Below are positions 1-64,000 of a DNA stretch of 64,000 nt, one piece after another; position 1 is the first letter of the stretch; each line of letters starts with the position of its first letter. Below the pieces are notes generated by a model that saw only the letters and a program-made list of their open reading frames with translations, searched no databases and was not told the DNA's origin. Location: positions 3,224,001 through 3,288,000 of the forward strand of contig NZ_VFPG01000001.1 of assembly GCF_006716565.1 (NCBI RefSeq), given 5' to 3'. A program made the position numbers and the translations under genes. The DNA is from Nocardia bhagyanarayanae (GTDB lineage Bacteria; Actinomycetota; Actinomycetes; Mycobacteriales; Mycobacteriaceae).

Positions 1-1951
1 GTTACGCCGCAAGCACTCTCGCCGTGATCACCGAGAGCACGGCCGACCCGGCCGCGGCCGCGGTGTGGGGCCTGGTGCGGGCGGCGCAAGCGGAGAACTC
101 GGGGCGGATCGTGCTCATCGAGGCACCTGCGGCGGCGACGGCGGAGCACCTGGTCGCGGCAGCGCTGACGGGCGAGCCGGAACTGAGCCTCCATGCGGAG
201 GGGACAAGGGTGCCGCGGCTCGTCCGCGCCGCCGCACCCGAATCGCCGCGGCCGACACCCTGGGATGCCGAGCGGACCGTGCTGATCACCGGTGGTACCG
301 GCGGCGTCGGCAGCTACCTCGCCAAGCACCTGGTGCGCGAGCACGGTGTGCGACACCTGCTGCTGGTCGGCCGACGTGGCCCGGCCGCCGCCGCGGATCT
401 CGTCGCCGAACTCGCCGCTCTCGGCGCCGAGGCGCGCGTAGTCGCCTGCGACGTCGCGGACCGGGCGGCGCTGCGCGACCTGCTCGCCTCGATACCCGCC
501 GAGCATCCGTTGGGTGCGGTCGTCCACGCGGCGGGCGTCACCGACAACGGGCTGATCGGCAACCTGACGCCGGAGCAGATCGACCACTGCCTCGGCGCCA
601 AAGCCGACGCCGCCTGGTATTTGCACGAGCTCACCAGGGACGCGGGGCTCTCCGCCTTCGTGACGATCTCCTCGATGGCGGGCTTGGTGCCGCCCCCGGG
701 CCAGGGCGGCTATGCGGCCGCCAACCTGTTCCTCGACGCGCTCGCGACGCACCGGCGCGCAGAGGGCCTGCCCGCAACCTCGCTCGCCTATGGCCTCTGG
801 GACACCGACACCGGACTGACGCACGGGCTCGGCCAGGCCGACCGGCAGCGGATGCGCCGCAGCGGCGTAGGCTCCAAACGCACATTCTGGAGAACGTGGC
901 GCGGCTGCTGGGGCACGACAGCGCCGAGGCGCTCGACCCCGAGCGGGACTTCCTCGAATCGGGATTCGACTCGCTGGCCGCCATGGAGCTGCGCACCGCG
1001 CTCAACGCTTCCACCGGCCTGACGCTGCCGACCGCCGCGATCTTCGATCACAAGACGCCGGCGGCGCTGGCCCGCTACCTGCGGAAGGAGCTCACCGCCG
1101 AGGCACCGGCCGACCACGAACCCGACGGTGTGGACGACTCGTTGTACGGGATGTTCCGTGGCGCGGTGGCATCCGGCCAGGCCGCCAAGGGGTTCGCTCT
1201 GTTGCGGGCGGTCGCGGAGCTGCGCGAGCAGTTCTCGTCGGCCGACGAACTGGACCGTCTGCCGGCGCCCACGCGGCTCGCCGCGGGCACCACCCTGCCG
1301 CGCATCATCTGCCTGGCGCCGCCGCTGGCCACCGGCGGCGCACACCAGTACGCGCGGATCGCATCGCACTTGCGCACGGCCCGTGATGTGCTGGCGCTGT
1401 CGCCGATCGGTTGCCGGACGGGCGAGCCACTGCCGACGACCGAGACGGCGGCCGTGGCGGCGATGGCGCGCTCCGTTCTGGAGGCGGCACAGGGAGATCC
1501 GTTCGTACTGGTCGGGTACTCCTCGGGCGGGCTGTTGGCCTACCGCGTCACCGAGCACCTGGAAGCGACCGGGGGCCCGGTGCCCACGGCGGTGGTCCTG
1601 TTGGACACCTACAAGGTGAACGTCGATGGTGAATGGCTGCTGCGGTCGATGGCCGAACACATGGTGTCGGCGCAGTCCACCTTCGGTCGCTTCGACCAGG
1701 CCCGGCTGACCGGCATGGGCCGGTACATGCAGTTCCTCCAGGAGATGGCGCCCGGCACCGTCACGACGCCGACGCTGTTCGTCCAGTGCGCCGAGAACTT
1801 CCTGGGGAGCTCGGCGGAGCAGGAGAACTGGCAGGCCGAACCGTGGGATGCGGCGCACACCGTGGTCTCGGTACCGGCCGACCACTTCACGATCCTGGAG
1901 GACGGGTCAGCGGAAGTGGCGGCGGCGATCGAGGATTGGCTCGAGAGCTAG
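1..1951 (+). pseudogene. Type I polyketide synthase, C-terminal part (KR | ACP-TE), frameshifted
   Basis: Open at the left edge. The first reading frame (codons starting at 3) carries a ketoreductase: NADPH motif TGGTGGVG (about 285-310), then Lys, Ser and Tyr in [16 protein letters not shown] and GGYAAANLF. At about 868-885 homology jumps to a different frame. That frame gives an acyl carrier protein (GFDSLAAME, phosphopantetheine Ser near 968) and an alpha/beta-hydrolase thioesterase (nucleophile motif GYSSGG near 1515, His in ADHFTILE near 1885), ending in TAG at 1949-1951. In the intact PKS of this window about 80 residues separate the equivalent points of KR and ACP. Here they abut, so a stretch that is not a multiple of three is missing. 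The ACP-TE part has no good start of its own. Either the gene is truly broken or the assembly has lost sequence. The upstream modules lie outside the window. Confidence 0.8.
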
Positions 1952-1957
1952 AAACGA

Positions 1958-1988
1958 CGACCGGGTGGGCGCCTGGCCCACCCGGTCG
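1958..1988. terminator. Stem-loop terminator between convergent PKS and thioesterase genes
   Basis: Two 13-base arms (1958-1970 and 1976-1988) are perfect inverted complements around a 5-base loop. The hairpin begins 7 bases after the PKS stop and lies 30 bases beyond the end of the opposing thioesterase gene, so it can serve both. Confidence 0.75.
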
Positions 1989-2018
1989 CTTCCCTTGGCG
2001 CGCAACGGCCGCCGCGGA

Positions 2019-2777
2019 TCAGCGGGACAGCGCTCGGGCGCAGTGCTCGCGAATCAGCTGCGCTATCGGGTCGCGATTCGCATCGATGAAGAAATGGCCG
2101 CCCGGAAAGGTTTTCGCGACGAAGGTTCCGGTGGTGTGCGAATCCCATTCCGCGATGTGCGCGAGACTCGCATCGGGGTCGCGATCCCCGGCGATCGCGA
2201 CGATCGGAGTGCTGACCATCGCGTCGGTGCCGCAGTCGTAAGTCTCGATGGCCCGGTAGTCGTTCCTGACGACGGACAGGATCAGTTCACGAAATTCCGG
2301 ATCCTCGAGCAGCGCCGCCGGTGTACCGCCGAACTGCAGGAGATGCTGCACGAGTTCCCGATCGCTCAGCAGGTGGACACGCAGTGCGGGCTGCGCCGCC
2401 GCAGGGGCGCGCCGACCGGAGGCGAAAAGGACTCGCGGGCGCACGCCCACCTCGCGTTCGAGCCGCCTGCAGGCCTCGAACGCTACGACAGAGCCCATGC
2501 TGTGTCCGAAGATCGAGAAATTCCCGGCCTGCTCGGCCGCTGCTCTCAGCTCGGGAAGCAGGCCGTCGACGAGGCCGGAAATGCTGCCGACGAGCGGTTC
2601 CTGCCTGCGGTCTTGTCGCCCCGGATATTGGACGGCGAGAACCTCGAATTCGGATCCCAGGCACTTGGCCAACGGCCCGAAGGATATGGCGGAGCCACCG
2701 GCGTGTGGAAAGCAGAACAGCTTGTGGGAGCTATTCCCGGGAGACGGAGACAGGCGACGGAGCCAGCTGTTACCCAT
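2019..2777 (-). CDS. Type II thioesterase (alpha/beta hydrolase)
   Basis: A 252-residue protein of normal length for the stand-alone thioesterases that remove aberrant acyl groups from carrier proteins of PKS and NRPS lines. It opens with FCFPHAGGSA (about 21-30), where this family carries its oxyanion-side motif, has the nucleophile elbow GHSMGS (Ser about 93), and ends with GGHFF (His about 228). An AAGG-like ribosome-binding site precedes the ATG at 2777. It faces the broken PKS and could serve either that enzyme or the intact FAAL-PKS/NRPS operon 6 kb away, which has no thioesterase of its own. Which line it edits cannot be told from sequence. An 88-base gap separates it from the methyltransferase upstream on the same strand, so the two may be co-transcribed. 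Confidence 0.85.
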   Translation of the reverse strand: MGNSWLRRLSPSPGNSSHKLFCFPHAGGSAISFGPLAKCLGSEFEVLAVQYPGRQDRRQEPLVGSISGLVDGLLPELRAAAEQAGNFSIFGHSMGSVVAFEACRRLEREVGVRPRVLFASGRRAPAAAQPALRVHLLSDRELVQHLLQFGGTPAALLEDPEFRELILSVVRNDYRAIETYDCGTDAMVSTPIVAIAGDRDPDASLAHIAEWDSHTTGTFVAKTFPGGHFFIDANRDPIAQLIREHCARALSR

Positions 2778-2865
2778 GGGCGGGAAAGCCTTTCGTTACG
2801 GCACGGATACGCACCGCCGCCGGGAGCTCGGCGGCGGTGCGCCTCGGGGGACTCGGCCTCGCGAG

Positions 2866-3738
2866 CTAACGGCTCGGTGGTGTGTGGGTGAGCCGCACCA
2901 CCGCACTCCAAGGCTTCCAAGCCTTGCGGATCGGCTCGCGGGGATCCGGCTGCGGGAGGAAAGTGATCGGCTTCATGAACCACGGCAGCCGGTGGAACCG
3001 GTGTGCCGCCGAGACGAGGGATTCCACCTCGTCGGCGGTCCAGTCCAGGTCGGCGAAGAAGCTCAGCGGATCGACAGGACCGAAGTGCCACGGCGCGTTG
3101 GCGAGCAGTTCGGTGGTGGCCTTGCTCATCCGCTGCACGATCGCCTGATTGTTGACATCCAGTGCCCACCAGGCTATTTCCGGCCGAGTCAGGGCGGTGG
3201 CCAAGCTGGCGACATTGTCGGCGGTGAGGTAGTAGATCAGACCCTCGGTGAGCACCAGCGCCCGCTCCGCGCCCGCGAGCGCCTCGTCCAGGAACTCCCT
3301 GCGCGCCTCGGGATCGGCGAGGTCCACCGCCGTGCGGGTGAGCGCGCAGCGCGGCGACTCTCCCGCGAGCAGCTCGTTCTTCTCCTCGACCAAGGCGGGC
3401 AGATCGGCTTCGATCCAAGGGAATTCGGCGGGCAGATCCAGCCGGTAGGGGCGGGTGTCCATGCCTGCGGCCATATTGAGCACCCGATCGCAGCCCTGCT
3501 CGATGGACTTCATGATCAGGTCGTCGATGAGCTTGGTGCGGGTGACCAGATTCCAGCCGTTGTGCATCAAGAGGGGAGTGCGGCCGGCTATGGCGCGGCC
3601 TCGTTCCCCGGCGACCCGATCGGCGAGTGGATCGCGGAAAAGCGCGTCGGGGCGGGCGGATTCGGCAGCGCGGAAGGCGGCCACCCAACGGGCGGTGTCG
3701 GAAACGTTGGTAACTAGGTCAGCGGTCTCGGCCACCAA
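2866..3738 (-). CDS. SAM-dependent methyltransferase, leucine carboxyl methyltransferase-like family
   Basis: A 290-residue protein of the actinobacterial family related to protein leucine carboxyl methyltransferases (PF04072/TIGR00027 type), which is expanded in mycobacteria and nocardiae. The SAM-binding stretch is VLNMAAGMDTRPYRL (about 85-100), preceded by the family's N-terminal DTARWVAAFRA and followed by TEGLIYYL (about 160). The substrate is unknown for most members. The start is uncertain: TTG at 3738 is followed at once by GTG at 3735, and no clear ribosome-binding site is visible. It lies upstream of the type II thioesterase on the same strand and may tailor a product of this locus, but the link is positional only. 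Confidence 0.82.
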   Translation of the reverse strand: MVAETADLVTNVSDTARWVAAFRAAESARPDALFRDPLADRVAGERGRAIAGRTPLLMHNGWNLVTRTKLIDDLIMKSIEQGCDRVLNMAAGMDTRPYRLDLPAEFPWIEADLPALVEEKNELLAGESPRCALTRTAVDLADPEARREFLDEALAGAERALVLTEGLIYYLTADNVASLATALTRPEIAWWALDVNNQAIVQRMSKATTELLANAPWHFGPVDPLSFFADLDWTADEVESLVSAAHRFHRLPWFMKPITFLPQPDPREPIRKAWKPWSAVVRLTHTPPSR

Positions 3739-4313
3739 TGCAGTCTTGCACAGCGAACGAAGCGTTGCTCAATAGCCGGATCGCCGGAAGTGCCGACAGC
3801 CGTTCCCAATTCCCCGAAACACCGCAGTCATCCACAGGCGCCCGCAGGCGTGCTCGCGTTCGCGGGCGTGCTCGCGCCCGTGTCGGCCGCGACACCGGCC
3901 GGTGCGCGTCTGCCCGGCAGCGATCCGGCAGCGGGCCGCTGAGGCTACCGAGCCGAGATCCGGCCATCTGCCGGCTGCCGGGCTGAACGCGATAAGGCGT
4001 TGTGAACGTTCCCAGTGTGGTTCCAGTTGGTCTTGCGGGGGTCGGCGATGCGGGTTGACCTGGGGATTCTTCACGCGGTTCGGGGTCGTCGACGCCCGTC
4101 GCGACCAGTGCCGGTTCGTACCCGCCAGTAGATCGGAACCGACTGTGATGATTCACAAAGTATTGCCGACAGCTTTCTGGATCGCCCGAATCGCTGGCCC
4201 GAGACGGGTCTGATGCTGTTTCATTCGTGGTGCGCTGGGGCTCGAGCAGCGGCGGGAAGGAAGTCGTTTCTGCGTTGCTCCGCCTATCCCACAGAAAGAA
4301 GGACGGCCTACCA
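3739..4313. other. 575-bp intergenic region between divergent genes
   Basis: It holds the promoters of the minus-strand methyltransferase and the plus-strand secreted protein. The only protein-like signal is a 30-codon GTG-initiated frame at 3850-3942 with a hydrophobic, signal-peptide-like start, too short and unsupported to call. I see no RNA gene or strong palindrome. Confidence 0.4.
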
Positions 4314-5099
4314 ATGCTGCCCACCCGAGGATCGCGGACCGCTCTGTCTGCTCTCGTATTGGCGGCGAGTGCTGCTGCACTCGTCGCACCGACGCCGACC
4401 ATGGCCGCGCCACAGCCTGCCCCGGCACAGCAGGCCGTTCCGGCGATCCCGGAGAACGTCCCGTCCGAGGCGCTGGCCGCGCTGGCGCCGACGATCGTCA
4501 GCGCCATCTCCGCCCCCGCCCCCATCGCCGACGGCGGAAAAGCCGCGATTCTGGCCCAGGCGCGGGCGCTGCTCGCGACGCCCGGCATCCCCCCGCAGGT
4601 CAAGGCGACCCTGGAGCGGGTCATCACGTTCCTCGACGGCAGCGGTGGCGGCGGCCCCGAGCTACCGCCGTCGGACGGTCCCCGGATCGCCCAGTTCCTC
4701 TACCCGACCATCGGCAAGGGCTGCATCGGCCCGACCTCCGATTCCGTCGGCGCCGCGCTGGCCGTTCCCGGTCCGGCCGATCTGCCGCCGCCGGGACCCA
4801 AGGCGGGCCAGACCGGCTTCGTCTTCACCGCGCTTGGCACCAAATCCCCTGCGGCCGTGCAAAATCCGCCGCTGACCGTGCAGTGGGTCAACCTCGACAA
4901 CCGTCGCTCGGGTGTCCAGCCGCTCACCAACGAGTCGGAGCTCAACGCCGACGGTCCCGCCACGCTGTCGGCCCTGGCCGACACCGGCTCGGGACGCGTC
5001 GCCGCGGTCATCTCCGGCTCGCTCACCACGACGACCGCCGACTCCGGCGCTCGTACTTGCACCTTCGCGCCGACCCTCGGCTTCTTCACCGTCGCCTGA
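4314..5099 (+). CDS. Secreted protein of unknown function, upstream of DUF2613 and DUF3068
   Basis: A 261-residue protein with a clear signal peptide: a positive start (MLPTRGSR), a hydrophobic core (ALSALVLAASAAALVAP) and a probable cleavage after TMAAP near residue 30. The mature part has an Ala/Pro-rich helical segment (about 30-115), then a Gly-rich turn (SGGGGPEL) and a probably beta-rich domain with two cysteines (GKGCIGP and ARTCTFAP) that could form a disulfide. I chose ATG 4314 rather than the longer frame from 4227 because it follows a purine-rich AGAAAGAAGGA stretch and begins the signal peptide exactly. It sits 28 bases before DUF2613 and DUF3068 genes, which suggests a cell-envelope role. 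I do not recognise a catalytic motif. Confidence 0.8.
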   Translation: MLPTRGSRTALSALVLAASAAALVAPTPTMAAPQPAPAQQAVPAIPENVPSEALAALAPTIVSAISAPAPIADGGKAAILAQARALLATPGIPPQVKATLERVITFLDGSGGGGPELPPSDGPRIAQFLYPTIGKGCIGPTSDSVGAALAVPGPADLPPPGPKAGQTGFVFTALGTKSPAAVQNPPLTVQWVNLDNRRSGVQPLTNESELNADGPATLSALADTGSGRVAAVISGSLTTTTADSGARTCTFAPTLGFFTVA

Positions 5100-5127
5100 G
5101 TCGACGCAACGTATTGGAGTTAGATCT

Positions 5128-5295
5128 ATGAGATTCGCCGCTCCCGGCTTGGTCAGCGGGCTGGCCGGCGCGACCCTGGGGGTGATCGCCGTCCTAGGCA
5201 TCACCACTGGCGCGCAACAGAATTCGATCCCGGCGCCCGAGACGACCGCTGACCCCGGTTCGTCGCTGGCCGGCACGCCGTACGGCAGCCGATGA
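5128..5295 (+). CDS. DUF2613-like small membrane protein
   Basis: A 55-residue protein with one membrane segment (LVSGLAGATLGVIAVLGITT, about 8-27) and a short polar Pro/Thr/Ser-rich tail that probably lies outside the membrane. Length and layout match the actinobacterial DUF2613 family, whose function is unknown. Start ATG 5128 follows TTGGAG. Its stop overlaps the start of the next gene (ATGA at 5292-5295), which implies translational coupling with the DUF3068 gene. Confidence 0.72.
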   Translation: MRFAAPGLVSGLAGATLGVIAVLGITTGAQQNSIPAPETTADPGSSLAGTPYGSR

Positions 5296-6332
5296 GCAAC
5301 GGGCGCAGGACCATCGCCTGCTTCCTGGTCGGCCTCGGCGCGCTGCTGCTCGTGGCAGCGGTCATGATTCCCAGCTACACCGTCGGCAAGGTGGCCAAGA
5401 CGCCGCTCGACTTGCGGATCACCACGATCGCCAAGAACGTACCCGGCGAGGAAAGCCTTGTGCTGGACTCGAAGTCGCTCACCTCGCCCGAGGGTTCGGC
5501 CAAGGTCGACACCAATGTGCCGATCGTCTCGCAGCGTTTCCTCACCGTCGAAGAGCCGTCCGACGCCGACCAGATGACGGTGCAGGCGGGCCAGACGCTG
5601 CGTCGGGACGACCGCGAGGGCGACACCGGTCTGCTCACCGCCTCGATCGACCGCGTCACCATCGACCGCAAGACGGGCGAGCCGATCCCGGTGTCCCCCA
5701 ACGGTTCCATCGCCGTCTCCGTCGACAAGTCGGGCGCCTCGGTGGCCGACCCGTCGCAGCGCGCCGGTCTGCAGTACCGCTTCCCGATCGGCACCGAGAA
5801 GAAGTCCTACCCCTACTTCGATCTCAACGCACGCGCCACCTACGACATCCAGTTCGTCGAGGAGTCCGAGATCAACGGCGTGCCGGTCTATCACTTCCGG
5901 CAGACCATCCCGGTCACGAACATGTGGGAAGTCGTGCAGGCGCCGACCAACAAGCTCACCCTCCCCGCCGTCAAGTGGGGCCTCGAGGGTGAGGAGCCGG
6001 TCACGATGACCCGCTTCTACACCAATACCCGCGACGTGTGGGTCGAGCCGAAGACCGGCGCGGTTCTCAAAGGCGGCGAGCAGATCCACCTGTTCTACGG
6101 TCGCAGCGCCCAGCAGGTAGACGTCACCGCCCTCAAGTCCCACCTCGTCTTCGACGAGAAGACCATCGAGTCCCAGCTGGCCGTCACCCAGGAGAGCCTC
6201 GACAGGCTCACCCTCTTCGGCCAAACCCTCCCCATCGCCCTGGGCATCCTGGGCGGCATCGCCCTCATCGCAGGCATCGTCCTCGGTGTCCTGAGCAGTG
6301 GATCCCGAGGCCGCCGAGCCGAAAGGTTCTAG
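5292..6332 (+). CDS. DUF3068 (PorA-family) membrane-anchored envelope protein
   Basis: A 346-residue protein with an N-terminal membrane segment (about 8-28), a large beta-rich outer domain and a second membrane segment near the C-terminus (LPIALGILGGIALIAGIVLGVL, about 310-332). This two-anchor layout, a length near 350 and motifs such as YPYFDLNARATYDIQF and RFYTNTRDVWVEPKTG are typical of DUF3068. That family is specific to mycolate-containing actinobacteria and has been named after PorA channel proteins; a channel role here is not shown. It is coupled by a 4-base overlap to the DUF2613 gene. Its stop codon overlaps the stop of the convergent MAB_1171c-type gene (TAG/CTA at 6329-6332). Confidence 0.85.
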   Translation: MSNGRRTIACFLVGLGALLLVAAVMIPSYTVGKVAKTPLDLRITTIAKNVPGEESLVLDSKSLTSPEGSAKVDTNVPIVSQRFLTVEEPSDADQMTVQAGQTLRRDDREGDTGLLTASIDRVTIDRKTGEPIPVSPNGSIAVSVDKSGASVADPSQRAGLQYRFPIGTEKKSYPYFDLNARATYDIQFVEESEINGVPVYHFRQTIPVTNMWEVVQAPTNKLTLPAVKWGLEGEEPVTMTRFYTNTRDVWVEPKTGAVLKGGEQIHLFYGRSAQQVDVTALKSHLVFDEKTIESQLAVTQESLDRLTLFGQTLPIALGILGGIALIAGIVLGVLSSGSRGRRAERF

Positions 6333-7579
6333 CGAACCCTGTGAACAACTCCTCGGCCTCCCGTGTCCCGCACCGGGAGGCCGAGGTGTTTGCCGTTCCG
6401 GACGGTCGGCAGGCCGGCGGTCCGGGTCAGGCCGCGAGCGTGCGGCCAGGCCTTCGCGAGTGCGAGTAACTGGCGCAACTCCGCGGTGAGATCCCTTGCG
6501 CCCGGCTGTACTTGGTACCGGGGCGGCAACCGGCGCGCGCTCGGGGGGTGCCCGGCAGCTTTGGTGGCAACGGCCTCGGCGATGCGACGGGTCTGGATAT
6601 GTGGGTCACCGCTGGCGCCGGCCAGATCGTCGGGGCTGTCGCTGTAGCGCTTCAGATGGAGCAAGCAGTCGCGGATCTCGACCGTCATGCGGTGTAGACG
6701 GATGGCCGGATCTGTTCGGCCGTTGTGGTCGCGTCGCGTCTCCAGGACGACTTCGGGTACAGCTGCCGTGAGATCGGCCCACATCGGCCGCAGGCGGCGG
6801 CAGTATCGGCCGGTGCGGTCCCATCCCATGTGGGTGAGCAGGGTGCTGATCAGCGGCACGGCGACCATAGCGGGAACGGCGATGGCCGAGATAAGGAAGC
6901 CGCTCCATCCTTTCCAGTGCATCTCGGGAGCGAATGACGGTCGGCCCGTCACGACACTGATGACGGTCTCGAGCGGGTATACGACCGCTACGAATCCCAG
7001 GCCAAGCGTGCTGCACACGCTTGCCGTGTAAAGTGCACGTTCCCGCCAAGTCGTGTGGCCTGCGGTGCGAATCTCGCGCACACTTACCCAGCCGAGGAGC
7101 AGGGCCGTAGCGCCGAGCGGCAGGGCGAACGCGACCCAGACCACGACAGCGGGCCAGCCCAATGTCTGGTCGATCAACTGGTCGGCGCGGCGGGCAGGCG
7201 TCCCCGCGATCAGAATGACGGTGGTAACGGTGATCGTGACGAGGTAGTAACGCCACTGCCTGTGCCACGCCTGTGCGGGATCGGCGCCTGCCCACAGCTT
7301 GGCGACACCGTAGACATGGGAGACGGTCAACACGGTTGCTCCCAACGAGAGCTGTCCCGTGCCGTTCACCACGTCGCTGTCGTCGCCCGGCAGCAGCCTG
7401 GCCAGTGACTGCTGCAGCCATGCCTCCCGCAACAGGTGTTCGGCGAGAGTGGCGGCGAGCCCACGGTTGATGAGCCTGTCGACGATGCTGTCCCGCAACA
7501 GCCAGCACCGACCGGCGAGCACCAACGCGATACCTGCTAGGACGGGCCAGGTGATCAGACCCGGAACCGGGGAGGTCAT
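6329..7579 (-). CDS. MAB_1171c-type multi-pass membrane protein (putative transporter)
   Basis: A 416-residue protein with about seven membrane helices in the first 260 residues (for example LITWPVLAGIALVLAG, YYLVTITVTTVILIAG, AVVVWVAFALPLGATALLLG, and FLISAIAVPAMVAVPLIS) and a soluble C-terminal half with the motif RLRPMWADLTAAVPEV. This layout and that motif match the family annotated MAB_1171c putative transporter (DUF6545-type C-terminus) in mycobacteria and nocardiae. No transported substrate is known. I start at ATG 7579, one base after the stop of the protease gene, because the longer frame merely reads through that gene. The last 17 codons coincide with a terminator hairpin for the opposite strand. 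Confidence 0.72.
   Translation of the reverse strand: MTSPVPGLITWPVLAGIALVLAGRCWLLRDSIVDRLINRGLAATLAEHLLREAWLQQSLARLLPGDDSDVVNGTGQLSLGATVLTVSHVYGVAKLWAGADPAQAWHRQWRYYLVTITVTTVILIAGTPARRADQLIDQTLGWPAVVVWVAFALPLGATALLLGWVSVREIRTAGHTTWRERALYTASVCSTLGLGFVAVVYPLETVISVVTGRPSFAPEMHWKGWSGFLISAIAVPAMVAVPLISTLLTHMGWDRTGRYCRRLRPMWADLTAAVPEVVLETRRDHNGRTDPAIRLHRMTVEIRDCLLHLKRYSDSPDDLAGASGDPHIQTRRIAEAVATKAAGHPPSARRLPPRYQVQPGARDLTAELRQLLALAKAWPHARGLTRTAGLPTVRNGKHLGLPVRDTGGRGVVHRVR
6351..6386 (+). terminator. Stem-loop terminator for the DUF3068 gene, embedded in the opposing coding sequence
   Basis: Perfect 12-base arms (6351-6362 and 6375-6386) around a 12-base loop, 18 bases after the DUF3068 stop. The hairpin lies wholly inside the last codons of the convergent minus-strand gene. 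No long T-run follows, as is common in actinobacteria. Confidence 0.65.
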
Positions 7580-7580
7580 C

Positions 7581-8093
7581 TCATCGATGCCGGTTTCGGA
7601 AGAACGTCGACCGGAACCGGCTCGGCGATCGCTTCGGCAACATCGCTTCGACCAGCAGCAGGTCGGCGAAGGTTTCGGCGGCGCGCTCGCGCTCACTGCC
7701 GTAGTCTCGGCGGCCAAGTACGCTGCGGATGGATTCCAGCGACAGCGAGGGCATCAACTCGCTCAACAGCAGATCAACCCCGGTGTCACCGGGACCGCTC
7801 GCAGTCTCTCCGTGACCGAGCAGCATGTGACCGATCTCGTGGGCGATGATGTGATCGGCATGCCATTCGGTGTCGGCGCCGTACATGATCACATCGTCGG
7901 CTTCCCGGGCAATCCACAGGCCACTTCCGGTGCCGCATCCGTTCCCCGAGAGCGCGCCGACGTCGATCGGGCACAACGTGATCGGCCGTCCCCGGTACTC
8001 GGCCACCCGCGCGACGTATTCCGTTGTGTCCCAGGGGTGGGGGATCGGTACCAGGCGACTCAGCTCCTCGAACCGCGCGGTGAGATCCTCCAT
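7581..8093 (-). CDS. ImmA/IrrE-family metallopeptidase
   Basis: A protein of about 170 residues with the zinc metalloprotease signature HIIAHEIGHMLLGH (HEIGH at about 85-89) and a downstream ETFADLLL helix supplying the third zinc ligand. In known systems ImmA/IrrE proteins cleave or control helix-turn-helix repressors. Two ATGs are close together (8099 and 8093); 8093 is better spaced from GAGGG. The gene ends one base before the MAB_1171c-type gene, so the two form an operon. Such pairs are usually preceded by an XRE-type repressor gene; I find no intact one in the 600 bases upstream. Confidence 0.8.
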   Translation of the reverse strand: MEDLTARFEELSRLVPIPHPWDTTEYVARVAEYRGRPITLCPIDVGALSGNGCGTGSGLWIAREADDVIMYGADTEWHADHIIAHEIGHMLLGHGETASGPGDTGVDLLLSELMPSLSLESIRSVLGRRDYGSERERAAETFADLLLVEAMLPKRSPSRFRSTFFRNRHR

Positions 8094-8703
8094 TACCATT
8101 TCCCTCGTTGTTCGTGTGACCTGTGCCGATGTCGTGGTGATCGTAATCGCCTGCGTGGCAGGTTGCCGGACAGTCTATTCGCGGGCGAGCTTCGACAGAC
8201 TCGGCCGAGGGTGTTCCTGTCCGCATCGAGCAGGCGGGATGGCAGCCCATCCGCCACGCGTCGGCAAAGTATCGGCCACCCGGGCGGTTCGGCAGTTTCA
8301 TGTCTGGCGCTCGCGGGTGAGTGATGCCCCGCCGTAGACGGGCTGATCGGTGGCTACCAACCGGCATGTGTCTCAGGGTGGACACGTTTGCGAAAATGGT
8401 TCGAGAGGTAACCGGACGGTATTCGGTGGCGTGCCTGTCCTCGTTCATGGTGCCGTAACGTTCTCCTGCGGCCCCAAGCGCCGCTCGCAAAATCCTGGCG
8501 TACCGCCGCCGCTGTCATTTCGAGTCTCTCGACGAGTCGTGATCCGCCGTGCAGCAAACTATTTCGCCGGTGCCGCGGCGATTCAGCACGTTGCGGCCGT
8601 GCGGTGGCGGTGCTACGGTCCTCATTATTGAGGCGGGCCCCCGCGGCGAGTCATTGCTGATATCGCAGCGAAGGGAATTTACGCATCGATCGGGGGAATC
8701 GAG
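8094..8703. other. About 610-bp intergenic region between divergent protease and MmpL operons
   Basis: It separates the minus-strand protease operon from the large lipid operon and must hold both promoters. Short frames occur on the minus strand (8354-8557, 67 codons) but none shows a convincing domain. The last 100 bases before the MmpL gene are less GC-rich, as expected of a promoter. No clear palindromic operator was found. Confidence 0.4.
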
Positions 8704-10869
8704 TTGCAGAAGCGCGCTATCCGGGACACATACGGGAAACGATCGATTTCCCATCGGTGGTCCGAAATCGTGGTTGCGCGACGGTATTCCATCGTCGCGG
8801 CCGGCGTAGTGTTCACGCTTCTCTCCGGCCTCTGGGGTATCGGAGTGTTCGATCGGCTCAATCTTGCCGGGTACACGGTGCCGGGAAGCCAGTCGAGTGT
8901 CGCCGATGAACTGATCGATGAACACCTCGGACGCCGAACCCCTGATGTCGTAGTCCATTACGCCGTCGCGGACGGGCGGAAAATCGCCGATGTTTCGGAA
9001 GAAATTCTGCACAGACTGAACGCTTTGGATCAGAGCCTGCTGGCGCAGCCGATCGATTCTTACTGGACATCGGACCCCATCCGTCGCTCCGCGTTCATTT
9101 CGGAGGACCGCACCGAAGCGTTGGCCGTCCTCACACTGACCGGTGACGACAGCCAGCGCCTGAAGAACTTCGAACAGATTCGCGATGCACTCTCCGTGCC
9201 AGGGATCGAGACGAAGTTCTCGGGGTACAGCGCCGTAACGGAGGCGTACAACTCGGAATCCGAGCGCGACCTGATACTCACCGAGTCGATAGCACTTCCG
9301 GTGACCTTGCTGTTTCTCGTCTTCATCTTCGGCGGTCTCGTCGCGGCGAGCATTCCGGTGGTCATCGGGGTGCTTGCGATCGTCTCCTCCCTCGGTGCGC
9401 TACGTTTCATCTCCGAATTCACCGAAGTGAGCTCGTTCGCCGTCAACACGGCCTCCCTGATCGGTCTCGGCATGGCGATCGACTACGGCCTGTTCACGGT
9501 CAGCAGGTTCCGCGAGGAGATGGCGGCGACCGGAAGCACCGATGACGCTGTCCGCCGCACCGTGCAGACGGCCTGCCGCACGGTGTTGTTCTCCGGACTC
9601 GTACTCGTCGCCGCATTCCTGGGCATGCTGGTCTTCCCGTTGTCGGCGATGCGGTCGCTGGGCTTCGGTGCGATGTCGGCGGTCGGGCTCGCCGCTGTGC
9701 TGTCGGTGACGGTCGTCCCCGCTGTCCTGGCCATACTCGGCGAGCGGATCAATGCCTTGCCCTTGCGTTTCCGGGGGGCGGATCGCGGCGAGGAACGTGC
9801 TATACGATTCTGGGCGCGCTTCGGGGCGGGCGTGATTCGCCGTCCCGGCCTGCTGTCCACAGGGATCATCGCCGTGCTGCTGCTGTTCGCTGCCCCGGTG
9901 TTCGGCATCGGGTTCTCGAACATCGACAGCTCGGGGCTCCCCGAAGGCAACCCGACGCGCGTCGCGCAAGAAGCGATCGTCCAGAACTTTCCGAATGCCA
10001 CCAATGGCGTCGACCTGATCGTGCGGGATGCCGGGGGCGGCCAGCCGGACGCCGCGACGCTCCAAGAGCTGATGACGACAACCGGGCGCACCGAGGGCGT
10101 CCGCTTCGCGCTCGTGACGGACCGCGGTCCGGACTTCGCCGTGGTCCACGCGATCTTGGCGGATCCCGATTTCACCACGCCCGCATTGGAAACGGTGCGC
10201 AGACTGCGCGCGCTCGAAACGCCACCGAGTATCACGCTGTTGGTGGGCGGTGAGAACGCGATCAGCGCGGACAGCTACGACGCGATCATCGCCGGCTTCC
10301 CCAAAATGGCGGCGGCGATGGCGGCAGCCATCTTGGTGATGATGTTCCTCGCGTTTCGATCCGTGTTGCTGCCGATCAAGGCCGTGCTGATGTCCGGATT
10401 GAGCCTCGCGGCCAGCCTCGGCATCCTCACCTGGATATTCCAGGACGGGTACGGCGCCGCGTGGCTGGGTGTCACGCCAGGTCCACTGCCGGTGGCCGGA
10501 GTGGTGATCGTAGTGGCCACGGTGTTCGGGCTCTCGACCGACTACGAGGTGTTCTTGATATCGCGGATGGTCGAGGCGCGCGCGGCGGGCTCCGACACGA
10601 GAGGCGCGGTGCTGGAAGGGGTCGCGGGAACTGGGCGGGTGGTGACGGCGGCGGCGGCCATGCTGATCATCGTTTCCGGAGCGGCAGCGCTCTCCGGCCT
10701 GATGCTGGTGAAGCTCGTCGGTCTCGGCATCCTGATTTCGGTCCTCATCGACGCCACTCTCGTGCGCATGGTTCTGGTTCCGGCGCTGGTCGCGCTGATG
10801 GGCGAGGCGAACTGGTGGTCTCCCTGGCGACTCCCTGCCGTCGAACCGGCCCCGGAACCCGTCCGATAG
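8704..10869 (+). CDS. MmpL-family RND lipid exporter
   Basis: A 721-residue inner-membrane transporter of the MMPL branch of the RND superfamily, which moves lipids to the cell envelope using the proton gradient. Two repeats are visible: a single helix (about 29-47), a periplasmic loop, then five helices (about 190-345), and the same again (about 385-700). Each repeat has the Asp-Tyr proton-relay pair of this family: MAIDYGLF (D260-Y261) and LSTDYEVF (D613-Y614). It lacks the long C-terminal tail of MmpL3. The start is TTG at 8704 after a GGGGGAA stretch; no ATG is available before the first helix. It heads the operon with the FAAL-PKS and NRPS, so it probably exports their product. No MmpS partner gene is present. 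Confidence 0.9.
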   Translation: MQKRAIRDTYGKRSISHRWSEIVVARRYSIVAAGVVFTLLSGLWGIGVFDRLNLAGYTVPGSQSSVADELIDEHLGRRTPDVVVHYAVADGRKIADVSEEILHRLNALDQSLLAQPIDSYWTSDPIRRSAFISEDRTEALAVLTLTGDDSQRLKNFEQIRDALSVPGIETKFSGYSAVTEAYNSESERDLILTESIALPVTLLFLVFIFGGLVAASIPVVIGVLAIVSSLGALRFISEFTEVSSFAVNTASLIGLGMAIDYGLFTVSRFREEMAATGSTDDAVRRTVQTACRTVLFSGLVLVAAFLGMLVFPLSAMRSLGFGAMSAVGLAAVLSVTVVPAVLAILGERINALPLRFRGADRGEERAIRFWARFGAGVIRRPGLLSTGIIAVLLLFAAPVFGIGFSNIDSSGLPEGNPTRVAQEAIVQNFPNATNGVDLIVRDAGGGQPDAATLQELMTTTGRTEGVRFALVTDRGPDFAVVHAILADPDFTTPALETVRRLRALETPPSITLLVGGENAISADSYDAIIAGFPKMAAAMAAAILVMMFLAFRSVLLPIKAVLMSGLSLAASLGILTWIFQDGYGAAWLGVTPGPLPVAGVVIVVATVFGLSTDYEVFLISRMVEARAAGSDTRGAVLEGVAGTGRVVTAAAAMLIIVSGAAALSGLMLVKLVGLGILISVLIDATLVRMVLVPALVALMGEANWWSPWRLPAVEPAPEPVR

Positions 10870-10884
10870 CAGTCAGGAGCAGCG

Positions 10885-11325
10885 ATGGCGACGGATTTCG
10901 TCAGCGGTTCGATGGTATTGGCGGCCCCGGTCGAGCTCGTTTTCGAGTACGTCAGCGATTACGACCACATACCGGAATGGGTGGCCGGAATCTCGGCTTG
11001 CCGCCGGGAACCCGGCGCGCCGCAAGACTTCACGGTCGACATCTCGGTGGGCGCGGTCACGCACTCCGTTTCGTTCACGACCGCGACGTCGATACCGAAC
11101 CGTTCGATCGTGCTCACCGCGCTCGGCCGGTACGAAGCGAGCGTGGACATCGCGTTCGAATCCGCGGGTCCGCGAGGGTGCAACGTCACGACGGAAGTGC
11201 GTTATCCGGTGGAGGAGGGTCTATTCTATCGTCCCGTCAACAAGATGGGCAAATTGATTGCGACAAAGCTGCTCGAAAGAACCGGACGGAATCTCGCGGA
11301 GCGCATCATCGGATCATCGGGTTGA
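10885..11325 (+). CDS. SRPBCC-fold protein (START-like cyclase or lipid-binding)
   Basis: A 146-residue protein starting with SGSMVLAAPVELVFEYVSDYDHIPEWV, the usual opening of the SRPBCC ligand-binding fold: a first strand, then a helix with Asp/Tyr and a trailing Trp. It ends with the long amphipathic helix that closes the pocket (KMGKLIATKLLERTGRNLAE). Members include polyketide cyclases, aromatases and lipid carriers; no catalytic residue can be assigned. The start follows CAGGAGC, 15 bases after the MmpL stop, and the gene reads on towards the SDR and PKS. It may cyclise or carry the lipid made by this operon. Confidence 0.78.
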   Translation: MATDFVSGSMVLAAPVELVFEYVSDYDHIPEWVAGISACRREPGAPQDFTVDISVGAVTHSVSFTTATSIPNRSIVLTALGRYEASVDIAFESAGPRGCNVTTEVRYPVEEGLFYRPVNKMGKLIATKLLERTGRNLAERIIGSSG

Positions 11326-11384
11326 GCAGGTAGTTTTCGGAACAGTAAGACGCCGGCTGGGGAGCCGCCGTTCAGGGAGGGGAA

Positions 11385-12179
11385 ATGAGAATTGAAAACC
11401 GTCGAGTACTACTCACCGGGGCTTCCGGCGGGCTGGGACGTGCCATCGCCTGCGAGATGTCTCGCCGAGGTGCGTATCTGATCCTCACCGGCCGCAACAA
11501 GACCGCGCTGGAAGATACCGCGCGAATGTGTTCGGGCGAAATCATCGTAGCCGACCTCGCGGAACCGGAAGCCCCGGCGAAGCTCGCCGAAGCGGCCGGG
11601 CGAATCGACATACTCGTCGCGAATGCCGGCCTTCCTGGTAGTGGTCTGCTCACCGACCTTTCGGTGTCGGATATAGACCGTGCGATCGCGGTGAATCTCC
11701 GATCGCACATGGTCCTCGCTCGTCAGGTGATCGAGCAGTCGCGCGAGCGCCGAAGTGGCCACCTGGTCTTCGTTTCGTCGCTGTCCGGAAAGACCGCAGC
11801 GCCGAGATCGTCGGTGTACAACGCTACGAAATTCGGCCTTCGGGGATTCGGTCTGGCGCTGCGCGAGGAACTCCGATCCGATGGCGTCGGGGTATCGACA
11901 ATCTTTCCCGGATTCATTCGGGACGCCGGTATGTTCGCCGACTCCGGACCCATCCGACTACCGAGATTCGTGGGAACGTCCAGCCCGGAAGACGTCGCAG
12001 ACGCCGTCGTCCGTGCCGTGCGGAAGAACATCTGCGAGATCGACGTGGCGCCGTTCGGGATGCGAGTCGGCTCGCGTTTCGCGCCGATCGCACCGAGTTT
12101 GTCGGCGGCGGTCCAGCGATGGTTCGGCGCCGATCGACTGGTCGCCGATTTGGCGGCCGGGCAGCTGAACAAAAGGTAA
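11385..12179 (+). CDS. Short-chain dehydrogenase/reductase
   Basis: A 264-residue classical SDR: Rossmann motif TGASGGLG (about 11-18), NAG motif VANAGLPG (about 81), catalytic Ser in FVSSLSGK and the Tyr-x-x-x-Lys pair in SVYNATKFG (about 146-150). The start follows GGGAGGGGAAATG. It lies between the SRPBCC gene (59-base gap) and the FAAL-PKS (114-base gap) on the same strand. A reasonable role is reduction of a keto group left by the PKS or by the C-terminal KAS III condensation; the true substrate is unknown. Confidence 0.85.
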   Translation: MRIENRRVLLTGASGGLGRAIACEMSRRGAYLILTGRNKTALEDTARMCSGEIIVADLAEPEAPAKLAEAAGRIDILVANAGLPGSGLLTDLSVSDIDRAIAVNLRSHMVLARQVIEQSRERRSGHLVFVSSLSGKTAAPRSSVYNATKFGLRGFGLALREELRSDGVGVSTIFPGFIRDAGMFADSGPIRLPRFVGTSSPEDVADAVVRAVRKNICEIDVAPFGMRVGSRFAPIAPSLSAAVQRWFGADRLVADLAAGQLNKR

Positions 12180-12293
12180 TTTCCGTATTCACTTGCGGAA
12201 TCGGACATTCGTACTCCGATGTGCCGAGGTGGTCACATCGACTTCACGCGCCTGCCGTAGGCCGCGCTCACCAACACTGATCGAGCTGATGTA

Positions 12294-20815
<8,522 letters not shown>

Positions 20816-20819
<4 letters not shown>

Positions 20820-23800
20820 ACGCCAGACCGGATACGACCGGGCTCAGCGCCGACGAGAAACGCGAACTGCTGAGAGAACTTCTGCGGCGGCGAGCACGAC
20901 AGGACACCGAACGCGATCTGTCGCACGGTGAGCGCGGCCTCTGGCTGCATTCGCGCATCGCTCCCGACAGCTCCTCCTACAACCTGCTGTACGCGGGTCG
21001 GATCCATGGCAGCCTGGACCGCGAGAGACTCGGGGCCGCGCTCACCGCCCTCGCGACCAGGCACGAACCGCTGCGGACGGTCTACAGGGAGACGCCCGAC
21101 GGACCGGTCGCGTACCAGAAGACCGACGCGAACGTTCCACTGCACACCGTGGACGCGTCGACGTGGCATTCCCAGCGACTCGACCGGTGGCTCGACGATC
21201 GGCTCGCGCGGCCGATCGATTTGGCGAACGGGCCGCTGTTGGAGGCGACTGTGCTGTCGCTCGGCCCGGAGGAGCACATGCTCGTTCTTTCGATGGCCCA
21301 CATCGCTGTGGACTTCTGGTCGTTCGACATCTTGATCGCCGAGCTCGCCGCGCTGTACATCGATCCAGCGAACGCGGTCGCACCTGCGGACCGAAGCTAC
21401 GGCGACTACGTGCGCTGGCAGCAGAACCTGCTGAATGGCCCTCGAGGCCAGGCTCTTCGGGAGTACTGGGTGAATCGGCTGGCGGGCGCGCCACCACGAC
21501 TCGATCTTCCGGGACGGCGGCCCCGTCCCGCGACACAGACCTTCGCCGGGCGCATGCACGCCTTCGAGATAGACGAAGAACGGACTGCGGCGCTGCGTCA
21601 GCTGGCGAAGACCGAGGGTGTCACTCTCCAGATCTCGATCCTTGCGGCTTTCGTGGCGTTGCTGCATCGCTACTCGGGAAGCGACGACATCGTCGTCGGA
21701 TCGCCGATCGCGGGCCGCGGCATGCCGGGTGCGGAGCGGATGATCGGATACTTCGTGAACGCGGTCGCTCTGCGATCGGATCTGGCGAGCGATCCCAGCT
21801 ACAGCGAGTTGCTTCAGCAGGTCCGCCGCACAGTGCTGGAAGCGGTCGAGCATCAGGACTACCCGTTCACGGTGCTTGCCGAACAGTTGGTTCCGGTGCG
21901 TGATCCTGCGCACTCGCCGATCTTCCAGGTCTTCTTCGCCTGGGAGACCTCCCGCGCGTCGACCGGCGCTCTGCTGGCCGAGTTGCCCGACGATTCGCTC
22001 CGGCTGGAGACGTCCACCTTGCGCCAGGGCGGCGCGCCGCTGGATTTGATGCTCATGGTCGCCGAGCGCGAGCGGACACTGTCCGCGGTGCTGCAATACA
22101 ACACCGACTTGTTCGACGCGTCGATGATCCGCCGTCTCGCCGACCACTTCGCGGTGCTCCTGGACGCCGCGATCGCCACGCCACACCGGGCGATCGGGAG
22201 TCTTCCGATCTTGACACCAGCGGAGGTGTTGGACATGGCGCGCTGGAACGCAACCCGAATCGACGAGTTCCAGGACCACTGCTTGCCACGATTGATCCGC
22301 GATCAGGTGCTGCGATCGCCGCATGCCACCGCAGTGTCCTTCCGCGGCAAGCACGTCAGCTATCGCGATCTCCAGCGGAGAGCCGAGCATCTCGCCGGTC
22401 TGCTTCAGTCGGCGGGCGTCCGACCCGGGGAGGCGGTCGGCATCGCTTTGCAACGCTCGGAGATGTCGGTTATCGGCGCTTACGCGGCGCTCCTCGCCGG
22501 CGGCGCGTTCTTGCCGGTCGATCCACGTCATCCGGCGCAGCGATTGCGCACCATCGCTTCGGAGGCTCGGGTCGTGGTGTGGATCACCGATGACGCGAGC
22601 AGGGACCGGTTACCCAGCGATGCGCGGACGGTGAACGCCGAGGGCGCCCAGGAGGAACCGACCGGCTTCGATCCGGCCGCCGCGTCGCCCCGTCCCGGAG
22701 ATGCCGCCTACGTGATGTTCACTTCGGGCTCCACCGGGATACCGAAGGGCGTCGTGAACACTCATCGGGGGATTTGCAATCGCCTGCTGTGGATGCAACG
22801 CGAATATCCACTGTCGGCACAGGATTCGGTACTGCACAAAACTCCGGCCACGTTCGATGTCTCGGTATGGGAACTGTTCTGGCCGCTGGTGGCGGGCGCG
22901 CGTGTGGTGGTCGCGGAACCCGACGGTCACCTGGACGCCGGATACCTCGCCGAGACGATCGTCGAAAACGAAGTCACCGTCGTGCATTTCGTGCCGTCGA
23001 TGTTGCGCATCTTCCTTGCGGACATGCGCGCGCGGCAGTGCACGGGATTGCGCCGGGTGATCACCAGCGGTGAAGCGCTGACAGCGGATCTGCGCGACGA
23101 ATTCTTCGGCCTGCTTCCGGCGAGCCTGCACAACCTGTACGGGCCGACGGAAGCCGCCATCGACGTCACGTATTACGACTGTCGCCGCGACGACCCGGAC
23201 CCGGTCGTGCCGATCGGGCGACCCATCGCGAACACGCGCATCCATCTGCTGGATCGGCACCGGAACCCGGTGCCGATCGGCGTCACCGGTGAGCTGTACA
23301 TCGGCGGAATCGGCGTCGCCAAGGGCTATGTGAGCAGACCCGAACTGACCGCCGAGCGCTTCGTCGAAGACCCGTGGGCCGCCGAGCCCGGTGTTCTGCT
23401 GTACAGGACCGGCGACCTCGCGCGGTTCCGCCCGGACGGCGCCATCGAGTACCTCGGGCGCGCGGACCAGCAGGTGAAGATCCGTGGTGTTCGCATCGAG
23501 CCCGCCGAAGTCGAGGCCGCTCTGTCGGCGAGTTCGTCGGTGCGCGAGGCGGTGGTCGTCGCCGACGGCGACGATCCGAGCTCCCGGCGTCTGGTGGCGT
23601 ACGTGGTGCCCGCGGACCTGGCGGCGCTACCGACGGACGGGGATCTGCGTGCCCTGCTGCGCGAACGTCTTCCCGATGCGATGGTTCCCGCCCACTTCGT
23701 GCCGCTGGATCGGATTCCGACGACGCCCAGCGGCAAGCGGGACTACCGCGCGTTGCCAGAACCTCCCACCGAGCGTCCCGGCATCGACGACCGGTACCAG

Positions 23801-26104
23801 CCGCCGGAAGGACCGATTCAGATCGCTCTCGCGGGACTGTGGCAGAAGGCGCTGCGGGTGGACCGCATCGGTGCCGACGACGACTTCTTCGAACTCGGCG
23901 GCTCGTCGACGCAGATCATGGAGATCTGCACCGGGGCGGGCGAACTCGGGATCACCGTGAGTCCCGAGACGCTGTTCCGGCATCGGACGATCAGCGCGAT
24001 CGCTCGGTCGGTCGAGGATGGAGAGGCTCCGCGTCTGCACGAAACCAGTAGCGGCACTGCACTTGTCGACTCCTATACCGCGCCCGCTGGTGCGACCGCC
24101 GTCGATCGGCCCGTGCCGAGGGCAGGCAACACCGTGATCGAAAGCATTGGCGTCTATCTCCCCGACAACGTCGTCTCGACCGAGGAGATACTGGCCGGAT
24201 GCGCGCGGCCGGTCGGGATTCCGCTGGCGCAGCTCACCGGAATCCGAACCCGCCGCCGGGTCGGGCCGGGCGAATTCTCGATCGACTTGGCGTTACGGGC
24301 CGCCCATCGGTGCTTGTCTCTGTCCCGCCACACCGCAGCCGACATCGACCTGTTGATCTGCACCAACATCTCGAAGATCGAGGGACCCGACCATCGGTTC
24401 GTCTACGAGCCGAGCAGTTCGATGCGGCTGCGGACCCTGCTCGCGCTCGACAACGCGCTGAGCTTCGACATCTCGAACGCGTGCGCCGGGATGTTCACCG
24501 GAATCTCGGTGGCCGACGGCTTCCTGCGTACCGGACGCGTCCGCAGGGCCATGGTCGTCAGCGGTGAGTACATCTCGCACATCATCGACACCGCCCAGCG
24601 AGAAATCGTGGACCTTCTCGACGACCGTCTGGCCTGCCTGACGGTCGGCGATGCGGGGGCCGCGCTCATTCTGGAACGGGGAACCGACGGGCACACGGGA
24701 TTTCATGATCTTCGGCTGCGCAGCCTCAGCAAGTACAGCGACTTGTGCATCGGCAGACGGACCGACCAGCCGCACGGCGGCGCGATCATGCATACGAAGG
24801 CGGTGGAGCAGACCGCGGTCGCCGTACGGAAATCCATACCGTTCGCGGCAGGCATGCTGAGCAGGCACGGCTGGTCTGCCGAGTCCGTGGACCACATCCT
24901 GGTGCACCAGACCTCCAAGGCGTCCATCGATGACGCGTCCGCGACGATCAACCGTCTCGCGGGCAGGCCCGTCGCCCATCCGGAGAAGGTCGTGTACAAC
25001 CTCGCCGAACGTGGCAACACCGCTTCGACAACGCATTTCGTCGCGATCCATGATCTGGTGCGGAAGGGCAGCATCCGGGCCGGTGATCGAATGCTCTTCG
25101 GGGTCACCGGTTCCGGGCAGACCGTTGGGGCGGCCCTGTACACCTTCGACGACCTTCCGAACCGGATGCGCGGCGGCGACGTGTCGGCGCCGCCCGCGTC
25201 GAGCGAGTACGTCGCCCCGAAGCCGCGACGAGTGCGAATCGAGGCGATCGCGATCGCGACGGCACGGGACGGCGACACGGCTGTCGATCTGGCGGTCGAC
25301 GCCGGCTCGGCATGCCTCGCGCAATCGACCGTCGAGTCGTCCGATATCGGTTTGCTCCTGTACGCGGGCATGCTGCGCGACGGCCATATGATCGAGCCGG
25401 CCACCGCGACCTTCGTCGCGAGCAAGTTGCACATCAACGACGACCCGGCGGAACCGTTCGACGGCGGCACACTCGCCTTCGACGTGATGGACGGCGCCAC
25501 CGGATTTCTTGCGGCGTGCCATATCGCGGCGACGGCGATCGGCGCGGGAGACACCCCGGCGGCGCTGGTTGTCGCAGCCGAAGCGGACCCGGACGTGCCC
25601 GGCAGGCTCGCGGCGACTCGCGGGATCGTGCACGGCGGGTCTGCGCTGCTGCTGACCGGATCGGAGGACGGCACGGGCTTCACCGATTTCCATTTCGCCA
25701 CCTATCCATCCGACATCGGTGCGTTGTCCTCTTATAACCGAATGCACGGTGCCGAGGGTCTCCAGGTTTCGCGGGTTCCGGCGCTCGAGGATGTCTACCT
25801 CGCGCGTATCGGCGAGACGGTGGCGGAATTCCTGGCCGGGCTCGAATTGTCGCTGTCGGATATCGGAGTCGTTTGTGGCCCGCAGATATCGACGAAGTTC
25901 CTCGACCGCCTGGCTGAGCGCATAGACGTTCCGCGCTCCCGTGTCGTCGATGTCACCGTCGATGGCGTCGACCTGTTCACTTCCTCGATCCCGGCAGCGT
26001 TGCGACACTGCCGGGACAGTGGGTTCGCCGTCGATGGTGACGTCGGACTGATCGTCGCCGTCGGTGCGGGAATCCGCGTGGGGTGTGCGATCTACCGATT
26101 CTGA
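20816..26104 (+). CDS. NRPS C-A-PCP fused to two KAS III-like domains
   Basis: A 1762-residue protein translated from a GTG overlapping the PKS stop. Order: a short helical N-terminus suited to docking (about 10-30), condensation domain (about 35-470; the HHxxxDG motif reads AHIAVDF, keeping the catalytic second His H162 and D166), adenylation domain (about 490-985; FTSGSTGIPKG, K974), PCP (S1031 in ELGGSSTQ), then KAS III-like domain 1 (about 1105-1455) with C1223, H1364 and N1401. Domain 2 (about 1490-1762) has the same fold but Ala at the Cys position (about 1561) and no matching His or Asn. Specificity positions read D-V-W-H-I-S-L-I-D, nearly the EntF serine code (DVWHFSLVD), so L-serine is predicted. 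There is no TE or reductase: the KAS III pair probably releases or extends the acyl-seryl chain. Confidence 0.92.
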
Positions 26105-26124
26105 TCCATAACCGAATCGCGCGG

Positions 26125-26163
26125 CGTCCTGCGGCCTGGTATTCGCACCATGGCCGCAGGGCG
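26125..26163 (+). terminator. Strong stem-loop terminator after the lipid operon
   Basis: Twelve-base arms (26125-26136 and 26152-26163, one G-U pair) extend inwards by TGGT/ACCA (26137-26140 and 26147-26150, one bulged base) to a 6-base loop. It starts 20 bases after the NRPS stop. Confidence 0.7.
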
Positions 26164-26276
26164 TCGTGACGATTGCCCGCGGAAGCACTTCGCGCGTGGT
26201 GGAGTGGGCGTACCATGGCTAAAACTGGACGACTGTCCATGAATTCGTGGACCTCGATCACCTTTGTGAGCGCGTT

Positions 26277-27689
26277 ATGGCTGACCGTGTACACGCCTTT
26301 ACCGATGACGTCCTCGCCGAGCACGATGCCGTCGCGCTGGCGGCTTTGGTCCGGTCCGGTGAGGTGAGTCCCGAGGAGGTGGCGCGGGCGGCGATTGCGC
26401 GGGCCGAGCGAGTGGAGCCGGTGTTGCATGCCGTCGAGCTGGATTGTTACGAGCGGCCGCGGTTCACGGGGGAGCGGTCGGGCGTGTGGTTCGGGGTGCC
26501 GACGTTTCTGAAGGACAATGCCGATGTGGCGGGGATGCCGACGCGCCACGGCAGTGTCGCGTTCCGGCCGCGGCCCGCCGCGCGTGACGACGCGTACACG
26601 CGGCAGTTCCTGAGTACCGGGGTGACGCTGCTGGGCAAGACGCGGTTGCCGGAGTTCGGGCTCAATCCGACGACCGAATTCCAGAACGCGGAGCCGACGG
26701 TCAACCCGTGGAATCCGGAGTACTCGGTGGGTGGATCGTCCGGTGGCGGTGCGGCGCTCGTCGCCGCGGGGGTGGTGCCGGTGGCGCACGGGAACGACGG
26801 CGGGGGATCGTTGCGTATCCCGGCCGCGTGCGCGGGCCTCGTCGCGCTGAAGCCGAGCCGGTTCCGGCATCTGGACAACGTCCAAGCCCGCCAACTACCG
26901 ATCAAGCTCATCTCCGAGGGTGTGCTGACCAGGACGGTGCGCGATACCGCGGCGTATACCGCTGCGGCCGAGCGCTATTGGCGTAACCCGAAGCTGACTC
27001 CGATCGGGTTTGTCGAGGGTCCGACGGATCGGCAGTTGCGCATCGGTGTGCTGCTCGGTTCGGGAACCGGTGACGAGCCGGACGCCGAGACCCGCGCCGC
27101 CGTCGAGCAGGCGGCGCGTTTGCTGGAGAAGGCCGGACATCACGTGGAAGCATTGGGCGTGCCGTTCGCCCGGCGGCTCGCCGACGACTTCCTGCTGTAC
27201 TGGGCGTTGCTCGCGCACATGGCGGCGCTGACCGGCAAGATCCTGCACGGTCGCACGTTCGACCGTTCCGCGCTCGACGACCTGACCAAGGGATTGGGCC
27301 GATACCACCGGGAACGTTTCGTCGGCAGCGCGGGCGCGCTGTACCGGCTGCGCCGGGCGAGGCAGAGTTACGACCGCGTCTTCACCGACTACGACCTCGT
27401 GCTCTCGCCGGTGACCACCCACACCGTCCCGCCGATCGGCTACCTGAGTCCGACGGTGCCCGCCGACCAACTCATCGATCGCTTGTTCCGATACGCGGGC
27501 TACACACCGATCAACAACATCACCGGATCACCAGCTATCTCACTACCTACTGGCCTCGGCCCCAACGGACTGCCCATCGGCGTAATGTGCAGCGCCGCGT
27601 ACGGAGACGAGCGCACCCTCCTCGAGATCGGCTACCTCCTCGAAGCGGAACACCCTTTCCCGCGAATAACCGCGGACCTGCGCGACTGA
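26277..27689 (+). CDS. Amidase (amidase-signature family)
   Basis: A protein of about 470 residues with the amidase signature: FLKDNADVAG (catalytic Lys), and the Gly/Ser-rich VGGSSGGGAALVAAGVVPVAHGNDGGGSLRIPA with the cis-Ser and the nucleophile Ser in RIPA. These enzymes hydrolyse carboxamides such as aryl or aliphatic amides; the C-terminal SPAISLPTGLGPNGLPIGV is also typical. I start at ATG 26277 (MADRVHAF), which fits the family's N-terminus; an in-frame ATG at 26247 has no better support. It starts about 110 bases after the lipid-operon terminator, so it is probably a separate unit. It converges on the P450 gene. Confidence 0.88.
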   Translation: MADRVHAFTDDVLAEHDAVALAALVRSGEVSPEEVARAAIARAERVEPVLHAVELDCYERPRFTGERSGVWFGVPTFLKDNADVAGMPTRHGSVAFRPRPAARDDAYTRQFLSTGVTLLGKTRLPEFGLNPTTEFQNAEPTVNPWNPEYSVGGSSGGGAALVAAGVVPVAHGNDGGGSLRIPAACAGLVALKPSRFRHLDNVQARQLPIKLISEGVLTRTVRDTAAYTAAAERYWRNPKLTPIGFVEGPTDRQLRIGVLLGSGTGDEPDAETRAAVEQAARLLEKAGHHVEALGVPFARRLADDFLLYWALLAHMAALTGKILHGRTFDRSALDDLTKGLGRYHRERFVGSAGALYRLRRARQSYDRVFTDYDLVLSPVTTHTVPPIGYLSPTVPADQLIDRLFRYAGYTPINNITGSPAISLPTGLGPNGLPIGVMCSAAYGDERTLLEIGYLLEAEHPFPRITADLRD

Positions 27690-27711
27690 GCTCGCCGGCG
27701 AAACCTCCTGT

Positions 27712-27735
27712 GGAGCGACTTCGCTGAAGCGCTCC
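27712..27735. terminator. Stem-loop between convergent amidase and P450 genes
   Basis: A six-base GC-rich stem (27712-27717 with 27730-27735) continues, after one bulged A, into four pairs (27719-27722 with 27726-27729) and a 3-base loop. It lies 22 bases after the amidase stop and 18 bases beyond the P450 stop. Confidence 0.6.
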
Positions 27736-27753
27736 GCCCAGGTGCATCACGGT

Positions 27754-28983
27754 TCACCAGCGCACTGGGAAGGATTCCAGGTCGTTTTGGGTGAGGACGG
27801 GGAGGTTGTGGATTTCCTCGGCGGGGACCGCCAAGGTGAGGGTGGGGAAGCGGGTGAGGAGGGCGGGGAGGGCGATGGTGGCTTCGAGGCGGGCGAGGGC
27901 GGCGCCGGGGCAGATGTGCGGGCCGTGGCCGAAGGCCGTGTGGCGGTGGGAGGTTGGGCGGGTGGGGTCGAAAGTGTCGGCGTCGGGGCCGTGCAGGGTG
28001 GTGTCGCGGCCGATGGCGCGGTAGGAGAGGACGACGCCGTCCCCCTCGGGGATGACGGTGTCGGCGACGGGGATGTCCTCGGTGGCGAAGCGCATCAGCA
28101 GGTGGGTGACGGGGGTGTCCCAGCGGAGGGTTTCCTCGATGGCCGCTTTCCATTCGAGGTCGCCGTCGCGGAGGCGGCGTAGGTGCTCGGGGTGAGTGAG
28201 CAAGGCGCGCAAGGTATTCAGGAGCAGGCCGACGGTGGTTTCGTGGCCCGCGGCGACGAGCGCCTTCAGGTTGCCGACGACCTCTTCTTCGGTGAGCGGT
28301 TCGCCGCCGTCGTCGGCGAGGATGAAGGCGCTGGTGAGGTCGTCGGTGGGCGAGGCGGTCTTCTCGCGCACCAAATCGGTGAAGTAGGAGTCCAATTCGT
28401 CGATGACGCGCAGCCGCTCGTCCTGCGGAGTGAGCAGGGAGAAGAACGCCTTGTACCAGGCGAGCAGCATCGGGTGATCGGCGCGATCGACGCCCATCAG
28501 TTCGCTGATGACGCGCATCGGCAGCGGATAGGCGAAGAGCGCTTTCAGGTCGACGACCGACCCGTCGCGGCCCGCCGCGTCGAGATCGTCGAGCAGTTCG
28601 TCGGTGAGCCGTTCGATGGCGGGGCGCAGCGCGTCCAGGCGGCGTGCGGTCAAGGCCTGGGTGGTCTTGATCCGCAAGCGCCGGTGTTCGGCGCCGTCCA
28701 CCGTGAACATCGAACGACCGGTGTCGATCATGCCGATGAGCGGCCACTGCCTGGTCACCGTTCCGGAGGTCCACAGCGACCACGCATCGATGTCCTTGAC
28801 CAAGCGCGGGTCGGTGAGGAGTTTGCGGGCCACCGCGTGTTCCGTGACGCTCCAGGCGGGCACGCCGAGCAGCTCGATCCGAGCGAGCGGGCCCGCGGCT
28901 CGCAGTCGTTCGGTCTCACCGGCGAGATCACGTACCAGCGGATCGATGGATATCGCCGCGATGCGATGTTTCTCGTCGGTCAC
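27754..28983 (-). CDS. Cytochrome P450 monooxygenase (CYP105/107-like)
   Basis: A 409-residue soluble actinobacterial P450. Visible motifs: I-helix AAGHETTVGLL (about 245-255), K-helix EETLRWDTP (Glu-x-x-Arg), and the haem loop FGHGPHICPGA with C358 as the iron ligand. It starts with GTG at 28983 after GGAGG. Such enzymes hydroxylate small hydrophobic molecules, often secondary metabolites or drugs, and need separate ferredoxin partners, none of which is nearby. It stands alone, facing the amidase; its substrate cannot be read from sequence. Confidence 0.9.
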   Translation of the reverse strand: MTDEKHRIAAISIDPLVRDLAGETERLRAAGPLARIELLGVPAWSVTEHAVARKLLTDPRLVKDIDAWSLWTSGTVTRQWPLIGMIDTGRSMFTVDGAEHRRLRIKTTQALTARRLDALRPAIERLTDELLDDLDAAGRDGSVVDLKALFAYPLPMRVISELMGVDRADHPMLLAWYKAFFSLLTPQDERLRVIDELDSYFTDLVREKTASPTDDLTSAFILADDGGEPLTEEEVVGNLKALVAAGHETTVGLLLNTLRALLTHPEHLRRLRDGDLEWKAAIEETLRWDTPVTHLLMRFATEDIPVADTVIPEGDGVVLSYRAIGRDTTLHGPDADTFDPTRPTSHRHTAFGHGPHICPGAALARLEATIALPALLTRFPTLTLAVPAEEIHNLPVLTQNDLESFPVRW

Positions 28984-29282
28984 TGGGGTGCCTCCCTGCG
29001 CGGCCGAAGGCGACGATGTAGACAGCTACCTGCCCCCGCGCATCCCCCGGACTTCGAAAAGAACTGTCGTGAACACGCTTTCGTGCCCACCACAGAGGCT
29101 ACCGCCGGAGCCGCCGAACTGCACCTGAATGCTGTCGCCCCCGATTCTGGGGTACGGACCGCGACCGGCGATGCGGGAGAACGGCTTTCACCGCAGGCGG
29201 CATGACGTACGCCCCGCCCGGAGTGCGCTCGGCACCAGTGCGGCGGACGCTCCGCGATGCATGCGGGACGCGCGCCGCCCCA

Positions 29283-30299
29283 TCACAGGCGGACGGATGC
29301 GAGCGCGCGATCGGAGGACGTATCGGACTGACGCGCCGTCGTGCGCCTCCGCCGCGTGGGCGCGGTCAGGACGGCCAAGCATCCCGAGACGAGGGCGATG
29401 CCGACCCAACCGAGAACAGGCAGGCGTTCCCCGACGACCAGCACCGCCAGCACCGCCGCACCCGCCGGTTCCAGCAGCGACAGGGTGGTCGCCGTGCTCG
29501 CGGCGACATGCGCGAGCCCCCACCCGAACAGCACGTACCCGGCGAACATCGGCACCACCGCCATGTACGCGCCCACCGCGGCGTTACCCCACGAGCCGAC
29601 GAGAGGTCCGCCGGTGGTGATCAGGACGGGAACCAAACCCAGCCCGCCGAGGCCGAAGACGGCGCCCATTGCCGCGCGGGCGCCGATCCCGCCGGTGATC
29701 AGGCGATGGGCCGCCCAGGAGTACACCGCGTAGGTCGAAGCGGCGAGCAAACCGAGTCCGACGCCGAGTGCGGCGGCCCCGGCCGATTCCGGCCCCGCCG
29801 CGCGGCCGGTGCCGGTGGCTTCGGCCGCGCAGATCGACACCGTCCCCAGCAGGCCCAGTGCCGCGCCGAATCGCCAACGGCGCGTGAGCTTTCGCCGGTC
29901 GGCAACCCGCTCGAGCACGGCCGAGGCCAGCGGCGCCATGCCGACCGAGACCGCGGTGCCCACCGCCACCCCGGCCAGTCGCATCGAGCTGTAGAACGCC
30001 AAAGGGTAGACAGCCACCGAGACCGCGCCCACGAGCACGGTGCCACGCCGGTCGAGCAGTTGCCGCGCCTGGCGGGTGATCGGCCCAGCAGCGAGCAGCG
30101 CCTGTAGCAGGCCGCCGACACCCATGGCCATCGCGCCGATGGCCAGCGGTCCCACCTCGGGAGCGAAGCTCGCCGCGGTGCCGGTCGTGGCCCACAGCAA
30201 CGACGCCGCGAGCACGCACACCGCACCCACCCGCACCGATCCCCGCTCCCGAGCGACGGCACGGCCGACGCCCGGATGCGGCGCCCCGACGCGGTTCAC
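29283..30299 (-). CDS. EamA/DMT-superfamily transporter
   Basis: A 338-residue membrane protein with about ten hydrophobic helices in two five-helix repeats (for example VGAVCVLAASLLWATTGTAA at about 24-43 and AALGVGLGLLAASTYAVYSW at about 175-194), the layout of drug/metabolite exporters of the EamA type. The GTG start overlaps the TetR stop by four bases (GTGA), so it is translationally coupled to, and probably controlled by, that repressor. The likely role is efflux of a small molecule sensed by the regulator. The C-terminal tail is basic and Ser/Thr-rich. Confidence 0.88.
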   Translation of the reverse strand: MNRVGAPHPGVGRAVARERGSVRVGAVCVLAASLLWATTGTAASFAPEVGPLAIGAMAMGVGGLLQALLAAGPITRQARQLLDRRGTVLVGAVSVAVYPLAFYSSMRLAGVAVGTAVSVGMAPLASAVLERVADRRKLTRRWRFGAALGLLGTVSICAAEATGTGRAAGPESAGAAALGVGLGLLAASTYAVYSWAAHRLITGGIGARAAMGAVFGLGGLGLVPVLITTGGPLVGSWGNAAVGAYMAVVPMFAGYVLFGWGLAHVAASTATTLSLLEPAGAAVLAVLVVGERLPVLGWVGIALVSGCLAVLTAPTRRRRTTARQSDTSSDRALASVRL

Positions 30300-30883
30300 A
30301 ACTTGTCCAGCAGGTCGGCGGCGATCGAGCGCGCACGGTCCAAGCGGGCGCCCTCGCCTTCCAGCCCGGCGCGCGCTATCGCGCCTTCCAACAGAAACGA
30401 CAGGTGCTCGGCCAGCGCCCGCGCTTCCTCGTCACGCCCGGGAAGCAAGTGCTCGAGGTGACCTCGCAGCAGGGACTCCACCTCTTCCTTGTGGCGGCGT
30501 ACCACCGCGCGGCCTTCGTCACCGGCCGGCAATTCCGCCGCCGCGTTCAGCAGCCCGCACCCCCGGAAGCCGTGCTCGTACGCCGACGCCGCGTGGTCGG
30601 CGTAGGAGTCGAAGATCGCCAGCACAGCCCCGGCCGGACCCTCGGCACGCTCCAGCCGCGCCCGGTACAGCCCGAGCCATTCCTCGTGACGCGCGTCCAA
30701 ATATGCCCGCACCAGCTCGGCCTTCGACGCGAAGTTGTTGTACAGGCTCATCTTCGCCACGCCCGCATCGGCGGTGATCGTGTCGATCCCGGTCGCCGCC
30801 ACGCCGTCGGCGTAGAAGCGCCGCGCCGCCGCCTCCAGCAGGCGCTCCCGAGCCGGTCGGCGCCGCTGACCGGATGGGTCCAT
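30296..30883 (-). CDS. TetR-family repressor of the EamA exporter
   Basis: A 195-residue regulator: N-terminal helix-turn-helix (about 15-55; ITADAGVAKMSLYNNFASKAEL) and a helical ligand-binding C-terminus with one conserved Cys (HGFRGCGLLNAAAEL). The ATG at 30883 follows GGAGGTGT. It is the first gene of a two-gene unit with the EamA transporter, and a palindrome sits 18 bases upstream of its start. A classical arrangement is autorepression, with the exporter induced when its ligand binds. Confidence 0.88.
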   Translation of the reverse strand: MDPSGQRRRPARERLLEAAARRFYADGVAATGIDTITADAGVAKMSLYNNFASKAELVRAYLDARHEEWLGLYRARLERAEGPAGAVLAIFDSYADHAASAYEHGFRGCGLLNAAAELPAGDEGRAVVRRHKEEVESLLRGHLEHLLPGRDEEARALAEHLSFLLEGAIARAGLEGEGARLDRARSIAADLLDKL

Positions 30884-30900
30884 GTCACACCTCCAAATTA

Positions 30901-30916
30901 GGTAGGTCAGTCTACC
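30901..30916. promoter_or_regulatory. Probable TetR operator
   Basis: GGTAG-N6-CTACC inverted repeat, 18-33 bases upstream of the TetR start, inside a local AT-richer stretch. The same divergent interval holds the sigma-factor promoter, so the site could touch both. Confidence 0.5.
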
Positions 30917-30934
30917 CAGTTATGCTCGGAAAAC

Positions 30935-30962
30935 CCATCCGAATTTCGATCCGCAGCGAAGC
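30935..30962 (+). promoter_or_regulatory. Candidate SigK-type autoregulatory promoter
   Basis: CCATCC at 30935-30940 matches the -35 element known for mycobacterial SigK promoters. A loose -10 candidate (around 30956-30962) lies 15-16 bases on, about 27 bases before the sigma-factor start. The -10 match is weak. Confidence 0.35.
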
Positions 30963-30988
30963 ACCTCTTATGCGGGAGATGGCGAAGC

Positions 30989-31651
30989 ATGGCGGATGAT
31001 CCGGACGAACGCGGCGTCATCCGGTTGCACCGGCACCCAGCGGCGAACGGGGCGGCACCGCCGTGCTCCACGTCCGACCACGGCCCGGCCGCCGAACGCA
31101 GCCGCTGGCTCGCGGACCTGCTCGCCGCCGTGGGCGACGGCGACCGGGAAGCGTTCACCGACTTCTACCGCGCGACCAGCCACCGCGTGTTCGGCCTCGC
31201 GATGCGCATCGCGCGCAGCAGGGCCGCGGCCGAGGAGATCACCCAGGAGGTGTATCTCCAGGCCTGGTCGACGGCCGCGACGTACGACCGCAACCGGGCC
31301 AGCCCGATCGGCTGGCTGATGATGCTCACGCACCGGCGCGCGGTCGACCGTGTCCGCGCCGAGCAGTCGACCGCCGACCGGGACATCGTGTACGGCCACA
31401 GCCACCTGGGCCGAGACCACGACATCGTCGCCGAGGAGGTCGGCCAGCGCCTCGACGAGCAATCCGTGCTCGATTGCCTGGGCACGCTCACGAGCATGCA
31501 GCGCGAAGCCCTCGCGCTGGCGTACTACAGCGGGCGCACCTACCGCGAGGTCGCCGACCAGCTGGACGTCCCGTTGCCCACCGTCAAAAGCCGCATCCGC
31601 GACGGACTGCGGCGACTCGCGACCTGCCTGACCGGAGGTGAATCCAGTTGA
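30989..31651 (+). CDS. sigK: ECF sigma factor, SigK family
   Basis: A 220-residue ECF sigma factor. Region 2 is FTDFYRATSHRVFGLAMRIARSRAAAEEITQEVYLQAW (about 52-90) and region 4 includes LTSMQREALALAYYSGRTYREVADQLDVPLPTVKSR (about 165-205). The long N-terminal extension and the partner gene match SigK, which in mycobacteria drives secreted antigen genes. The ATG at 30989 follows GGGAGATGG. The stop overlaps the TTG start of the anti-sigma gene (TTGA), so the two are coupled. Confidence 0.85.
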   Translation: MADDPDERGVIRLHRHPAANGAAPPCSTSDHGPAAERSRWLADLLAAVGDGDREAFTDFYRATSHRVFGLAMRIARSRAAAEEITQEVYLQAWSTAATYDRNRASPIGWLMMLTHRRAVDRVRAEQSTADRDIVYGHSHLGRDHDIVAEEVGQRLDEQSVLDCLGTLTSMQREALALAYYSGRTYREVADQLDVPLPTVKSRIRDGLRRLATCLTGGESS

Positions 31652-32367
31652 TCGACGCGGAGTCTCCCGACCCGGACCTGCTCGACCTGGCTTTCCCCTA
31701 TGCGATGGACGCCGTCAGCGACGGCGAGCGCGCGACCATCGACGATCGCGTCGACGCCGTGGACGCGGCCACGGCCGCCGCCTTCGACGACACCGTGCGC
31801 GGCGTCCGCGAGACGGTGGCGGCGATGACGGTGGTCGACAGCGTCGCGCCGCCCGCCGAACTGGAGGCGGTGATCCTGGCCGCGATCGACGGTCCCGCAG
31901 GCGGCGGCAGGCGCCGCACCGGCCCGCGATGGCTGGCGGCGGCCGCCGCGCTCGTCGTCGCGGTCGGCGTGGGGGTGGGCGCGGCGGTCTTCCTCGGCCG
32001 CGACACGGTCCAGCCAAGCCCCGACATCACGGCCCAGCTGGTACGGGAACAAGCCGACATCAGGACCCGGCCCGCGGCGGTCGAGGGCGGCGGGAGGCTG
32101 CTGGTGACCACCTCCGCGGAACTGGGCGCCGCGACGGTGATCTTCGACGGGGTGCCCGCACTCCAAGAGGGGCGGTCCTATCAGCTCTGGCTGGTGCCGC
32201 CGGAGGGTCCGCCGCGCTCGGTCGGGGTCCTCGCGCAGCCGCCGACCCCGGACGCGCCGTTCGTCACCCGGTTCCATCCCTCGGACGCCCTGGCGATGAC
32301 GATCGAACCGCCCGGCGGGTCGCCGCTGCCGACGTCGACACCGATCACCGCGCTCGCCCTCGGCTGA
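31648..32367 (+). CDS. rskA: Anti-sigma-K factor RskA
   Basis: A 239-residue membrane protein: a cytoplasmic sigma-binding part (DLLDLAFPYAMDAVSDGER, about 8-30), one membrane helix (about 92-115), and an extracytoplasmic domain with the RskA-type motif GRSYQLWLVPPEGPPRSVG (about 173-191). Family members hold SigK at the membrane and are cut by regulated proteolysis. TTG start, overlapping the sigma stop by four bases. It ends 38 bases before the convergent PhoD gene. Confidence 0.88.
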   Translation: MIDAESPDPDLLDLAFPYAMDAVSDGERATIDDRVDAVDAATAAAFDDTVRGVRETVAAMTVVDSVAPPAELEAVILAAIDGPAGGGRRRTGPRWLAAAAALVVAVGVGVGAAVFLGRDTVQPSPDITAQLVREQADIRTRPAAVEGGGRLLVTTSAELGAATVIFDGVPALQEGRSYQLWLVPPEGPPRSVGVLAQPPTPDAPFVTRFHPSDALAMTIEPPGGSPLPTSTPITALALG

Positions 32368-32405
32368 CCGGCGGCGGCCGCGATCTCCGATGGCACCGCT
32401 GAGGT

Positions 32406-34055
32406 TCAGCGCGTTCCGCGGGTAGGTCCCGCGACGATGTCGGAACCGGGCATCGGCTCGGCGGGGGCCTCCGGACGCCACGCTTCCCGGACACCGGGCA
32501 CCCCGTCCTGCACGACGAAACTCGCGCGGGTGTGGATGGGCGCGCCCGTGCGGCGGATGTACGGCACGACACGGAAGTCGTTGCGCCACAGTCCGTGGTC
32601 GAGTTCGACGCGGACGTAGCCGCGCTGCGCGTTGAAGAACTCGAGATCGGGATTGGCGGCGAGCAGGCGCCGTCCGGTGTCGTTCATGTCCGCGCCGTCG
32701 CCCCCGCTGGTGATCGAGGTGCCCGTGAATTCCGAAGCGACCACCGGTGATTCGGGATCGGCGTAATCGCGGCGCAGGTGGGCCGCGTGGTTCTGGTGCC
32801 GGTCGCCGGTGATCACCACCAGGTTGCGGACGCCGCGGTCCGAGGCCGCGCCGAGCACGGTATTCCGATCCGCCACGTATCCGTCCCACGAGTCGGTGGA
32901 CACCGCCAGGTCCGGACCGGGATCGCTGTCGGTCTGGCTCATGCCCACCTGATTGCCGACGATCTGCCAGCGTGCGGGCGAGGACGCGAAGCCGTCGAGC
33001 AACCAATCACGTTGTGCGGCACCCAGAATGGTGCGATCGGGATCGAAGCGGTCGCCGCAGCCCGCGGTGACGTTGCCGCCGCAGGCCTGCGGCGTCCGGT
33101 ACTGCCTGGTGTCCAGCATGGTGATCTCCGCGAGGTCGCCGAACCGGTAGCGGCGGTGCAGGCGCATGCCGGAGCGGCGCGGCAGCTGCGCGAGCCGCAG
33201 CGGCTGGTGTTCGTACATCGCCTGGAAGGCGGCCGCGCGACGGCGACGGAAGAGCGCGGGAATCATGTGAACGTCGATACCGAGACCGGGCGAGCCCGCC
33301 GCCCAGTTGTTGTCGACCTCGTGATCGTCCATGGTGACCAGCCACGGGAACGCCGCGTGCGCGTCGCGCAGCGGCTGCTCGGCCTTGTACAGCGCGTAGC
33401 GCAGCCGATAGGTCGGCAGGTCGACGGCCTCGTCCTGGAACTCCGTACCCAGCGAAAGTCCTTGGCGGCCTTGCACCCACGCGCGCTCGTAGATGTAATC
33501 GCCGAGGTGCACGACCAGGTCGAGGTCTTCCTGGGCGAGGTGCTCGTAGGCGGTGTAGTAGCCGGAACTCCACGACTGGCAGGAGGCGAAGGCGAAGCGC
33601 ATGCGCGCGGTCGGCTGTCCGTGCGGCGGCGCGGTGCGGGTGCGCCCGATCGGCGAGATCACCGAGCCCGCGCGAAACCGGTAGTAGTACCAGCGGTCCG
33701 GCGCGAGTCCGTTGACCTCCGGGTGCACGCTGTGCGCGAGATCCCGGGTGGCGACGGCCGAACCGCGGGCGACCACCCGGTGGAAGAGCTCGTCGTCGGC
33801 GACCTCGTAGTCGACCGTCACCGGGTGATTCATCATGCCGCCGTGGCCGTCCGGCGCGAACGGGTCCGGCGCCAGCCTCGTCCACAGGACGACGCCGTCC
33901 GGAGTCGGGTCACCGGAAGCCACCCCGAGCGTGAACGGATCCGCCGACCAGCGCGGTGTGCGGAACCGCCCGCTGCTGGCCGCCGACGCGCCGACGAGCA
34001 CCGCGGCCGATCCCGCGGCGCCGAACCGCAACATCTGCCGCCGAGACACGCCCAT
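32406..34055 (-). CDS. PhoD-family alkaline phosphatase/phosphodiesterase, Tat-exported
   Basis: A 549-residue protein with a twin-arginine signal (SRRQMLRFGAAGSAAVLVGA, residues 4-23), an N-terminal beta-sandwich (FTLGVASGDPTPDGVVLWTRL) and the PhoD metallophosphatase domain: FASCQSW, VVHLGDYIYE, TMDDHEVDNNW and TGDRHQNHAAHL carry the metal-binding Asp, His and Asn residues. PhoD enzymes hydrolyse phosphate mono- and diesters outside the membrane and use calcium and iron. The ATG is at 34055. It is convergent with rskA and appears to be a single-gene unit. Confidence 0.92.
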   Translation of the reverse strand: MGVSRRQMLRFGAAGSAAVLVGASAASSGRFRTPRWSADPFTLGVASGDPTPDGVVLWTRLAPDPFAPDGHGGMMNHPVTVDYEVADDELFHRVVARGSAVATRDLAHSVHPEVNGLAPDRWYYYRFRAGSVISPIGRTRTAPPHGQPTARMRFAFASCQSWSSGYYTAYEHLAQEDLDLVVHLGDYIYERAWVQGRQGLSLGTEFQDEAVDLPTYRLRYALYKAEQPLRDAHAAFPWLVTMDDHEVDNNWAAGSPGLGIDVHMIPALFRRRRAAAFQAMYEHQPLRLAQLPRRSGMRLHRRYRFGDLAEITMLDTRQYRTPQACGGNVTAGCGDRFDPDRTILGAAQRDWLLDGFASSPARWQIVGNQVGMSQTDSDPGPDLAVSTDSWDGYVADRNTVLGAASDRGVRNLVVITGDRHQNHAAHLRRDYADPESPVVASEFTGTSITSGGDGADMNDTGRRLLAANPDLEFFNAQRGYVRVELDHGLWRNDFRVVPYIRRTGAPIHTRASFVVQDGVPGVREAWRPEAPAEPMPGSDIVAGPTRGTR

Positions 34056-34129
34056 AAATCACGGTACATCGGATCGGGCGCGACTCTCCGCCGCCGATCG
34101 CAGGGCGCTCGGCGGGAAACCGGCGCGTC

Positions 34130-34381
34130 TCAGGCCCCCTGGAGCCGGATCTCGCTGGAGAGTTCCGCCGCCAGCTCGCTCAACTTGGTCCTGTCCGGAT
34201 CGGCTCCGGCGCGACCGGCGACCTCGTCCCGCGTCGCGATGGTCAGACCGTCCGCGGAGCCCTCGGCAATCTCGACGCGACCCTCGAGCAGCACCAGGCA
34301 TGCGTCGGCGCTCGCGCTCAGCAATTCGCGCAGATCGCTCTCGGTGACCGTGGTGTGCGGCTGCTTCGCGTTGTCGTCCAT
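34130..34381 (-). CDS. Small acidic protein of unknown function
   Basis: An 83-residue soluble acidic protein starting at ATG 34381 (MDDNAKQPHT); the longer frame from 34426 has no support. It looks alpha/beta: a helix LRELLSASADAC, a strand LVLLEGRVEIA and a C-terminal helix KLSELAAELSSEIRL. I do not recognise a family. It lies divergently, 95 bases from a PAS-ANTAR regulator. Confidence 0.6.
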   Translation of the reverse strand: MDDNAKQPHTTVTESDLRELLSASADACLVLLEGRVEIAEGSADGLTIATRDEVAGRAGADPDRTKLSELAAELSSEIRLQGA

Positions 34382-34476
34382 GCCTATCGGGTGCCCGGCC
34401 CGCCGAGTGGGAAACCCGGATGCCAACTGTTTGCTGTAGAGGCCGAGGTCGGCCTGGCAAAGGGCATACTTGTTCC

Positions 34477-35163
34477 GTGACGGACATGGGTGAGCTGACC
34501 CCCGAGACGCCCGCGGGTGTGGTCGCGCACGTGGTGAGCGTCGGCCGTCCGCAGGTCGCGGGAACTTTCCGCTTCTGGTTCGCCGACCAGCGCTGGGAGT
34601 GGTCCGACGAGGTCGCCCTGATGTACGGGTACACGCCCGGCAGCGTCACGCCGACAACCCAGCTGTTGCTCTCGCACAAGCATCCCGCCGACCGCGAGCT
34701 CGTCGCCGACACCATCGCCAACGCGCAGCGCAACGCCGCGCCGTTCTGCAGCAGGCACCGCATCGTCGACACGACCGGCCGCGTCCATCCCGTGCTCGTG
34801 CTCGGCGACATGATGACCGACGACGCGGGCCACCCCATCGGCACCGCGGGCTACTACATCGATCTCACCGACGCCATCGACGAGCAACGCAGGGAGACCC
34901 TGGACGAGGCACTGCCCGAGCTGTTCGAGGCCCGCGCGGTGATCGAGCAGGCCAAGGGCGTCCTGATGAGCGTGTACAGCATCAACGCCGATCAGGCGTT
35001 CCGCGTGTTGCGGTGGCGGTCGCAGGAAACCAACATCAAACTGCGCACCCTCGCCGCGCAGCTTCTCACCGAAATGAGCACGCTGCCGCCGGTGCGTCCC
35101 GGTGTGCAGACCGCTTTCGATCACCTGTTGCTCACGTTGCACCAACGCATCGCGCCGGACTGA
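34477..35163 (+). CDS. PAS-ANTAR RNA-binding antiterminator
   Basis: A protein of about 228 residues with an N-terminal PAS/PAC domain (GTFRFWFADQRWEWSDEVALMYGYTPG through GTAGYYIDLTDAI, about 25-130) and a C-terminal ANTAR domain (about 150-205; VIEQAKGVLMSVYSINADQAFRVLRWRSQETNIKLRTLA). ANTAR domains bind paired hairpins in mRNA and stop early termination; the PAS domain would set activity by a ligand or redox signal. GTG 34477 is favoured over ATG 34486 because AAAGGG lies 12 bases upstream. It is followed by stress-type genes (Dps, HATPase). Such proteins are common in Nocardia and Mycobacterium, and their targets are usually unknown. Confidence 0.85.
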   Translation: MTDMGELTPETPAGVVAHVVSVGRPQVAGTFRFWFADQRWEWSDEVALMYGYTPGSVTPTTQLLLSHKHPADRELVADTIANAQRNAAPFCSRHRIVDTTGRVHPVLVLGDMMTDDAGHPIGTAGYYIDLTDAIDEQRRETLDEALPELFEARAVIEQAKGVLMSVYSINADQAFRVLRWRSQETNIKLRTLAAQLLTEMSTLPPVRPGVQTAFDHLLLTLHQRIAPD

Positions 35164-35242
35164 GGATCGCCGGTTCGATTCGACGCTCCGAAGCTGGGTA
35201 GCCCGTCGTTGACACGGACCGACGACGAGAAAGGCACGAGCG

Positions 35243-35722
35243 ATGACTCAGCCCATCACGAGCACCCTCGATCCGGAACAGCAGCGCATCGCGGGCGAGG
35301 CCCTGCGCGGCACCGTGGTCGATTTGATCGACCTCTCGTTGATCGCCAAGCAGGCGCACTGGAACGTGATCGGCCGGAACTTCCGCTCGGTACATCTGGC
35401 ACTGGACGAACTGGTGACCGCGGCACGCGAGTTCACCGATTCGGCCGCCGAGCGCGCCACCGCGATCGGCGTGAGCCCGGACGGCCGGGCCGCGACCGTT
35501 GCCGAGAAGTCCGGCGCGATCGGCTTTCCCGACGGCTGGCAGCAGGACTCCGAGGTCATCGACGCGGTGGTCGGCAACTTGGCCGCGGTGATCTCCCGGC
35601 TGCGCGAGCGGATCGATGCCACCGAGAAGGCCGATCCGGTGACCCAGGACTTGTTCATCGAGATCGCCGCGCGCCTCGAGCAGCTGCACTGGATGTGGCA
35701 GGCGCAGCTGGCGACGGCGTGA
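35243..35722 (+). CDS. dps: Dps-family DNA-protecting ferritin-like protein
   Basis: A 159-residue four-helix ferritin-like protein. The Dps ferroxidase ligands lie at subunit interfaces: KQAHWNVIGRNFRSVHLALDEL (about 36-57) gives the His, and DSAAERATAIG (about 67-77) the acidic residues. The C-terminus LEQLHWMWQAQL fits the helical end. Dps dodecamers bind DNA and store iron, protecting against peroxide in stationary phase. The ATG at 35243 follows GAGAAAGG. The PAS-ANTAR gene ends 79 bases upstream and the HATPase regulator follows. Confidence 0.88.
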   Translation: MTQPITSTLDPEQQRIAGEALRGTVVDLIDLSLIAKQAHWNVIGRNFRSVHLALDELVTAAREFTDSAAERATAIGVSPDGRAATVAEKSGAIGFPDGWQQDSEVIDAVVGNLAAVISRLRERIDATEKADPVTQDLFIEIAARLEQLHWMWQAQLATA

Positions 35723-35778
35723 GCGGGATAGGCCACCGCCCGCGCGCCGCCGACCGGCGTGGGGCGGATGGAGGGCAA

Positions 35779-36537
35779 ATGTCCGGGTTCCGTCGCGGCG
35801 CACTGCTTTGGCGCCCTTCCGAACTGGCCGGTTGCACGGTGCTCCGGCCGAGCGGAGTGCTGGACTGGGACGGCTATCGCCGATTCGGCGACGACCTGGT
35901 GCGGTACGCCGTCGACCGCCCGCGCGCGGTGATCGTGGTGGTCGACGACCTCGATCTGGTCGAGGACGCGGTGGCGACCGCGTGCGCGTCCGCCCGGGTG
36001 CGGGTCAGCGACTGGCCGCACGTGCCGATCGTGCTGGTGGCCGCCGGGCTGGCGAACCCGACGGCGACCGTCGCGGCCAGGCACCGGGTGCCGACGTTCC
36101 CGTCCATCGAGGACGCGCTGCGGGCCCTGCCGCCCGCGCCGCCGCGGCGCGACGCGGCGATCGAACTGGCGCCGAGCACGGTCTCGTCGATGCACGCCCG
36201 CCAGTTCGTGACCCGCATGTGCGATCGCTGGGAGGTCGGCCCGGTCCGCACGGACGCGCTGCTCGTCGCCACCGAACTGGTGGAGAACGCGCTGCTGCAC
36301 GCTTTCGGCGAGTTGCTCCTGCGCCTGGAATGCCAGGGCGGGTCGCTCACGATCGCGGTGGCCGACGCCGATCCGCAAGAGGCGATGTTGCGTGAACCGG
36401 CCGCCGGGCATCCGGCCCGGTTCGGTCTGCACGTGGTGGCCTCGCTGGCGCGGGCTTGGGGTTGCGCACCGCGCTGGCCGGTCGGCAAGGTCGTGTGGGC
36501 GACGCTGGCGGATCAGCGGCGTTCGCTGCTGTTGTGA
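35779..36537 (+). CDS. STAS-like plus HATPase (anti-sigma-type) regulatory protein
   Basis: A protein of about 252 residues. The first half resembles a STAS/anti-sigma-antagonist fold (TVLRPSGVLDWDGYRRFGDDLVRY and VIVVVDDLDL, about 18-60). The second is a serine-kinase-like ATPase of the HATPase_c_2 type, with N-box TDALLVATELVENALLHAF (about 156-174) and a G-rich loop around GHPARFGLHVVASLARAWG (about 213-231). Such proteins control alternative sigma factors of the stress response. ATG 35779 follows GGAGGG. Next to dps it suggests a stress-response role; a partner sigma factor is not adjacent. Confidence 0.78.
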   Translation: MSGFRRGALLWRPSELAGCTVLRPSGVLDWDGYRRFGDDLVRYAVDRPRAVIVVVDDLDLVEDAVATACASARVRVSDWPHVPIVLVAAGLANPTATVAARHRVPTFPSIEDALRALPPAPPRRDAAIELAPSTVSSMHARQFVTRMCDRWEVGPVRTDALLVATELVENALLHAFGELLLRLECQGGSLTIAVADADPQEAMLREPAAGHPARFGLHVVASLARAWGCAPRWPVGKVVWATLADQRRSLLL

Positions 36538-36570
36538 GCGTGTCGAGGCAGGCCACCGGCCGCCGCGTTC

Positions 36571-37605
36571 TCATCCGTTGAGCGCGGCGGCCAGGACCGG
36601 CCAAGCGGTGTGCAGGTCCCGCTGCCAGTAACCCCAGGAATGCGTGCCGGTCGCCCGGTGCTCGAAGGTGGCAGGAATGCCCAAGTCTCGCAAGCGATCT
36701 CGCAGCTGCTCGGTGCACCGGCTGGTAATGGCTTCTAGCACACCGCCGATGGCGAGCTGATCGGTCAATTTCGCCGCACTTGCGCCTATTCCAGGACCGT
36801 CGAGGGTGTCCAGTGGGCCGGGCAGGCCGGTGCCGGTCGACACGTAGACGGTCGTGCCGCGCAGCCGGTCGGCGTGCAGGTACGGGTCGTTGTCGGCCCA
36901 GGCGGCGTCGCCGGGCGGACCCCACATGTTGGCCGGGTCGCCGCGGTGGGCCGCGACGATGGCGCTGACGACCGCGCGGCCCTGCGGATCGCTGGTGCGC
37001 GCGCACCCGCTGAACGAGCCGATGGCGCGGTACCGGCCGGGCGCGGCGAGCGCGAGCTGGAACACCGAGGTGCCCGCCATGGAGACGCCCGCGATGGCGT
37101 TCGCGCCGGTGCCGAGGAAGGCGGTGTCGATCAGCGGCGGCAGCTCGCGCGTGAGGAAAGTGGTCCACCGCTGTCTGCCGAGCACCGGATCGTCGGCTCG
37201 CCAATCGGTGAAGTACGTCCCCGCGCCGCCTCGCGGGACGACCACGGTGACCTGCCGGTCGGCGAAGAACCGGTCGATGTCGGTGTTGCCGGTCCAGCTG
37301 CCGCCCGCGCCGCCGTCGACGCCGTTGAGCAGGTAGAGAACGGGCGCGGGCCACGCGCGATCGCGGGCGGGGAGGACGGTGAGGTCTAGGTCTCGGTCCA
37401 TGGCCGGTGAATGGACGACCAGTTCGAGCGCTCGGCCTTGCCCCGGCGCGATACTCACCAGCCGCGCCGGGTCCATGGCAGATCCGGTCGTGTCGATCGG
37501 GGCGGGCGCCGCGGCCCAGTCGCTCGGCTCGGCCCGCGCGGCGGCGCCGAACGACAGCGCGAGCACCACGACGAGCACCGGTGCGGCGACGCGTCCAACT
37601 CTCAT
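36571..37605 (-). CDS. Secreted mycolyltransferase (antigen 85-like esterase)
   Basis: A 344-residue exported alpha/beta hydrolase. Signal peptide: MRVGRVAAPVLVVVLALSFG with cleavage near ARA-EPS (about 26). Antigen-85-type motifs: LYLLNGVDGG (about 100), nucleophile loop AIAGVSMAGTSVFQLAL (Ser about 175), and C-terminal THSWGYWQRDL with the catalytic His, closely matching HSWEYW of antigen 85. These enzymes transfer mycolic acid between trehalose lipids and the wall arabinogalactan. ATG 37605 is chosen because it begins the signal peptide. A paralogue lies divergently 224 bases away. Confidence 0.88.
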   Translation of the reverse strand: MRVGRVAAPVLVVVLALSFGAAARAEPSDWAAAPAPIDTTGSAMDPARLVSIAPGQGRALELVVHSPAMDRDLDLTVLPARDRAWPAPVLYLLNGVDGGAGGSWTGNTDIDRFFADRQVTVVVPRGGAGTYFTDWRADDPVLGRQRWTTFLTRELPPLIDTAFLGTGANAIAGVSMAGTSVFQLALAAPGRYRAIGSFSGCARTSDPQGRAVVSAIVAAHRGDPANMWGPPGDAAWADNDPYLHADRLRGTTVYVSTGTGLPGPLDTLDGPGIGASAAKLTDQLAIGGVLEAITSRCTEQLRDRLRDLGIPATFEHRATGTHSWGYWQRDLHTAWPVLAAALNG

Positions 37606-37829
37606 GACATCTCCCGGCGTAAGGACCACGGGGAACCTAAGTCGCGCGCCGTGCGACGGACAAGGCCTCGCGAGCACCGTTGGGATATGGAGGCAGCCGC
37701 GGTGGCGCGACGCTGGTAACCGGCACAACATCGCCGACATCGCTGGCCCGCGAGCGCCGCTGTGTCGTTCACTCGACGAGAGCGTGTGATCCCCCGGGGC
37801 GTCTCCCGGCTGCGCGAATCGAGGCACCT

Positions 37830-38858
37830 GTGATCGGTATCGGCTTTCGGACCGCACCGCCGGGTTTCGGGCGGACGCGAATCCTGTTGGGCGCCATCGT
37901 CCTGATGATGGCCGCGTGCGGACTGCCCGGCCGGGCCGCCGCGTCACCGACCGCCACCGCGGACGCCGCGCGGATCGATGGCGTGCGCGGCATCGCCGAC
38001 CGCGCGGTCGAGCTCGACGTGTACTCCGCGGCGATGAACGCCGTGACCCGGGTCCGGGTGCTGCGCGCCGCGGACCCGGACGCGCCTGCGCCGGTGTTCT
38101 ATCTGCTCAACGGGGCCAACGGCGGCAGCGACGGCAACTGGACCGACCGCACCGACATCGCGTCCTTCTTCGCAGGCAAGCAGGTCACCGTGGTGATCCC
38201 GATGGGCGGCGCGGGCAGCTACTTCACCGACTGGCGAGCCGACGATCCGGTCCTCGGCAGGCAGCGCTGGTCCACCTTCCTCACCAGAGAACTGCCGCCG
38301 CTCGTCGACGCGGAATTCCACGGCACCGGCGCCAACGCCATCGCCGGGATCTCGATGGCGGGCACCTCGGTGTTCCAGCTCGCGCTCGCCGCGCCGGGGC
38401 TGTATCGCGGCATCGGATCCTATTCCGGCTGCGTGCGCACCAGCGATCCGCAGGGCCAGGTCCTGGTCAACGCGGTGGTGAACGCGCGGCTCGGGAACAC
38501 CGTGAACATGTGGGGGCCGCCCACCGATCCGACGTGGCGCGCCAACGACCCCTACCTGCACGCGGCCGAGCTGCGCGGCACCGCGATCTACGTGTCGACC
38601 GGCACCGGCGTGCCCGGTCCGCTCGACACCATCGACGGCGTCCGCGGCGACCTGCTGCAGCTGACCTATCAGCTGCTGTTCGGCGCGCCGCTGGAGGCGG
38701 TGACCGACATGTGCACGCGCCAGTTGCGGGATCGGTTGCGCGAGTTGAACATTCCCGCGACATTCGATCTACGTCCCACCGGCACGCACTCCTGGGGCTA
38801 CTGGCAGCAGGATCTGCACAACTCGTGGCCGCTGTTCGAGGCCGCGCTCACCCCTTGA
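37830..38858 (+). CDS. Mycolyltransferase paralogue, possible lipoprotein
   Basis: A 342-residue paralogue of the neighbouring protein: YLLNGANGGSDGNW, AIAGISMAGTSVFQLAL (nucleophile Ser) and THSWGYWQQDL (His) are shared, as is most of the region between them. The N-terminus differs: hydrophobic LLGAIVLMMAACGLPG ends in MAAC, a plausible lipobox, so this copy may be lipid-anchored while the other is free. The start GTG at 37830 follows GAGG at short spacing; start confidence is moderate. The head-to-head pair looks like a duplication followed by inversion. Confidence 0.85.
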   Translation: MIGIGFRTAPPGFGRTRILLGAIVLMMAACGLPGRAAASPTATADAARIDGVRGIADRAVELDVYSAAMNAVTRVRVLRAADPDAPAPVFYLLNGANGGSDGNWTDRTDIASFFAGKQVTVVIPMGGAGSYFTDWRADDPVLGRQRWSTFLTRELPPLVDAEFHGTGANAIAGISMAGTSVFQLALAAPGLYRGIGSYSGCVRTSDPQGQVLVNAVVNARLGNTVNMWGPPTDPTWRANDPYLHAAELRGTAIYVSTGTGVPGPLDTIDGVRGDLLQLTYQLLFGAPLEAVTDMCTRQLRDRLRELNIPATFDLRPTGTHSWGYWQQDLHNSWPLFEAALTP

Positions 38859-38910
38859 CGCCGACCGTTGCCCGTCGTTAACTCGCGCGTCCGCTGGGTA
38901 CCGCGGGGTT

Positions 38911-39252
38911 ATGGCGCACTTCAGACGGTGGGGCGCGGTGTACGTCCTGATACTGCTGTTCCTCGGGTCCTGGCTCGGGCAGTTCTTCACCCAGCTCGCC
39001 GACTTCCGCCACGCGCAGTCGGCGCATCAGCAGCCCTTCGTGTGGGGCGAGTTCTGGTCGGACTTCCTGTCCAGCACGTTCGAGAACTGGCAGAGCGAGT
39101 GGTTGCAGCTCGTCTTCCAGGCGGTGCTGCTCCTCGGCGCCAAGCACTGGATCTTCCGTGCCGACGCCGAGGACCTGGAACGTATCGAGACCAAGATCGA
39201 CCAGGTGCGGCAGGCTCTCGTCCAGCTCGAGGCGGAGAGCCGACGGGTCTGA
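38911..39252 (+). CDS. Small membrane protein, DUF6766-like
   Basis: A 113-residue protein with two probable membrane segments (WGAVYVLILLFLGSWLGQFF, about 7-26, and SEWLQLVFQAVLLLGAKHWIF, about 62-82), a short loop rich in Phe/Trp between them, and a charged coiled C-terminal helix (DAEDLERIETKIDQVRQALVQLEAE, about 86-110). The pattern agrees with a widespread small protein family of unknown function (DUF6766); I infer the family from memory of its layout. It starts 52 bases after the mycolyltransferase on the same strand and converges on the TerD-AIM24 gene. Confidence 0.65.
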   Translation: MAHFRRWGAVYVLILLFLGSWLGQFFTQLADFRHAQSAHQQPFVWGEFWSDFLSSTFENWQSEWLQLVFQAVLLLGAKHWIFRADAEDLERIETKIDQVRQALVQLEAESRRV

Positions 39253-39315
39253 GGGCTCTCGACGCCGCTGCCGGAGGCCGTCCGCGCATGGCCGGAGCGG
39301 AGGCGAAGGTATGCG

Positions 39316-40935
39316 TCAGCCGAACAGACCGCCGAGTACGCCGCTGCTCTGCCCGGCCTGCTGTCCGCCGCCCGCGCCGCCGATCAGCCCGCCGGGCGGC
39401 AGCTCCGAGGGCTGCACGATGACGAAGCCGCGGCCCGAGAACGCCAGCGTCAGGCCTTCGCCCGTGCTGCGGCCGATCAGCCTGCCGAGACCGAACGAGT
39501 CGTTGCGCTTGATACCCGTCTGCAAGCTCGACGACCACGCCACCGCCGCCTGGGGATCGGCATAGGTCGGCTGGTCGACGTTCAGCACCACCGGTGTGCC
39601 GTGGGTGGTGATGGCGATCCGCCCTCGGCCGGTGAACACGCAGTTGAAAAGCCCGGCGTTACTGGCGAACCCGGCCGCGCCCTGCACCATCTTGATGTCG
39701 TAGCGCAGCGTGGAGTCGAAGGCGAGCACGTTGGCCCCGTTGATGGTCAGGCCGTCGCTGCCGTCCAGATCGATGATGTGCACGTCGGCGGCGGCGTTGG
39801 CCAGGAACAGGTCGCCGCGGCCGGAGACCTTCATCAGCGGCACGCCCTCTCCGGTCAGCCGCTGCTGGATGGCGCGGCCGATGCCGCCGGAGCCCAGCGC
39901 CTGGAACTGCAGTTCGCCCTGGTAGGCGACCATCGACCCGGCGCGAGCCATGACCTCGCCCGCGAGGCCGACCTTGACCATCTTGCCGCCCTGTTTCTGG
40001 ATGCCGACACCGCCGACCTCGGCGTGGCTCGGGTTGAACAGATCGCTCTGCATCGGCAGCGCTCCTTGCTGGGGTGTCGACATCGGCGGGGGAGGTACCG
40101 CGCCGGGCGGAGGGTAGGTGGGGCTCGCCTGTTGCGGTGAGCCGTACGCCGGGGCGTTCGGGTACGCCGGAGGCGGGGTCGAGTGCGGGCCGTACGCGGG
40201 GCCCGCGGGTGGGGCGCCGTAGCCGCCGGACGGTTGAGGTGCCGACGGATAAGCCGGGGGTGGCGCTGGTGCGCCGTATGCGGGCGGCGGTGCGGCGGGA
40301 GAGCCGTATGCGGGCGGCGGTGCGGCGGGAGAGCCGTATGCGGGCGGGGCGGCCTGCGGGGCGGTCGGGGAGCCGTACGCCGGGGGCGCGGCGGGTGCGC
40401 CGTACGCGGCCTGGGGCGCGGCGGGCGGCGGTGCGGGTTCGTCGTCGACGTTCACGCCGAAGGCCCTGGCGATCCCGGCCAGTCCGTCGTCGTAGCCCTG
40501 GCCGACGGCGCGGATCTTCCACGCGCCGCCGCGGCGATAGATCTCCACGCACACCACGGCCGTCTCGGTGCTGAGGCCGGTCATCGGGAAAGTGACAGTG
40601 CCCGAATCGGATCCGATCGTCGCGGTGAGCGACCCGGCGCTCGCGAAGGTGGGCGGGCCGCTGCCGTCCAGGCTGGCGGTCACGACGACCGTGTCCACGT
40701 CGGCGGGCAGCGCGGAGGTCTGCACGTCGACCATGTCGCCCGCGCCGCGGCCGTGCCGGTAGTTGACGCCGGGCCCGACGGGTTGGTTGAAGAAGACGAA
40801 ATCGCCGTCGGAGCGCACCCGGCCCGCCGCGTTCAGCAACAGGGCGGACACGTCGACGGGCGCGGTGCAGGTGACGGTGACCGTCATCCGGTCGCCGGGT
40901 GCGGGCCGGTTCTCGCCGCGGGCCAGCGCGGTCAC
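39316..40935 (-). CDS. TerD-AIM24 fusion protein with Pro/Tyr-rich linker
   Basis: About 540 residues. The N-terminus (about 1-160) is a TerD-like domain (VDVSALLLNAAGRVRSDGDFVFFNQP, then SLDGSGPPTFASAG and TAVVCVEIYRRGGAWKIRAVGQGY with the calcium-binding acidic residues of tellurite-resistance proteins). A low-complexity linker of repeats such as PPAYGSPAAP follows (about 175-300). The C-terminus (about 320-530) is an AIM24-type beta domain (GSMVAYQGELQFQ, GRGDLFLANAA, GLTLAFSGRGFVIVQPSELPPGG). The start is uncertain: GTG 40935 fits the TerD N-terminus and no in-frame ATG lies just before it; the frame is open to 41205. TerD proteins act at membranes in stress responses; the job of AIM24 domains in bacteria is unclear. 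Confidence 0.75.
   Translation of the reverse strand: MTALARGENRPAPGDRMTVTVTCTAPVDVSALLLNAAGRVRSDGDFVFFNQPVGPGVNYRHGRGAGDMVDVQTSALPADVDTVVVTASLDGSGPPTFASAGSLTATIGSDSGTVTFPMTGLSTETAVVCVEIYRRGGAWKIRAVGQGYDDGLAGIARAFGVNVDDEPAPPPAAPQAAYGAPAAPPAYGSPTAPQAAPPAYGSPAAPPPAYGSPAAPPPAYGAPAPPPAYPSAPQPSGGYGAPPAGPAYGPHSTPPPAYPNAPAYGSPQQASPTYPPPGAVPPPPMSTPQQGALPMQSDLFNPSHAEVGGVGIQKQGGKMVKVGLAGEVMARAGSMVAYQGELQFQALGSGGIGRAIQQRLTGEGVPLMKVSGRGDLFLANAAADVHIIDLDGSDGLTINGANVLAFDSTLRYDIKMVQGAAGFASNAGLFNCVFTGRGRIAITTHGTPVVLNVDQPTYADPQAAVAWSSSLQTGIKRNDSFGLGRLIGRSTGEGLTLAFSGRGFVIVQPSELPPGGLIGGAGGGQQAGQSSGVLGGLFG
40281..40340. repeat. Perfect 30-bp tandem repeat inside the TerD-AIM24 linker
   Basis: Two identical 30-bp units (40281-40310 and 40311-40340) encode a ten-residue Pro/Ala/Tyr/Gly repeat. 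Degenerate copies flank them, so this stretch is prone to gain or lose units. Confidence 0.75.
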
Positions 40936-41418
40936 GCCGGGCCCGCCGTCGCGCTGGGTCGCCAGGACATCGAACTCATGGTCACGAGTGTGTCGCGCAT
41001 CCGCGTCGTTCGCCACCGTGCCCTGTCGATCGGGGTGGATCACCGTCCCGGTACCGGCTCGATGGACGCGGCCCACTGTGGCCGCGCCGCGCCGGATCGC
41101 AGCCGCACCGCGAGATCGTCCGTGTCCCTGGCCGATACGCCGCCGGGGCGATATTCGCGCCCGCTTCCGAATCGGTCGTGATGTCGGTATTGTCGGAAAC
41201 AGCAAGATCGCTTTTATCGACGGATCGCCCCGATTTCGCTGGAGTCGACTTCTAGTCGATGTGCAACGGCGTTACCTTGGTAAAACACTCCGTTAGCCAA
41301 TTATTAACGGTGATAATTCGCACAATCACAAAAGTGGATTTGTGGATTTCTTTTTCATAACGTTGCTGGTGCGCGCCGCTGGCGTGACGAACCAGTCCGT
41401 GAAAGGAAAGCCCCACAC
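40936..41418. promoter_or_regulatory. Divergent intergenic region with an AT-rich promoter segment
   Basis: It separates the minus-strand TerD-AIM24 gene from the small secreted protein gene. Bases 41270-41370 are strikingly AT-rich for this genome (TTATTAAC, GATAATT, TTTCTTTTTC), which suggests a strong promoter for the secreted protein, with GAAAGGAAAG as its ribosome-binding site at 41401-41410. The part nearer 40936 may encode a longer N-terminus of TerD-AIM24. Confidence 0.5.
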
Positions 41419-41700
41419 ATGTTCTCTCGCAAGACCTTCGCCGCCGCCGGTGCCGCCGCTGTCGCTGCCACCATGTTCTTCGGCCCTGTCGCGGTCGCCT
41501 CCGCCGAGGAGTCCACCGGCTCCGCCGACTTCGCCACCGGCTCGGCCGGCTCGTCCACCGGTTCGGCCGGCTCGTCCGCCGGCTCGAGCATGCTCGACTC
41601 CGGCAGCTCGGCCCTCGACGGCGGCACCTCGGCCATCGTCAACATCATCGAGGCGATCACCGGCGTCCGTGACCTGACGGCGCCCGCCGAGCCTGCCTGA
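41419..41700 (+). CDS. Small secreted Ser/Gly-rich protein
   Basis: A 93-residue protein. It has a signal peptide (MFSRKTFAAAGAAAVAATMF, cleavage probably after VASA near residue 29) followed by a repetitive Ser/Gly/Thr stretch (units like TGSAGSS, about 32-58) and a short hydrophobic helix (SAIVNIIEAITGV). No cysteines and no known domain. Strong start signals and the AT-rich promoter suggest high expression, so a structural or surface role is possible. I do not recognise the family. Confidence 0.72.
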   Translation: MFSRKTFAAAGAAAVAATMFFGPVAVASAEESTGSADFATGSAGSSTGSAGSSAGSSMLDSGSSALDGGTSAIVNIIEAITGVRDLTAPAEPA

Positions 41701-42010
41701 TTCGATCTCGGTCGATCACTGCTACGTCGGCCCCCGGGGTTCGGATTTTCCTGAGCCGTAACGCACCGGCCCCCGGGGGAGTCATTGCAGTGAATTTGCC
41801 GTAATTGATCTTGTCATCCGCCGTTCCCGTATGGGGGCGGCGGATGAACTCTTTTCAATTACGTTTGCTGCCAAAGAAAGTGGCCCGCGAACTAGTGAGT
41901 GTTCGGCGTCTGGAGTATCGCTCGAGTGCCGTCTCGTGAACCCGTCGGCGAAATGATGATCTCGGTGGCGCGGGGTTGACCGCGCCGAGACCGCGGGGCA
42001 AGGTGGGCCG
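41701..42010. other. 310-bp intergenic region with a terminator
   Basis: Apart from the hairpin at 41814-41847, it holds a duplicated GC block (CGGCCCCCGGGG near 41730 and 41776) and probably the promoter of the LigD-polymerase gene. No coding signal is seen. Confidence 0.4.
41814..41847 (+). terminator. Intrinsic terminator after the small secreted protein
   Basis: Ten-base perfect arms (41814-41823 and 41838-41847) with an inner CCC/GGG pairing, followed by a CTTTTC stretch. It lies 113 bases after the stop, so a 3' untranslated region of that length is implied. Confidence 0.55.
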
Positions 42011-42964
42011 ATGGGCAGCGAAGAGGTGCGCGCGGGCGTCACGCTGACGAATCTGGACAAGCCGCTGTTCGACGGTGCGGCGGCGACCAAACGGGATCTG
42101 ATCGACTACCTGGAGTTCGTCGGCGACCGGCTGGTGCGCCAGCTGCGCGACCGGCCGCTCTCGGTGGTGCGGATCCGGCCGGGGCAGGAACCGTTCATGC
42201 AGAAGAACCTGCCCAAGTACACGCCGGAGTGGGTGCCCCGGGTGACGCTGTGGGCCGAGAGCGCGCGCCGCGAGGTTACCTACGCCCTCGGTGACGACGT
42301 GCGCACGCTGCTGTGGTTCGGCAATCAGCGCGCCGTCGAATATCACCCGACGCTGCTGCTCGCCGACCACTCCGCCGGACCCACCCATCTGGTCCTCGAT
42401 CTCGACCCGTCACCTGGGCAGACCTTTCGGCACGCGGTGCTCGGCGCCGAACTGATCCGCGCGGCCCTGGCCGCGGACGGCCTGGCGGGCGCGGTGAAAA
42501 CCAGCGGCGCCAAGGGGGTTCACGTGTTCGTCCCCGTGGTCGCGGGCACCGACATCGAGGACGCCGCCGCGGCCACCCGGGCGATCGCGGCCCGCGCCGA
42601 GCGTCTCGACCCCGAGCTGGCCACCACCGCGTTCATCCGCGAGGACCGCGAGGGCAAGGTCTTCCTCGATTCCACCCGTTCCGGCGGCGCGACCGTCGTC
42701 GCGGCCTACAGCCCCCGCATCCGCCCCGGCGTCCCGGTCTCCTTCCCGGTCGGCTGGGCCGACCTCGCCGACGCGAAGCCGACCGATTTCACCCTCCACA
42801 CCGCCCCCGAGCGCCTCGGCGACCGCGATCCGTGGACCGAGGAAATGCCCGCGCCACAAACCCTTCCCGACGATCTCGTCGCCGAGGGCCACACCATCCC
42901 GGTCGCCCGCGTCCAAGCCATGCACGAAGGCAAACGCCGCGCCCGCGCCCGCCGCGCCACCTGA
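42011..42964 (+). CDS. Stand-alone LigD-type polymerase domain (archaeo-eukaryotic primase fold)
   Basis: A 317-residue protein matching the polymerase domain of bacterial DNA ligase D, which adds nucleotides at broken DNA ends during non-homologous end joining. Motifs: TNLDKPLFDGAAATKRDLIDY at the N-terminus, LVLDLDPSPG with the metal-binding Asp pair (about 128-137), KTSGAKGVHVFVPV (about 162-175), and DSTRSGGATVVAAYSPRIRPGVPVSFPV (about 220-247). No ligase or nuclease domain is attached and no Ku gene is nearby; mycobacteria carry similar free polymerases. The ATG at 42011 follows AAGGTGGG. Confidence 0.9.
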   Translation: MGSEEVRAGVTLTNLDKPLFDGAAATKRDLIDYLEFVGDRLVRQLRDRPLSVVRIRPGQEPFMQKNLPKYTPEWVPRVTLWAESARREVTYALGDDVRTLLWFGNQRAVEYHPTLLLADHSAGPTHLVLDLDPSPGQTFRHAVLGAELIRAALAADGLAGAVKTSGAKGVHVFVPVVAGTDIEDAAAATRAIAARAERLDPELATTAFIREDREGKVFLDSTRSGGATVVAAYSPRIRPGVPVSFPVGWADLADAKPTDFTLHTAPERLGDRDPWTEEMPAPQTLPDDLVAEGHTIPVARVQAMHEGKRRARARRAT

Positions 42965-43017
42965 CCGTGCCCACCGCACGGCTCGCCGAGCCGACAGCGT
43001 GCCCGGGGTTGTCGAAG

Positions 43018-43833
43018 TCAGGGGATGCGGGCGACGGCGCCGAGCATGGAGACGGCCTCGGGGCGGGGGTGAGGCCGCCAGACTTCTGGGCGCCAGGTCA
43101 TCACCGAGCCGATGCCGGGCGGCACCAGATCGAAACCGGTGAAGAATTGGCGGAATTCGGCGGTCGAGCGCAATTGGAAGGGGACGCCGCTGCGCTTGTT
43201 GGCCAGTTTCGTCTCGGCGAGATCCTCGTCGGTGAGGTGATCGTTGGTGGCGTGGGTCATCACCAGGTAGCTGCCGGAGGGCAGCGCCTCGCAGAGCTGG
43301 CGCACCAAGCCGTAGGGCGCCTCGTCGTCGGTGATGAAGTGCATGATGGCCACCAGCATCAACGCGACCGGCTGGGTGAGATCGAGAGTGCCGGTGAGGT
43401 CCGGGTGGGTCAGGATCCGTTCGGGGTCGCGCAGATCGGCGTCGAGGTAGGCGGTCGCGCCTTCGGGCGAGCTGTTCAGCAGCGTGCGGGCGTGCACGAG
43501 CACGATCGGATCGTTGTCCACGTAGACGATTCGCGATTCGGGCGCGATGCCCTGCGCGATCTCGTGCACGTTGCCCGCGGTGGGCAGGCCGGTGCCGATG
43601 TCGAGGAACTGCCGGATACCCGCCTCGGCGGCCAGGTACGTCACCGCGCGGCGCAGGAAGTTGCGGTTCTCCACGGCCGCGAGCCGCACCGTCGGGAACG
43701 CCTCGGCCACCGCGTCGGCCGAATCCCGGTCCGCCGGAAAATTGTCCTTCCCGCCGAGCCAGTAGTCGTACCGGCGCGCGGGGTGCGGTTTACTGACATC
43801 CACCCTGGCTGCCGCCGATTCCGAGTCCACCAC
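43018..43833 (-). CDS. SAM-dependent methyltransferase, DUF574/Methyltransf_19 family
   Basis: A 271-residue protein of the actinobacterial DUF574 family: N-terminal PHPARRYDYWLGGKDNFPAD (about 16-35), SAM-binding FLDIGTGLPTAGNVHEIAQ (about 76-94) and IVYVDNDPIVL, then VALMLVAIMHFI. The GTG at 43833 is followed by another GTG; GAGGG precedes. Members are very numerous in Nocardia and Streptomyces, and their substrates are generally unknown. It is divergent from the P450 gene and converges on the LigD-polymerase gene. Confidence 0.88.
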   Translation of the reverse strand: MVDSESAAARVDVSKPHPARRYDYWLGGKDNFPADRDSADAVAEAFPTVRLAAVENRNFLRRAVTYLAAEAGIRQFLDIGTGLPTAGNVHEIAQGIAPESRIVYVDNDPIVLVHARTLLNSSPEGATAYLDADLRDPERILTHPDLTGTLDLTQPVALMLVAIMHFITDDEAPYGLVRQLCEALPSGSYLVMTHATNDHLTDEDLAETKLANKRSGVPFQLRSTAEFRQFFTGFDLVPPGIGSVMTWRPEVWRPHPRPEAVSMLGAVARIP

Positions 43834-43927
43834 GCCCTCAATTCATCTCGACTAGGGTCATCATGTCAGCTCGAGTTGCGAACCGGTAGCGAGGGTGAAA
43901 CTCGCACGGCCCCCGGAAGGCTCCGTC

Positions 43928-45106
43928 ATGCAGTTGCAGTACAGCCCGTACGACTTCGACGTCCACCGCGATCCCTATCCGTACTACGCAAGGCTACGCG
44001 CGGAGGCGCCGGTCTTCCACAACCCGGACGACGACTTCTACGCCTTCGCACGCTACGCCGATATCGTTGCGGCACTGCGTGATTCGGACCGATTCTCCAG
44101 CGTCAACGGACTGCGGATGGAGCCGGCGTTCTGGGGACCGCAGGCCGAGCGGTTCTTCTCCTTCGTCGCGATGGACCCGCCCAAGCACACCCGCCTGCGC
44201 GGCCTGGTGGCTCGCGCGTTCACCAACCGCCGTGTGCAGGAATTGCAGCCCCGACTACGGGAGATCGCGCGCGGGCTGTGGGAACCGCTGCTGGAGCGCG
44301 AAAGCTTCGATCTGATGGCCGATTTCGCGGGCCCGTTCCCCACCGATGTGATCTCCGAACTGGTCGGCGTCCCGGAGGCGGATCGCGACATGATCCGCAA
44401 ACTGGGCATGGAGATCATGTACACCGACGAGGAGTCCACCGATCTGCGCCCGGAAGCGGTGCAGGCCATCGGCACCCTGGTCGGCTACTACACCGAGCTG
44501 GCCATCGAACGCAGCAAGACCCGTCGCGACGACCTGCTCTCCGGCCTGCTCGACGCCGCCGACGGCGACGACCGGCTGACGCCCGAGGAGATCGTCGGCG
44601 TGCTGATCCTGCTGGTCGGCGCGGGCATCGAGACCACCATGCTCACGCTCGGCAACCTCTGGCACGTCGCGTGGCAGCACCCCGACCGGCGCCGCGAGGC
44701 CTTCGGCGGACGCATCGACGAGTGGATCGCCGAGGGCATGCGCTACGAACCCGCCACCCAGACCCAGCTGCGCAGCACGACCGAACCGATCTCGCTGCAC
44801 GGCGTGGACATCCCGGCCGGTGCGCGCATCCTGCTGCTGACCGCCTCGGCCAACCGAGACCCCGAGGTCTTCGCCGAGCCCGACACTTTCGACCTGGACC
44901 GCGACACGGGCGCCGCGCTGTCCTTCGGCAGCGGCCGCCATCACTGCCTCGGCGCGAACCTCGCCCAGCTGGAACTGCGCGTCGCGCTGGAGGAGATCAT
45001 CGGCACGATCGCCGATTACGACATCGATGCCGCGAACCTGCGCCGCATCCACGCCTCCAACAACCGCGGCTTCGCCAGCCTGCCCACCACGGTCACCGTC
45101 CGCTGA
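43928..45106 (+). CDS. Cytochrome P450 monooxygenase
   Basis: A 392-residue soluble P450. It contains MDPPKHTRLRGLVARAF (C-helix, about 79-95), I-helix LLVGAGIETTML (about 233-244), K-helix AEGMRYEP (Glu-x-x-Arg) and haem loop FGSGRHHCLGANLAQLE with C340. ATG 43928 is preferred to GTG 43895 because GGAAGG sits seven bases before it. The C-terminus overlaps the convergent MerR gene by 14 bases. There is no adjacent ferredoxin. The substrate is unknown. Confidence 0.9.
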   Translation: MQLQYSPYDFDVHRDPYPYYARLRAEAPVFHNPDDDFYAFARYADIVAALRDSDRFSSVNGLRMEPAFWGPQAERFFSFVAMDPPKHTRLRGLVARAFTNRRVQELQPRLREIARGLWEPLLERESFDLMADFAGPFPTDVISELVGVPEADRDMIRKLGMEIMYTDEESTDLRPEAVQAIGTLVGYYTELAIERSKTRRDDLLSGLLDAADGDDRLTPEEIVGVLILLVGAGIETTMLTLGNLWHVAWQHPDRRREAFGGRIDEWIAEGMRYEPATQTQLRSTTEPISLHGVDIPAGARILLLTASANRDPEVFAEPDTFDLDRDTGAALSFGSGRHHCLGANLAQLELRVALEEIIGTIADYDIDAANLRRIHASNNRGFASLPTTVTVR

Positions 45107-45542
45107 ACGGAACGTCGACGGGGTGGTCGGCCACCCCGTCGACGCCGAGCCGCAGCGCCTCGTCCACCTTGCCGCGGAAATGCGGGCAGGAGCGGAAATC
45201 CGGTGCGCCGCAATCCAACGCGTGCTCGATCGTGTTCAGCGCCGCGGTGGCGGCCGCGATCCGCGCGGCCAGCTGATCGCGGTGCGCGCGCAGCAGCTCG
45301 CGGCGCGCGTCGCGATCCGCGGCGCTCTCGAAAAGCCGGGCGATCTCGGCCAAGCTGAGCCCGACCCGCTTGCCGAGCAGGATGACGGCCACCGTCTCGG
45401 CGTCGTCGGCGCGATAGACGCGGCGACCGCCGGAATCGCGGCGCGGCGCCAGCAGGCCGAGATCCTCCCAGTGCCGCAGCACGTGCGTGGCCAGGCCGAA
45501 TCGCGCGGCTAGCTCGCCGATCGTCAACCCGGAAGCGGACAT
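45093..45542 (-). CDS. MerR-family regulator
   Basis: A 149-residue MerR protein: winged helix-turn-helix TIGELAARFGLATHVLRHWEDLGLLAP (about 7-33) with the family's wing GGRRVYRADDAE, a coiled dimer helix (about 80-112) and a C-terminal effector tail with two cysteines (CGAPDFRSC). The paired Cys could sense a metal, a thiol or an electrophile. It lies 44 bases downstream of a methyltransferase gene on the same strand; a MerR-type operator precedes that methyltransferase, so MerR probably controls the two-gene unit including itself. Confidence 0.88.
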   Translation of the reverse strand: MSASGLTIGELAARFGLATHVLRHWEDLGLLAPRRDSGGRRVYRADDAETVAVILLGKRVGLSLAEIARLFESAADRDARRELLRAHRDQLAARIAAATAALNTIEHALDCGAPDFRSCPHFRGKVDEALRLGVDGVADHPVDVPFSGR

Positions 45543-45586
45543 ACCAGCACTCTAGGCTCGACCGGGGTGTCGCACCGCGTTGCTCC

Positions 45587-46141
45587 TCAGGCCGCGCGCG
45601 CCGTCCACTGCGCGTACAGCCCGAAGGGATATCCGCGCGGACGCACGACTTTCCTGCGCACCGTCGGCTCGGCGAAACGCGCGCCCAATGCGGTGCGCAT
45701 CGACGCGTCGCGGACGAAACGGAAGTCGTAGAGCGCCAGCGTTCCGCGCGGGCGGAGCACCCGCTCGAGCTCGGCTGCAGCCGCGACCGGATCCGGCCAC
45801 TCGTGCATGCTCAGGCTGGAGACGACGAGGTCGAAACTGTTGTCGGGGTAGGGAAGTGCGCCGACGTCGCCCACCGACAGTTCGACCTCGTGGCCGGCCA
45901 GATTGGTCCGGGCGCGCGCGATCATGTGCGGCGAGAGGTCCACTCCGTGCAGCAGCAGATCGGGCCGTCTGCCCGCGAGGTGGGCCAGCAGCAGGCCGGG
46001 GCCGGTCCCCACATCGAGCACCGCCTCGCCCGGCCCGGTGGACGCGGCCACCTCGTCGGCGATATGCCGGTACAGCCCGCCGAGCAGTTTGGTGGCCCGC
46101 CGGTCGTAGCCGCGGCTTTCCTGTTCTCCGAACCCGGTCAT
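45587..46141 (-). CDS. Class I SAM-dependent methyltransferase
   Basis: A 184-residue small methyltransferase of the UbiE/Methyltransf_11 type: VLDVGTGPGLLLAHLAGR (motif I, about 41-58), GVDLSPHMIARA (motif II), ALPYPDNSFDLVVSSLSMHEW (about 95-115) and VLRPRGTLALYDF. The acceptor is unknown. It is the first gene of a unit with merR; an operator-like palindrome lies 38-53 bases upstream of its start. Regulation by a Cys-bearing MerR suggests a detoxification or stress role. Confidence 0.85.
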   Translation of the reverse strand: MTGFGEQESRGYDRRATKLLGGLYRHIADEVAASTGPGEAVLDVGTGPGLLLAHLAGRRPDLLLHGVDLSPHMIARARTNLAGHEVELSVGDVGALPYPDNSFDLVVSSLSMHEWPDPVAAAAELERVLRPRGTLALYDFRFVRDASMRTALGARFAEPTVRRKVVRPRGYPFGLYAQWTARAA

Positions 46142-46152
46142 CTCATCCCTTT

Positions 46153-46199
46153 CCTCAGGTCGACCCTCAGCGTGCGAGTTCAGGTCGACCTGAAGTCAA
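46153..46199 (-). promoter_or_regulatory. MerR-type operator-promoter of the methyltransferase-merR unit
   Basis: A perfect 16-bp palindrome TTCAGGTCGACCTGAA (46179-46194) overlaps a good -35 (TTGACT, minus strand 46199-46194). This is how MerR/SoxR operators sit within the spacer of their promoters. A second, partial copy of the core AGGTCGACC lies at 46157-46165. The -10 match is poor, as expected for an activator-dependent promoter. Confidence 0.6.
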
Positions 46200-46207
46200 G
46201 GGCTCGG

Positions 46208-47371
46208 TCAGACCGCGACTCGGCGCAGCGCGTCCCTGGTCAGTTCGCCGAGGTCGCGGTAGCCGTCGACGGCCATGATCAGATCGGCCTCGGCGAGCAG
46301 CGCGCGAAGTACGTGCACGATGCCGTCGGCGCCGCCGAGCGCGAGGCCGTAGGCGTAGGGCCTGCCGACGCCGACCGCCGTCGCGCCGAGCGCCAGCGCC
46401 TTGACGATGTGGTCGCCGCCGCGGACGCCGGAGTCGAACAGCACCGGCAGGCCGTCGGCCGCGTCGACCACCTCGGCGAGCATGTCGAGGGCGGGCAGGC
46501 CGCCGTTGGCTTGGCGGCCGCCGTGGTTGGAGCAGTAGAGGCCGTCCACGCCACCGTCTTTCGCGCGGCGCGCGTCGTCGGGATGGCAGATGCCCTTCAC
46601 GATCAACGGCAGGGTGGTGAGTTCACGGAGCCACGGCAGGTCGGCCCAGGTGAGCGGATTGCCGAAGAGCTGGGCCCAGCGCAGCACCGCGGCCTGGAGG
46701 TGTTCTTCGGGCGGGCCGGGCAGACCAGCGCGGAACACCGGATCGGTGAAATAGTTCGCCAGGCAGTGCCCGCGCAGCTGGGGGAAATTCGAGACGCCGA
46801 GATCGCGCGGGCGCCAGCCGGTGATCCAGGTGTCGAGCGTGACGACGATGCCCTTGTACCCCGCCTGCTCGGCCCGCTTCACCAGACTCGCGGCGAGATC
46901 CCGGTCGGTGGGCGTGTACAGCTGGAAAAAGCCTGGTGTGTCACCCATTTCGGCCGCCACCTGATCCAGCGGATCCACCGACAGGGTGGAGGCCACCATC
47001 GGGACGCCGGTGCGCGCCGCCGCGCGGGCGGTGGCCAGATCGCCGTGCCCGTCCTGGGCGCAGAGGCCGATCACACCGATCGGGGCCAGGAAAACCGGTG
47101 CGGGCCAGGTCGTCCCGAACAGTTCCACCGAGAGATCGCGCTCGGCCGCGCCGACGAACATGCGCGGCACCAGTCCCCACTGATCGAACGCGGTCACGTT
47201 GGCGCGCTGCGTGCGTTCGTCGCCCGCCCCGCCCGCCACGTACGACCACACCGAGGGCGGCAGCGCCGACTGCGCCTTGGCCTCCAGCTCGGCGAAGGAC
47301 ATCGGCAGCGTGGGCTGCACGCCGCCGAGCCCGCGCAGGTAGATCTCGTTCTGGTAATCGGCGAAGGCCAT
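46208..47371 (-). CDS. FMN-dependent alpha-hydroxy-acid oxidase (lactate 2-monooxygenase-like)
   Basis: A 387-residue TIM-barrel flavoprotein. FMN and substrate motifs: [51 protein letters not shown] (Lys), and [17 protein letters not shown] with the active-site His and Arg, followed by [21 protein letters not shown]. The [10 protein letters not shown] segment and length resemble lactate 2-monooxygenase, which makes acetate and CO2 from lactate; lactate or mandelate dehydrogenase activity is also possible. The ATG is at 47371. An AsnC-type regulator starts divergently 114 bases away and is the natural candidate controller. Confidence 0.87.
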
Positions 47372-47485
47372 GGATCCGGGTGCCCTTTCGTCTGCGGGCG
47401 CTGCATCGCGCCACCGGGAGAAGCATGCGGGCCCGGCTGCTCGCCGCCACTAGAATGCAGGAATCAGGCACGATGGGAACCGCTG

Positions 47486-48526
47486 ATGCAGGATGACGCC
47501 GCATTGCTGAGCGAGGACGAGCTCGCCCTGATCAACGCGTTGCAACTGCGGCCGCGCGGTTCCTGGTCGGAGCTGGGCCACGCGCTCGGCGTCGATCCGG
47601 TGACGGTCGCCCGTCGCTGGCAACGGCTCACCCGGCGCGGGGTGGCGTGGGTGAGTCCTTCGCCCGGTCCGCGGCTGCTCGACCAGATCACCGTCGCCTA
47701 CGTCGAAATCGGTTGCACCGCCGACGCCGCGGCCGCGGTCAGCCGCAGCCTGTGCGAACACCCGCACATGGTCACCGTGGAGCGCTGCGCGGGCACCTAC
47801 AACCTGCTGGCCACAGTCGGGGCCCGTGACCTGGCCACCATGTCGCACTACACCCTGGACGTGCTTCCCGCCATCCCGCACGTCGCGGCGGTGCGGGCGC
47901 GGATCGTCACGCACATGTTCACCGAGGGCGGCCGCTGGCGCATCGACGCGCTCGCACCCGACCAACGCGCCGAACTGGACATCCCGCCGCCGCAACCGTC
48001 GGCGCCGGTCCGCGCGGTGAGCATCGACGACGCCGATCGCGCGATGCTCGCACAGCTGGCCATGGACGGCCGGGCCTCACACCAGTACCTGGCGACGGTC
48101 GTCGGCACGAGCGCCTCGACGATCAAGCGCAGGCTGGACCGGCTCACCCGGCTCGGACTGCTCCAGTTCCGCTGCGACTTCGCCCGCCCGCTCGGCGGCT
48201 GGCCGGTCGCGGTGACCCTGTGGCTGGACGTGCCGCCGGAGCGGCTCGCCGAGATCGGCGACGCGATCGTCCGGCTTCCACAGACCCGCAACTGCGCCGC
48301 CATCAGCGGCGGTCACAACCTGCTGATCCAGGCCAACCTGCACAGCCTGGCCGACATCCCGCGCCTGGAAGCCGGGCTGGCCGCCGCCCATCCCGCGCTG
48401 CGCATCGCCGAGCGCACCGTCACGCTGCGCCACGACAAGCTCTTCGGGCACATCCTCGATCCGCGCGGGCGCAGCAGGCGCGTGGTGCGCCCCGACATCT
48501 GGAGCGAGCCCGCGTCGCCCGGGTGA
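47486..48526 (+). CDS. Lrp/AsnC-family regulator with two AsnC units
   Basis: A 346-residue protein with duplicated architecture: helix-turn-helix LSEDELALINALQLRPRGSWSELGHALGVDPVTVARRWQRL (about 7-47) plus a ligand-binding RAM-like half, then a second helix-turn-helix IDDADRAMLAQLAMDGRASHQYLATVVGTSASTIKRRLDRL (about 178-218) plus another RAM-like half. Actinobacteria have many such double AsnC regulators. ATG 47486 follows GATGGGAACC. Divergent transcription from the oxidase gene suggests it senses a hydroxy or amino acid and controls that gene. Confidence 0.88.
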   Translation: MQDDAALLSEDELALINALQLRPRGSWSELGHALGVDPVTVARRWQRLTRRGVAWVSPSPGPRLLDQITVAYVEIGCTADAAAAVSRSLCEHPHMVTVERCAGTYNLLATVGARDLATMSHYTLDVLPAIPHVAAVRARIVTHMFTEGGRWRIDALAPDQRAELDIPPPQPSAPVRAVSIDDADRAMLAQLAMDGRASHQYLATVVGTSASTIKRRLDRLTRLGLLQFRCDFARPLGGWPVAVTLWLDVPPERLAEIGDAIVRLPQTRNCAAISGGHNLLIQANLHSLADIPRLEAGLAAAHPALRIAERTVTLRHDKLFGHILDPRGRSRRVVRPDIWSEPASPG

Positions 48527-48630
48527 GGCGAGGCGTATCTCCGCGTTCGCTCCGGCCGCGCGCGAATGTTTAGCGGTAGCGAATCGCGGCATGCCGATCG
48601 AGGGGGTGGTCGATCGGAAAGGAGTCGCTC

Positions 48631-49185
48631 ATGGCTGAGTTGGACGGTGTACGGGTGCTCGTCGTGACTTCGAACACCGGTGTCGAGCACGACGAACTGC
48701 TGGTGCCGCGCGACGAATTGCGCAAACGCGGCGCGCGGGTTACCCACGCGGCGCCGAAATCGGAGCCGGTGCAGACCTTCCAGCACGACGTGGACAAGGA
48801 CGAGGTGGTCTCGCCCGATGCGGCGCTGGACGCCGTGGACATCGACGACTTCGACGCGCTCGTGGTGCCCGGCGGCACCGTGAACGCGGACAAGCTGCGC
48901 GTCGACGATCGCGCCGTCGCGCTGGCCAAGGAGTTCGCCGGTGCGGGCAAGCCGGTCGCCGCGATCTGCCACGGGCCGTGGCTGCTCGTCGAGGCCGATT
49001 TGCTGCGCGGCAAGACGCTGACCTCGTACCACTCGCTGCGCACCGATGTCGACAACGCGGGCGGAGCGTGGGTCGACGAGCCGGTGGTGCGCTCGCCCGA
49101 GAACGGCTGGACGCTGATCACCTCGCGCGCGCCCGGCGATCTGAGTGATTTCGTCGGCGCGATCTCCAGCGAGTTGCGGGCGTAA
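48631..49185 (+). CDS. DJ-1/PfpI-family protein
   Basis: A 184-residue protein with the DJ-1/PfpI fold: VLVVTSNTGVEHDELLVPRDELRKRGARV at the N-terminus and the nucleophile elbow AAICHGPWLLVEA (Cys about 113, followed by His). This subgroup includes general stress protein 18, proteases and deglycases; sequence alone does not separate them. It starts at ATG 48631 after GGAAAGGAG and stands as a single gene before a P450 gene. Confidence 0.88.
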   Translation: MAELDGVRVLVVTSNTGVEHDELLVPRDELRKRGARVTHAAPKSEPVQTFQHDVDKDEVVSPDAALDAVDIDDFDALVVPGGTVNADKLRVDDRAVALAKEFAGAGKPVAAICHGPWLLVEADLLRGKTLTSYHSLRTDVDNAGGAWVDEPVVRSPENGWTLITSRAPGDLSDFVGAISSELRA

Positions 49186-49296
49186 CGGCGGCGTGGCGCG
49201 CGGTTCGCCGCGGGCGGCGCCCGTTTCGGCCGGACGGCCTCGGGTACGCGCTCGACGTCAGCCCTCATCGAGGGCAGCGAAGCGGGAGGAGGCTGT

Positions 49297-50649
49297 ATGG
49301 CAGGCAAGCACGGCAACCGGCTGGTGGGCGCGCGAGCGCTCGCGACGCTGGCCGACCTGGGTTTCGCATCGATCGCCTCGGGGGTGATCGCCCGCAGACG
49401 CGCGGTCATGGGGGTGCTGGAACGGACGCAGGCAGATCGGCGCGCGGTGGCGCGCATGCGCCAGCTGCGTGCCGAATTCGGTGCGGGCCCGGTCGAATTG
49501 GTGCTGCCGGGGCGTCGAGTCGTGATCGTCCTCGACCCGGACGACGTCGGCAGGGTGCTGGCGGACGCGCCGCGGCCGTTCGATCCCGCCAATCGCGAGA
49601 AGCGCGCCGCGCTGCGCCAATTCCAGCCGCACGGCGTGCTGCTCTCGGAGGGCCCGGTGCGCGCGCAGCGGCGGGCGGTGAACGAGGCGGCGCTGGACAC
49701 CTCCGCGCCGCTGCATCGCCTCGCCGAACCGTTCGCCGAGATCATCGCCGACGAGGCCCGCGACCTCACCGCGTCCGCGCTGCGCCGCGGCCACCTCAAC
49801 GCCTACCAGTTCACCGCGGACTGGTGGCGGCTGGTCCGGCGGCTGGTGCTCGGCAGGCGCGGACGCGACGACGAGGCGATCACCGACGAACTGTGGAAGC
49901 TGCGCTCGGCCGCCAACTGGTCGTTCCTCGCGCTACCGCAGCGCGGGCGGCGGGACCGTTTCACCGAACGGCTCTACCGCTATGTGGAAGCGGCCGATCC
50001 GGACAGTCTCGTCGGCGCGCTGGCGGCGACCGCGGCGGGCGGCGCGGTGGATCCGGTCGGCCAGATTCCGCACTGGCTCTTCGCTTTCGACGCGGCGGGC
50101 ATCGCCACGAGCCGGGCCCTCGCGCTGCTGGCCACCCATCCGGATCAGCACGCACGCGCGACCGCCGACGCCGCCGACCCGCACACCCCACAGACCCGCG
50201 ACTACCTGCGCGCCTGCGTCCTGGAATCGGTGCGGCTCTGGCCGACGACGCCGGTCATCCTGCGCGACATCACCGAGGACACCCAGTGGCGGACGGGCGC
50301 GGACCGGTTCACCATCGAGGGCGGCGCGGCACTGATGATCGTGGTCCCCGCGTTCCATCGCGACGCCGAGCTGCTGCCCTTCGCCGACCGGTTCGCGCCG
50401 GACCTCTGGTTGGAGGGACTCGCGGAGCAGTACCCGCAGCTGGTGCCGTTCAGCGCGGGTCCGGCGGTGTGCCCCGGCCGCAACCTGGTGCTCTTCACCA
50501 CCAGCACCCTGCTCGCCCACTTGGTCGACGCCGCCGACTACCGGCTCCGCTCGACCCCGTCGCTGTCACCGGACAGCCCACTTCCGTTGACTCTGAACAA
50601 CTTCGGTCTCGACTTCGAGATCACGCCCGCGGTGACGCGCGCCCGCTGA
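49297..50649 (+). CDS. Cytochrome P450, divergent class
   Basis: A 450-residue P450. K-helix ESVRLWPTTPVILRDITEDTQW (Glu-x-x-Arg), I-helix WLFAFDAAGIATSRALALLA (about 266-285), and haem loop FSAGPAVCPGRNLV with C392. The N-terminus differs from typical CYP107/105 proteins (a hydrophobic segment near LATLADLGFASIASGVIARR, then VELVLPGRRVVIVLDPDDVGRVL) and suggests a membrane-associated class. The ATG follows GGAGGAGGC. Substrate and redox partner are unknown. Confidence 0.85.
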   Translation: MAGKHGNRLVGARALATLADLGFASIASGVIARRRAVMGVLERTQADRRAVARMRQLRAEFGAGPVELVLPGRRVVIVLDPDDVGRVLADAPRPFDPANREKRAALRQFQPHGVLLSEGPVRAQRRAVNEAALDTSAPLHRLAEPFAEIIADEARDLTASALRRGHLNAYQFTADWWRLVRRLVLGRRGRDDEAITDELWKLRSAANWSFLALPQRGRRDRFTERLYRYVEAADPDSLVGALAATAAGGAVDPVGQIPHWLFAFDAAGIATSRALALLATHPDQHARATADAADPHTPQTRDYLRACVLESVRLWPTTPVILRDITEDTQWRTGADRFTIEGGAALMIVVPAFHRDAELLPFADRFAPDLWLEGLAEQYPQLVPFSAGPAVCPGRNLVLFTTSTLLAHLVDAADYRLRSTPSLSPDSPLPLTLNNFGLDFEITPAVTRAR

Positions 50650-50668
50650 CCGGTCCGCGCAGGAGGGC

Positions 50669-50697
50669 GCCGTGGGCCGTCGCGTATGGCCCACGGC
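50669..50697. terminator. Stem-loop terminator between convergent P450 and hypothetical genes
   Basis: Perfect 10-bp GC-rich arms (50669-50678 and 50688-50697) with a 9-base loop, 19 bases after the P450 stop and 39 bases beyond the end of the opposing gene. Confidence 0.65.
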
Positions 50698-50736
50698 CGT
50701 TGCGCGGGTGGTTCAGGTCCGCGGTGGGCGGCGGGC

Positions 50737-51273
50737 TCAGGCGGACGCGGTGCGCAGCGCGAACCAGCCGGTGGTCGGGTCCGCGAAGCCGTGGTAGACG
50801 AGCGGCGCGCGCTGGTCGAGTTCGAAGTGCCGGTAGACCGCGAGCATGGCCTGACGGATGGATTCGGCCTGGAAGTCCTCGCTGCGGCGGAAGCCGATGC
50901 GGCGTTCGGGTAGCAGCGCCAGCCTGGTCACCTCGGCGCGATCGCCGACATCGAGGCCGAAGGGATCGATGATCAGGTGGTCGTGCAGGATCGCGTGCAG
51001 CCGGTCGGGGTCCGGCAGGTGCGTGGTGCAGGGGCGCAACTCGGCGTGGATCGGCGGTTCGGAGCGGCCGGGCACGGTCGGCGTCTCGACCGACTCGACC
51101 AGCGCGACATCGGGCCGCGGCGGCGCGTCGGGGTCGTCGACGGTCGCCTGTTCCAGCAGATGCAGAATGCTGCCGCCCGGCATCAGCGGTTCCGCGACGA
51201 GGAAGACGGTGACCGAGGGGCAGCGGCAATCCTGGCCGGTGAGACAGACCTTCGCGGGAATCGGGTAGGACAT
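50737..51273 (-). CDS. Protein of unknown function
   Basis: A 178-residue protein starting at ATG 51273 after a strong GGAGGAGG site. The N-terminus has two clustered cysteines (VCLTGQDCRCPSVTVFL: Cys-x5-Cys-x-Cys), then a middle region with acidic and Pro-rich parts and a C-terminal segment with Trp and aromatic residues (YHGFADPTTGWFAL). The clustered cysteines could bind a metal, but I do not recognise the family. It is divergent from the FetB-like permease gene, 184 bases away. Confidence 0.65.
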   Translation of the reverse strand: MSYPIPAKVCLTGQDCRCPSVTVFLVAEPLMPGGSILHLLEQATVDDPDAPPRPDVALVESVETPTVPGRSEPPIHAELRPCTTHLPDPDRLHAILHDHLIIDPFGLDVGDRAEVTRLALLPERRIGFRRSEDFQAESIRQAMLAVYRHFELDQRAPLVYHGFADPTTGWFALRTASA

Positions 51274-51456
51274 GTGTCCTCCTCCGGAAGCGGGACGAAC
51301 GATCGGCGAGGGGTGTGCTCTTCGAGCCCTCACTGCATGGTAATCCGCGGCGACGGCCGGTGGCAGGGCCCGCGGGCGGTTCGTTCGGCGGCTGCGCGGC
51401 GGCCTCGTCGTGTGTGATCGTTGGACGGTGAGCGCTGGTCCCCTCGCGGAGCACGG

Positions 51457-52233
51457 ATGAACGCGGCGATACGGCCCGACCTGGGTCTCGCGGTGTTGTG
51501 CGCGGCGCTGGCGATCGGGGCGGCCGCGGTGTATCGGGTGGCGCGGCTCGGTTCGCCGTTCGTGGCGCCCCGCGCTGCCCTTCGTGGCGCCGTGCAATTG
51601 GCGGTCGTCGCGCTCGTGTTGGCGGCGGCGCTGGCGCGGCTGTGGTCGGCGATCCTGGTGCTCGCCGTCATGTTCGTCGCCGCGGTGGTGACCTCGGCGC
51701 GGCGCTCGGGCGCGGGGAAGTCCGGGCCGTGGCTGGCGCTGGCGCTGGGCGCGGGCGTCGGCGCGACGCTCCCGCCCATGCTGCTCAGCGGTGTGGTTCC
51801 GTTGACGGGCGTCGCGGTGGTGCCGGTCGGCGGGATCGTCCTCGGCGGCGCCATGACGGCGACGTCGCTGGCGGCGCGCCGCGCCCTCGACTCGATCGAC
51901 CAGCGGCGCGGCGAGGTCGAAGCCGCGCTGAGTCTGGGCTTCACCGAACGGGACGCGCGGCTGGAGGTGATCCGCCCGACCGCCACCGACGCGCTGCTGC
52001 CCGGCGTCGACCAGACCCGCACGGTCGGATTGGTCACGCTGCCGGGTGCTTTCGTCGGCGTGCTGATCGCCAGCGGCTCGGCCATCCAGGCGGGTGCGGT
52101 CCAGGTCCTCGTGCTCTCGGGTCTGTTGCTCGCGCAGACCTGCGCCGTCGCGGTCACCATCGAGCTCGTCGCCCGCCGCCATGTCACGCGCCAGGCGGGC
52201 GAGCACGTCACCGCGTCGGGGAGCGGCCGGTGA
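51457..52233 (+). CDS. FetB/UPF0014-family ABC permease
   Basis: A 258-residue membrane protein with about seven helices. UPF0014/FetB signatures include ALRGAVQLAVVALVLA (about 38-53), GGIVLGGAMTATSLAARRAL (about 125-144), and EVEAALSLGFTERDARLEVIRPTATDALLPGVDQTRTVGLVTLPGAFVGVL (about 152-202). FetAB in E. coli is an iron exporter that helps with oxidative stress. No FetA ATPase gene is adjacent. Start ATG 51457 follows GGAG; an in-frame ATG at 51421 is also possible. Confidence 0.85.
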   Translation: MNAAIRPDLGLAVLCAALAIGAAAVYRVARLGSPFVAPRAALRGAVQLAVVALVLAAALARLWSAILVLAVMFVAAVVTSARRSGAGKSGPWLALALGAGVGATLPPMLLSGVVPLTGVAVVPVGGIVLGGAMTATSLAARRALDSIDQRRGEVEAALSLGFTERDARLEVIRPTATDALLPGVDQTRTVGLVTLPGAFVGVLIASGSAIQAGAVQVLVLSGLLLAQTCAVAVTIELVARRHVTRQAGEHVTASGSGR

Positions 52234-52259
52234 AATCGGACACCAAAATTGTAACGTTG

Positions 52260-52272
52260 AGTAACAGTTACT
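52260..52272. promoter_or_regulatory. Palindromic operator candidate before the PHA-synthase-like gene
   Basis: AGTAAC-A-GTTACT inverted repeat in an AT-rich stretch (52246-52278), 67-79 bases before the GTG start of the hydrolase gene. A related GTAAC half-site sits at 52251-52255. Confidence 0.45.
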
Positions 52273-52338
52273 TACACTCGGTGCTGCTGGGCACGATCCG
52301 GCGATCGACTCGAATCCATCCGTGCACTGAGGAAAAGC

Positions 52339-53391
52339 GTGATCTTCACCGAGCTGGCGCGTGCGCTCGACAACGGCTGGGCGCTCACCTTCGGCGGTGG
52401 CGTCGAACCCGCCGCCCCCACCCCCTCGACGATGCTCTACGACGAACCGCACCGGCAGCTGCGCCGCTACGAGGGCGCGCACGGCTCCGGGAGACCAGTC
52501 CTGCTGGTGCCGCCGCTCGCGGTGCACAGCTCATGCTTCGATCTGCGTCCGGGTCAGAGCCTGGCCAAGTTCCTGCTCGACACCGGGCGCACGCCCTACC
52601 TCGTCGACTACGGCCGCATCACCTACGCCGACCGGAACCTGGGCTTCGAGGAGTGGATCGACGACATCGTCCCGACCGCGATCGCCCGGGTCAGCGCCGA
52701 GCACGGCGGCGCCGAGGTCGACGTCATCGCCTGGTCGCTCGGCGGCACCCTGGCCCTGCTCACCGCCGCCGAGCACGCGGATCTGCCGATCGCCTCGGTC
52801 ACCGCGCTCGGCACCCCGATCGATTACCGGCACCACCCGATGCTCGCGCCCTCCCGGCTGCTCGCGCGCGTGACCGGTGGTCGCGAAGTCGCTTGGTCCA
52901 CCGCGCTGTTCGGCGGCATTCCGGCGTTCGCCGTGCAGCTCGGGTTCCGCGGCATGGCGTTGCCGCGCGAGATCATGCGCCCCTGGTTCATCGCCCGCAA
53001 TCTGGGGCGCAGCGAGGCGCTGGCGCGGATGGAGGCGATCGACCGGTTCATCGGACGGATGCCCGGCTACCCCGGCCGCTTGTACCGGCAGAACCACCGG
53101 CTGATGATCGTCGGCAACCACATGGCGAAGGGCAGCATCCCGCTCGGCGCGGACCGGGTGATCGAGATGGCCAAAGTGAGCTGCCGCGTGCTGCTCGTCG
53201 GCAGTCCCTCGGACAACATCGCGCCCGCCGCCACGGTCGCGCCGGGCGTGCGGGTGCTCACCGGCGCGGCCGAGGCTCGTTATGTCGAAGTGCCGCGCGC
53301 CAGTCACCTCGGGCTCGTCGCCGGGCCCGAGGCGGCCAGCTGGGCGGTCATCGACAAATTCCTGGGCAGCGCCGTGCTCGCCGATCGCTGA
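52339..53391 (+). CDS. Alpha/beta hydrolase related to class III PHA synthase (PhaC-like)
   Basis: A 350-residue protein with PHA-synthase/depolymerase-like motifs: PVLLVPPLAVHSSCFDLRPGQSLAKFLLDTGRTPYLVDYG (about 53-93), nucleophile AWSLGGTLALL with Ser in place of the Cys of true PhaC, and DNIAP plus ASHLG supplying Asp and His late in the chain. It is probably a lipase, acyltransferase or polyester hydrolase rather than a polymerase. The start GTG 52339 follows GAGGAAAA. A palindrome upstream suggests repressor control. Confidence 0.78.
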   Translation: MIFTELARALDNGWALTFGGGVEPAAPTPSTMLYDEPHRQLRRYEGAHGSGRPVLLVPPLAVHSSCFDLRPGQSLAKFLLDTGRTPYLVDYGRITYADRNLGFEEWIDDIVPTAIARVSAEHGGAEVDVIAWSLGGTLALLTAAEHADLPIASVTALGTPIDYRHHPMLAPSRLLARVTGGREVAWSTALFGGIPAFAVQLGFRGMALPREIMRPWFIARNLGRSEALARMEAIDRFIGRMPGYPGRLYRQNHRLMIVGNHMAKGSIPLGADRVIEMAKVSCRVLLVGSPSDNIAPAATVAPGVRVLTGAAEARYVEVPRASHLGLVAGPEAASWAVIDKFLGSAVLADR

Positions 53392-53428
53392 GGTCGCGTG
53401 GCGCGGTCCGTCTATATAGGCGTGGGCT

Positions 53429-54259
53429 TCAGAGCCCGACCAGTCGCGCGCTCACCTTGTCCAATCGCTCGGCGAGTTCGTCGTCCTGGGCGCGGCGCGA
53501 CGGGGTCTTGAGCGCGTTGTTCTGGAAATAGCGTCCGCTGTGCTCGGCGGGCTCCGGTGCGGTGGCCAGATAGGCGAGCCTGCGCCCGCCCTCGGCGGCC
53601 GGAATCATGAAGACACGCTTGGCGATCGCCGCGAACGGCCTGCCCCACCACGGCATCGCGTCCCAGATCCCGGTCGCCACCGCGCCGGGATGGAAGGCGT
53701 TGACGGTCACCCCGGTGCCTTCCAGCCGCCGCGCCAGCGCGCGCACGTAGAGGATGTTGGCCAGCTTGGACTGGCTGTAGGCCTTCTCGCCGGAGTAGCC
53801 GCGCGACAGGTTCAGGTCGTCCAGGTCCAGGTTGGCGCCGTAGTGCATGACCGACGAGGTGAACAGGATGCGCGACGGCGCGCTGCGCCGCAGCAGGTCG
53901 AGCAGCAACTCGGTGAGCAGGTAGCCGCCGAGATGGTTGACCGCGAAGGTGGCCTCGACCTCGTCGTCGGTGACGACGCGCTGCGGATAGAAGCCGCCCG
54001 CGTTGTTGGCGAGCACGTCGAGGCGGTCGTAGTTCGCGAGCACCTTTCCGGCGAGCTCGCGGACGGCGGGTTGGCTCGCGAAATCGCACACCAGCGTGTC
54101 CACCTGTCCCGCGCCCGCCTCTCGGACGAGTCGTGCGGCATGGTCGAGCTTCTCGGGATTGCGTCCGACGAGTATCAGGTGATCGCCTGCTTCGCCCAGT
54201 TGCCGCGCGGCTTCCAGACCGATACCCGACGTCGCCCCCGTGATCAGGATCGTCTTCAT
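53429..54259 (-). CDS. Short-chain dehydrogenase/reductase, retinol-dehydrogenase-like
   Basis: A protein of about 276 residues with the SDR motifs TGATSGIG (about 7-14), NNAGGF (about 83-88), TSSVMHYG and the YSQSKLAN Tyr-x-x-x-Lys pair. The extended C-terminus and GLEAARQL pattern match the WW-domain/retinol dehydrogenase-like SDR group. Start ATG 54259 is preferred to the in-frame GTG 54268. The substrate is unknown. It is downstream of the AI-2E transporter on the same strand (37-base gap), so they may be co-transcribed. Confidence 0.87.
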   Translation of the reverse strand: MKTILITGATSGIGLEAARQLGEAGDHLILVGRNPEKLDHAARLVREAGAGQVDTLVCDFASQPAVRELAGKVLANYDRLDVLANNAGGFYPQRVVTDDEVEATFAVNHLGGYLLTELLLDLLRRSAPSRILFTSSVMHYGANLDLDDLNLSRGYSGEKAYSQSKLANILYVRALARRLEGTGVTVNAFHPGAVATGIWDAMPWWGRPFAAIAKRVFMIPAAEGGRRLAYLATAPEPAEHSGRYFQNNALKTPSRRAQDDELAERLDKVSARLVGL

Positions 54260-54296
54260 GAAACCCACACTGCCACAGCGCCAAGCGCCGCAGGGG

Positions 54297-55466
54297 TCAC
54301 CGCGCGGGTTCGGCCTCCGCGTCGTCGTCGGTTTCCGGCGGCGGCGCGGTCGCCGCGTCGATCTGCTCGCCCACGTAACGCAGCACCACGGCGACCATGG
54401 CGGCGACCGGAACGGCGAGGAACGCGCCTACGATGCCGTACAGCGAGCCGCCCGCGGTCACGGCGAGCAGCACCACCACCGCGTGCAGCTGCATGCTGCG
54501 GCTCTGCAACACCGGTTGCAGCACATTGCCTTCCAGCTGCTGCACGGCCAGGATGATGCCGAGCACGATCAACGCGGTCGTCACGCCGTTGGCGACCAAC
54601 GCGACCAGGACCGCGAGCGCGCCCGCGACGAACGCTCCGACGATGGGGATGAAGCCGCCGAGGAAGGTCAGCACGGCGAGCACCGCGGCCAGCGGGACGC
54701 CGAGGATCACCAGGCCCGCGCCGATCAACACCGCGTCGATCAGGCTGACCAGGGCCTGGGTGCGGATGAAACCGCCGAGGGTGACCCAGATCCGGCTCAG
54801 CACCTCCTCGAAGTGCCTGCCGCCGCGGGTCCCGGTCACGCTGTGCAGCCAGGGCATGAAGCGCGGCCCGTCCTTGACGAAGAAGAACGCCAGCACCAGC
54901 ACCAGGAACAAGGTGACCAGCGCCGAGGTGGCCGTGGTGACGCCGCTGAAGACGCCGGTCGCGATCTGCTCGGCGCTGGACTGCAACCGGGAGACGATGG
55001 CGTCCACCGCGGAATCGAGCTGCTCGTCGCGGATGTTCAGCGGCGGGCCCTGCAACCAGTCGCGGACCCGGTTGACGCCCTCGGTCGCCTTGTCGGCCAG
55101 TTCCGGCGCTTGATCCACCACCGAGGGCACGATCAGCGCGATGACTCCCGCGAGCAGACCGAGGAAGCCGAGCAGCGACAGCGACGCGGCGAGCGCGGGC
55201 CGCAGGCCGTGTTTGGTGAGCCAGCGCGTGGGCGGCCACAGCACGGTCGCGACGACGACGGCCAGCGCCATCGGCAGGATCACCACCCACAGGCGCGCGA
55301 TGATCCAGCCGAGCACCCACGCGCCCGCGGCGATCGCGACGACGCACAGCGCCCATTTCGCCAGCCAGAACAACCCGGTGCCGATCACGTCTCCGCGCTC
55401 GGGCGGCTCGAGCGCCTTGTTCTTGCCGGTGTCGTTCCCCACCCTGGGCTTGCTCGGCTCGGTCAC
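54297..55466 (-). CDS. AI-2E-family (PerM/YdiK) membrane transporter
   Basis: A 389-residue membrane protein with the AI-2E exporter layout: two to three N-terminal helices, a soluble middle with helices (about 125-185), and a C-terminal bundle with SLIDAVLIGAGLVILGVPLAAVLAVLTFLGGFIPIVGAFVAGALAVLVAL and QQLEGNVLQPVLQSRSMQLHAVVVLLAVTAGG, the family signature. Substrates are unclear; some members act as sodium/proton antiporters. GTG 55466 follows GGAGGG and is preferred to the longer frame to 55592. The C-terminus is acidic. Confidence 0.88.
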   Translation of the reverse strand: MTEPSKPRVGNDTGKNKALEPPERGDVIGTGLFWLAKWALCVVAIAAGAWVLGWIIARLWVVILPMALAVVVATVLWPPTRWLTKHGLRPALAASLSLLGFLGLLAGVIALIVPSVVDQAPELADKATEGVNRVRDWLQGPPLNIRDEQLDSAVDAIVSRLQSSAEQIATGVFSGVTTATSALVTLFLVLVLAFFFVKDGPRFMPWLHSVTGTRGGRHFEEVLSRIWVTLGGFIRTQALVSLIDAVLIGAGLVILGVPLAAVLAVLTFLGGFIPIVGAFVAGALAVLVALVANGVTTALIVLGIILAVQQLEGNVLQPVLQSRSMQLHAVVVLLAVTAGGSLYGIVGAFLAVPVAAMVAVVLRYVGEQIDAATAPPPETDDDAEAEPAR

Positions 55467-55633
55467 GACTTGCCCTCCACTCGCTGACGCCTCACCGGCC
55501 CAGTCTCGCACGAGGCCGCTCGCGCGGCCGGTCACCTGCGGGTCGCGCTGGCGGCGGACCGGATTGCCGCGCGGATCTCCGGGTAGTGCCACGAAGTAGG
55601 AGCTGGCCGAACGCGAACCGAGGAGGCTCGATC

Positions 55634-56245
55634 ATGACAGCACCGACCGCGCTGGCGCTGGTGTGCACGTTGAAGAAGTCACCGAGCGAATCCAGCAGCG
55701 AACTCATCGCCAGGCAGGTGCTGTCGCGGCTGGCCGAGCACGACGTGAAGGGCGAGGTGCTTCGGCTCGTCGACTACGACATCCATCCCGGCGTCACCGA
55801 CGACGAGGGCGCGGGCGATCAGTGGCCGCGGGTGCGCGAACAGATCATGGCCGCCGACATCCTGCTCGTCGCCACCCCGACCTGGCTCGGGCACATGTCC
55901 TCGGTGGCGCAGCGGATGCTGGAGCGCCTCGACGCCGAGCTGTCCAACACCGACGAGCAGGGGCGGCCGGCGATGGTCGGCAAGGTCGGGCTGGCCGCGG
56001 TCGTCGGCAACGAGGACGGCGCGCACAAGATCGTGGCCGATATGTTCCAGGCGCTCAACGACATCGGCTTCACCATCCCGGCGCAGGGCTGCACCTACTG
56101 GAACGGCCGCGCGATGGAGACCGTCGATTACTCGGACCTCGACGAGGTGCCCGAGCCGGTCGCGAGCGCCACCGCCGCCATGGCCCGCAACGCCGCCCAC
56201 CTCGCCCGGTTGCTCGCCGACCAGCGCTATCCCGCTTACCAGTAA
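55634..56245 (+). CDS. NADPH-dependent FMN reductase / flavodoxin-like protein
   Basis: A 203-residue flavodoxin-fold protein: LALVCTLKKSPSESSSELIARQVL (phosphate-binding loop, about 8-31), VATPTWLGHMSSVAQRMLERLD (about 79-100), and GLAAVVGNEDGAHKIVADMFQALNDIGF. It resembles NAD(P)H:FMN/quinone reductases of the WrbA/NQO group. A strong AGGAGG precedes ATG 55634. It is followed by a small basic gene on the same strand. Confidence 0.85.
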   Translation: MTAPTALALVCTLKKSPSESSSELIARQVLSRLAEHDVKGEVLRLVDYDIHPGVTDDEGAGDQWPRVREQIMAADILLVATPTWLGHMSSVAQRMLERLDAELSNTDEQGRPAMVGKVGLAAVVGNEDGAHKIVADMFQALNDIGFTIPAQGCTYWNGRAMETVDYSDLDEVPEPVASATAAMARNAAHLARLLADQRYPAYQ

Positions 56246-56316
56246 CGATTTTCTCTCCGCGAGAGCCGGTTTCCCCGGCGTATCCCGGGTACCCGATCGA
56301 TGAGGAGGTGTGTGAC

Positions 56317-56643
56317 ATGCCGAAGGAATGGACCGACAAACAGGAACGGCAGTACGAACACATCAAGGATTCGGCGCAGGATCGCGGCGCGAGCACCAAG
56401 CGCGCCAAGCAGATCGCGGCCCGCACCGTCAACAAGAACCGCGCGCAGTCCGGCCAGAGCAAGACCGCGAGCCGGTCCTCGGTCAAGGACAAGTCGCCGC
56501 AGCAGCGCGGCGGCCAGCGTTCGGGACGCAGCGGCCCGAAGGGTCCGACCAGGGACCAGCTGTACAACGAGGCCAAGAAGCGCAACATCAAGGGCCGCTC
56601 CAAGATGACCAAGCAGCAGCTGGAGAGCGCCCTCGGCCGTTAG
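56317..56643 (+). CDS. Small basic protein, DUF7218-like ('plasmid stabilization' family)
   Basis: A 108-residue Lys/Arg-rich protein starting MPKEWTDKQERQYEHIKDS, with a disordered middle and a C-terminal Rho-N/SAP-like motif (TRDQLYNEAKKRNIKGRSKMTKQQLESAL, about 78-106) that could bind nucleic acid. Short proteins of this kind are often labelled plasmid stabilization protein without proof. ATG 56317 follows GAGGAGG. Its stop overlaps the stop of the convergent TetR gene (56640-56643). Confidence 0.72.
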   Translation: MPKEWTDKQERQYEHIKDSAQDRGASTKRAKQIAARTVNKNRAQSGQSKTASRSSVKDKSPQQRGGQRSGRSGPKGPTRDQLYNEAKKRNIKGRSKMTKQQLESALGR

Positions 56644-57227
56644 TCCGGCGCGCCGAGCAGCGCCGCCGCGGCCTGCTCGGCGAGATCGGCGGCGTGGGCC
56701 GGAATCTCTTGTCCGCCACGTAGATACCGCCGGACCAAGGCGTAGGGCAGGTCGACCACGGCGAGCAGCACGCGGTCGGTCGCTCGGGCGCCCGCGTCGC
56801 CGGTGCGCGCTATCAGCTCGGTCAGCGCGTCCTGTATAGCGGCATTGGCCCGCGCGGTGTCCGCGCGCGCCGCTTCGCTCCAGTCCCGTTCGCCCAGTTC
56901 CCTCGCCCCCGCGAGCAGCACGGCCGCCTCGCGGGGGCTTTGTCGTGCCCAGTCGAGGGTCGCGCGTGCGCCGCGACGGATCGCCTCCTCGGGCGGCTCG
57001 AGGGTCAGCACGGCGAGCAGTTCGTCGCGAAATCGGCTCAACGTGCGATTCCACAGCGCGGCGAGCAGCGCGGGCCGATCCGGAAACCGGTGGTAGACCG
57101 ACCCGCTCGGCGCGCCGACCGCCTTGGCCACTGCCGACATGGTGACGGCGGCGGGCCCGCCCGCGGCGAGAAGTTCGGCGGCGGCGTCCAGCAGCCGATC
57201 GGCGTCGTGCTTCGGGGGTCTTCCCAT
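56640..57227 (-). CDS. TetR-family regulator
   Basis: A 195-residue repressor: helix-turn-helix VTMSAVAKAVGAPSGSVYHRFPDRPALLAALW (about 28-59) and a helical ligand domain with many Ala and Arg. It starts at ATG 57227. A 24-bp palindrome lies in the divergent interval before an SRPBCC gene, which it probably represses together with itself. Confidence 0.88.
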   Translation of the reverse strand: MGRPPKHDADRLLDAAAELLAAGGPAAVTMSAVAKAVGAPSGSVYHRFPDRPALLAALWNRTLSRFRDELLAVLTLEPPEEAIRRGARATLDWARQSPREAAVLLAGARELGERDWSEAARADTARANAAIQDALTELIARTGDAGARATDRVLLAVVDLPYALVRRYLRGGQEIPAHAADLAEQAAAALLGAPD

Positions 57228-57252
57228 GAATTGGAGGATATGCTCTAATTCT

Positions 57253-57276
57253 GTTTTAGAGGTAGCTCTCTAAAAC
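57253..57276. promoter_or_regulatory. TetR operator palindrome between tetR and SRPBCC genes
   Basis: GTTTTAGAG-N6-CTCTAAAAC, a perfect 9-base inverted repeat, 26-49 bases upstream of the TetR start and 62-85 bases before the SRPBCC gene. It stands out as AT-rich against the surrounding GC-rich DNA. Confidence 0.65.
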
Positions 57277-57337
57277 GGAGGTGGATCGGATGGTGGTGCC
57301 GCCTCTCCACACACGGCTGAATAAGGAGCGAAAGATC

Positions 57338-57874
57338 ATGGCCGTCATCAATATTCACGTGCGGCGCCTACCTGCCGCCCCCGCGGAGGTCGGGGCGCTG
57401 CTCGACTCGCTGGCGAGCGAGGACGACCGCCTCTGGCCCGCACCGGCCTGGCCGCCGATGCTTTTCGACCGCCCGCTCGGGGTCGGCGCCGCCGGCGGGC
57501 ACGGCCCCGTCCGCTACACGGTGGAGCACTACGAACCCGGGCGCTGGGTGCGGTTCCGATTCACCGGTCCCCGCGGTTTCGACGGCTTTCACGAATTGAC
57601 CGTCCAGCCGACCGCCGACGGCGGAACCGACCTGATCCACTTGCTCGCCATGCACGCCCGCGGGCCCGCCCGCCTCACCTGGCCGCTGGCCTACCGCTGG
57701 ATGCACGACGCCTGCCTCGAGGACTGCTTCGACCGTGCCGAACGCGCTGTCACCGGCTCGGTCCGCCGCCCTGCCCGGTGGAGCCTGCCGGTCCGCGTCC
57801 TTCGCTGGCTGGCCGAGCGTGCCGTGGGGCCGGAATCCGATACGCGTTCGGCAACACTTTCGACCGCCCGTTAG
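57338..57874 (+). CDS. SRPBCC-family protein
   Basis: A 178-residue protein beginning MAVINIHVRRLPAAPAEVGALLDSLAS, an SRPBCC-like opening strand and helix, with central strands PVRYTVEHYEPGRWVRFRFTGP and GFHELTVQPTADGGTDLIHLLAMHARG, and a C-terminal helix. The ligand is unknown. I start at ATG 57338, which follows AAGGAG; the longer frame from 57281 is less likely. It is divergent from a TetR gene with a shared palindrome, a standard repressor-target pair. Confidence 0.78.
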   Translation: MAVINIHVRRLPAAPAEVGALLDSLASEDDRLWPAPAWPPMLFDRPLGVGAAGGHGPVRYTVEHYEPGRWVRFRFTGPRGFDGFHELTVQPTADGGTDLIHLLAMHARGPARLTWPLAYRWMHDACLEDCFDRAERAVTGSVRRPARWSLPVRVLRWLAERAVGPESDTRSATLSTAR

Positions 57875-57980
57875 CCTTCGCGAGCTTTCTCGAGTCCGGC
57901 ATCCAGTGCGCGAAGTCGTTCGCCAGGGAGACGCGCCTGGTTCCAGATGCCTCGCCGAACGGGCAGGGCCACAACAACTT

Positions 57981-58850
57981 TCATTCGAAGGCGGCCGTTC
58001 GCGCGGGAGCGGTCGCGTAGTGGCGGGCGAGGGCTTGCAGGGCCTCGGAGCAGCCGGTGTCGAGGGCGAGGGAGGCGAACTCGTCGCCGCGGGTCCGGCC
58101 GCGGTTGACGATCACCACCGGACAGCCGTTCTTCGCGGCGCGGCGGACGAAGCGCAGACCGGACATCACGGTGAGGGAGGAGCCCGCGACCAGCAGCGCG
58201 TCGGCGGCGTCGACGAGGTCGAAGGCAGCGGCGACCCGCTCCTTCGGCACGTTCTCGCCGAAGTAGACGATGTCCGGCTTGAGCATGCCGCCGCAGTGGG
58301 CGCAGTCGACCATGCGGAAACTGTCGGTGTCGGCGACCACTGCATCGGCATCCGGCGCGACCTCGACGCCGGTGGCGGTGGCAGCCTCGGCGAAGCCCGG
58401 ATTGGCCGCCTCCAGCCGATCGGCCAGCGTCATCCTGGAGATCAGCGCGGAACATCCGAGGCAACGCACGCGGGCGTAGGTGCCGTGCAGGTCGATCACC
58501 GCGCGATGGCCCGCCTTGGTGTGCAGCATGTCGACGTTCTGCGTGATCAGCCCGGTGACGACGCCGATCCGTTCCAGTAGGGCGAGCGCGCGGTGGCCCG
58601 CATTGGGCCGGGCGGCGTCCATCCGCCGCCAGCCGACGTGATTGCGCGCCCAATAGCGTTGGCGGAACGCGGCATCGCCGACGAACTGCTGGTAGGTCAT
58701 GGGATTGCGGGGCGGCGAGTCGGGGCCGCGATAATCCGGGATGCCGCTGTCGGTGGAGACGCCCGCGCCCGTCAGCACCGCGACCCGGCGATCGGCCAGC
58801 ACCTCGGCCAACCGCTCCAGCTCCGCGTCGGTCGACGTGCTGCGCGACAT
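57981..58850 (-). CDS. Sir2-family NAD-dependent deacylase
   Basis: A 289-residue sirtuin: NAD-binding AVLTGAGVSTDSGIPDYRG (about 24-42), LITQNVDMLHTKAG (about 100-113), catalytic His in DLHGTYARVRC, two Cys-x-x-Cys zinc pairs (RCLGC and CAHC, about 129 and 183), and GSSLTV. Sirtuins remove acyl groups from lysines using NAD. It converges on the SRPBCC gene. Confidence 0.92.
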   Translation of the reverse strand: MSRSTSTDAELERLAEVLADRRVAVLTGAGVSTDSGIPDYRGPDSPPRNPMTYQQFVGDAAFRQRYWARNHVGWRRMDAARPNAGHRALALLERIGVVTGLITQNVDMLHTKAGHRAVIDLHGTYARVRCLGCSALISRMTLADRLEAANPGFAEAATATGVEVAPDADAVVADTDSFRMVDCAHCGGMLKPDIVYFGENVPKERVAAAFDLVDAADALLVAGSSLTVMSGLRFVRRAAKNGCPVVIVNRGRTRGDEFASLALDTGCSEALQALARHYATAPARTAAFE

Positions 58851-58880
58851 GGTCGCATCGTAGGTGATGCGGGACGGGGT

Positions 58881-59468
58881 TCAGGTGTGCACGGTGATGC
58901 TCAACCGGGGGCGCTCGGTCTCGTCCGGCGCGGCGACCCGCTCCCACACCGCCTCGACCAGTGGCGCGAGCAGCAACTCGCCGAGCTGCCTGATCAACAC
59001 CGAGACGACCTGCGTCGACTCGCGGCGGTCGGTGGAGGCGACACCGGCCTCGCGCAGCCCGATCACTTCGCGGCGGGTCAGCTCGACCAGCGACTCGAGC
59101 AGCTCGATCCGGGTACCGGAAGGTTCGAGTACGGCGCGCCGCAGGTAGTTCACCACCGCGGGGTTGGCCGCGAGCATCCGATGCACCGCCTCGTCGCGGG
59201 CGGCGGCGACCTGTGCGGCATCGCCCGCCACCGGCACGGACGCGACGGTGTGCGCGAAATAGTCGACGATCAGCTGATCGACCGCCGCCTCCAAGCCCGC
59301 CTTGGTCTTGAAGTGGTGCTGGACGAGGCCGAGCGTGACGCCCGCCTCGGCCGCCACCGCGCGCAACGACACCCGTTCCGAGCCGTACTGGGCGTACAGG
59401 TCCATGGCGGCGTTCCTGATCCGCGCCTTCGCGGTCAGATCCTCGTTGGTCGCCCGCGGATCAACCAT
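58881..59468 (-). CDS. TetR-family regulator
   Basis: A protein of about 195 residues: helix-turn-helix ARIRNAAMDLYAQYGSERVSLRAVAAEAGVTLGLVQHHFKTKAGLEAAV (about 14-62) and a helical C-terminus. ATG 59468 (MVDPRATNEDLTAK) is favoured over 59531. It lies 163 bases beyond the DoxX gene on the same strand. A small palindrome (TACAGCTGTA) upstream may be its operator. Confidence 0.85.
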   Translation of the reverse strand: MVDPRATNEDLTAKARIRNAAMDLYAQYGSERVSLRAVAAEAGVTLGLVQHHFKTKAGLEAAVDQLIVDYFAHTVASVPVAGDAAQVAAARDEAVHRMLAANPAVVNYLRRAVLEPSGTRIELLESLVELTRREVIGLREAGVASTDRRESTQVVSVLIRQLGELLLAPLVEAVWERVAAPDETERPRLSITVHT

Positions 59469-59551
59469 GTGCCCTCGCCTCGTCGTGCCTGCTTCGGTGG
59501 CGGCGATTCTACGGTCACGGCTGATCGGCATGGTCGCCGCACCGGTTCCGG

Positions 59552-59561
59552 TACAGCTGTA
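59552..59561. promoter_or_regulatory. Short palindrome upstream of the TetR gene
   Basis: Perfect TACAGCTGTA inside a less GC-rich stretch, 84-93 bases upstream of the TetR start. It is too short to be certain of. Confidence 0.3.
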
Positions 59562-59631
59562 TCTCAGTAGTGGGCGTCGTGTTCGGCGTCCGGCCTTGTG
59601 CGCGGGGCGTTTTCGTCGCGGCGGCGCGGGA

Positions 59632-60162
59632 TCAGTTGCGCACCAGCAGCACGATGGCCGCCGTGATCAGACCGAGGGCGATCGCGGCGAACCCGTACGT
59701 CACGCGATAGGTGCGCAGGTACGGCAGCGCACTGTCGACGGCGAAGCGGCCGGGGCCGGTCAGCGCTATCGCGGCGGCCGCGCAGGCGAGCAATATCTCG
59801 TATTCGATGCCGCCCTTGTTGCCGAAGAACCCGGCACCCCATTTGACGGCGATCGCGTTGACCATGACGCCGAGGATGGCCGCCGCGCCCAGCGGTGTGA
59901 GCAGGCCGATGGCCAGGGCCAAGCCGCCGAAGGCCTCGGACGCGCCGGCGAGGATCGCGGACGCCTTGCCCGCTGGATAGCCCTGCGAGGTGAAGAACGC
60001 GGCGGTGCGGTCCAAGCCGCCGCCGTCGAACCAGCCGAAGAGCTTCTGCGCGCCGTGCGCGGCCATCGTCAGGCCGAGCGCGAGGCGCAGGACGAGCAGG
60101 CCCAGATCGATGCCGAGCGTGCTCGCGGTTGCGTTGGTGGTCGGTGCTGTCGTGGTCGTCAT
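59632..60162 (-). CDS. DoxX-family membrane protein
   Basis: A 176-residue protein with four membrane helices (LGLLVLRLALGLTMAAHGAQKLFGWF, ASAILAGASEAFGGLALAIGLL, AAILGVMVNAIAVKWG and the C-terminal FAAIALGLITAAIVLL). GLTMAAHGAQKLFGWF is the DoxX signature. In mycobacteria DoxX works with SodA and a thiol transferase in redox protection. ATG 60162 follows a purine-rich GAGAGGA stretch. Confidence 0.88.
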   Translation of the reverse strand: MTTTTAPTTNATASTLGIDLGLLVLRLALGLTMAAHGAQKLFGWFDGGGLDRTAAFFTSQGYPAGKASAILAGASEAFGGLALAIGLLTPLGAAAILGVMVNAIAVKWGAGFFGNKGGIEYEILLACAAAAIALTGPGRFAVDSALPYLRTYRVTYGFAAIALGLITAAIVLLVRN

Positions 60163-60256
60163 GGCGAGGTCCTCTCTCGTCCACAAGCTGCCTGACCTTA
60201 CGGCCACGGTACGCCCGGGCACTGCCCGCCGTGCCGAATCCGGCCCACAACGCGCT

Positions 60257-60284
60257 GGTGGGCGGGTCTTGCGACCCGCCCACC
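60257..60284 (-). terminator. Strong stem-loop terminator after the CsbD gene
   Basis: Perfect 12-bp arms (60257-60268 and 60273-60284) around a 4-base loop, 18 bases beyond the CsbD stop on the minus strand. Confidence 0.75.
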
Positions 60285-60301
60285 GAGCGATGCGTCAGCG
60301 A

Positions 60302-60547
60302 TCAGTCGCCGCGCTGGTACGCCTGCTGGCGCGCCTCGTCGACGTTGGCTTCCGCCCGAGCCTTCTCGGCGGCGGCTTCCTTCTGTGCGGCCTCACGCTG
60401 GGATTCGGCCTTGTCCTGCTGGACGCGGCCCTCCTTCTCCAGCTCCTCCTTGCCGGTGACGATGCCCGCGGCCTCCTTCACCTTGCCCTTGACGTCCTCG
60501 ACGACGCCCTTGACACCTTCGCGGGGACCGCTTTCGTGCTTCGACAC
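60302..60547 (-). CDS. CsbD-family stress protein
   Basis: An 81-residue highly charged helical protein. KGVVEDVKGKVKEAAGIVTGKEELEKEGRVQQDKAE (about 12-47) is the CsbD signature, followed by a heptad-like Ala/Glu/Lys helix. CsbD is induced by general stress in Bacillus; its action is unknown. GTG 60547 follows GGAGG. A strong terminator follows it. Confidence 0.85.
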   Translation of the reverse strand: MSKHESGPREGVKGVVEDVKGKVKEAAGIVTGKEELEKEGRVQQDKAESQREAAQKEAAAEKARAEANVDEARQQAYQRGD

Positions 60548-60733
60548 GATGTCTACCTCCGAAATATCGGTTGTCGGCTGACATTGGCCGCATACCCGCT
60601 CTCGAGGACCCCAATCGTGGGCCCGCCAGATGCCCTCGCCTGCCCCGCCCGAGCTCGCCGAATGTCGACCGCATACCGCCTGCTGCACTCAGCCTGCGGC
60701 CGACCTGTCTCGAACGGCCACAATCTCGGCGAC

Positions 60734-61687
60734 CTACTGAACCGGCAGATCGAGGCTCGAGCCCTGATCGGCGGTCGAGGGTTTGGTGGAACTCGGGTTC
60801 TGTCCGTTGCCGGGCTGCGAATCGTTCGACGGTGCCGTCAGCGACTCGACGATCTCATTCCGGGTGTAGTCGATCGCGTCGTTCGCTGCCCGCTCCGTAA
60901 TGCTCTCCTGCTCGCCCCAAGTCATATCGGCAACTGTGTTGCCGACCTTCTTGCCGATCAGGTAGTTCACCGTCCAGTCGCTCACGGGATTACCGGTGAG
61001 ACTGACGCCCTTGTCGTTCAGCAACTTGCTGACCGGGGCCGCGACGGCGCCGGAGATCGCACCGTAGATGCTGTTCGAGGCGATGGAGAAGCCGTCGTAA
61101 CCATCGCGGACTCCGAGCTTGATCTCGAGCGACTGGAATCCGACCTCAATTCCCCCTTTGACGCCCGCGCCCAGCACAGCGCCCTGGACGATCGTGCGGA
61201 CGCCGATTTCCTGGATCAGTTTCTTCAGCGCCTGTGTGATCGCCGTGCGGACCGCGACTTGGACCGCTGCGCCCTCGGCCAGGCTTGCTCCCAAAGTCGG
61301 GGCCGCCGCCGCTGCTGCCGCCGCCAGCTGGATCGCTAGGAACACCAGCATCGAGATGATGTACAGCTTCACCGCGAGTACCAGCATCGCCATCACCCGC
61401 AGGACGAAAGCCAGTTCCCTGCAGAACTCGGCAGTGCTCTGCAACGTACCGCCGTCGCCGCCGACGTTCTTCCAGAACGCGTCGATGGCGTCGTGGGTTT
61501 CGCCTTCGGTGTTCGCCAGCACGACCTTGACGACGTCGTCGCCGAGATCGTTCACCTGGTCCAGGAGGTCGGCGATCTGATCCCATCGATCAGCCGCCGC
61601 CCGGAGACCGGTCTCGTCGGTCTCAGGCCATTTGTAGACCACAACGGCGGCAACAGGTTTCAGAGCATCGGGTATTTCCAGTCCCAC
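60734..61687 (-). CDS. CpnT N-terminus-like (WXG100-related) protein without a toxin domain
   Basis: A 317-residue protein. The first 115 residues (KWPETDETGLRAAADRWDQIADLLDQVND, then FWKNVGGDGG) match the WXG-like N-terminus of CpnT and of nocardial polymorphic toxins sent through ESX systems. A hydrophobic stretch follows (MLVLAVKLYIISMLVFLAIQLAAAAAAAAPTLG, about 100-132), then a helical domain (about 135-280) and a short disordered Ser/Pro tail (SQPGNGQNPSSTKPSTADQ). No C-terminal nuclease or NAD-glycohydrolase domain is present. GTG start, six bases after the WXG100 gene's stop. It is the last gene of a three-gene EbfC-WXG100-CpnT-like unit. Confidence 0.75.
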   Translation of the reverse strand: MGLEIPDALKPVAAVVVYKWPETDETGLRAAADRWDQIADLLDQVNDLGDDVVKVVLANTEGETHDAIDAFWKNVGGDGGTLQSTAEFCRELAFVLRVMAMLVLAVKLYIISMLVFLAIQLAAAAAAAAPTLGASLAEGAAVQVAVRTAITQALKKLIQEIGVRTIVQGAVLGAGVKGGIEVGFQSLEIKLGVRDGYDGFSIASNSIYGAISGAVAAPVSKLLNDKGVSLTGNPVSDWTVNYLIGKKVGNTVADMTWGEQESITERAANDAIDYTRNEIVESLTAPSNDSQPGNGQNPSSTKPSTADQGSSLDLPVQ

Positions 61688-61693
61688 GGTCGC

Positions 61694-62035
61694 TCAGCCC
61701 TTGCCATCCAGGTATTCGGTGACCTTGGTCAGGGCGTCCTTGAAGTCCTGATCCAGATTCTGGAACGTTGTCCCTGTCGCCTCGACGCCCCGGCCGAGAA
61801 ACTGAAGCAACTGCACGGCGCCATCGATGGCCGTCAGCGCCTCCTCGGCCTTGCCGGTGTAGTTCTGTGCGAACCGATCGCCGAATTCGTCGTCACCCCA
61901 TGCATTGCCGATGCTGTCGAGTCCGGACTTCAGCGTTGACAGCCCGCTGGACAGCTCGGTTGCCAGCTCGGCGAGCTTCGGCGATTGTGCCTTGACAGCG
62001 TCGGGATCGATGCTGAAGTCGCTGTTACCAGCCAT
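61694..62035 (-). CDS. WXG100-family protein
   Basis: A 113-residue helical-hairpin protein with the turn motif SIGNAWGDDEFGDRF (WG rather than WXG, about 40-54). Helix one (PKLAELATELSSGLSTLKSGLDSI) and helix two (AEEALTAIDGAVQLLQFLGRGVEATGTTFQNLDQDFKDAL) fit the ESX-secreted WXG100 fold. The ATG at 62035 lies inside the end of the EbfC gene (11-base overlap). With the CpnT-like protein it probably forms a secretion pair. Confidence 0.8.
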   Translation of the reverse strand: MAGNSDFSIDPDAVKAQSPKLAELATELSSGLSTLKSGLDSIGNAWGDDEFGDRFAQNYTGKAEEALTAIDGAVQLLQFLGRGVEATGTTFQNLDQDFKDALTKVTEYLDGKG

Positions 62036-62549
62036 GTTTGGCCCCGAATCCCTTCCAGTGCGGTCCTTCGTCCTCGTCATCGACGGGCGGCACCGACTCC
62101 GGAGCAGGCTCCGATGCTTCGGGTTCGGGCGGGGCGGGCAGAAGGTCGCCGATCTGCCGACCGACGAAGGGCAGCTCCTCGTAGAGCTGTTCCTGCGGAG
62201 CGAATTCCGCGGCCGCCGCGGTGATCGGCGCCAGCAGTGCGTCCATCTCGGATTTGGCCGAGCGCGCCGCGAACTGGGCCGCCTGGAGGAACGAGGCCGC
62301 CAGCTTCTCCGGTGCCGAGCGCTTGAAGGCAGCCGGGTCTACCCACACGTCTACCGGAACACCGGCCGCGTTGGTGGTTACCCGGACCAGGTTGTCGTCG
62401 GACCAGCCCTGGGAAGTCGAGGCGGCAAGCACCTCTCGCGCTTTCGCGATATCCCGCAGCTGTTGTTCGTAGGTGGCAAGCACGTTGTCGACCTGGCCCT
62501 GCAGCGCGTCAGTGCGCGCGCGGAGCTGCTCCTGCTCGAATGATCTCAC
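62025..62549 (-). CDS. YbaB/EbfC-like protein of a WXG100 operon
   Basis: A 174-residue protein with an N-terminal EbfC/YbaB-like domain (about 1-105; LRARTDALQGQVDNVLATYEQQLRDIAKAREVLAA, then DNLVRVTTNAAGVPVDVWVDPAAFKRSAPEKLAASFLQAAQ) and a Pro/Glu-rich disordered tail. Mycobacterial relatives such as EspL sit in ESX loci and act with secreted pairs. GTG start at 62549. It is the first gene of the three-gene unit. Confidence 0.78.
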   Translation of the reverse strand: MRSFEQEQLRARTDALQGQVDNVLATYEQQLRDIAKAREVLAASTSQGWSDDNLVRVTTNAAGVPVDVWVDPAAFKRSAPEKLAASFLQAAQFAARSAKSEMDALLAPITAAAAEFAPQEQLYEELPFVGRQIGDLLPAPPEPEASEPAPESVPPVDDEDEGPHWKGFGAKHGW

Positions 62550-62703
62550 ACCGCAGTCCTCAGATCCGAAGTTGTCGCGTCACTGGTATGACGCTACAAG
62601 CGCGAGATCGGTTCCATCGAATCCCGGTGGGACCACTGCGGATTCACCTACGGCTCCGGCTGCGCGAACTCCTCTCGCTCTCGGCGGCCTCAATCGCGAA
62701 GCA

Positions 62704-63486
62704 TCAGGCCCGCCAGATGCTGTCGCCCGCGCGGGTCAGCACGATGTTGGGGACCACCGCGTTGCGGGAGAGCCGGGTCACGGCCAGCACCAGCTCGGCG
62801 ATGTCGCCGGTGCGGAGCATGGCGGAGGGGTCGAGTTCGTCGCGCTTCCACGCCGTCATATCGGTGTCGACATAGCCGGGGGAGATGGCCGTCGCGCTGA
62901 CACCGTTGGCGGATTCCTCGAGCGAGACGGTCTCGCACAGCGAGATGAGCGCGGCCTTGGTCGCGCCGTAGGCGGCCAGGCCTGCCTCGCCCGCGACCCC
63001 GGTGATCGAGGCGAGTGCCACGATCTTCGCCCCGCGCGCCGGGTCGTCGGCGGCGCTCTTGCGCAGCAACGGCAGCGCCGCCTGGATCAGCGTGATCGGC
63101 GCGCGGAAGTTGACGTCCAGCATCCGCTCGTAGGTCTTGGCGGGCATGTCCGCCACCCGGCCCGCTGTTCCGGTGCCCGCGCTGAGCACCAGTGCGTTCA
63201 GCCCGCCGAACCGATCCTCGTGCTCGCGCACCAGGTTTCGCACCTGATCCAGGTCGTTCATCTGCGCCACAACGGGATTCACCTCGACGCCGGACTCGTC
63301 GCGCAGGCGCCGCGCGGTCTCGGCGAGCGCGTCGGCATTCCTGGCGGCGAGGGTCAGGTGCCAACCCTCGCCGGCCAGGCGCCGGGCGATCTCGGCGCCG
63401 ATACCGCGGGAACCACCGGTGATCAGCGCACTCCGGTAGGTCACGCTCCGCTCGACGGTGGGCGAGTCCTGGACGGAGATCGTCAT
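62704..63486 (-). CDS. SDR-family oxidoreductase (FabG-like)
   Basis: A 260-residue SDR: TGGSRGIG (about 24-31), LSAGTGTAG in place of the NAG motif, ASITGVAGEAGLAAYGATKAAL with the catalytic Ser, Tyr and Lys (about 168-190), and SPGYVDTDMT (about 210). The ATG at 63486 overlaps the stop of the thiolase gene by four bases, so the two are translated together. A thiolase plus SDR pair fits beta-oxidation or steroid side-chain breakdown, with the SDR as a hydroxyacyl dehydrogenase candidate. Confidence 0.87.
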   Translation of the reverse strand: MTISVQDSPTVERSVTYRSALITGGSRGIGAEIARRLAGEGWHLTLAARNADALAETARRLRDESGVEVNPVVAQMNDLDQVRNLVREHEDRFGGLNALVLSAGTGTAGRVADMPAKTYERMLDVNFRAPITLIQAALPLLRKSAADDPARGAKIVALASITGVAGEAGLAAYGATKAALISLCETVSLEESANGVSATAISPGYVDTDMTAWKRDELDPSAMLRTGDIAELVLAVTRLSRNAVVPNIVLTRAGDSIWRA

Positions 63487-64000
63487 CCGAGGCGCTCGAT
63501 GACGGTCGCGTTGGCCAGCCCGCCCGCCTCGCACATGGTCATCAGGCCGTAGCGTCCCCGAGTCTGCTCGAGGTGGTTGACCAGAGTGGCCAGGAGCCGG
63601 GTGCCCGACGCGCCGAGGGGGTGGCCGAGCGCGATCGCGCCACCGCGCGGGTTCAGCTTGGCGGCGTCGGCGCCGAGTTCGTGCTGCCAGACCAGCGGCA
63701 CCGGCGCGAACGCCTCGTTCACCTCGTAGGCGTCGATGTCGTCGATGCCGAGCCCGGCCCGATCGAGCACCTTGCGGGTGGCCGGGACGACGGCGGTGAG
63801 CATCAGCAGCGGATCGTCGCCGAGCACGGCGAAGGAGTGGAACCGGGCGCGCGGGCGCAGGCCGAGCTTCGTCGCGGTCTCCTCGCTCATGATCAAGGCG
63901 GCCGATGCGCCGTCGGTCAGCGGCGACGAGTTGCCCGGTGTGATCGACCATTCGATCTCGGGGAAGCGCGCCTTGTACTGCTCGTCGACGAAGGCGGGAC
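63483..64000 (-). CDS. Acetyl-CoA acetyltransferase (thiolase), C-terminal part
   Basis: About 172 residues, running off the right edge of the window. It shows TPGNSSPLTDGASAALIMS, then YEVNEAFAPVPLVW (oxyanion Asn), NPRGGAIALGHPLGASG (catalytic His) and MCEAGGLANATVIERL with the C-terminal catalytic Cys. The N-terminal active-site Cys lies outside the window. Thiolases cleave 3-ketoacyl-CoA in fatty acid or steroid oxidation. It is coupled to the SDR downstream. Confidence 0.9.
   Translation of the reverse strand, partial: PAFVDEQYKARFPEIEWSITPGNSSPLTDGASAALIMSEETATKLGLRPRARFHSFAVLGDDPLLMLTAVVPATRKVLDRAGLGIDDIDAYEVNEAFAPVPLVWQHELGADAAKLNPRGGAIALGHPLGASGTRLLATLVNHLEQTRGRYGLMTMCEAGGLANATVIERLG

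Follow-up and report, generated by a model that had tools for sequence, protein, structure and literature searches.

Nonribosomal peptide synthetases (NRPSs) usually release their chains by hydrolysis, cyclisation or reduction. Among the closest described systems to the NRPS reported here are pairs of KAS III subunits. According to a review (PMC12141560), the LstA/LstB pair of Streptomyces toxytricini assembles the backbone of lipstatin, a lipase inhibitor, the large subunit LstA carrying the active Cys-His-Asn triad (C128, H271, N305) while the triad-less small subunit LstB contributes a catalytic Glu (Glu60), whose replacement (E60A) abolishes activity. OleA of Xanthomonas campestris acts as a homodimer, each chain of which contains both the Cys and the Glu; its catalytic Glu is Glu117, and that of one subunit acts in the active site of its partner (PMC7064751). 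It is the working Glu supplied by the partner that characterises OleA and LstAB (PMC7064751, PMC12141560). The PqsC/PqsB heterodimer also combines an active KAS III enzyme with a pseudo-enzyme. Finally, SgaA/SgaB of Pseudomonas fluorescens convert a PKS-made acyl chain and serine to 3-keto-sphinganine, SgaB being a PLP-dependent serine palmitoyltransferase that uses free serine and an acyl thioester (PMC12134224).

Organization of the locus and its relatives

The window is the whole stretch of 64,000 nucleotides of Nocardia bhagyanarayanae DNA that was analysed; the annotated genes and domains described below lie on its forward strand. A single ORF (20816..26104; 1762 aa) encodes an NRPS with the order C-A-PCP followed by an active and a degenerate KAS III domain. 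The condensation (C) domain (aa 35-470; 20918..22225) contains the motif AHIAVDFWS, of which the first His is found in 108/120 and the second in 117/120 (3 gaps) of the relatives listed. The adenylation (A) domain (aa 495-974; 22298..23737) has the ten-residue code DVWHISLIDK, which we take to specify serine, and the peptidyl carrier (PCP) domain (aa 1005-1064; 23828..24007) has the motif LGGSS. Judged from this code, the acyl-seryl thioester put forward in the initial annotation is still the likely substrate, and N-acylation of serine with a fatty acid is the predicted task of the enzyme. KAS III domain 1 (24128..25153), of the LstA/OleA type, has Cys1223, His1364 and Asn1401 together with Glu1198. 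In domain 2 (25229..26101), of the LstB type, Ala1561, Pro1689 and Asp1719 occupy the triad positions and Glu1527 is followed by Pro1528, so that the active/degenerate pairing recognised at the outset stands. From its conservation and from comparison with OleA and LstB, Glu1527 (codon 25394..25396) is put forward as the base that serves the domain 1 active site.

The 5' end of the NRPS gene overlaps by 4 nt an upstream PKS gene (12294..20819; 2841 aa) with domain matches in the order FAAL-ACP-KS-AT-DH-ER-KR-ACP. We propose that this PKS makes and hands over the first acyl chain; its AT motif, VASH, is presumably that of a methylmalonyl-specific domain. Upstream of the PKS lies a classical SDR (11385..12179; TGASGGLG, YNATK), a candidate keto-reductase. 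The window also includes an MMPL transporter (8704..10869), MmpL3-like although below the cut-off of that model, which is a candidate lipid exporter, and an amidase-family enzyme 3' of the NRPS (26247..27689). The aminotransferase-fold model PF00155 has 24 matches in the genome and none in the window (C1:3224001-3288000), and is too broad to tell a serine palmitoyltransferase elsewhere in the genome.

The KAS-KAS part is matched by 450 proteins at E <= 1e-10, and the 120 of these listed here also have Pfam matches for C, A and KAS III domains. The fused form is present in Nocardia, Mycobacterium/Mycolicibacter, Planctomycetota and an Acidobacteriota MAG. The initial annotation knew of no described pathway with this exact architecture. 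Indeed, no characterised synthetase with the C-A-PCP-KASIII-KASIII order was found among the top matches in the open-access full-text literature, but the architecture is not confined to the window, C, A and KAS III domains occurring together in at least 120 relatives. The A-domain code of 68 of the 120 is D-x-W-H-x-S-L (Ser-like), that of 36 is of the DAAH type and 16 have others; a Gly-like code occurs in eight Planctomycetota loci, and Asn-like and Tyr-like codes in other relatives. Minimal FAAL-ACP-C-A-PCP-KAS-KAS proteins also exist (L086, L091 and P0027).

An SDR gene lies directly 3' of the fused NRPS gene in 27/57 loci and was not found there in the other 30, some of which are cut by contig ends. 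L069 has a homologue of the SDR at 11385..12179 (44% identity) roughly 6 nt 3' of the KAS pair; L063 has only a weak match (26%) some 8 kb away, and none was found in the stretches read in the Nocardia relatives L037/L107 and L038/L108. An MMPL homologue adjoins the NRPS in the Nocardia relatives L037 (same stretch as L063), L038 and L047, and 20/57 loci have an amidase in the flanking sequence covered. In L044, a reading of the PKS beside the fused NRPS as fragmented was rejected, since those frames had no Pfam match; the other strand there has FAAL, ACP, KS, AT and ACP matches. The Pfam scan gave no match for frames 1848-2891, 2497-3717, 3722-4627, 7359-8324, 10461-11333, 28183-29205, 29202-30107 and 31638-32399.

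Affinities of the two KAS III domains

Domain 1 is most similar in sequence to FabH and PqsD, both of which are also among its best fold matches; OleA is another strong match, and PqsC is matched at E 2e-14. The KAS III identity of both domains, and with it the reading of the enzyme as C-A-PCP with two thiolase-fold domains, is borne out. The AlphaFold model of the pair (residues 1085-1762) has a pTM of 0.92. In the fold searches PqsBC entries were retrieved for domain 1; they are absent from the domain 2 rows listed, an absence that is uninformative.

PqsC/PqsB had been named as the model for this active/pseudo-enzyme pair. The pair itself is retained, but after the Glu-Pro finding in domain 2 we regard PqsC/PqsB as an analogue, and LstA/LstB (and OleA) as nearer because domain 2 carries a conserved, catalytic-type Glu. 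The Cys1223/His1364/Asn1401 triad is kept in 120/120 of the relatives listed and in 53/53 of a second alignment. The position of Glu1527 is Glu in the same 120/120, and Glu followed by Pro in 53/53; Glu1198 of domain 1 is equally invariant. OleA E117 aligns with Glu1198 and with the Glu of an LstA-like subunit, and a BLASTP alignment of the two domains places Glu1527 opposite Glu1198. No Glu was found at the OleA Glu117 position in the five FabH-type rows listed.

Three unfused KAS III pairs are encoded in the same genome, two of them adjoining OleC-like and OleD-like genes. Domain 1 shares 36% identity with the large subunit of one pair, whose C124, H267 and N301 have the LstA spacing (143, 34), and a profile of domain 2 aligns with that pair's small, LstB-like subunit (hhalign, 99.8%). 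Glu-Pro is present in 48/48 small-subunit rows aligned, two of which are the same protein. In two unfused small subunits, E57 and E56 correspond to LstB Glu60 by position alone; the LstB Glu reportedly acts on the acyl-enzyme. In a midpoint-rooted tree that did not include LstA, LstB or PqsB, domain 1 groups with the large subunits (support 99/97) and domain 2 with the small subunits (100/98), domain 2 forming its own group with support of only 81/95. The invariant Glu-Pro and this grouping therefore make the pair look lipstatin-type, and they place it with LstA/LstB-type subunits.

On these sequence comparisons, the NRPS probably ends in a head-to-head condensing pair of the LstAB/OleA type, which takes the place of a thioesterase. 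A keto-reductase-type SDR is often adjacent, directly downstream in 27/57 loci and upstream of the PKS in the window, and may be the counterpart of the OleD/LstD-type reductase. LstA and LstB are two separate proteins acting on two acyl-CoAs, whereas here one chain also carries a C-A-PCP module, an acyl-amino acid attached to the PCP is probably one of the substrates, and no beta-lactone synthetase was found adjoining. Unlike OleA, the two fused domains are non-identical, with the Cys only in domain 1 and the proposed Glu in domain 2.

Proposed reaction and alternatives

From the domains present, the FAAL would supply an activated fatty acid for extension, probably with methylmalonyl, by the single reducing PKS module; the domain order and A code suggest that the C domain then couples the acyl chain to PCP-held serine. 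By analogy with LstAB and OleA, the KAS III domains would form a pseudo-heterodimer with one acyl group on Cys1223. Glu1527 would remove an alpha-carbon proton, and the carbanion would attack the other thioester with no preceding decarboxylation. The likelier electrophile is the acyl-serine and the likelier nucleophile a cytosolic fatty acyl-CoA. The condensation itself may free the chain, in which case no thioesterase would be needed. The beta-keto acid could be reduced by a neighbouring SDR or lose CO2; the ketone from the latter step would, with Ser as the residue, be N-acyl-3-keto-sphinganine-like. The MMPL protein may export the lipid. The likeliest product is an N-acyl-serine that has gained a second fatty acyl chain, as a beta-keto acid, ketone or alcohol.

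The initial annotation left a choice between condensation with a second acyl unit and transfer to an alcohol. A non-decarboxylative Claisen condensation is the likeliest, and transfer is disfavoured because of the catalytic-type Glu in domain 2. Acyl-transferring KAS III folds are known, and a CerJ/ChlB3-like pair could take the N-acyl-seryl group off the PCP and pass it to an alcohol or amine, with no C-C bond formed; a glycosyltransferase is next door in two relatives (L074 and L076). However, ChlB3 is only a weak match of domain 1 (E 7e-5), far behind FabH, PqsD and OleA, each of the two domains has an invariant Glu of the OleA/LstB type, and the tree places domain 1 with LstA-type subunits, of which 2/3 sampled members lie beside OleC-like and OleD-like genes. 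We consider such a transfer very unlikely. Decarboxylating KAS III enzymes use a Cys-His-Asn triad such as that of domain 1, and the best matches of this domain, FabH and PqsD, would suit a pair that extends the acyl-aminoacyl thioester by a malonyl-derived unit, with later ring closure to a tetramate, pyrone or furanone-like product. The fold matches of domain 2 folded alone include the tetronate enzyme AbyA1. The five FabH-type rows listed nevertheless lack the Glu, and a partner-supplied Glu would point to OleA/LstAB chemistry, so that this route seems quite unlikely.

A closer variant keeps LstAB-like chemistry with the seryl unit as nucleophile, or with the 2-alkyl-3-hydroxy acid kept or closed to a beta-lactone by an OleC encoded elsewhere, giving a lipstatin- or nocardiolactone-like serine lipid. 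OleC performs the beta-lactone step of ole/lst-type pathways, and the two unfused pairs beside OleC-like and OleD-like genes show such clusters in this genome; many relatives also have extended SDRs 3' of the gene with OleD/HpnA-type matches that fall short of the curated cut-offs for these models. However, neither the 57 loci nor L037, L038, L107 and L108 show a clear OleC match, and an N-acyl-amino thioester would be a poor carbanion donor. We hold this variant to be unlikely.

Significance for lipid biosynthesis

The fused pair suggests an unrecognised route to two-tailed, possibly ceramide-like, amino lipids. A ceramide-like route independent of serine palmitoyltransferase, in which the NRPS N-acylates serine, an LstAB-type C-C bond is formed, CO2 is lost to give N-acyl-3-keto-sphinganine and an SDR reduces it, is doubtful. 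It was set aside as the main claim because the A-domain code varies and a directly downstream SDR is limited to 27 of the 57 loci. Compared with SgaB, N-acylation of the serine by an NRPS would come first, and a thiolase-fold pair would form the C-C bond. If this were correct, the order of sphingolipid assembly would be reversed, the route would operate in Nocardia and in the Mycobacterium/Mycolicibacter species with a Ser-like code, relatives with Gly-like, Asn-like and Tyr-like codes would make amino-acid-swapped analogues, and a central membrane lipid would have a second chemical solution.

More generally, this assembly line appears to end by forming a C-C bond to a second lipid, the catalytic base coming from a pseudo-enzyme domain of the same chain, a release mode of which no description was found among the top matches in the open-access literature. 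For structural work, the fused pair would offer LstAB in a covalent, single-chain form, and release by C-C bond formation would account for an orphan gene family found in several phyla.

Domain content of the synthetase and its surroundings

The frame at 20816-26104 (+) encodes 1762 residues and begins 4 nt ahead of the end of the upstream PKS frame (12294-20819); the window occupies C1:3224001-3288000 in a genome of two contigs (7.56 Mb). Pfam identifies C, A, PCP and KAS III signatures in the NRPS. The PKS includes a FAAL (AMP-binding with a DIP2-like C-terminal part), ACP, KS, AT, DH, ER, KR and a further ACP. No thioesterase or thioester reductase family was matched in either protein at E <= 0.001. 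The initial annotation, a C-A-PCP NRPS ending in an active/degenerate KAS III pair without thioesterase or reductase, was right with respect to Pfam domains, residues and this threshold. The domains and gene order described here are direct observations, as are the residues, conservation and ancestry.

The KAS-KAS part gave 450 protein matches at E <= 1e-10. C, A and KAS III Pfam domains occur in every one of the best 120 of these, and the PCP model in most. The closest named relatives are Nocardia, the named ones among the matches listed being 58-67% identical over the KAS-KAS part. The C-domain motif (residues 161-169) reads AHIAVDFWS, with its first His gone; among the best 120 of the 450 matches this His is present in 108, and DFW, in place of the usual DGW, in 116.

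A classical SDR (11385-12179), homologous to that of locus L069, lies 114 nt ahead of the PKS. The window also contains PP-binding and thioesterase matches at 65-1951 (+), probably the tail of a second synthase that the window truncates, and a PorA-type porin at 5292-6332 (+; PF11271, E 3e-97).

The two KAS III halves and their ancestry

The catalytic residues initially proposed (C1223, H1364, N1401) proved correct when checked in the NRPS. With BLASTP, domain 2 is 23% identical to domain 1, and A1561, P1689 and D1719 align with the Cys, His and Asn of that domain. All of the best 120 of the 450 matches keep the domain 1 triad. None of them has Cys at position 1561, whereas 119 have Pro at 1689 and all 120 have Asp at 1719. 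The KAS III assignment was borne out by search: domain 1 has a thiolase fold by sequence and by structure, and domain 2 by sequence (E 2.5e-10) and when modelled alone. An AlphaFold model of residues 1085-1762 (pLDDT 87.6, pTM 0.92) is compatible with a fixed mutual arrangement of the two domains.

In a tree of 43 rows (13 domain-1, 13 domain-2, three large-subunit, 11 small-subunit and three KAS III outgroup), domain 1 joins the large LstA-like subunits (support 99/97) and domain 2 the small LstB-like subunits (100/98). With midpoint rooting, the domain-1 rows cluster together (98/95), as do the domain-2 rows (81/95), consistent with one fusion event involving an LstA/LstB-like pair whose subunits had diverged beforehand. 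The source genome also carries unfused pairs at 4812-9785 of L009 (G000:C1:4374000-4392000) and 7551-12240 of L010 (G000:C1:4032000-4050000). Both adjoin OleC-like and OleD-like genes, the layout expected for beta-lactone (nocardiolactone-type) clusters.

Beyond the residues initially proposed, both KAS III domains contain a Glu-Pro pair whose Glu never varies, E1198 in domain 1 and E1527 in domain 2. The Glu is present at both positions in 120/120 of the best matches (of 450), and Glu-Pro at both sites in all 53 members of a second set that takes in Planctomycetota, Pontibacter, Lewinella and an Acidobacteriota MAG. OleA position 117 aligns with E1198 (row 5vxf), and OleA 'YLEPSTAS' pairs with 'YMEPSFAS' of an LstA-like protein from the source genome. 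LstB reportedly lacks the triad, according to the original LstAB abstract. One unfused pair of the source genome has C124/H267/N301, with spacings equal to those of LstA, and the Glu of two small subunits lies at 57 and 56. A review covering lipstatin biosynthesis gives C128, H271 and N305 for LstA and states that E60A in its partner LstB kills the enzyme (PMC12141560). Because of the OleA alignment, the LstB mutation, these spacings and the small-subunit Glu positions, E1527, supplied by domain 2 across the pseudo-dimer, is the likeliest working Glu for C1223. A third unfused pair (L011, G000:C1:5242000-5259000; 7275-9412, minus strand) has Ala-Pro at the place of OleA Glu117-Pro in the large subunit and keeps Glu-Pro in the small one, as would fit a working Glu contributed by the latter.

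Distribution and gene neighbourhood

Few whole genomes carry the fused form when strict cut-offs are applied. Counting the source genome, it occurs in two of 60 genomes and in 10 of 401 in a family draw; in a phylum draw of 296 it occurs in the source genome only. The scan that included record titles yielded 57 loci, which should not be summed with our other locus set since some stretches occur in both (for example, L063 is the same stretch as L037). Both KAS domains lie within one frame in 56 of the 57, and the full C-A-PCP-KAS-KAS order in 49. The other eight are cut contigs (L069, L080, L085), short or split frames (L081, L101), a distant match (L103) and two stand-alone KAS-KAS frames without the NRPS part: L094 9932-12004 (Pontibacter, 690 codons) and L100 9944-11995 (Lewinella, 683 codons). 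These two adjoin a divergent FAAL-PKS and a PPTase, and L094 also a P450. One-protein minimal forms (FAAL-ACP-C-A-PCP-KAS-KAS, no PKS module) occur at L086 4403-12025, at L091 4382-12013 and in the relative P0027.

An SDR match starts 3-25 nt past the KAS pair in 27/57 loci, which do not amount to 27 independent cases because many are closely related Mycolicibacter. All but one of the 27 belong to the extended 3beta-HSD/epimerase type and resemble HpnA and OleD, scoring under those models' cut-offs; the remaining one is classical. More distant SDR-bearing loci are L082 (a MAG titled 'bacterium', 49% identity), L048 (31%) and L069 (classical type, 44%). L063 has a weak match (26%) farther off. 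The stretches read of two Nocardia relatives (L037/L107 and L038/L108) include MMPL, alpha/beta hydrolase and amidase genes and no SDR match. An amidase lies inside the fetched flanks in 20/57 loci, and no OleC match stood out in any of the 57. Various relatives carry MMPL, FtsX-type ABC transporters and glycosyltransferases, compatible with an exported lipid. In M. persicum (L074 12101-13372) and M. attenuatum (L076 12085-13326) the KAS pair is followed by a glycosyltransferase of the GT28 type, and the lipid may therefore be glycosylated there.

Reaction and amino-acid substrate

LstAB is closest to the fused pair in residues and ancestry, and OleA in mechanism. The first of the initial suggestions, condensation with a second acyl unit, is strengthened, with a better-founded mechanism: a Claisen condensing pair would take the place of the thioesterase. 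The reaction is our inference, as are the identity of the nucleophile thioester, the choice between decarboxylation and reduction, and the export of the lipid. Among the top matches in mainly open-access literature, no account was found of an NRPS that terminates in an LstAB-type pair.

An SPT-independent ceramide-like product would be a bolder and less probable outcome. PKS-derived sphingolipids are known, but their synthesis relies on a PLP enzyme that uses free serine (PMC12134224). BT_0972 (PMC9278070) and CerR, called an NDUFA9 homologue (PMC11087976), are described as SDR-like reductases of 3-keto-sphinganine or oxidised ceramide.

The A-domain codes of the best 120 of the 450 matches comprise 68 D-x-W-H-x-S-L, 36 DAAH-type and 16 others, and eight Planctomycetota loci have DILQLGMIWK. 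We take the code of the NRPS itself, DVWHISLIDK, to be that of serine, DILQLGMIWK to be Gly-like and those of the single loci L082 and L101 to be Asn-like and Tyr-like. Since the codes differ, the chemistry of the pair must tolerate different amino acids, and a ceramide-like product can apply only to those members predicted to use Ser.
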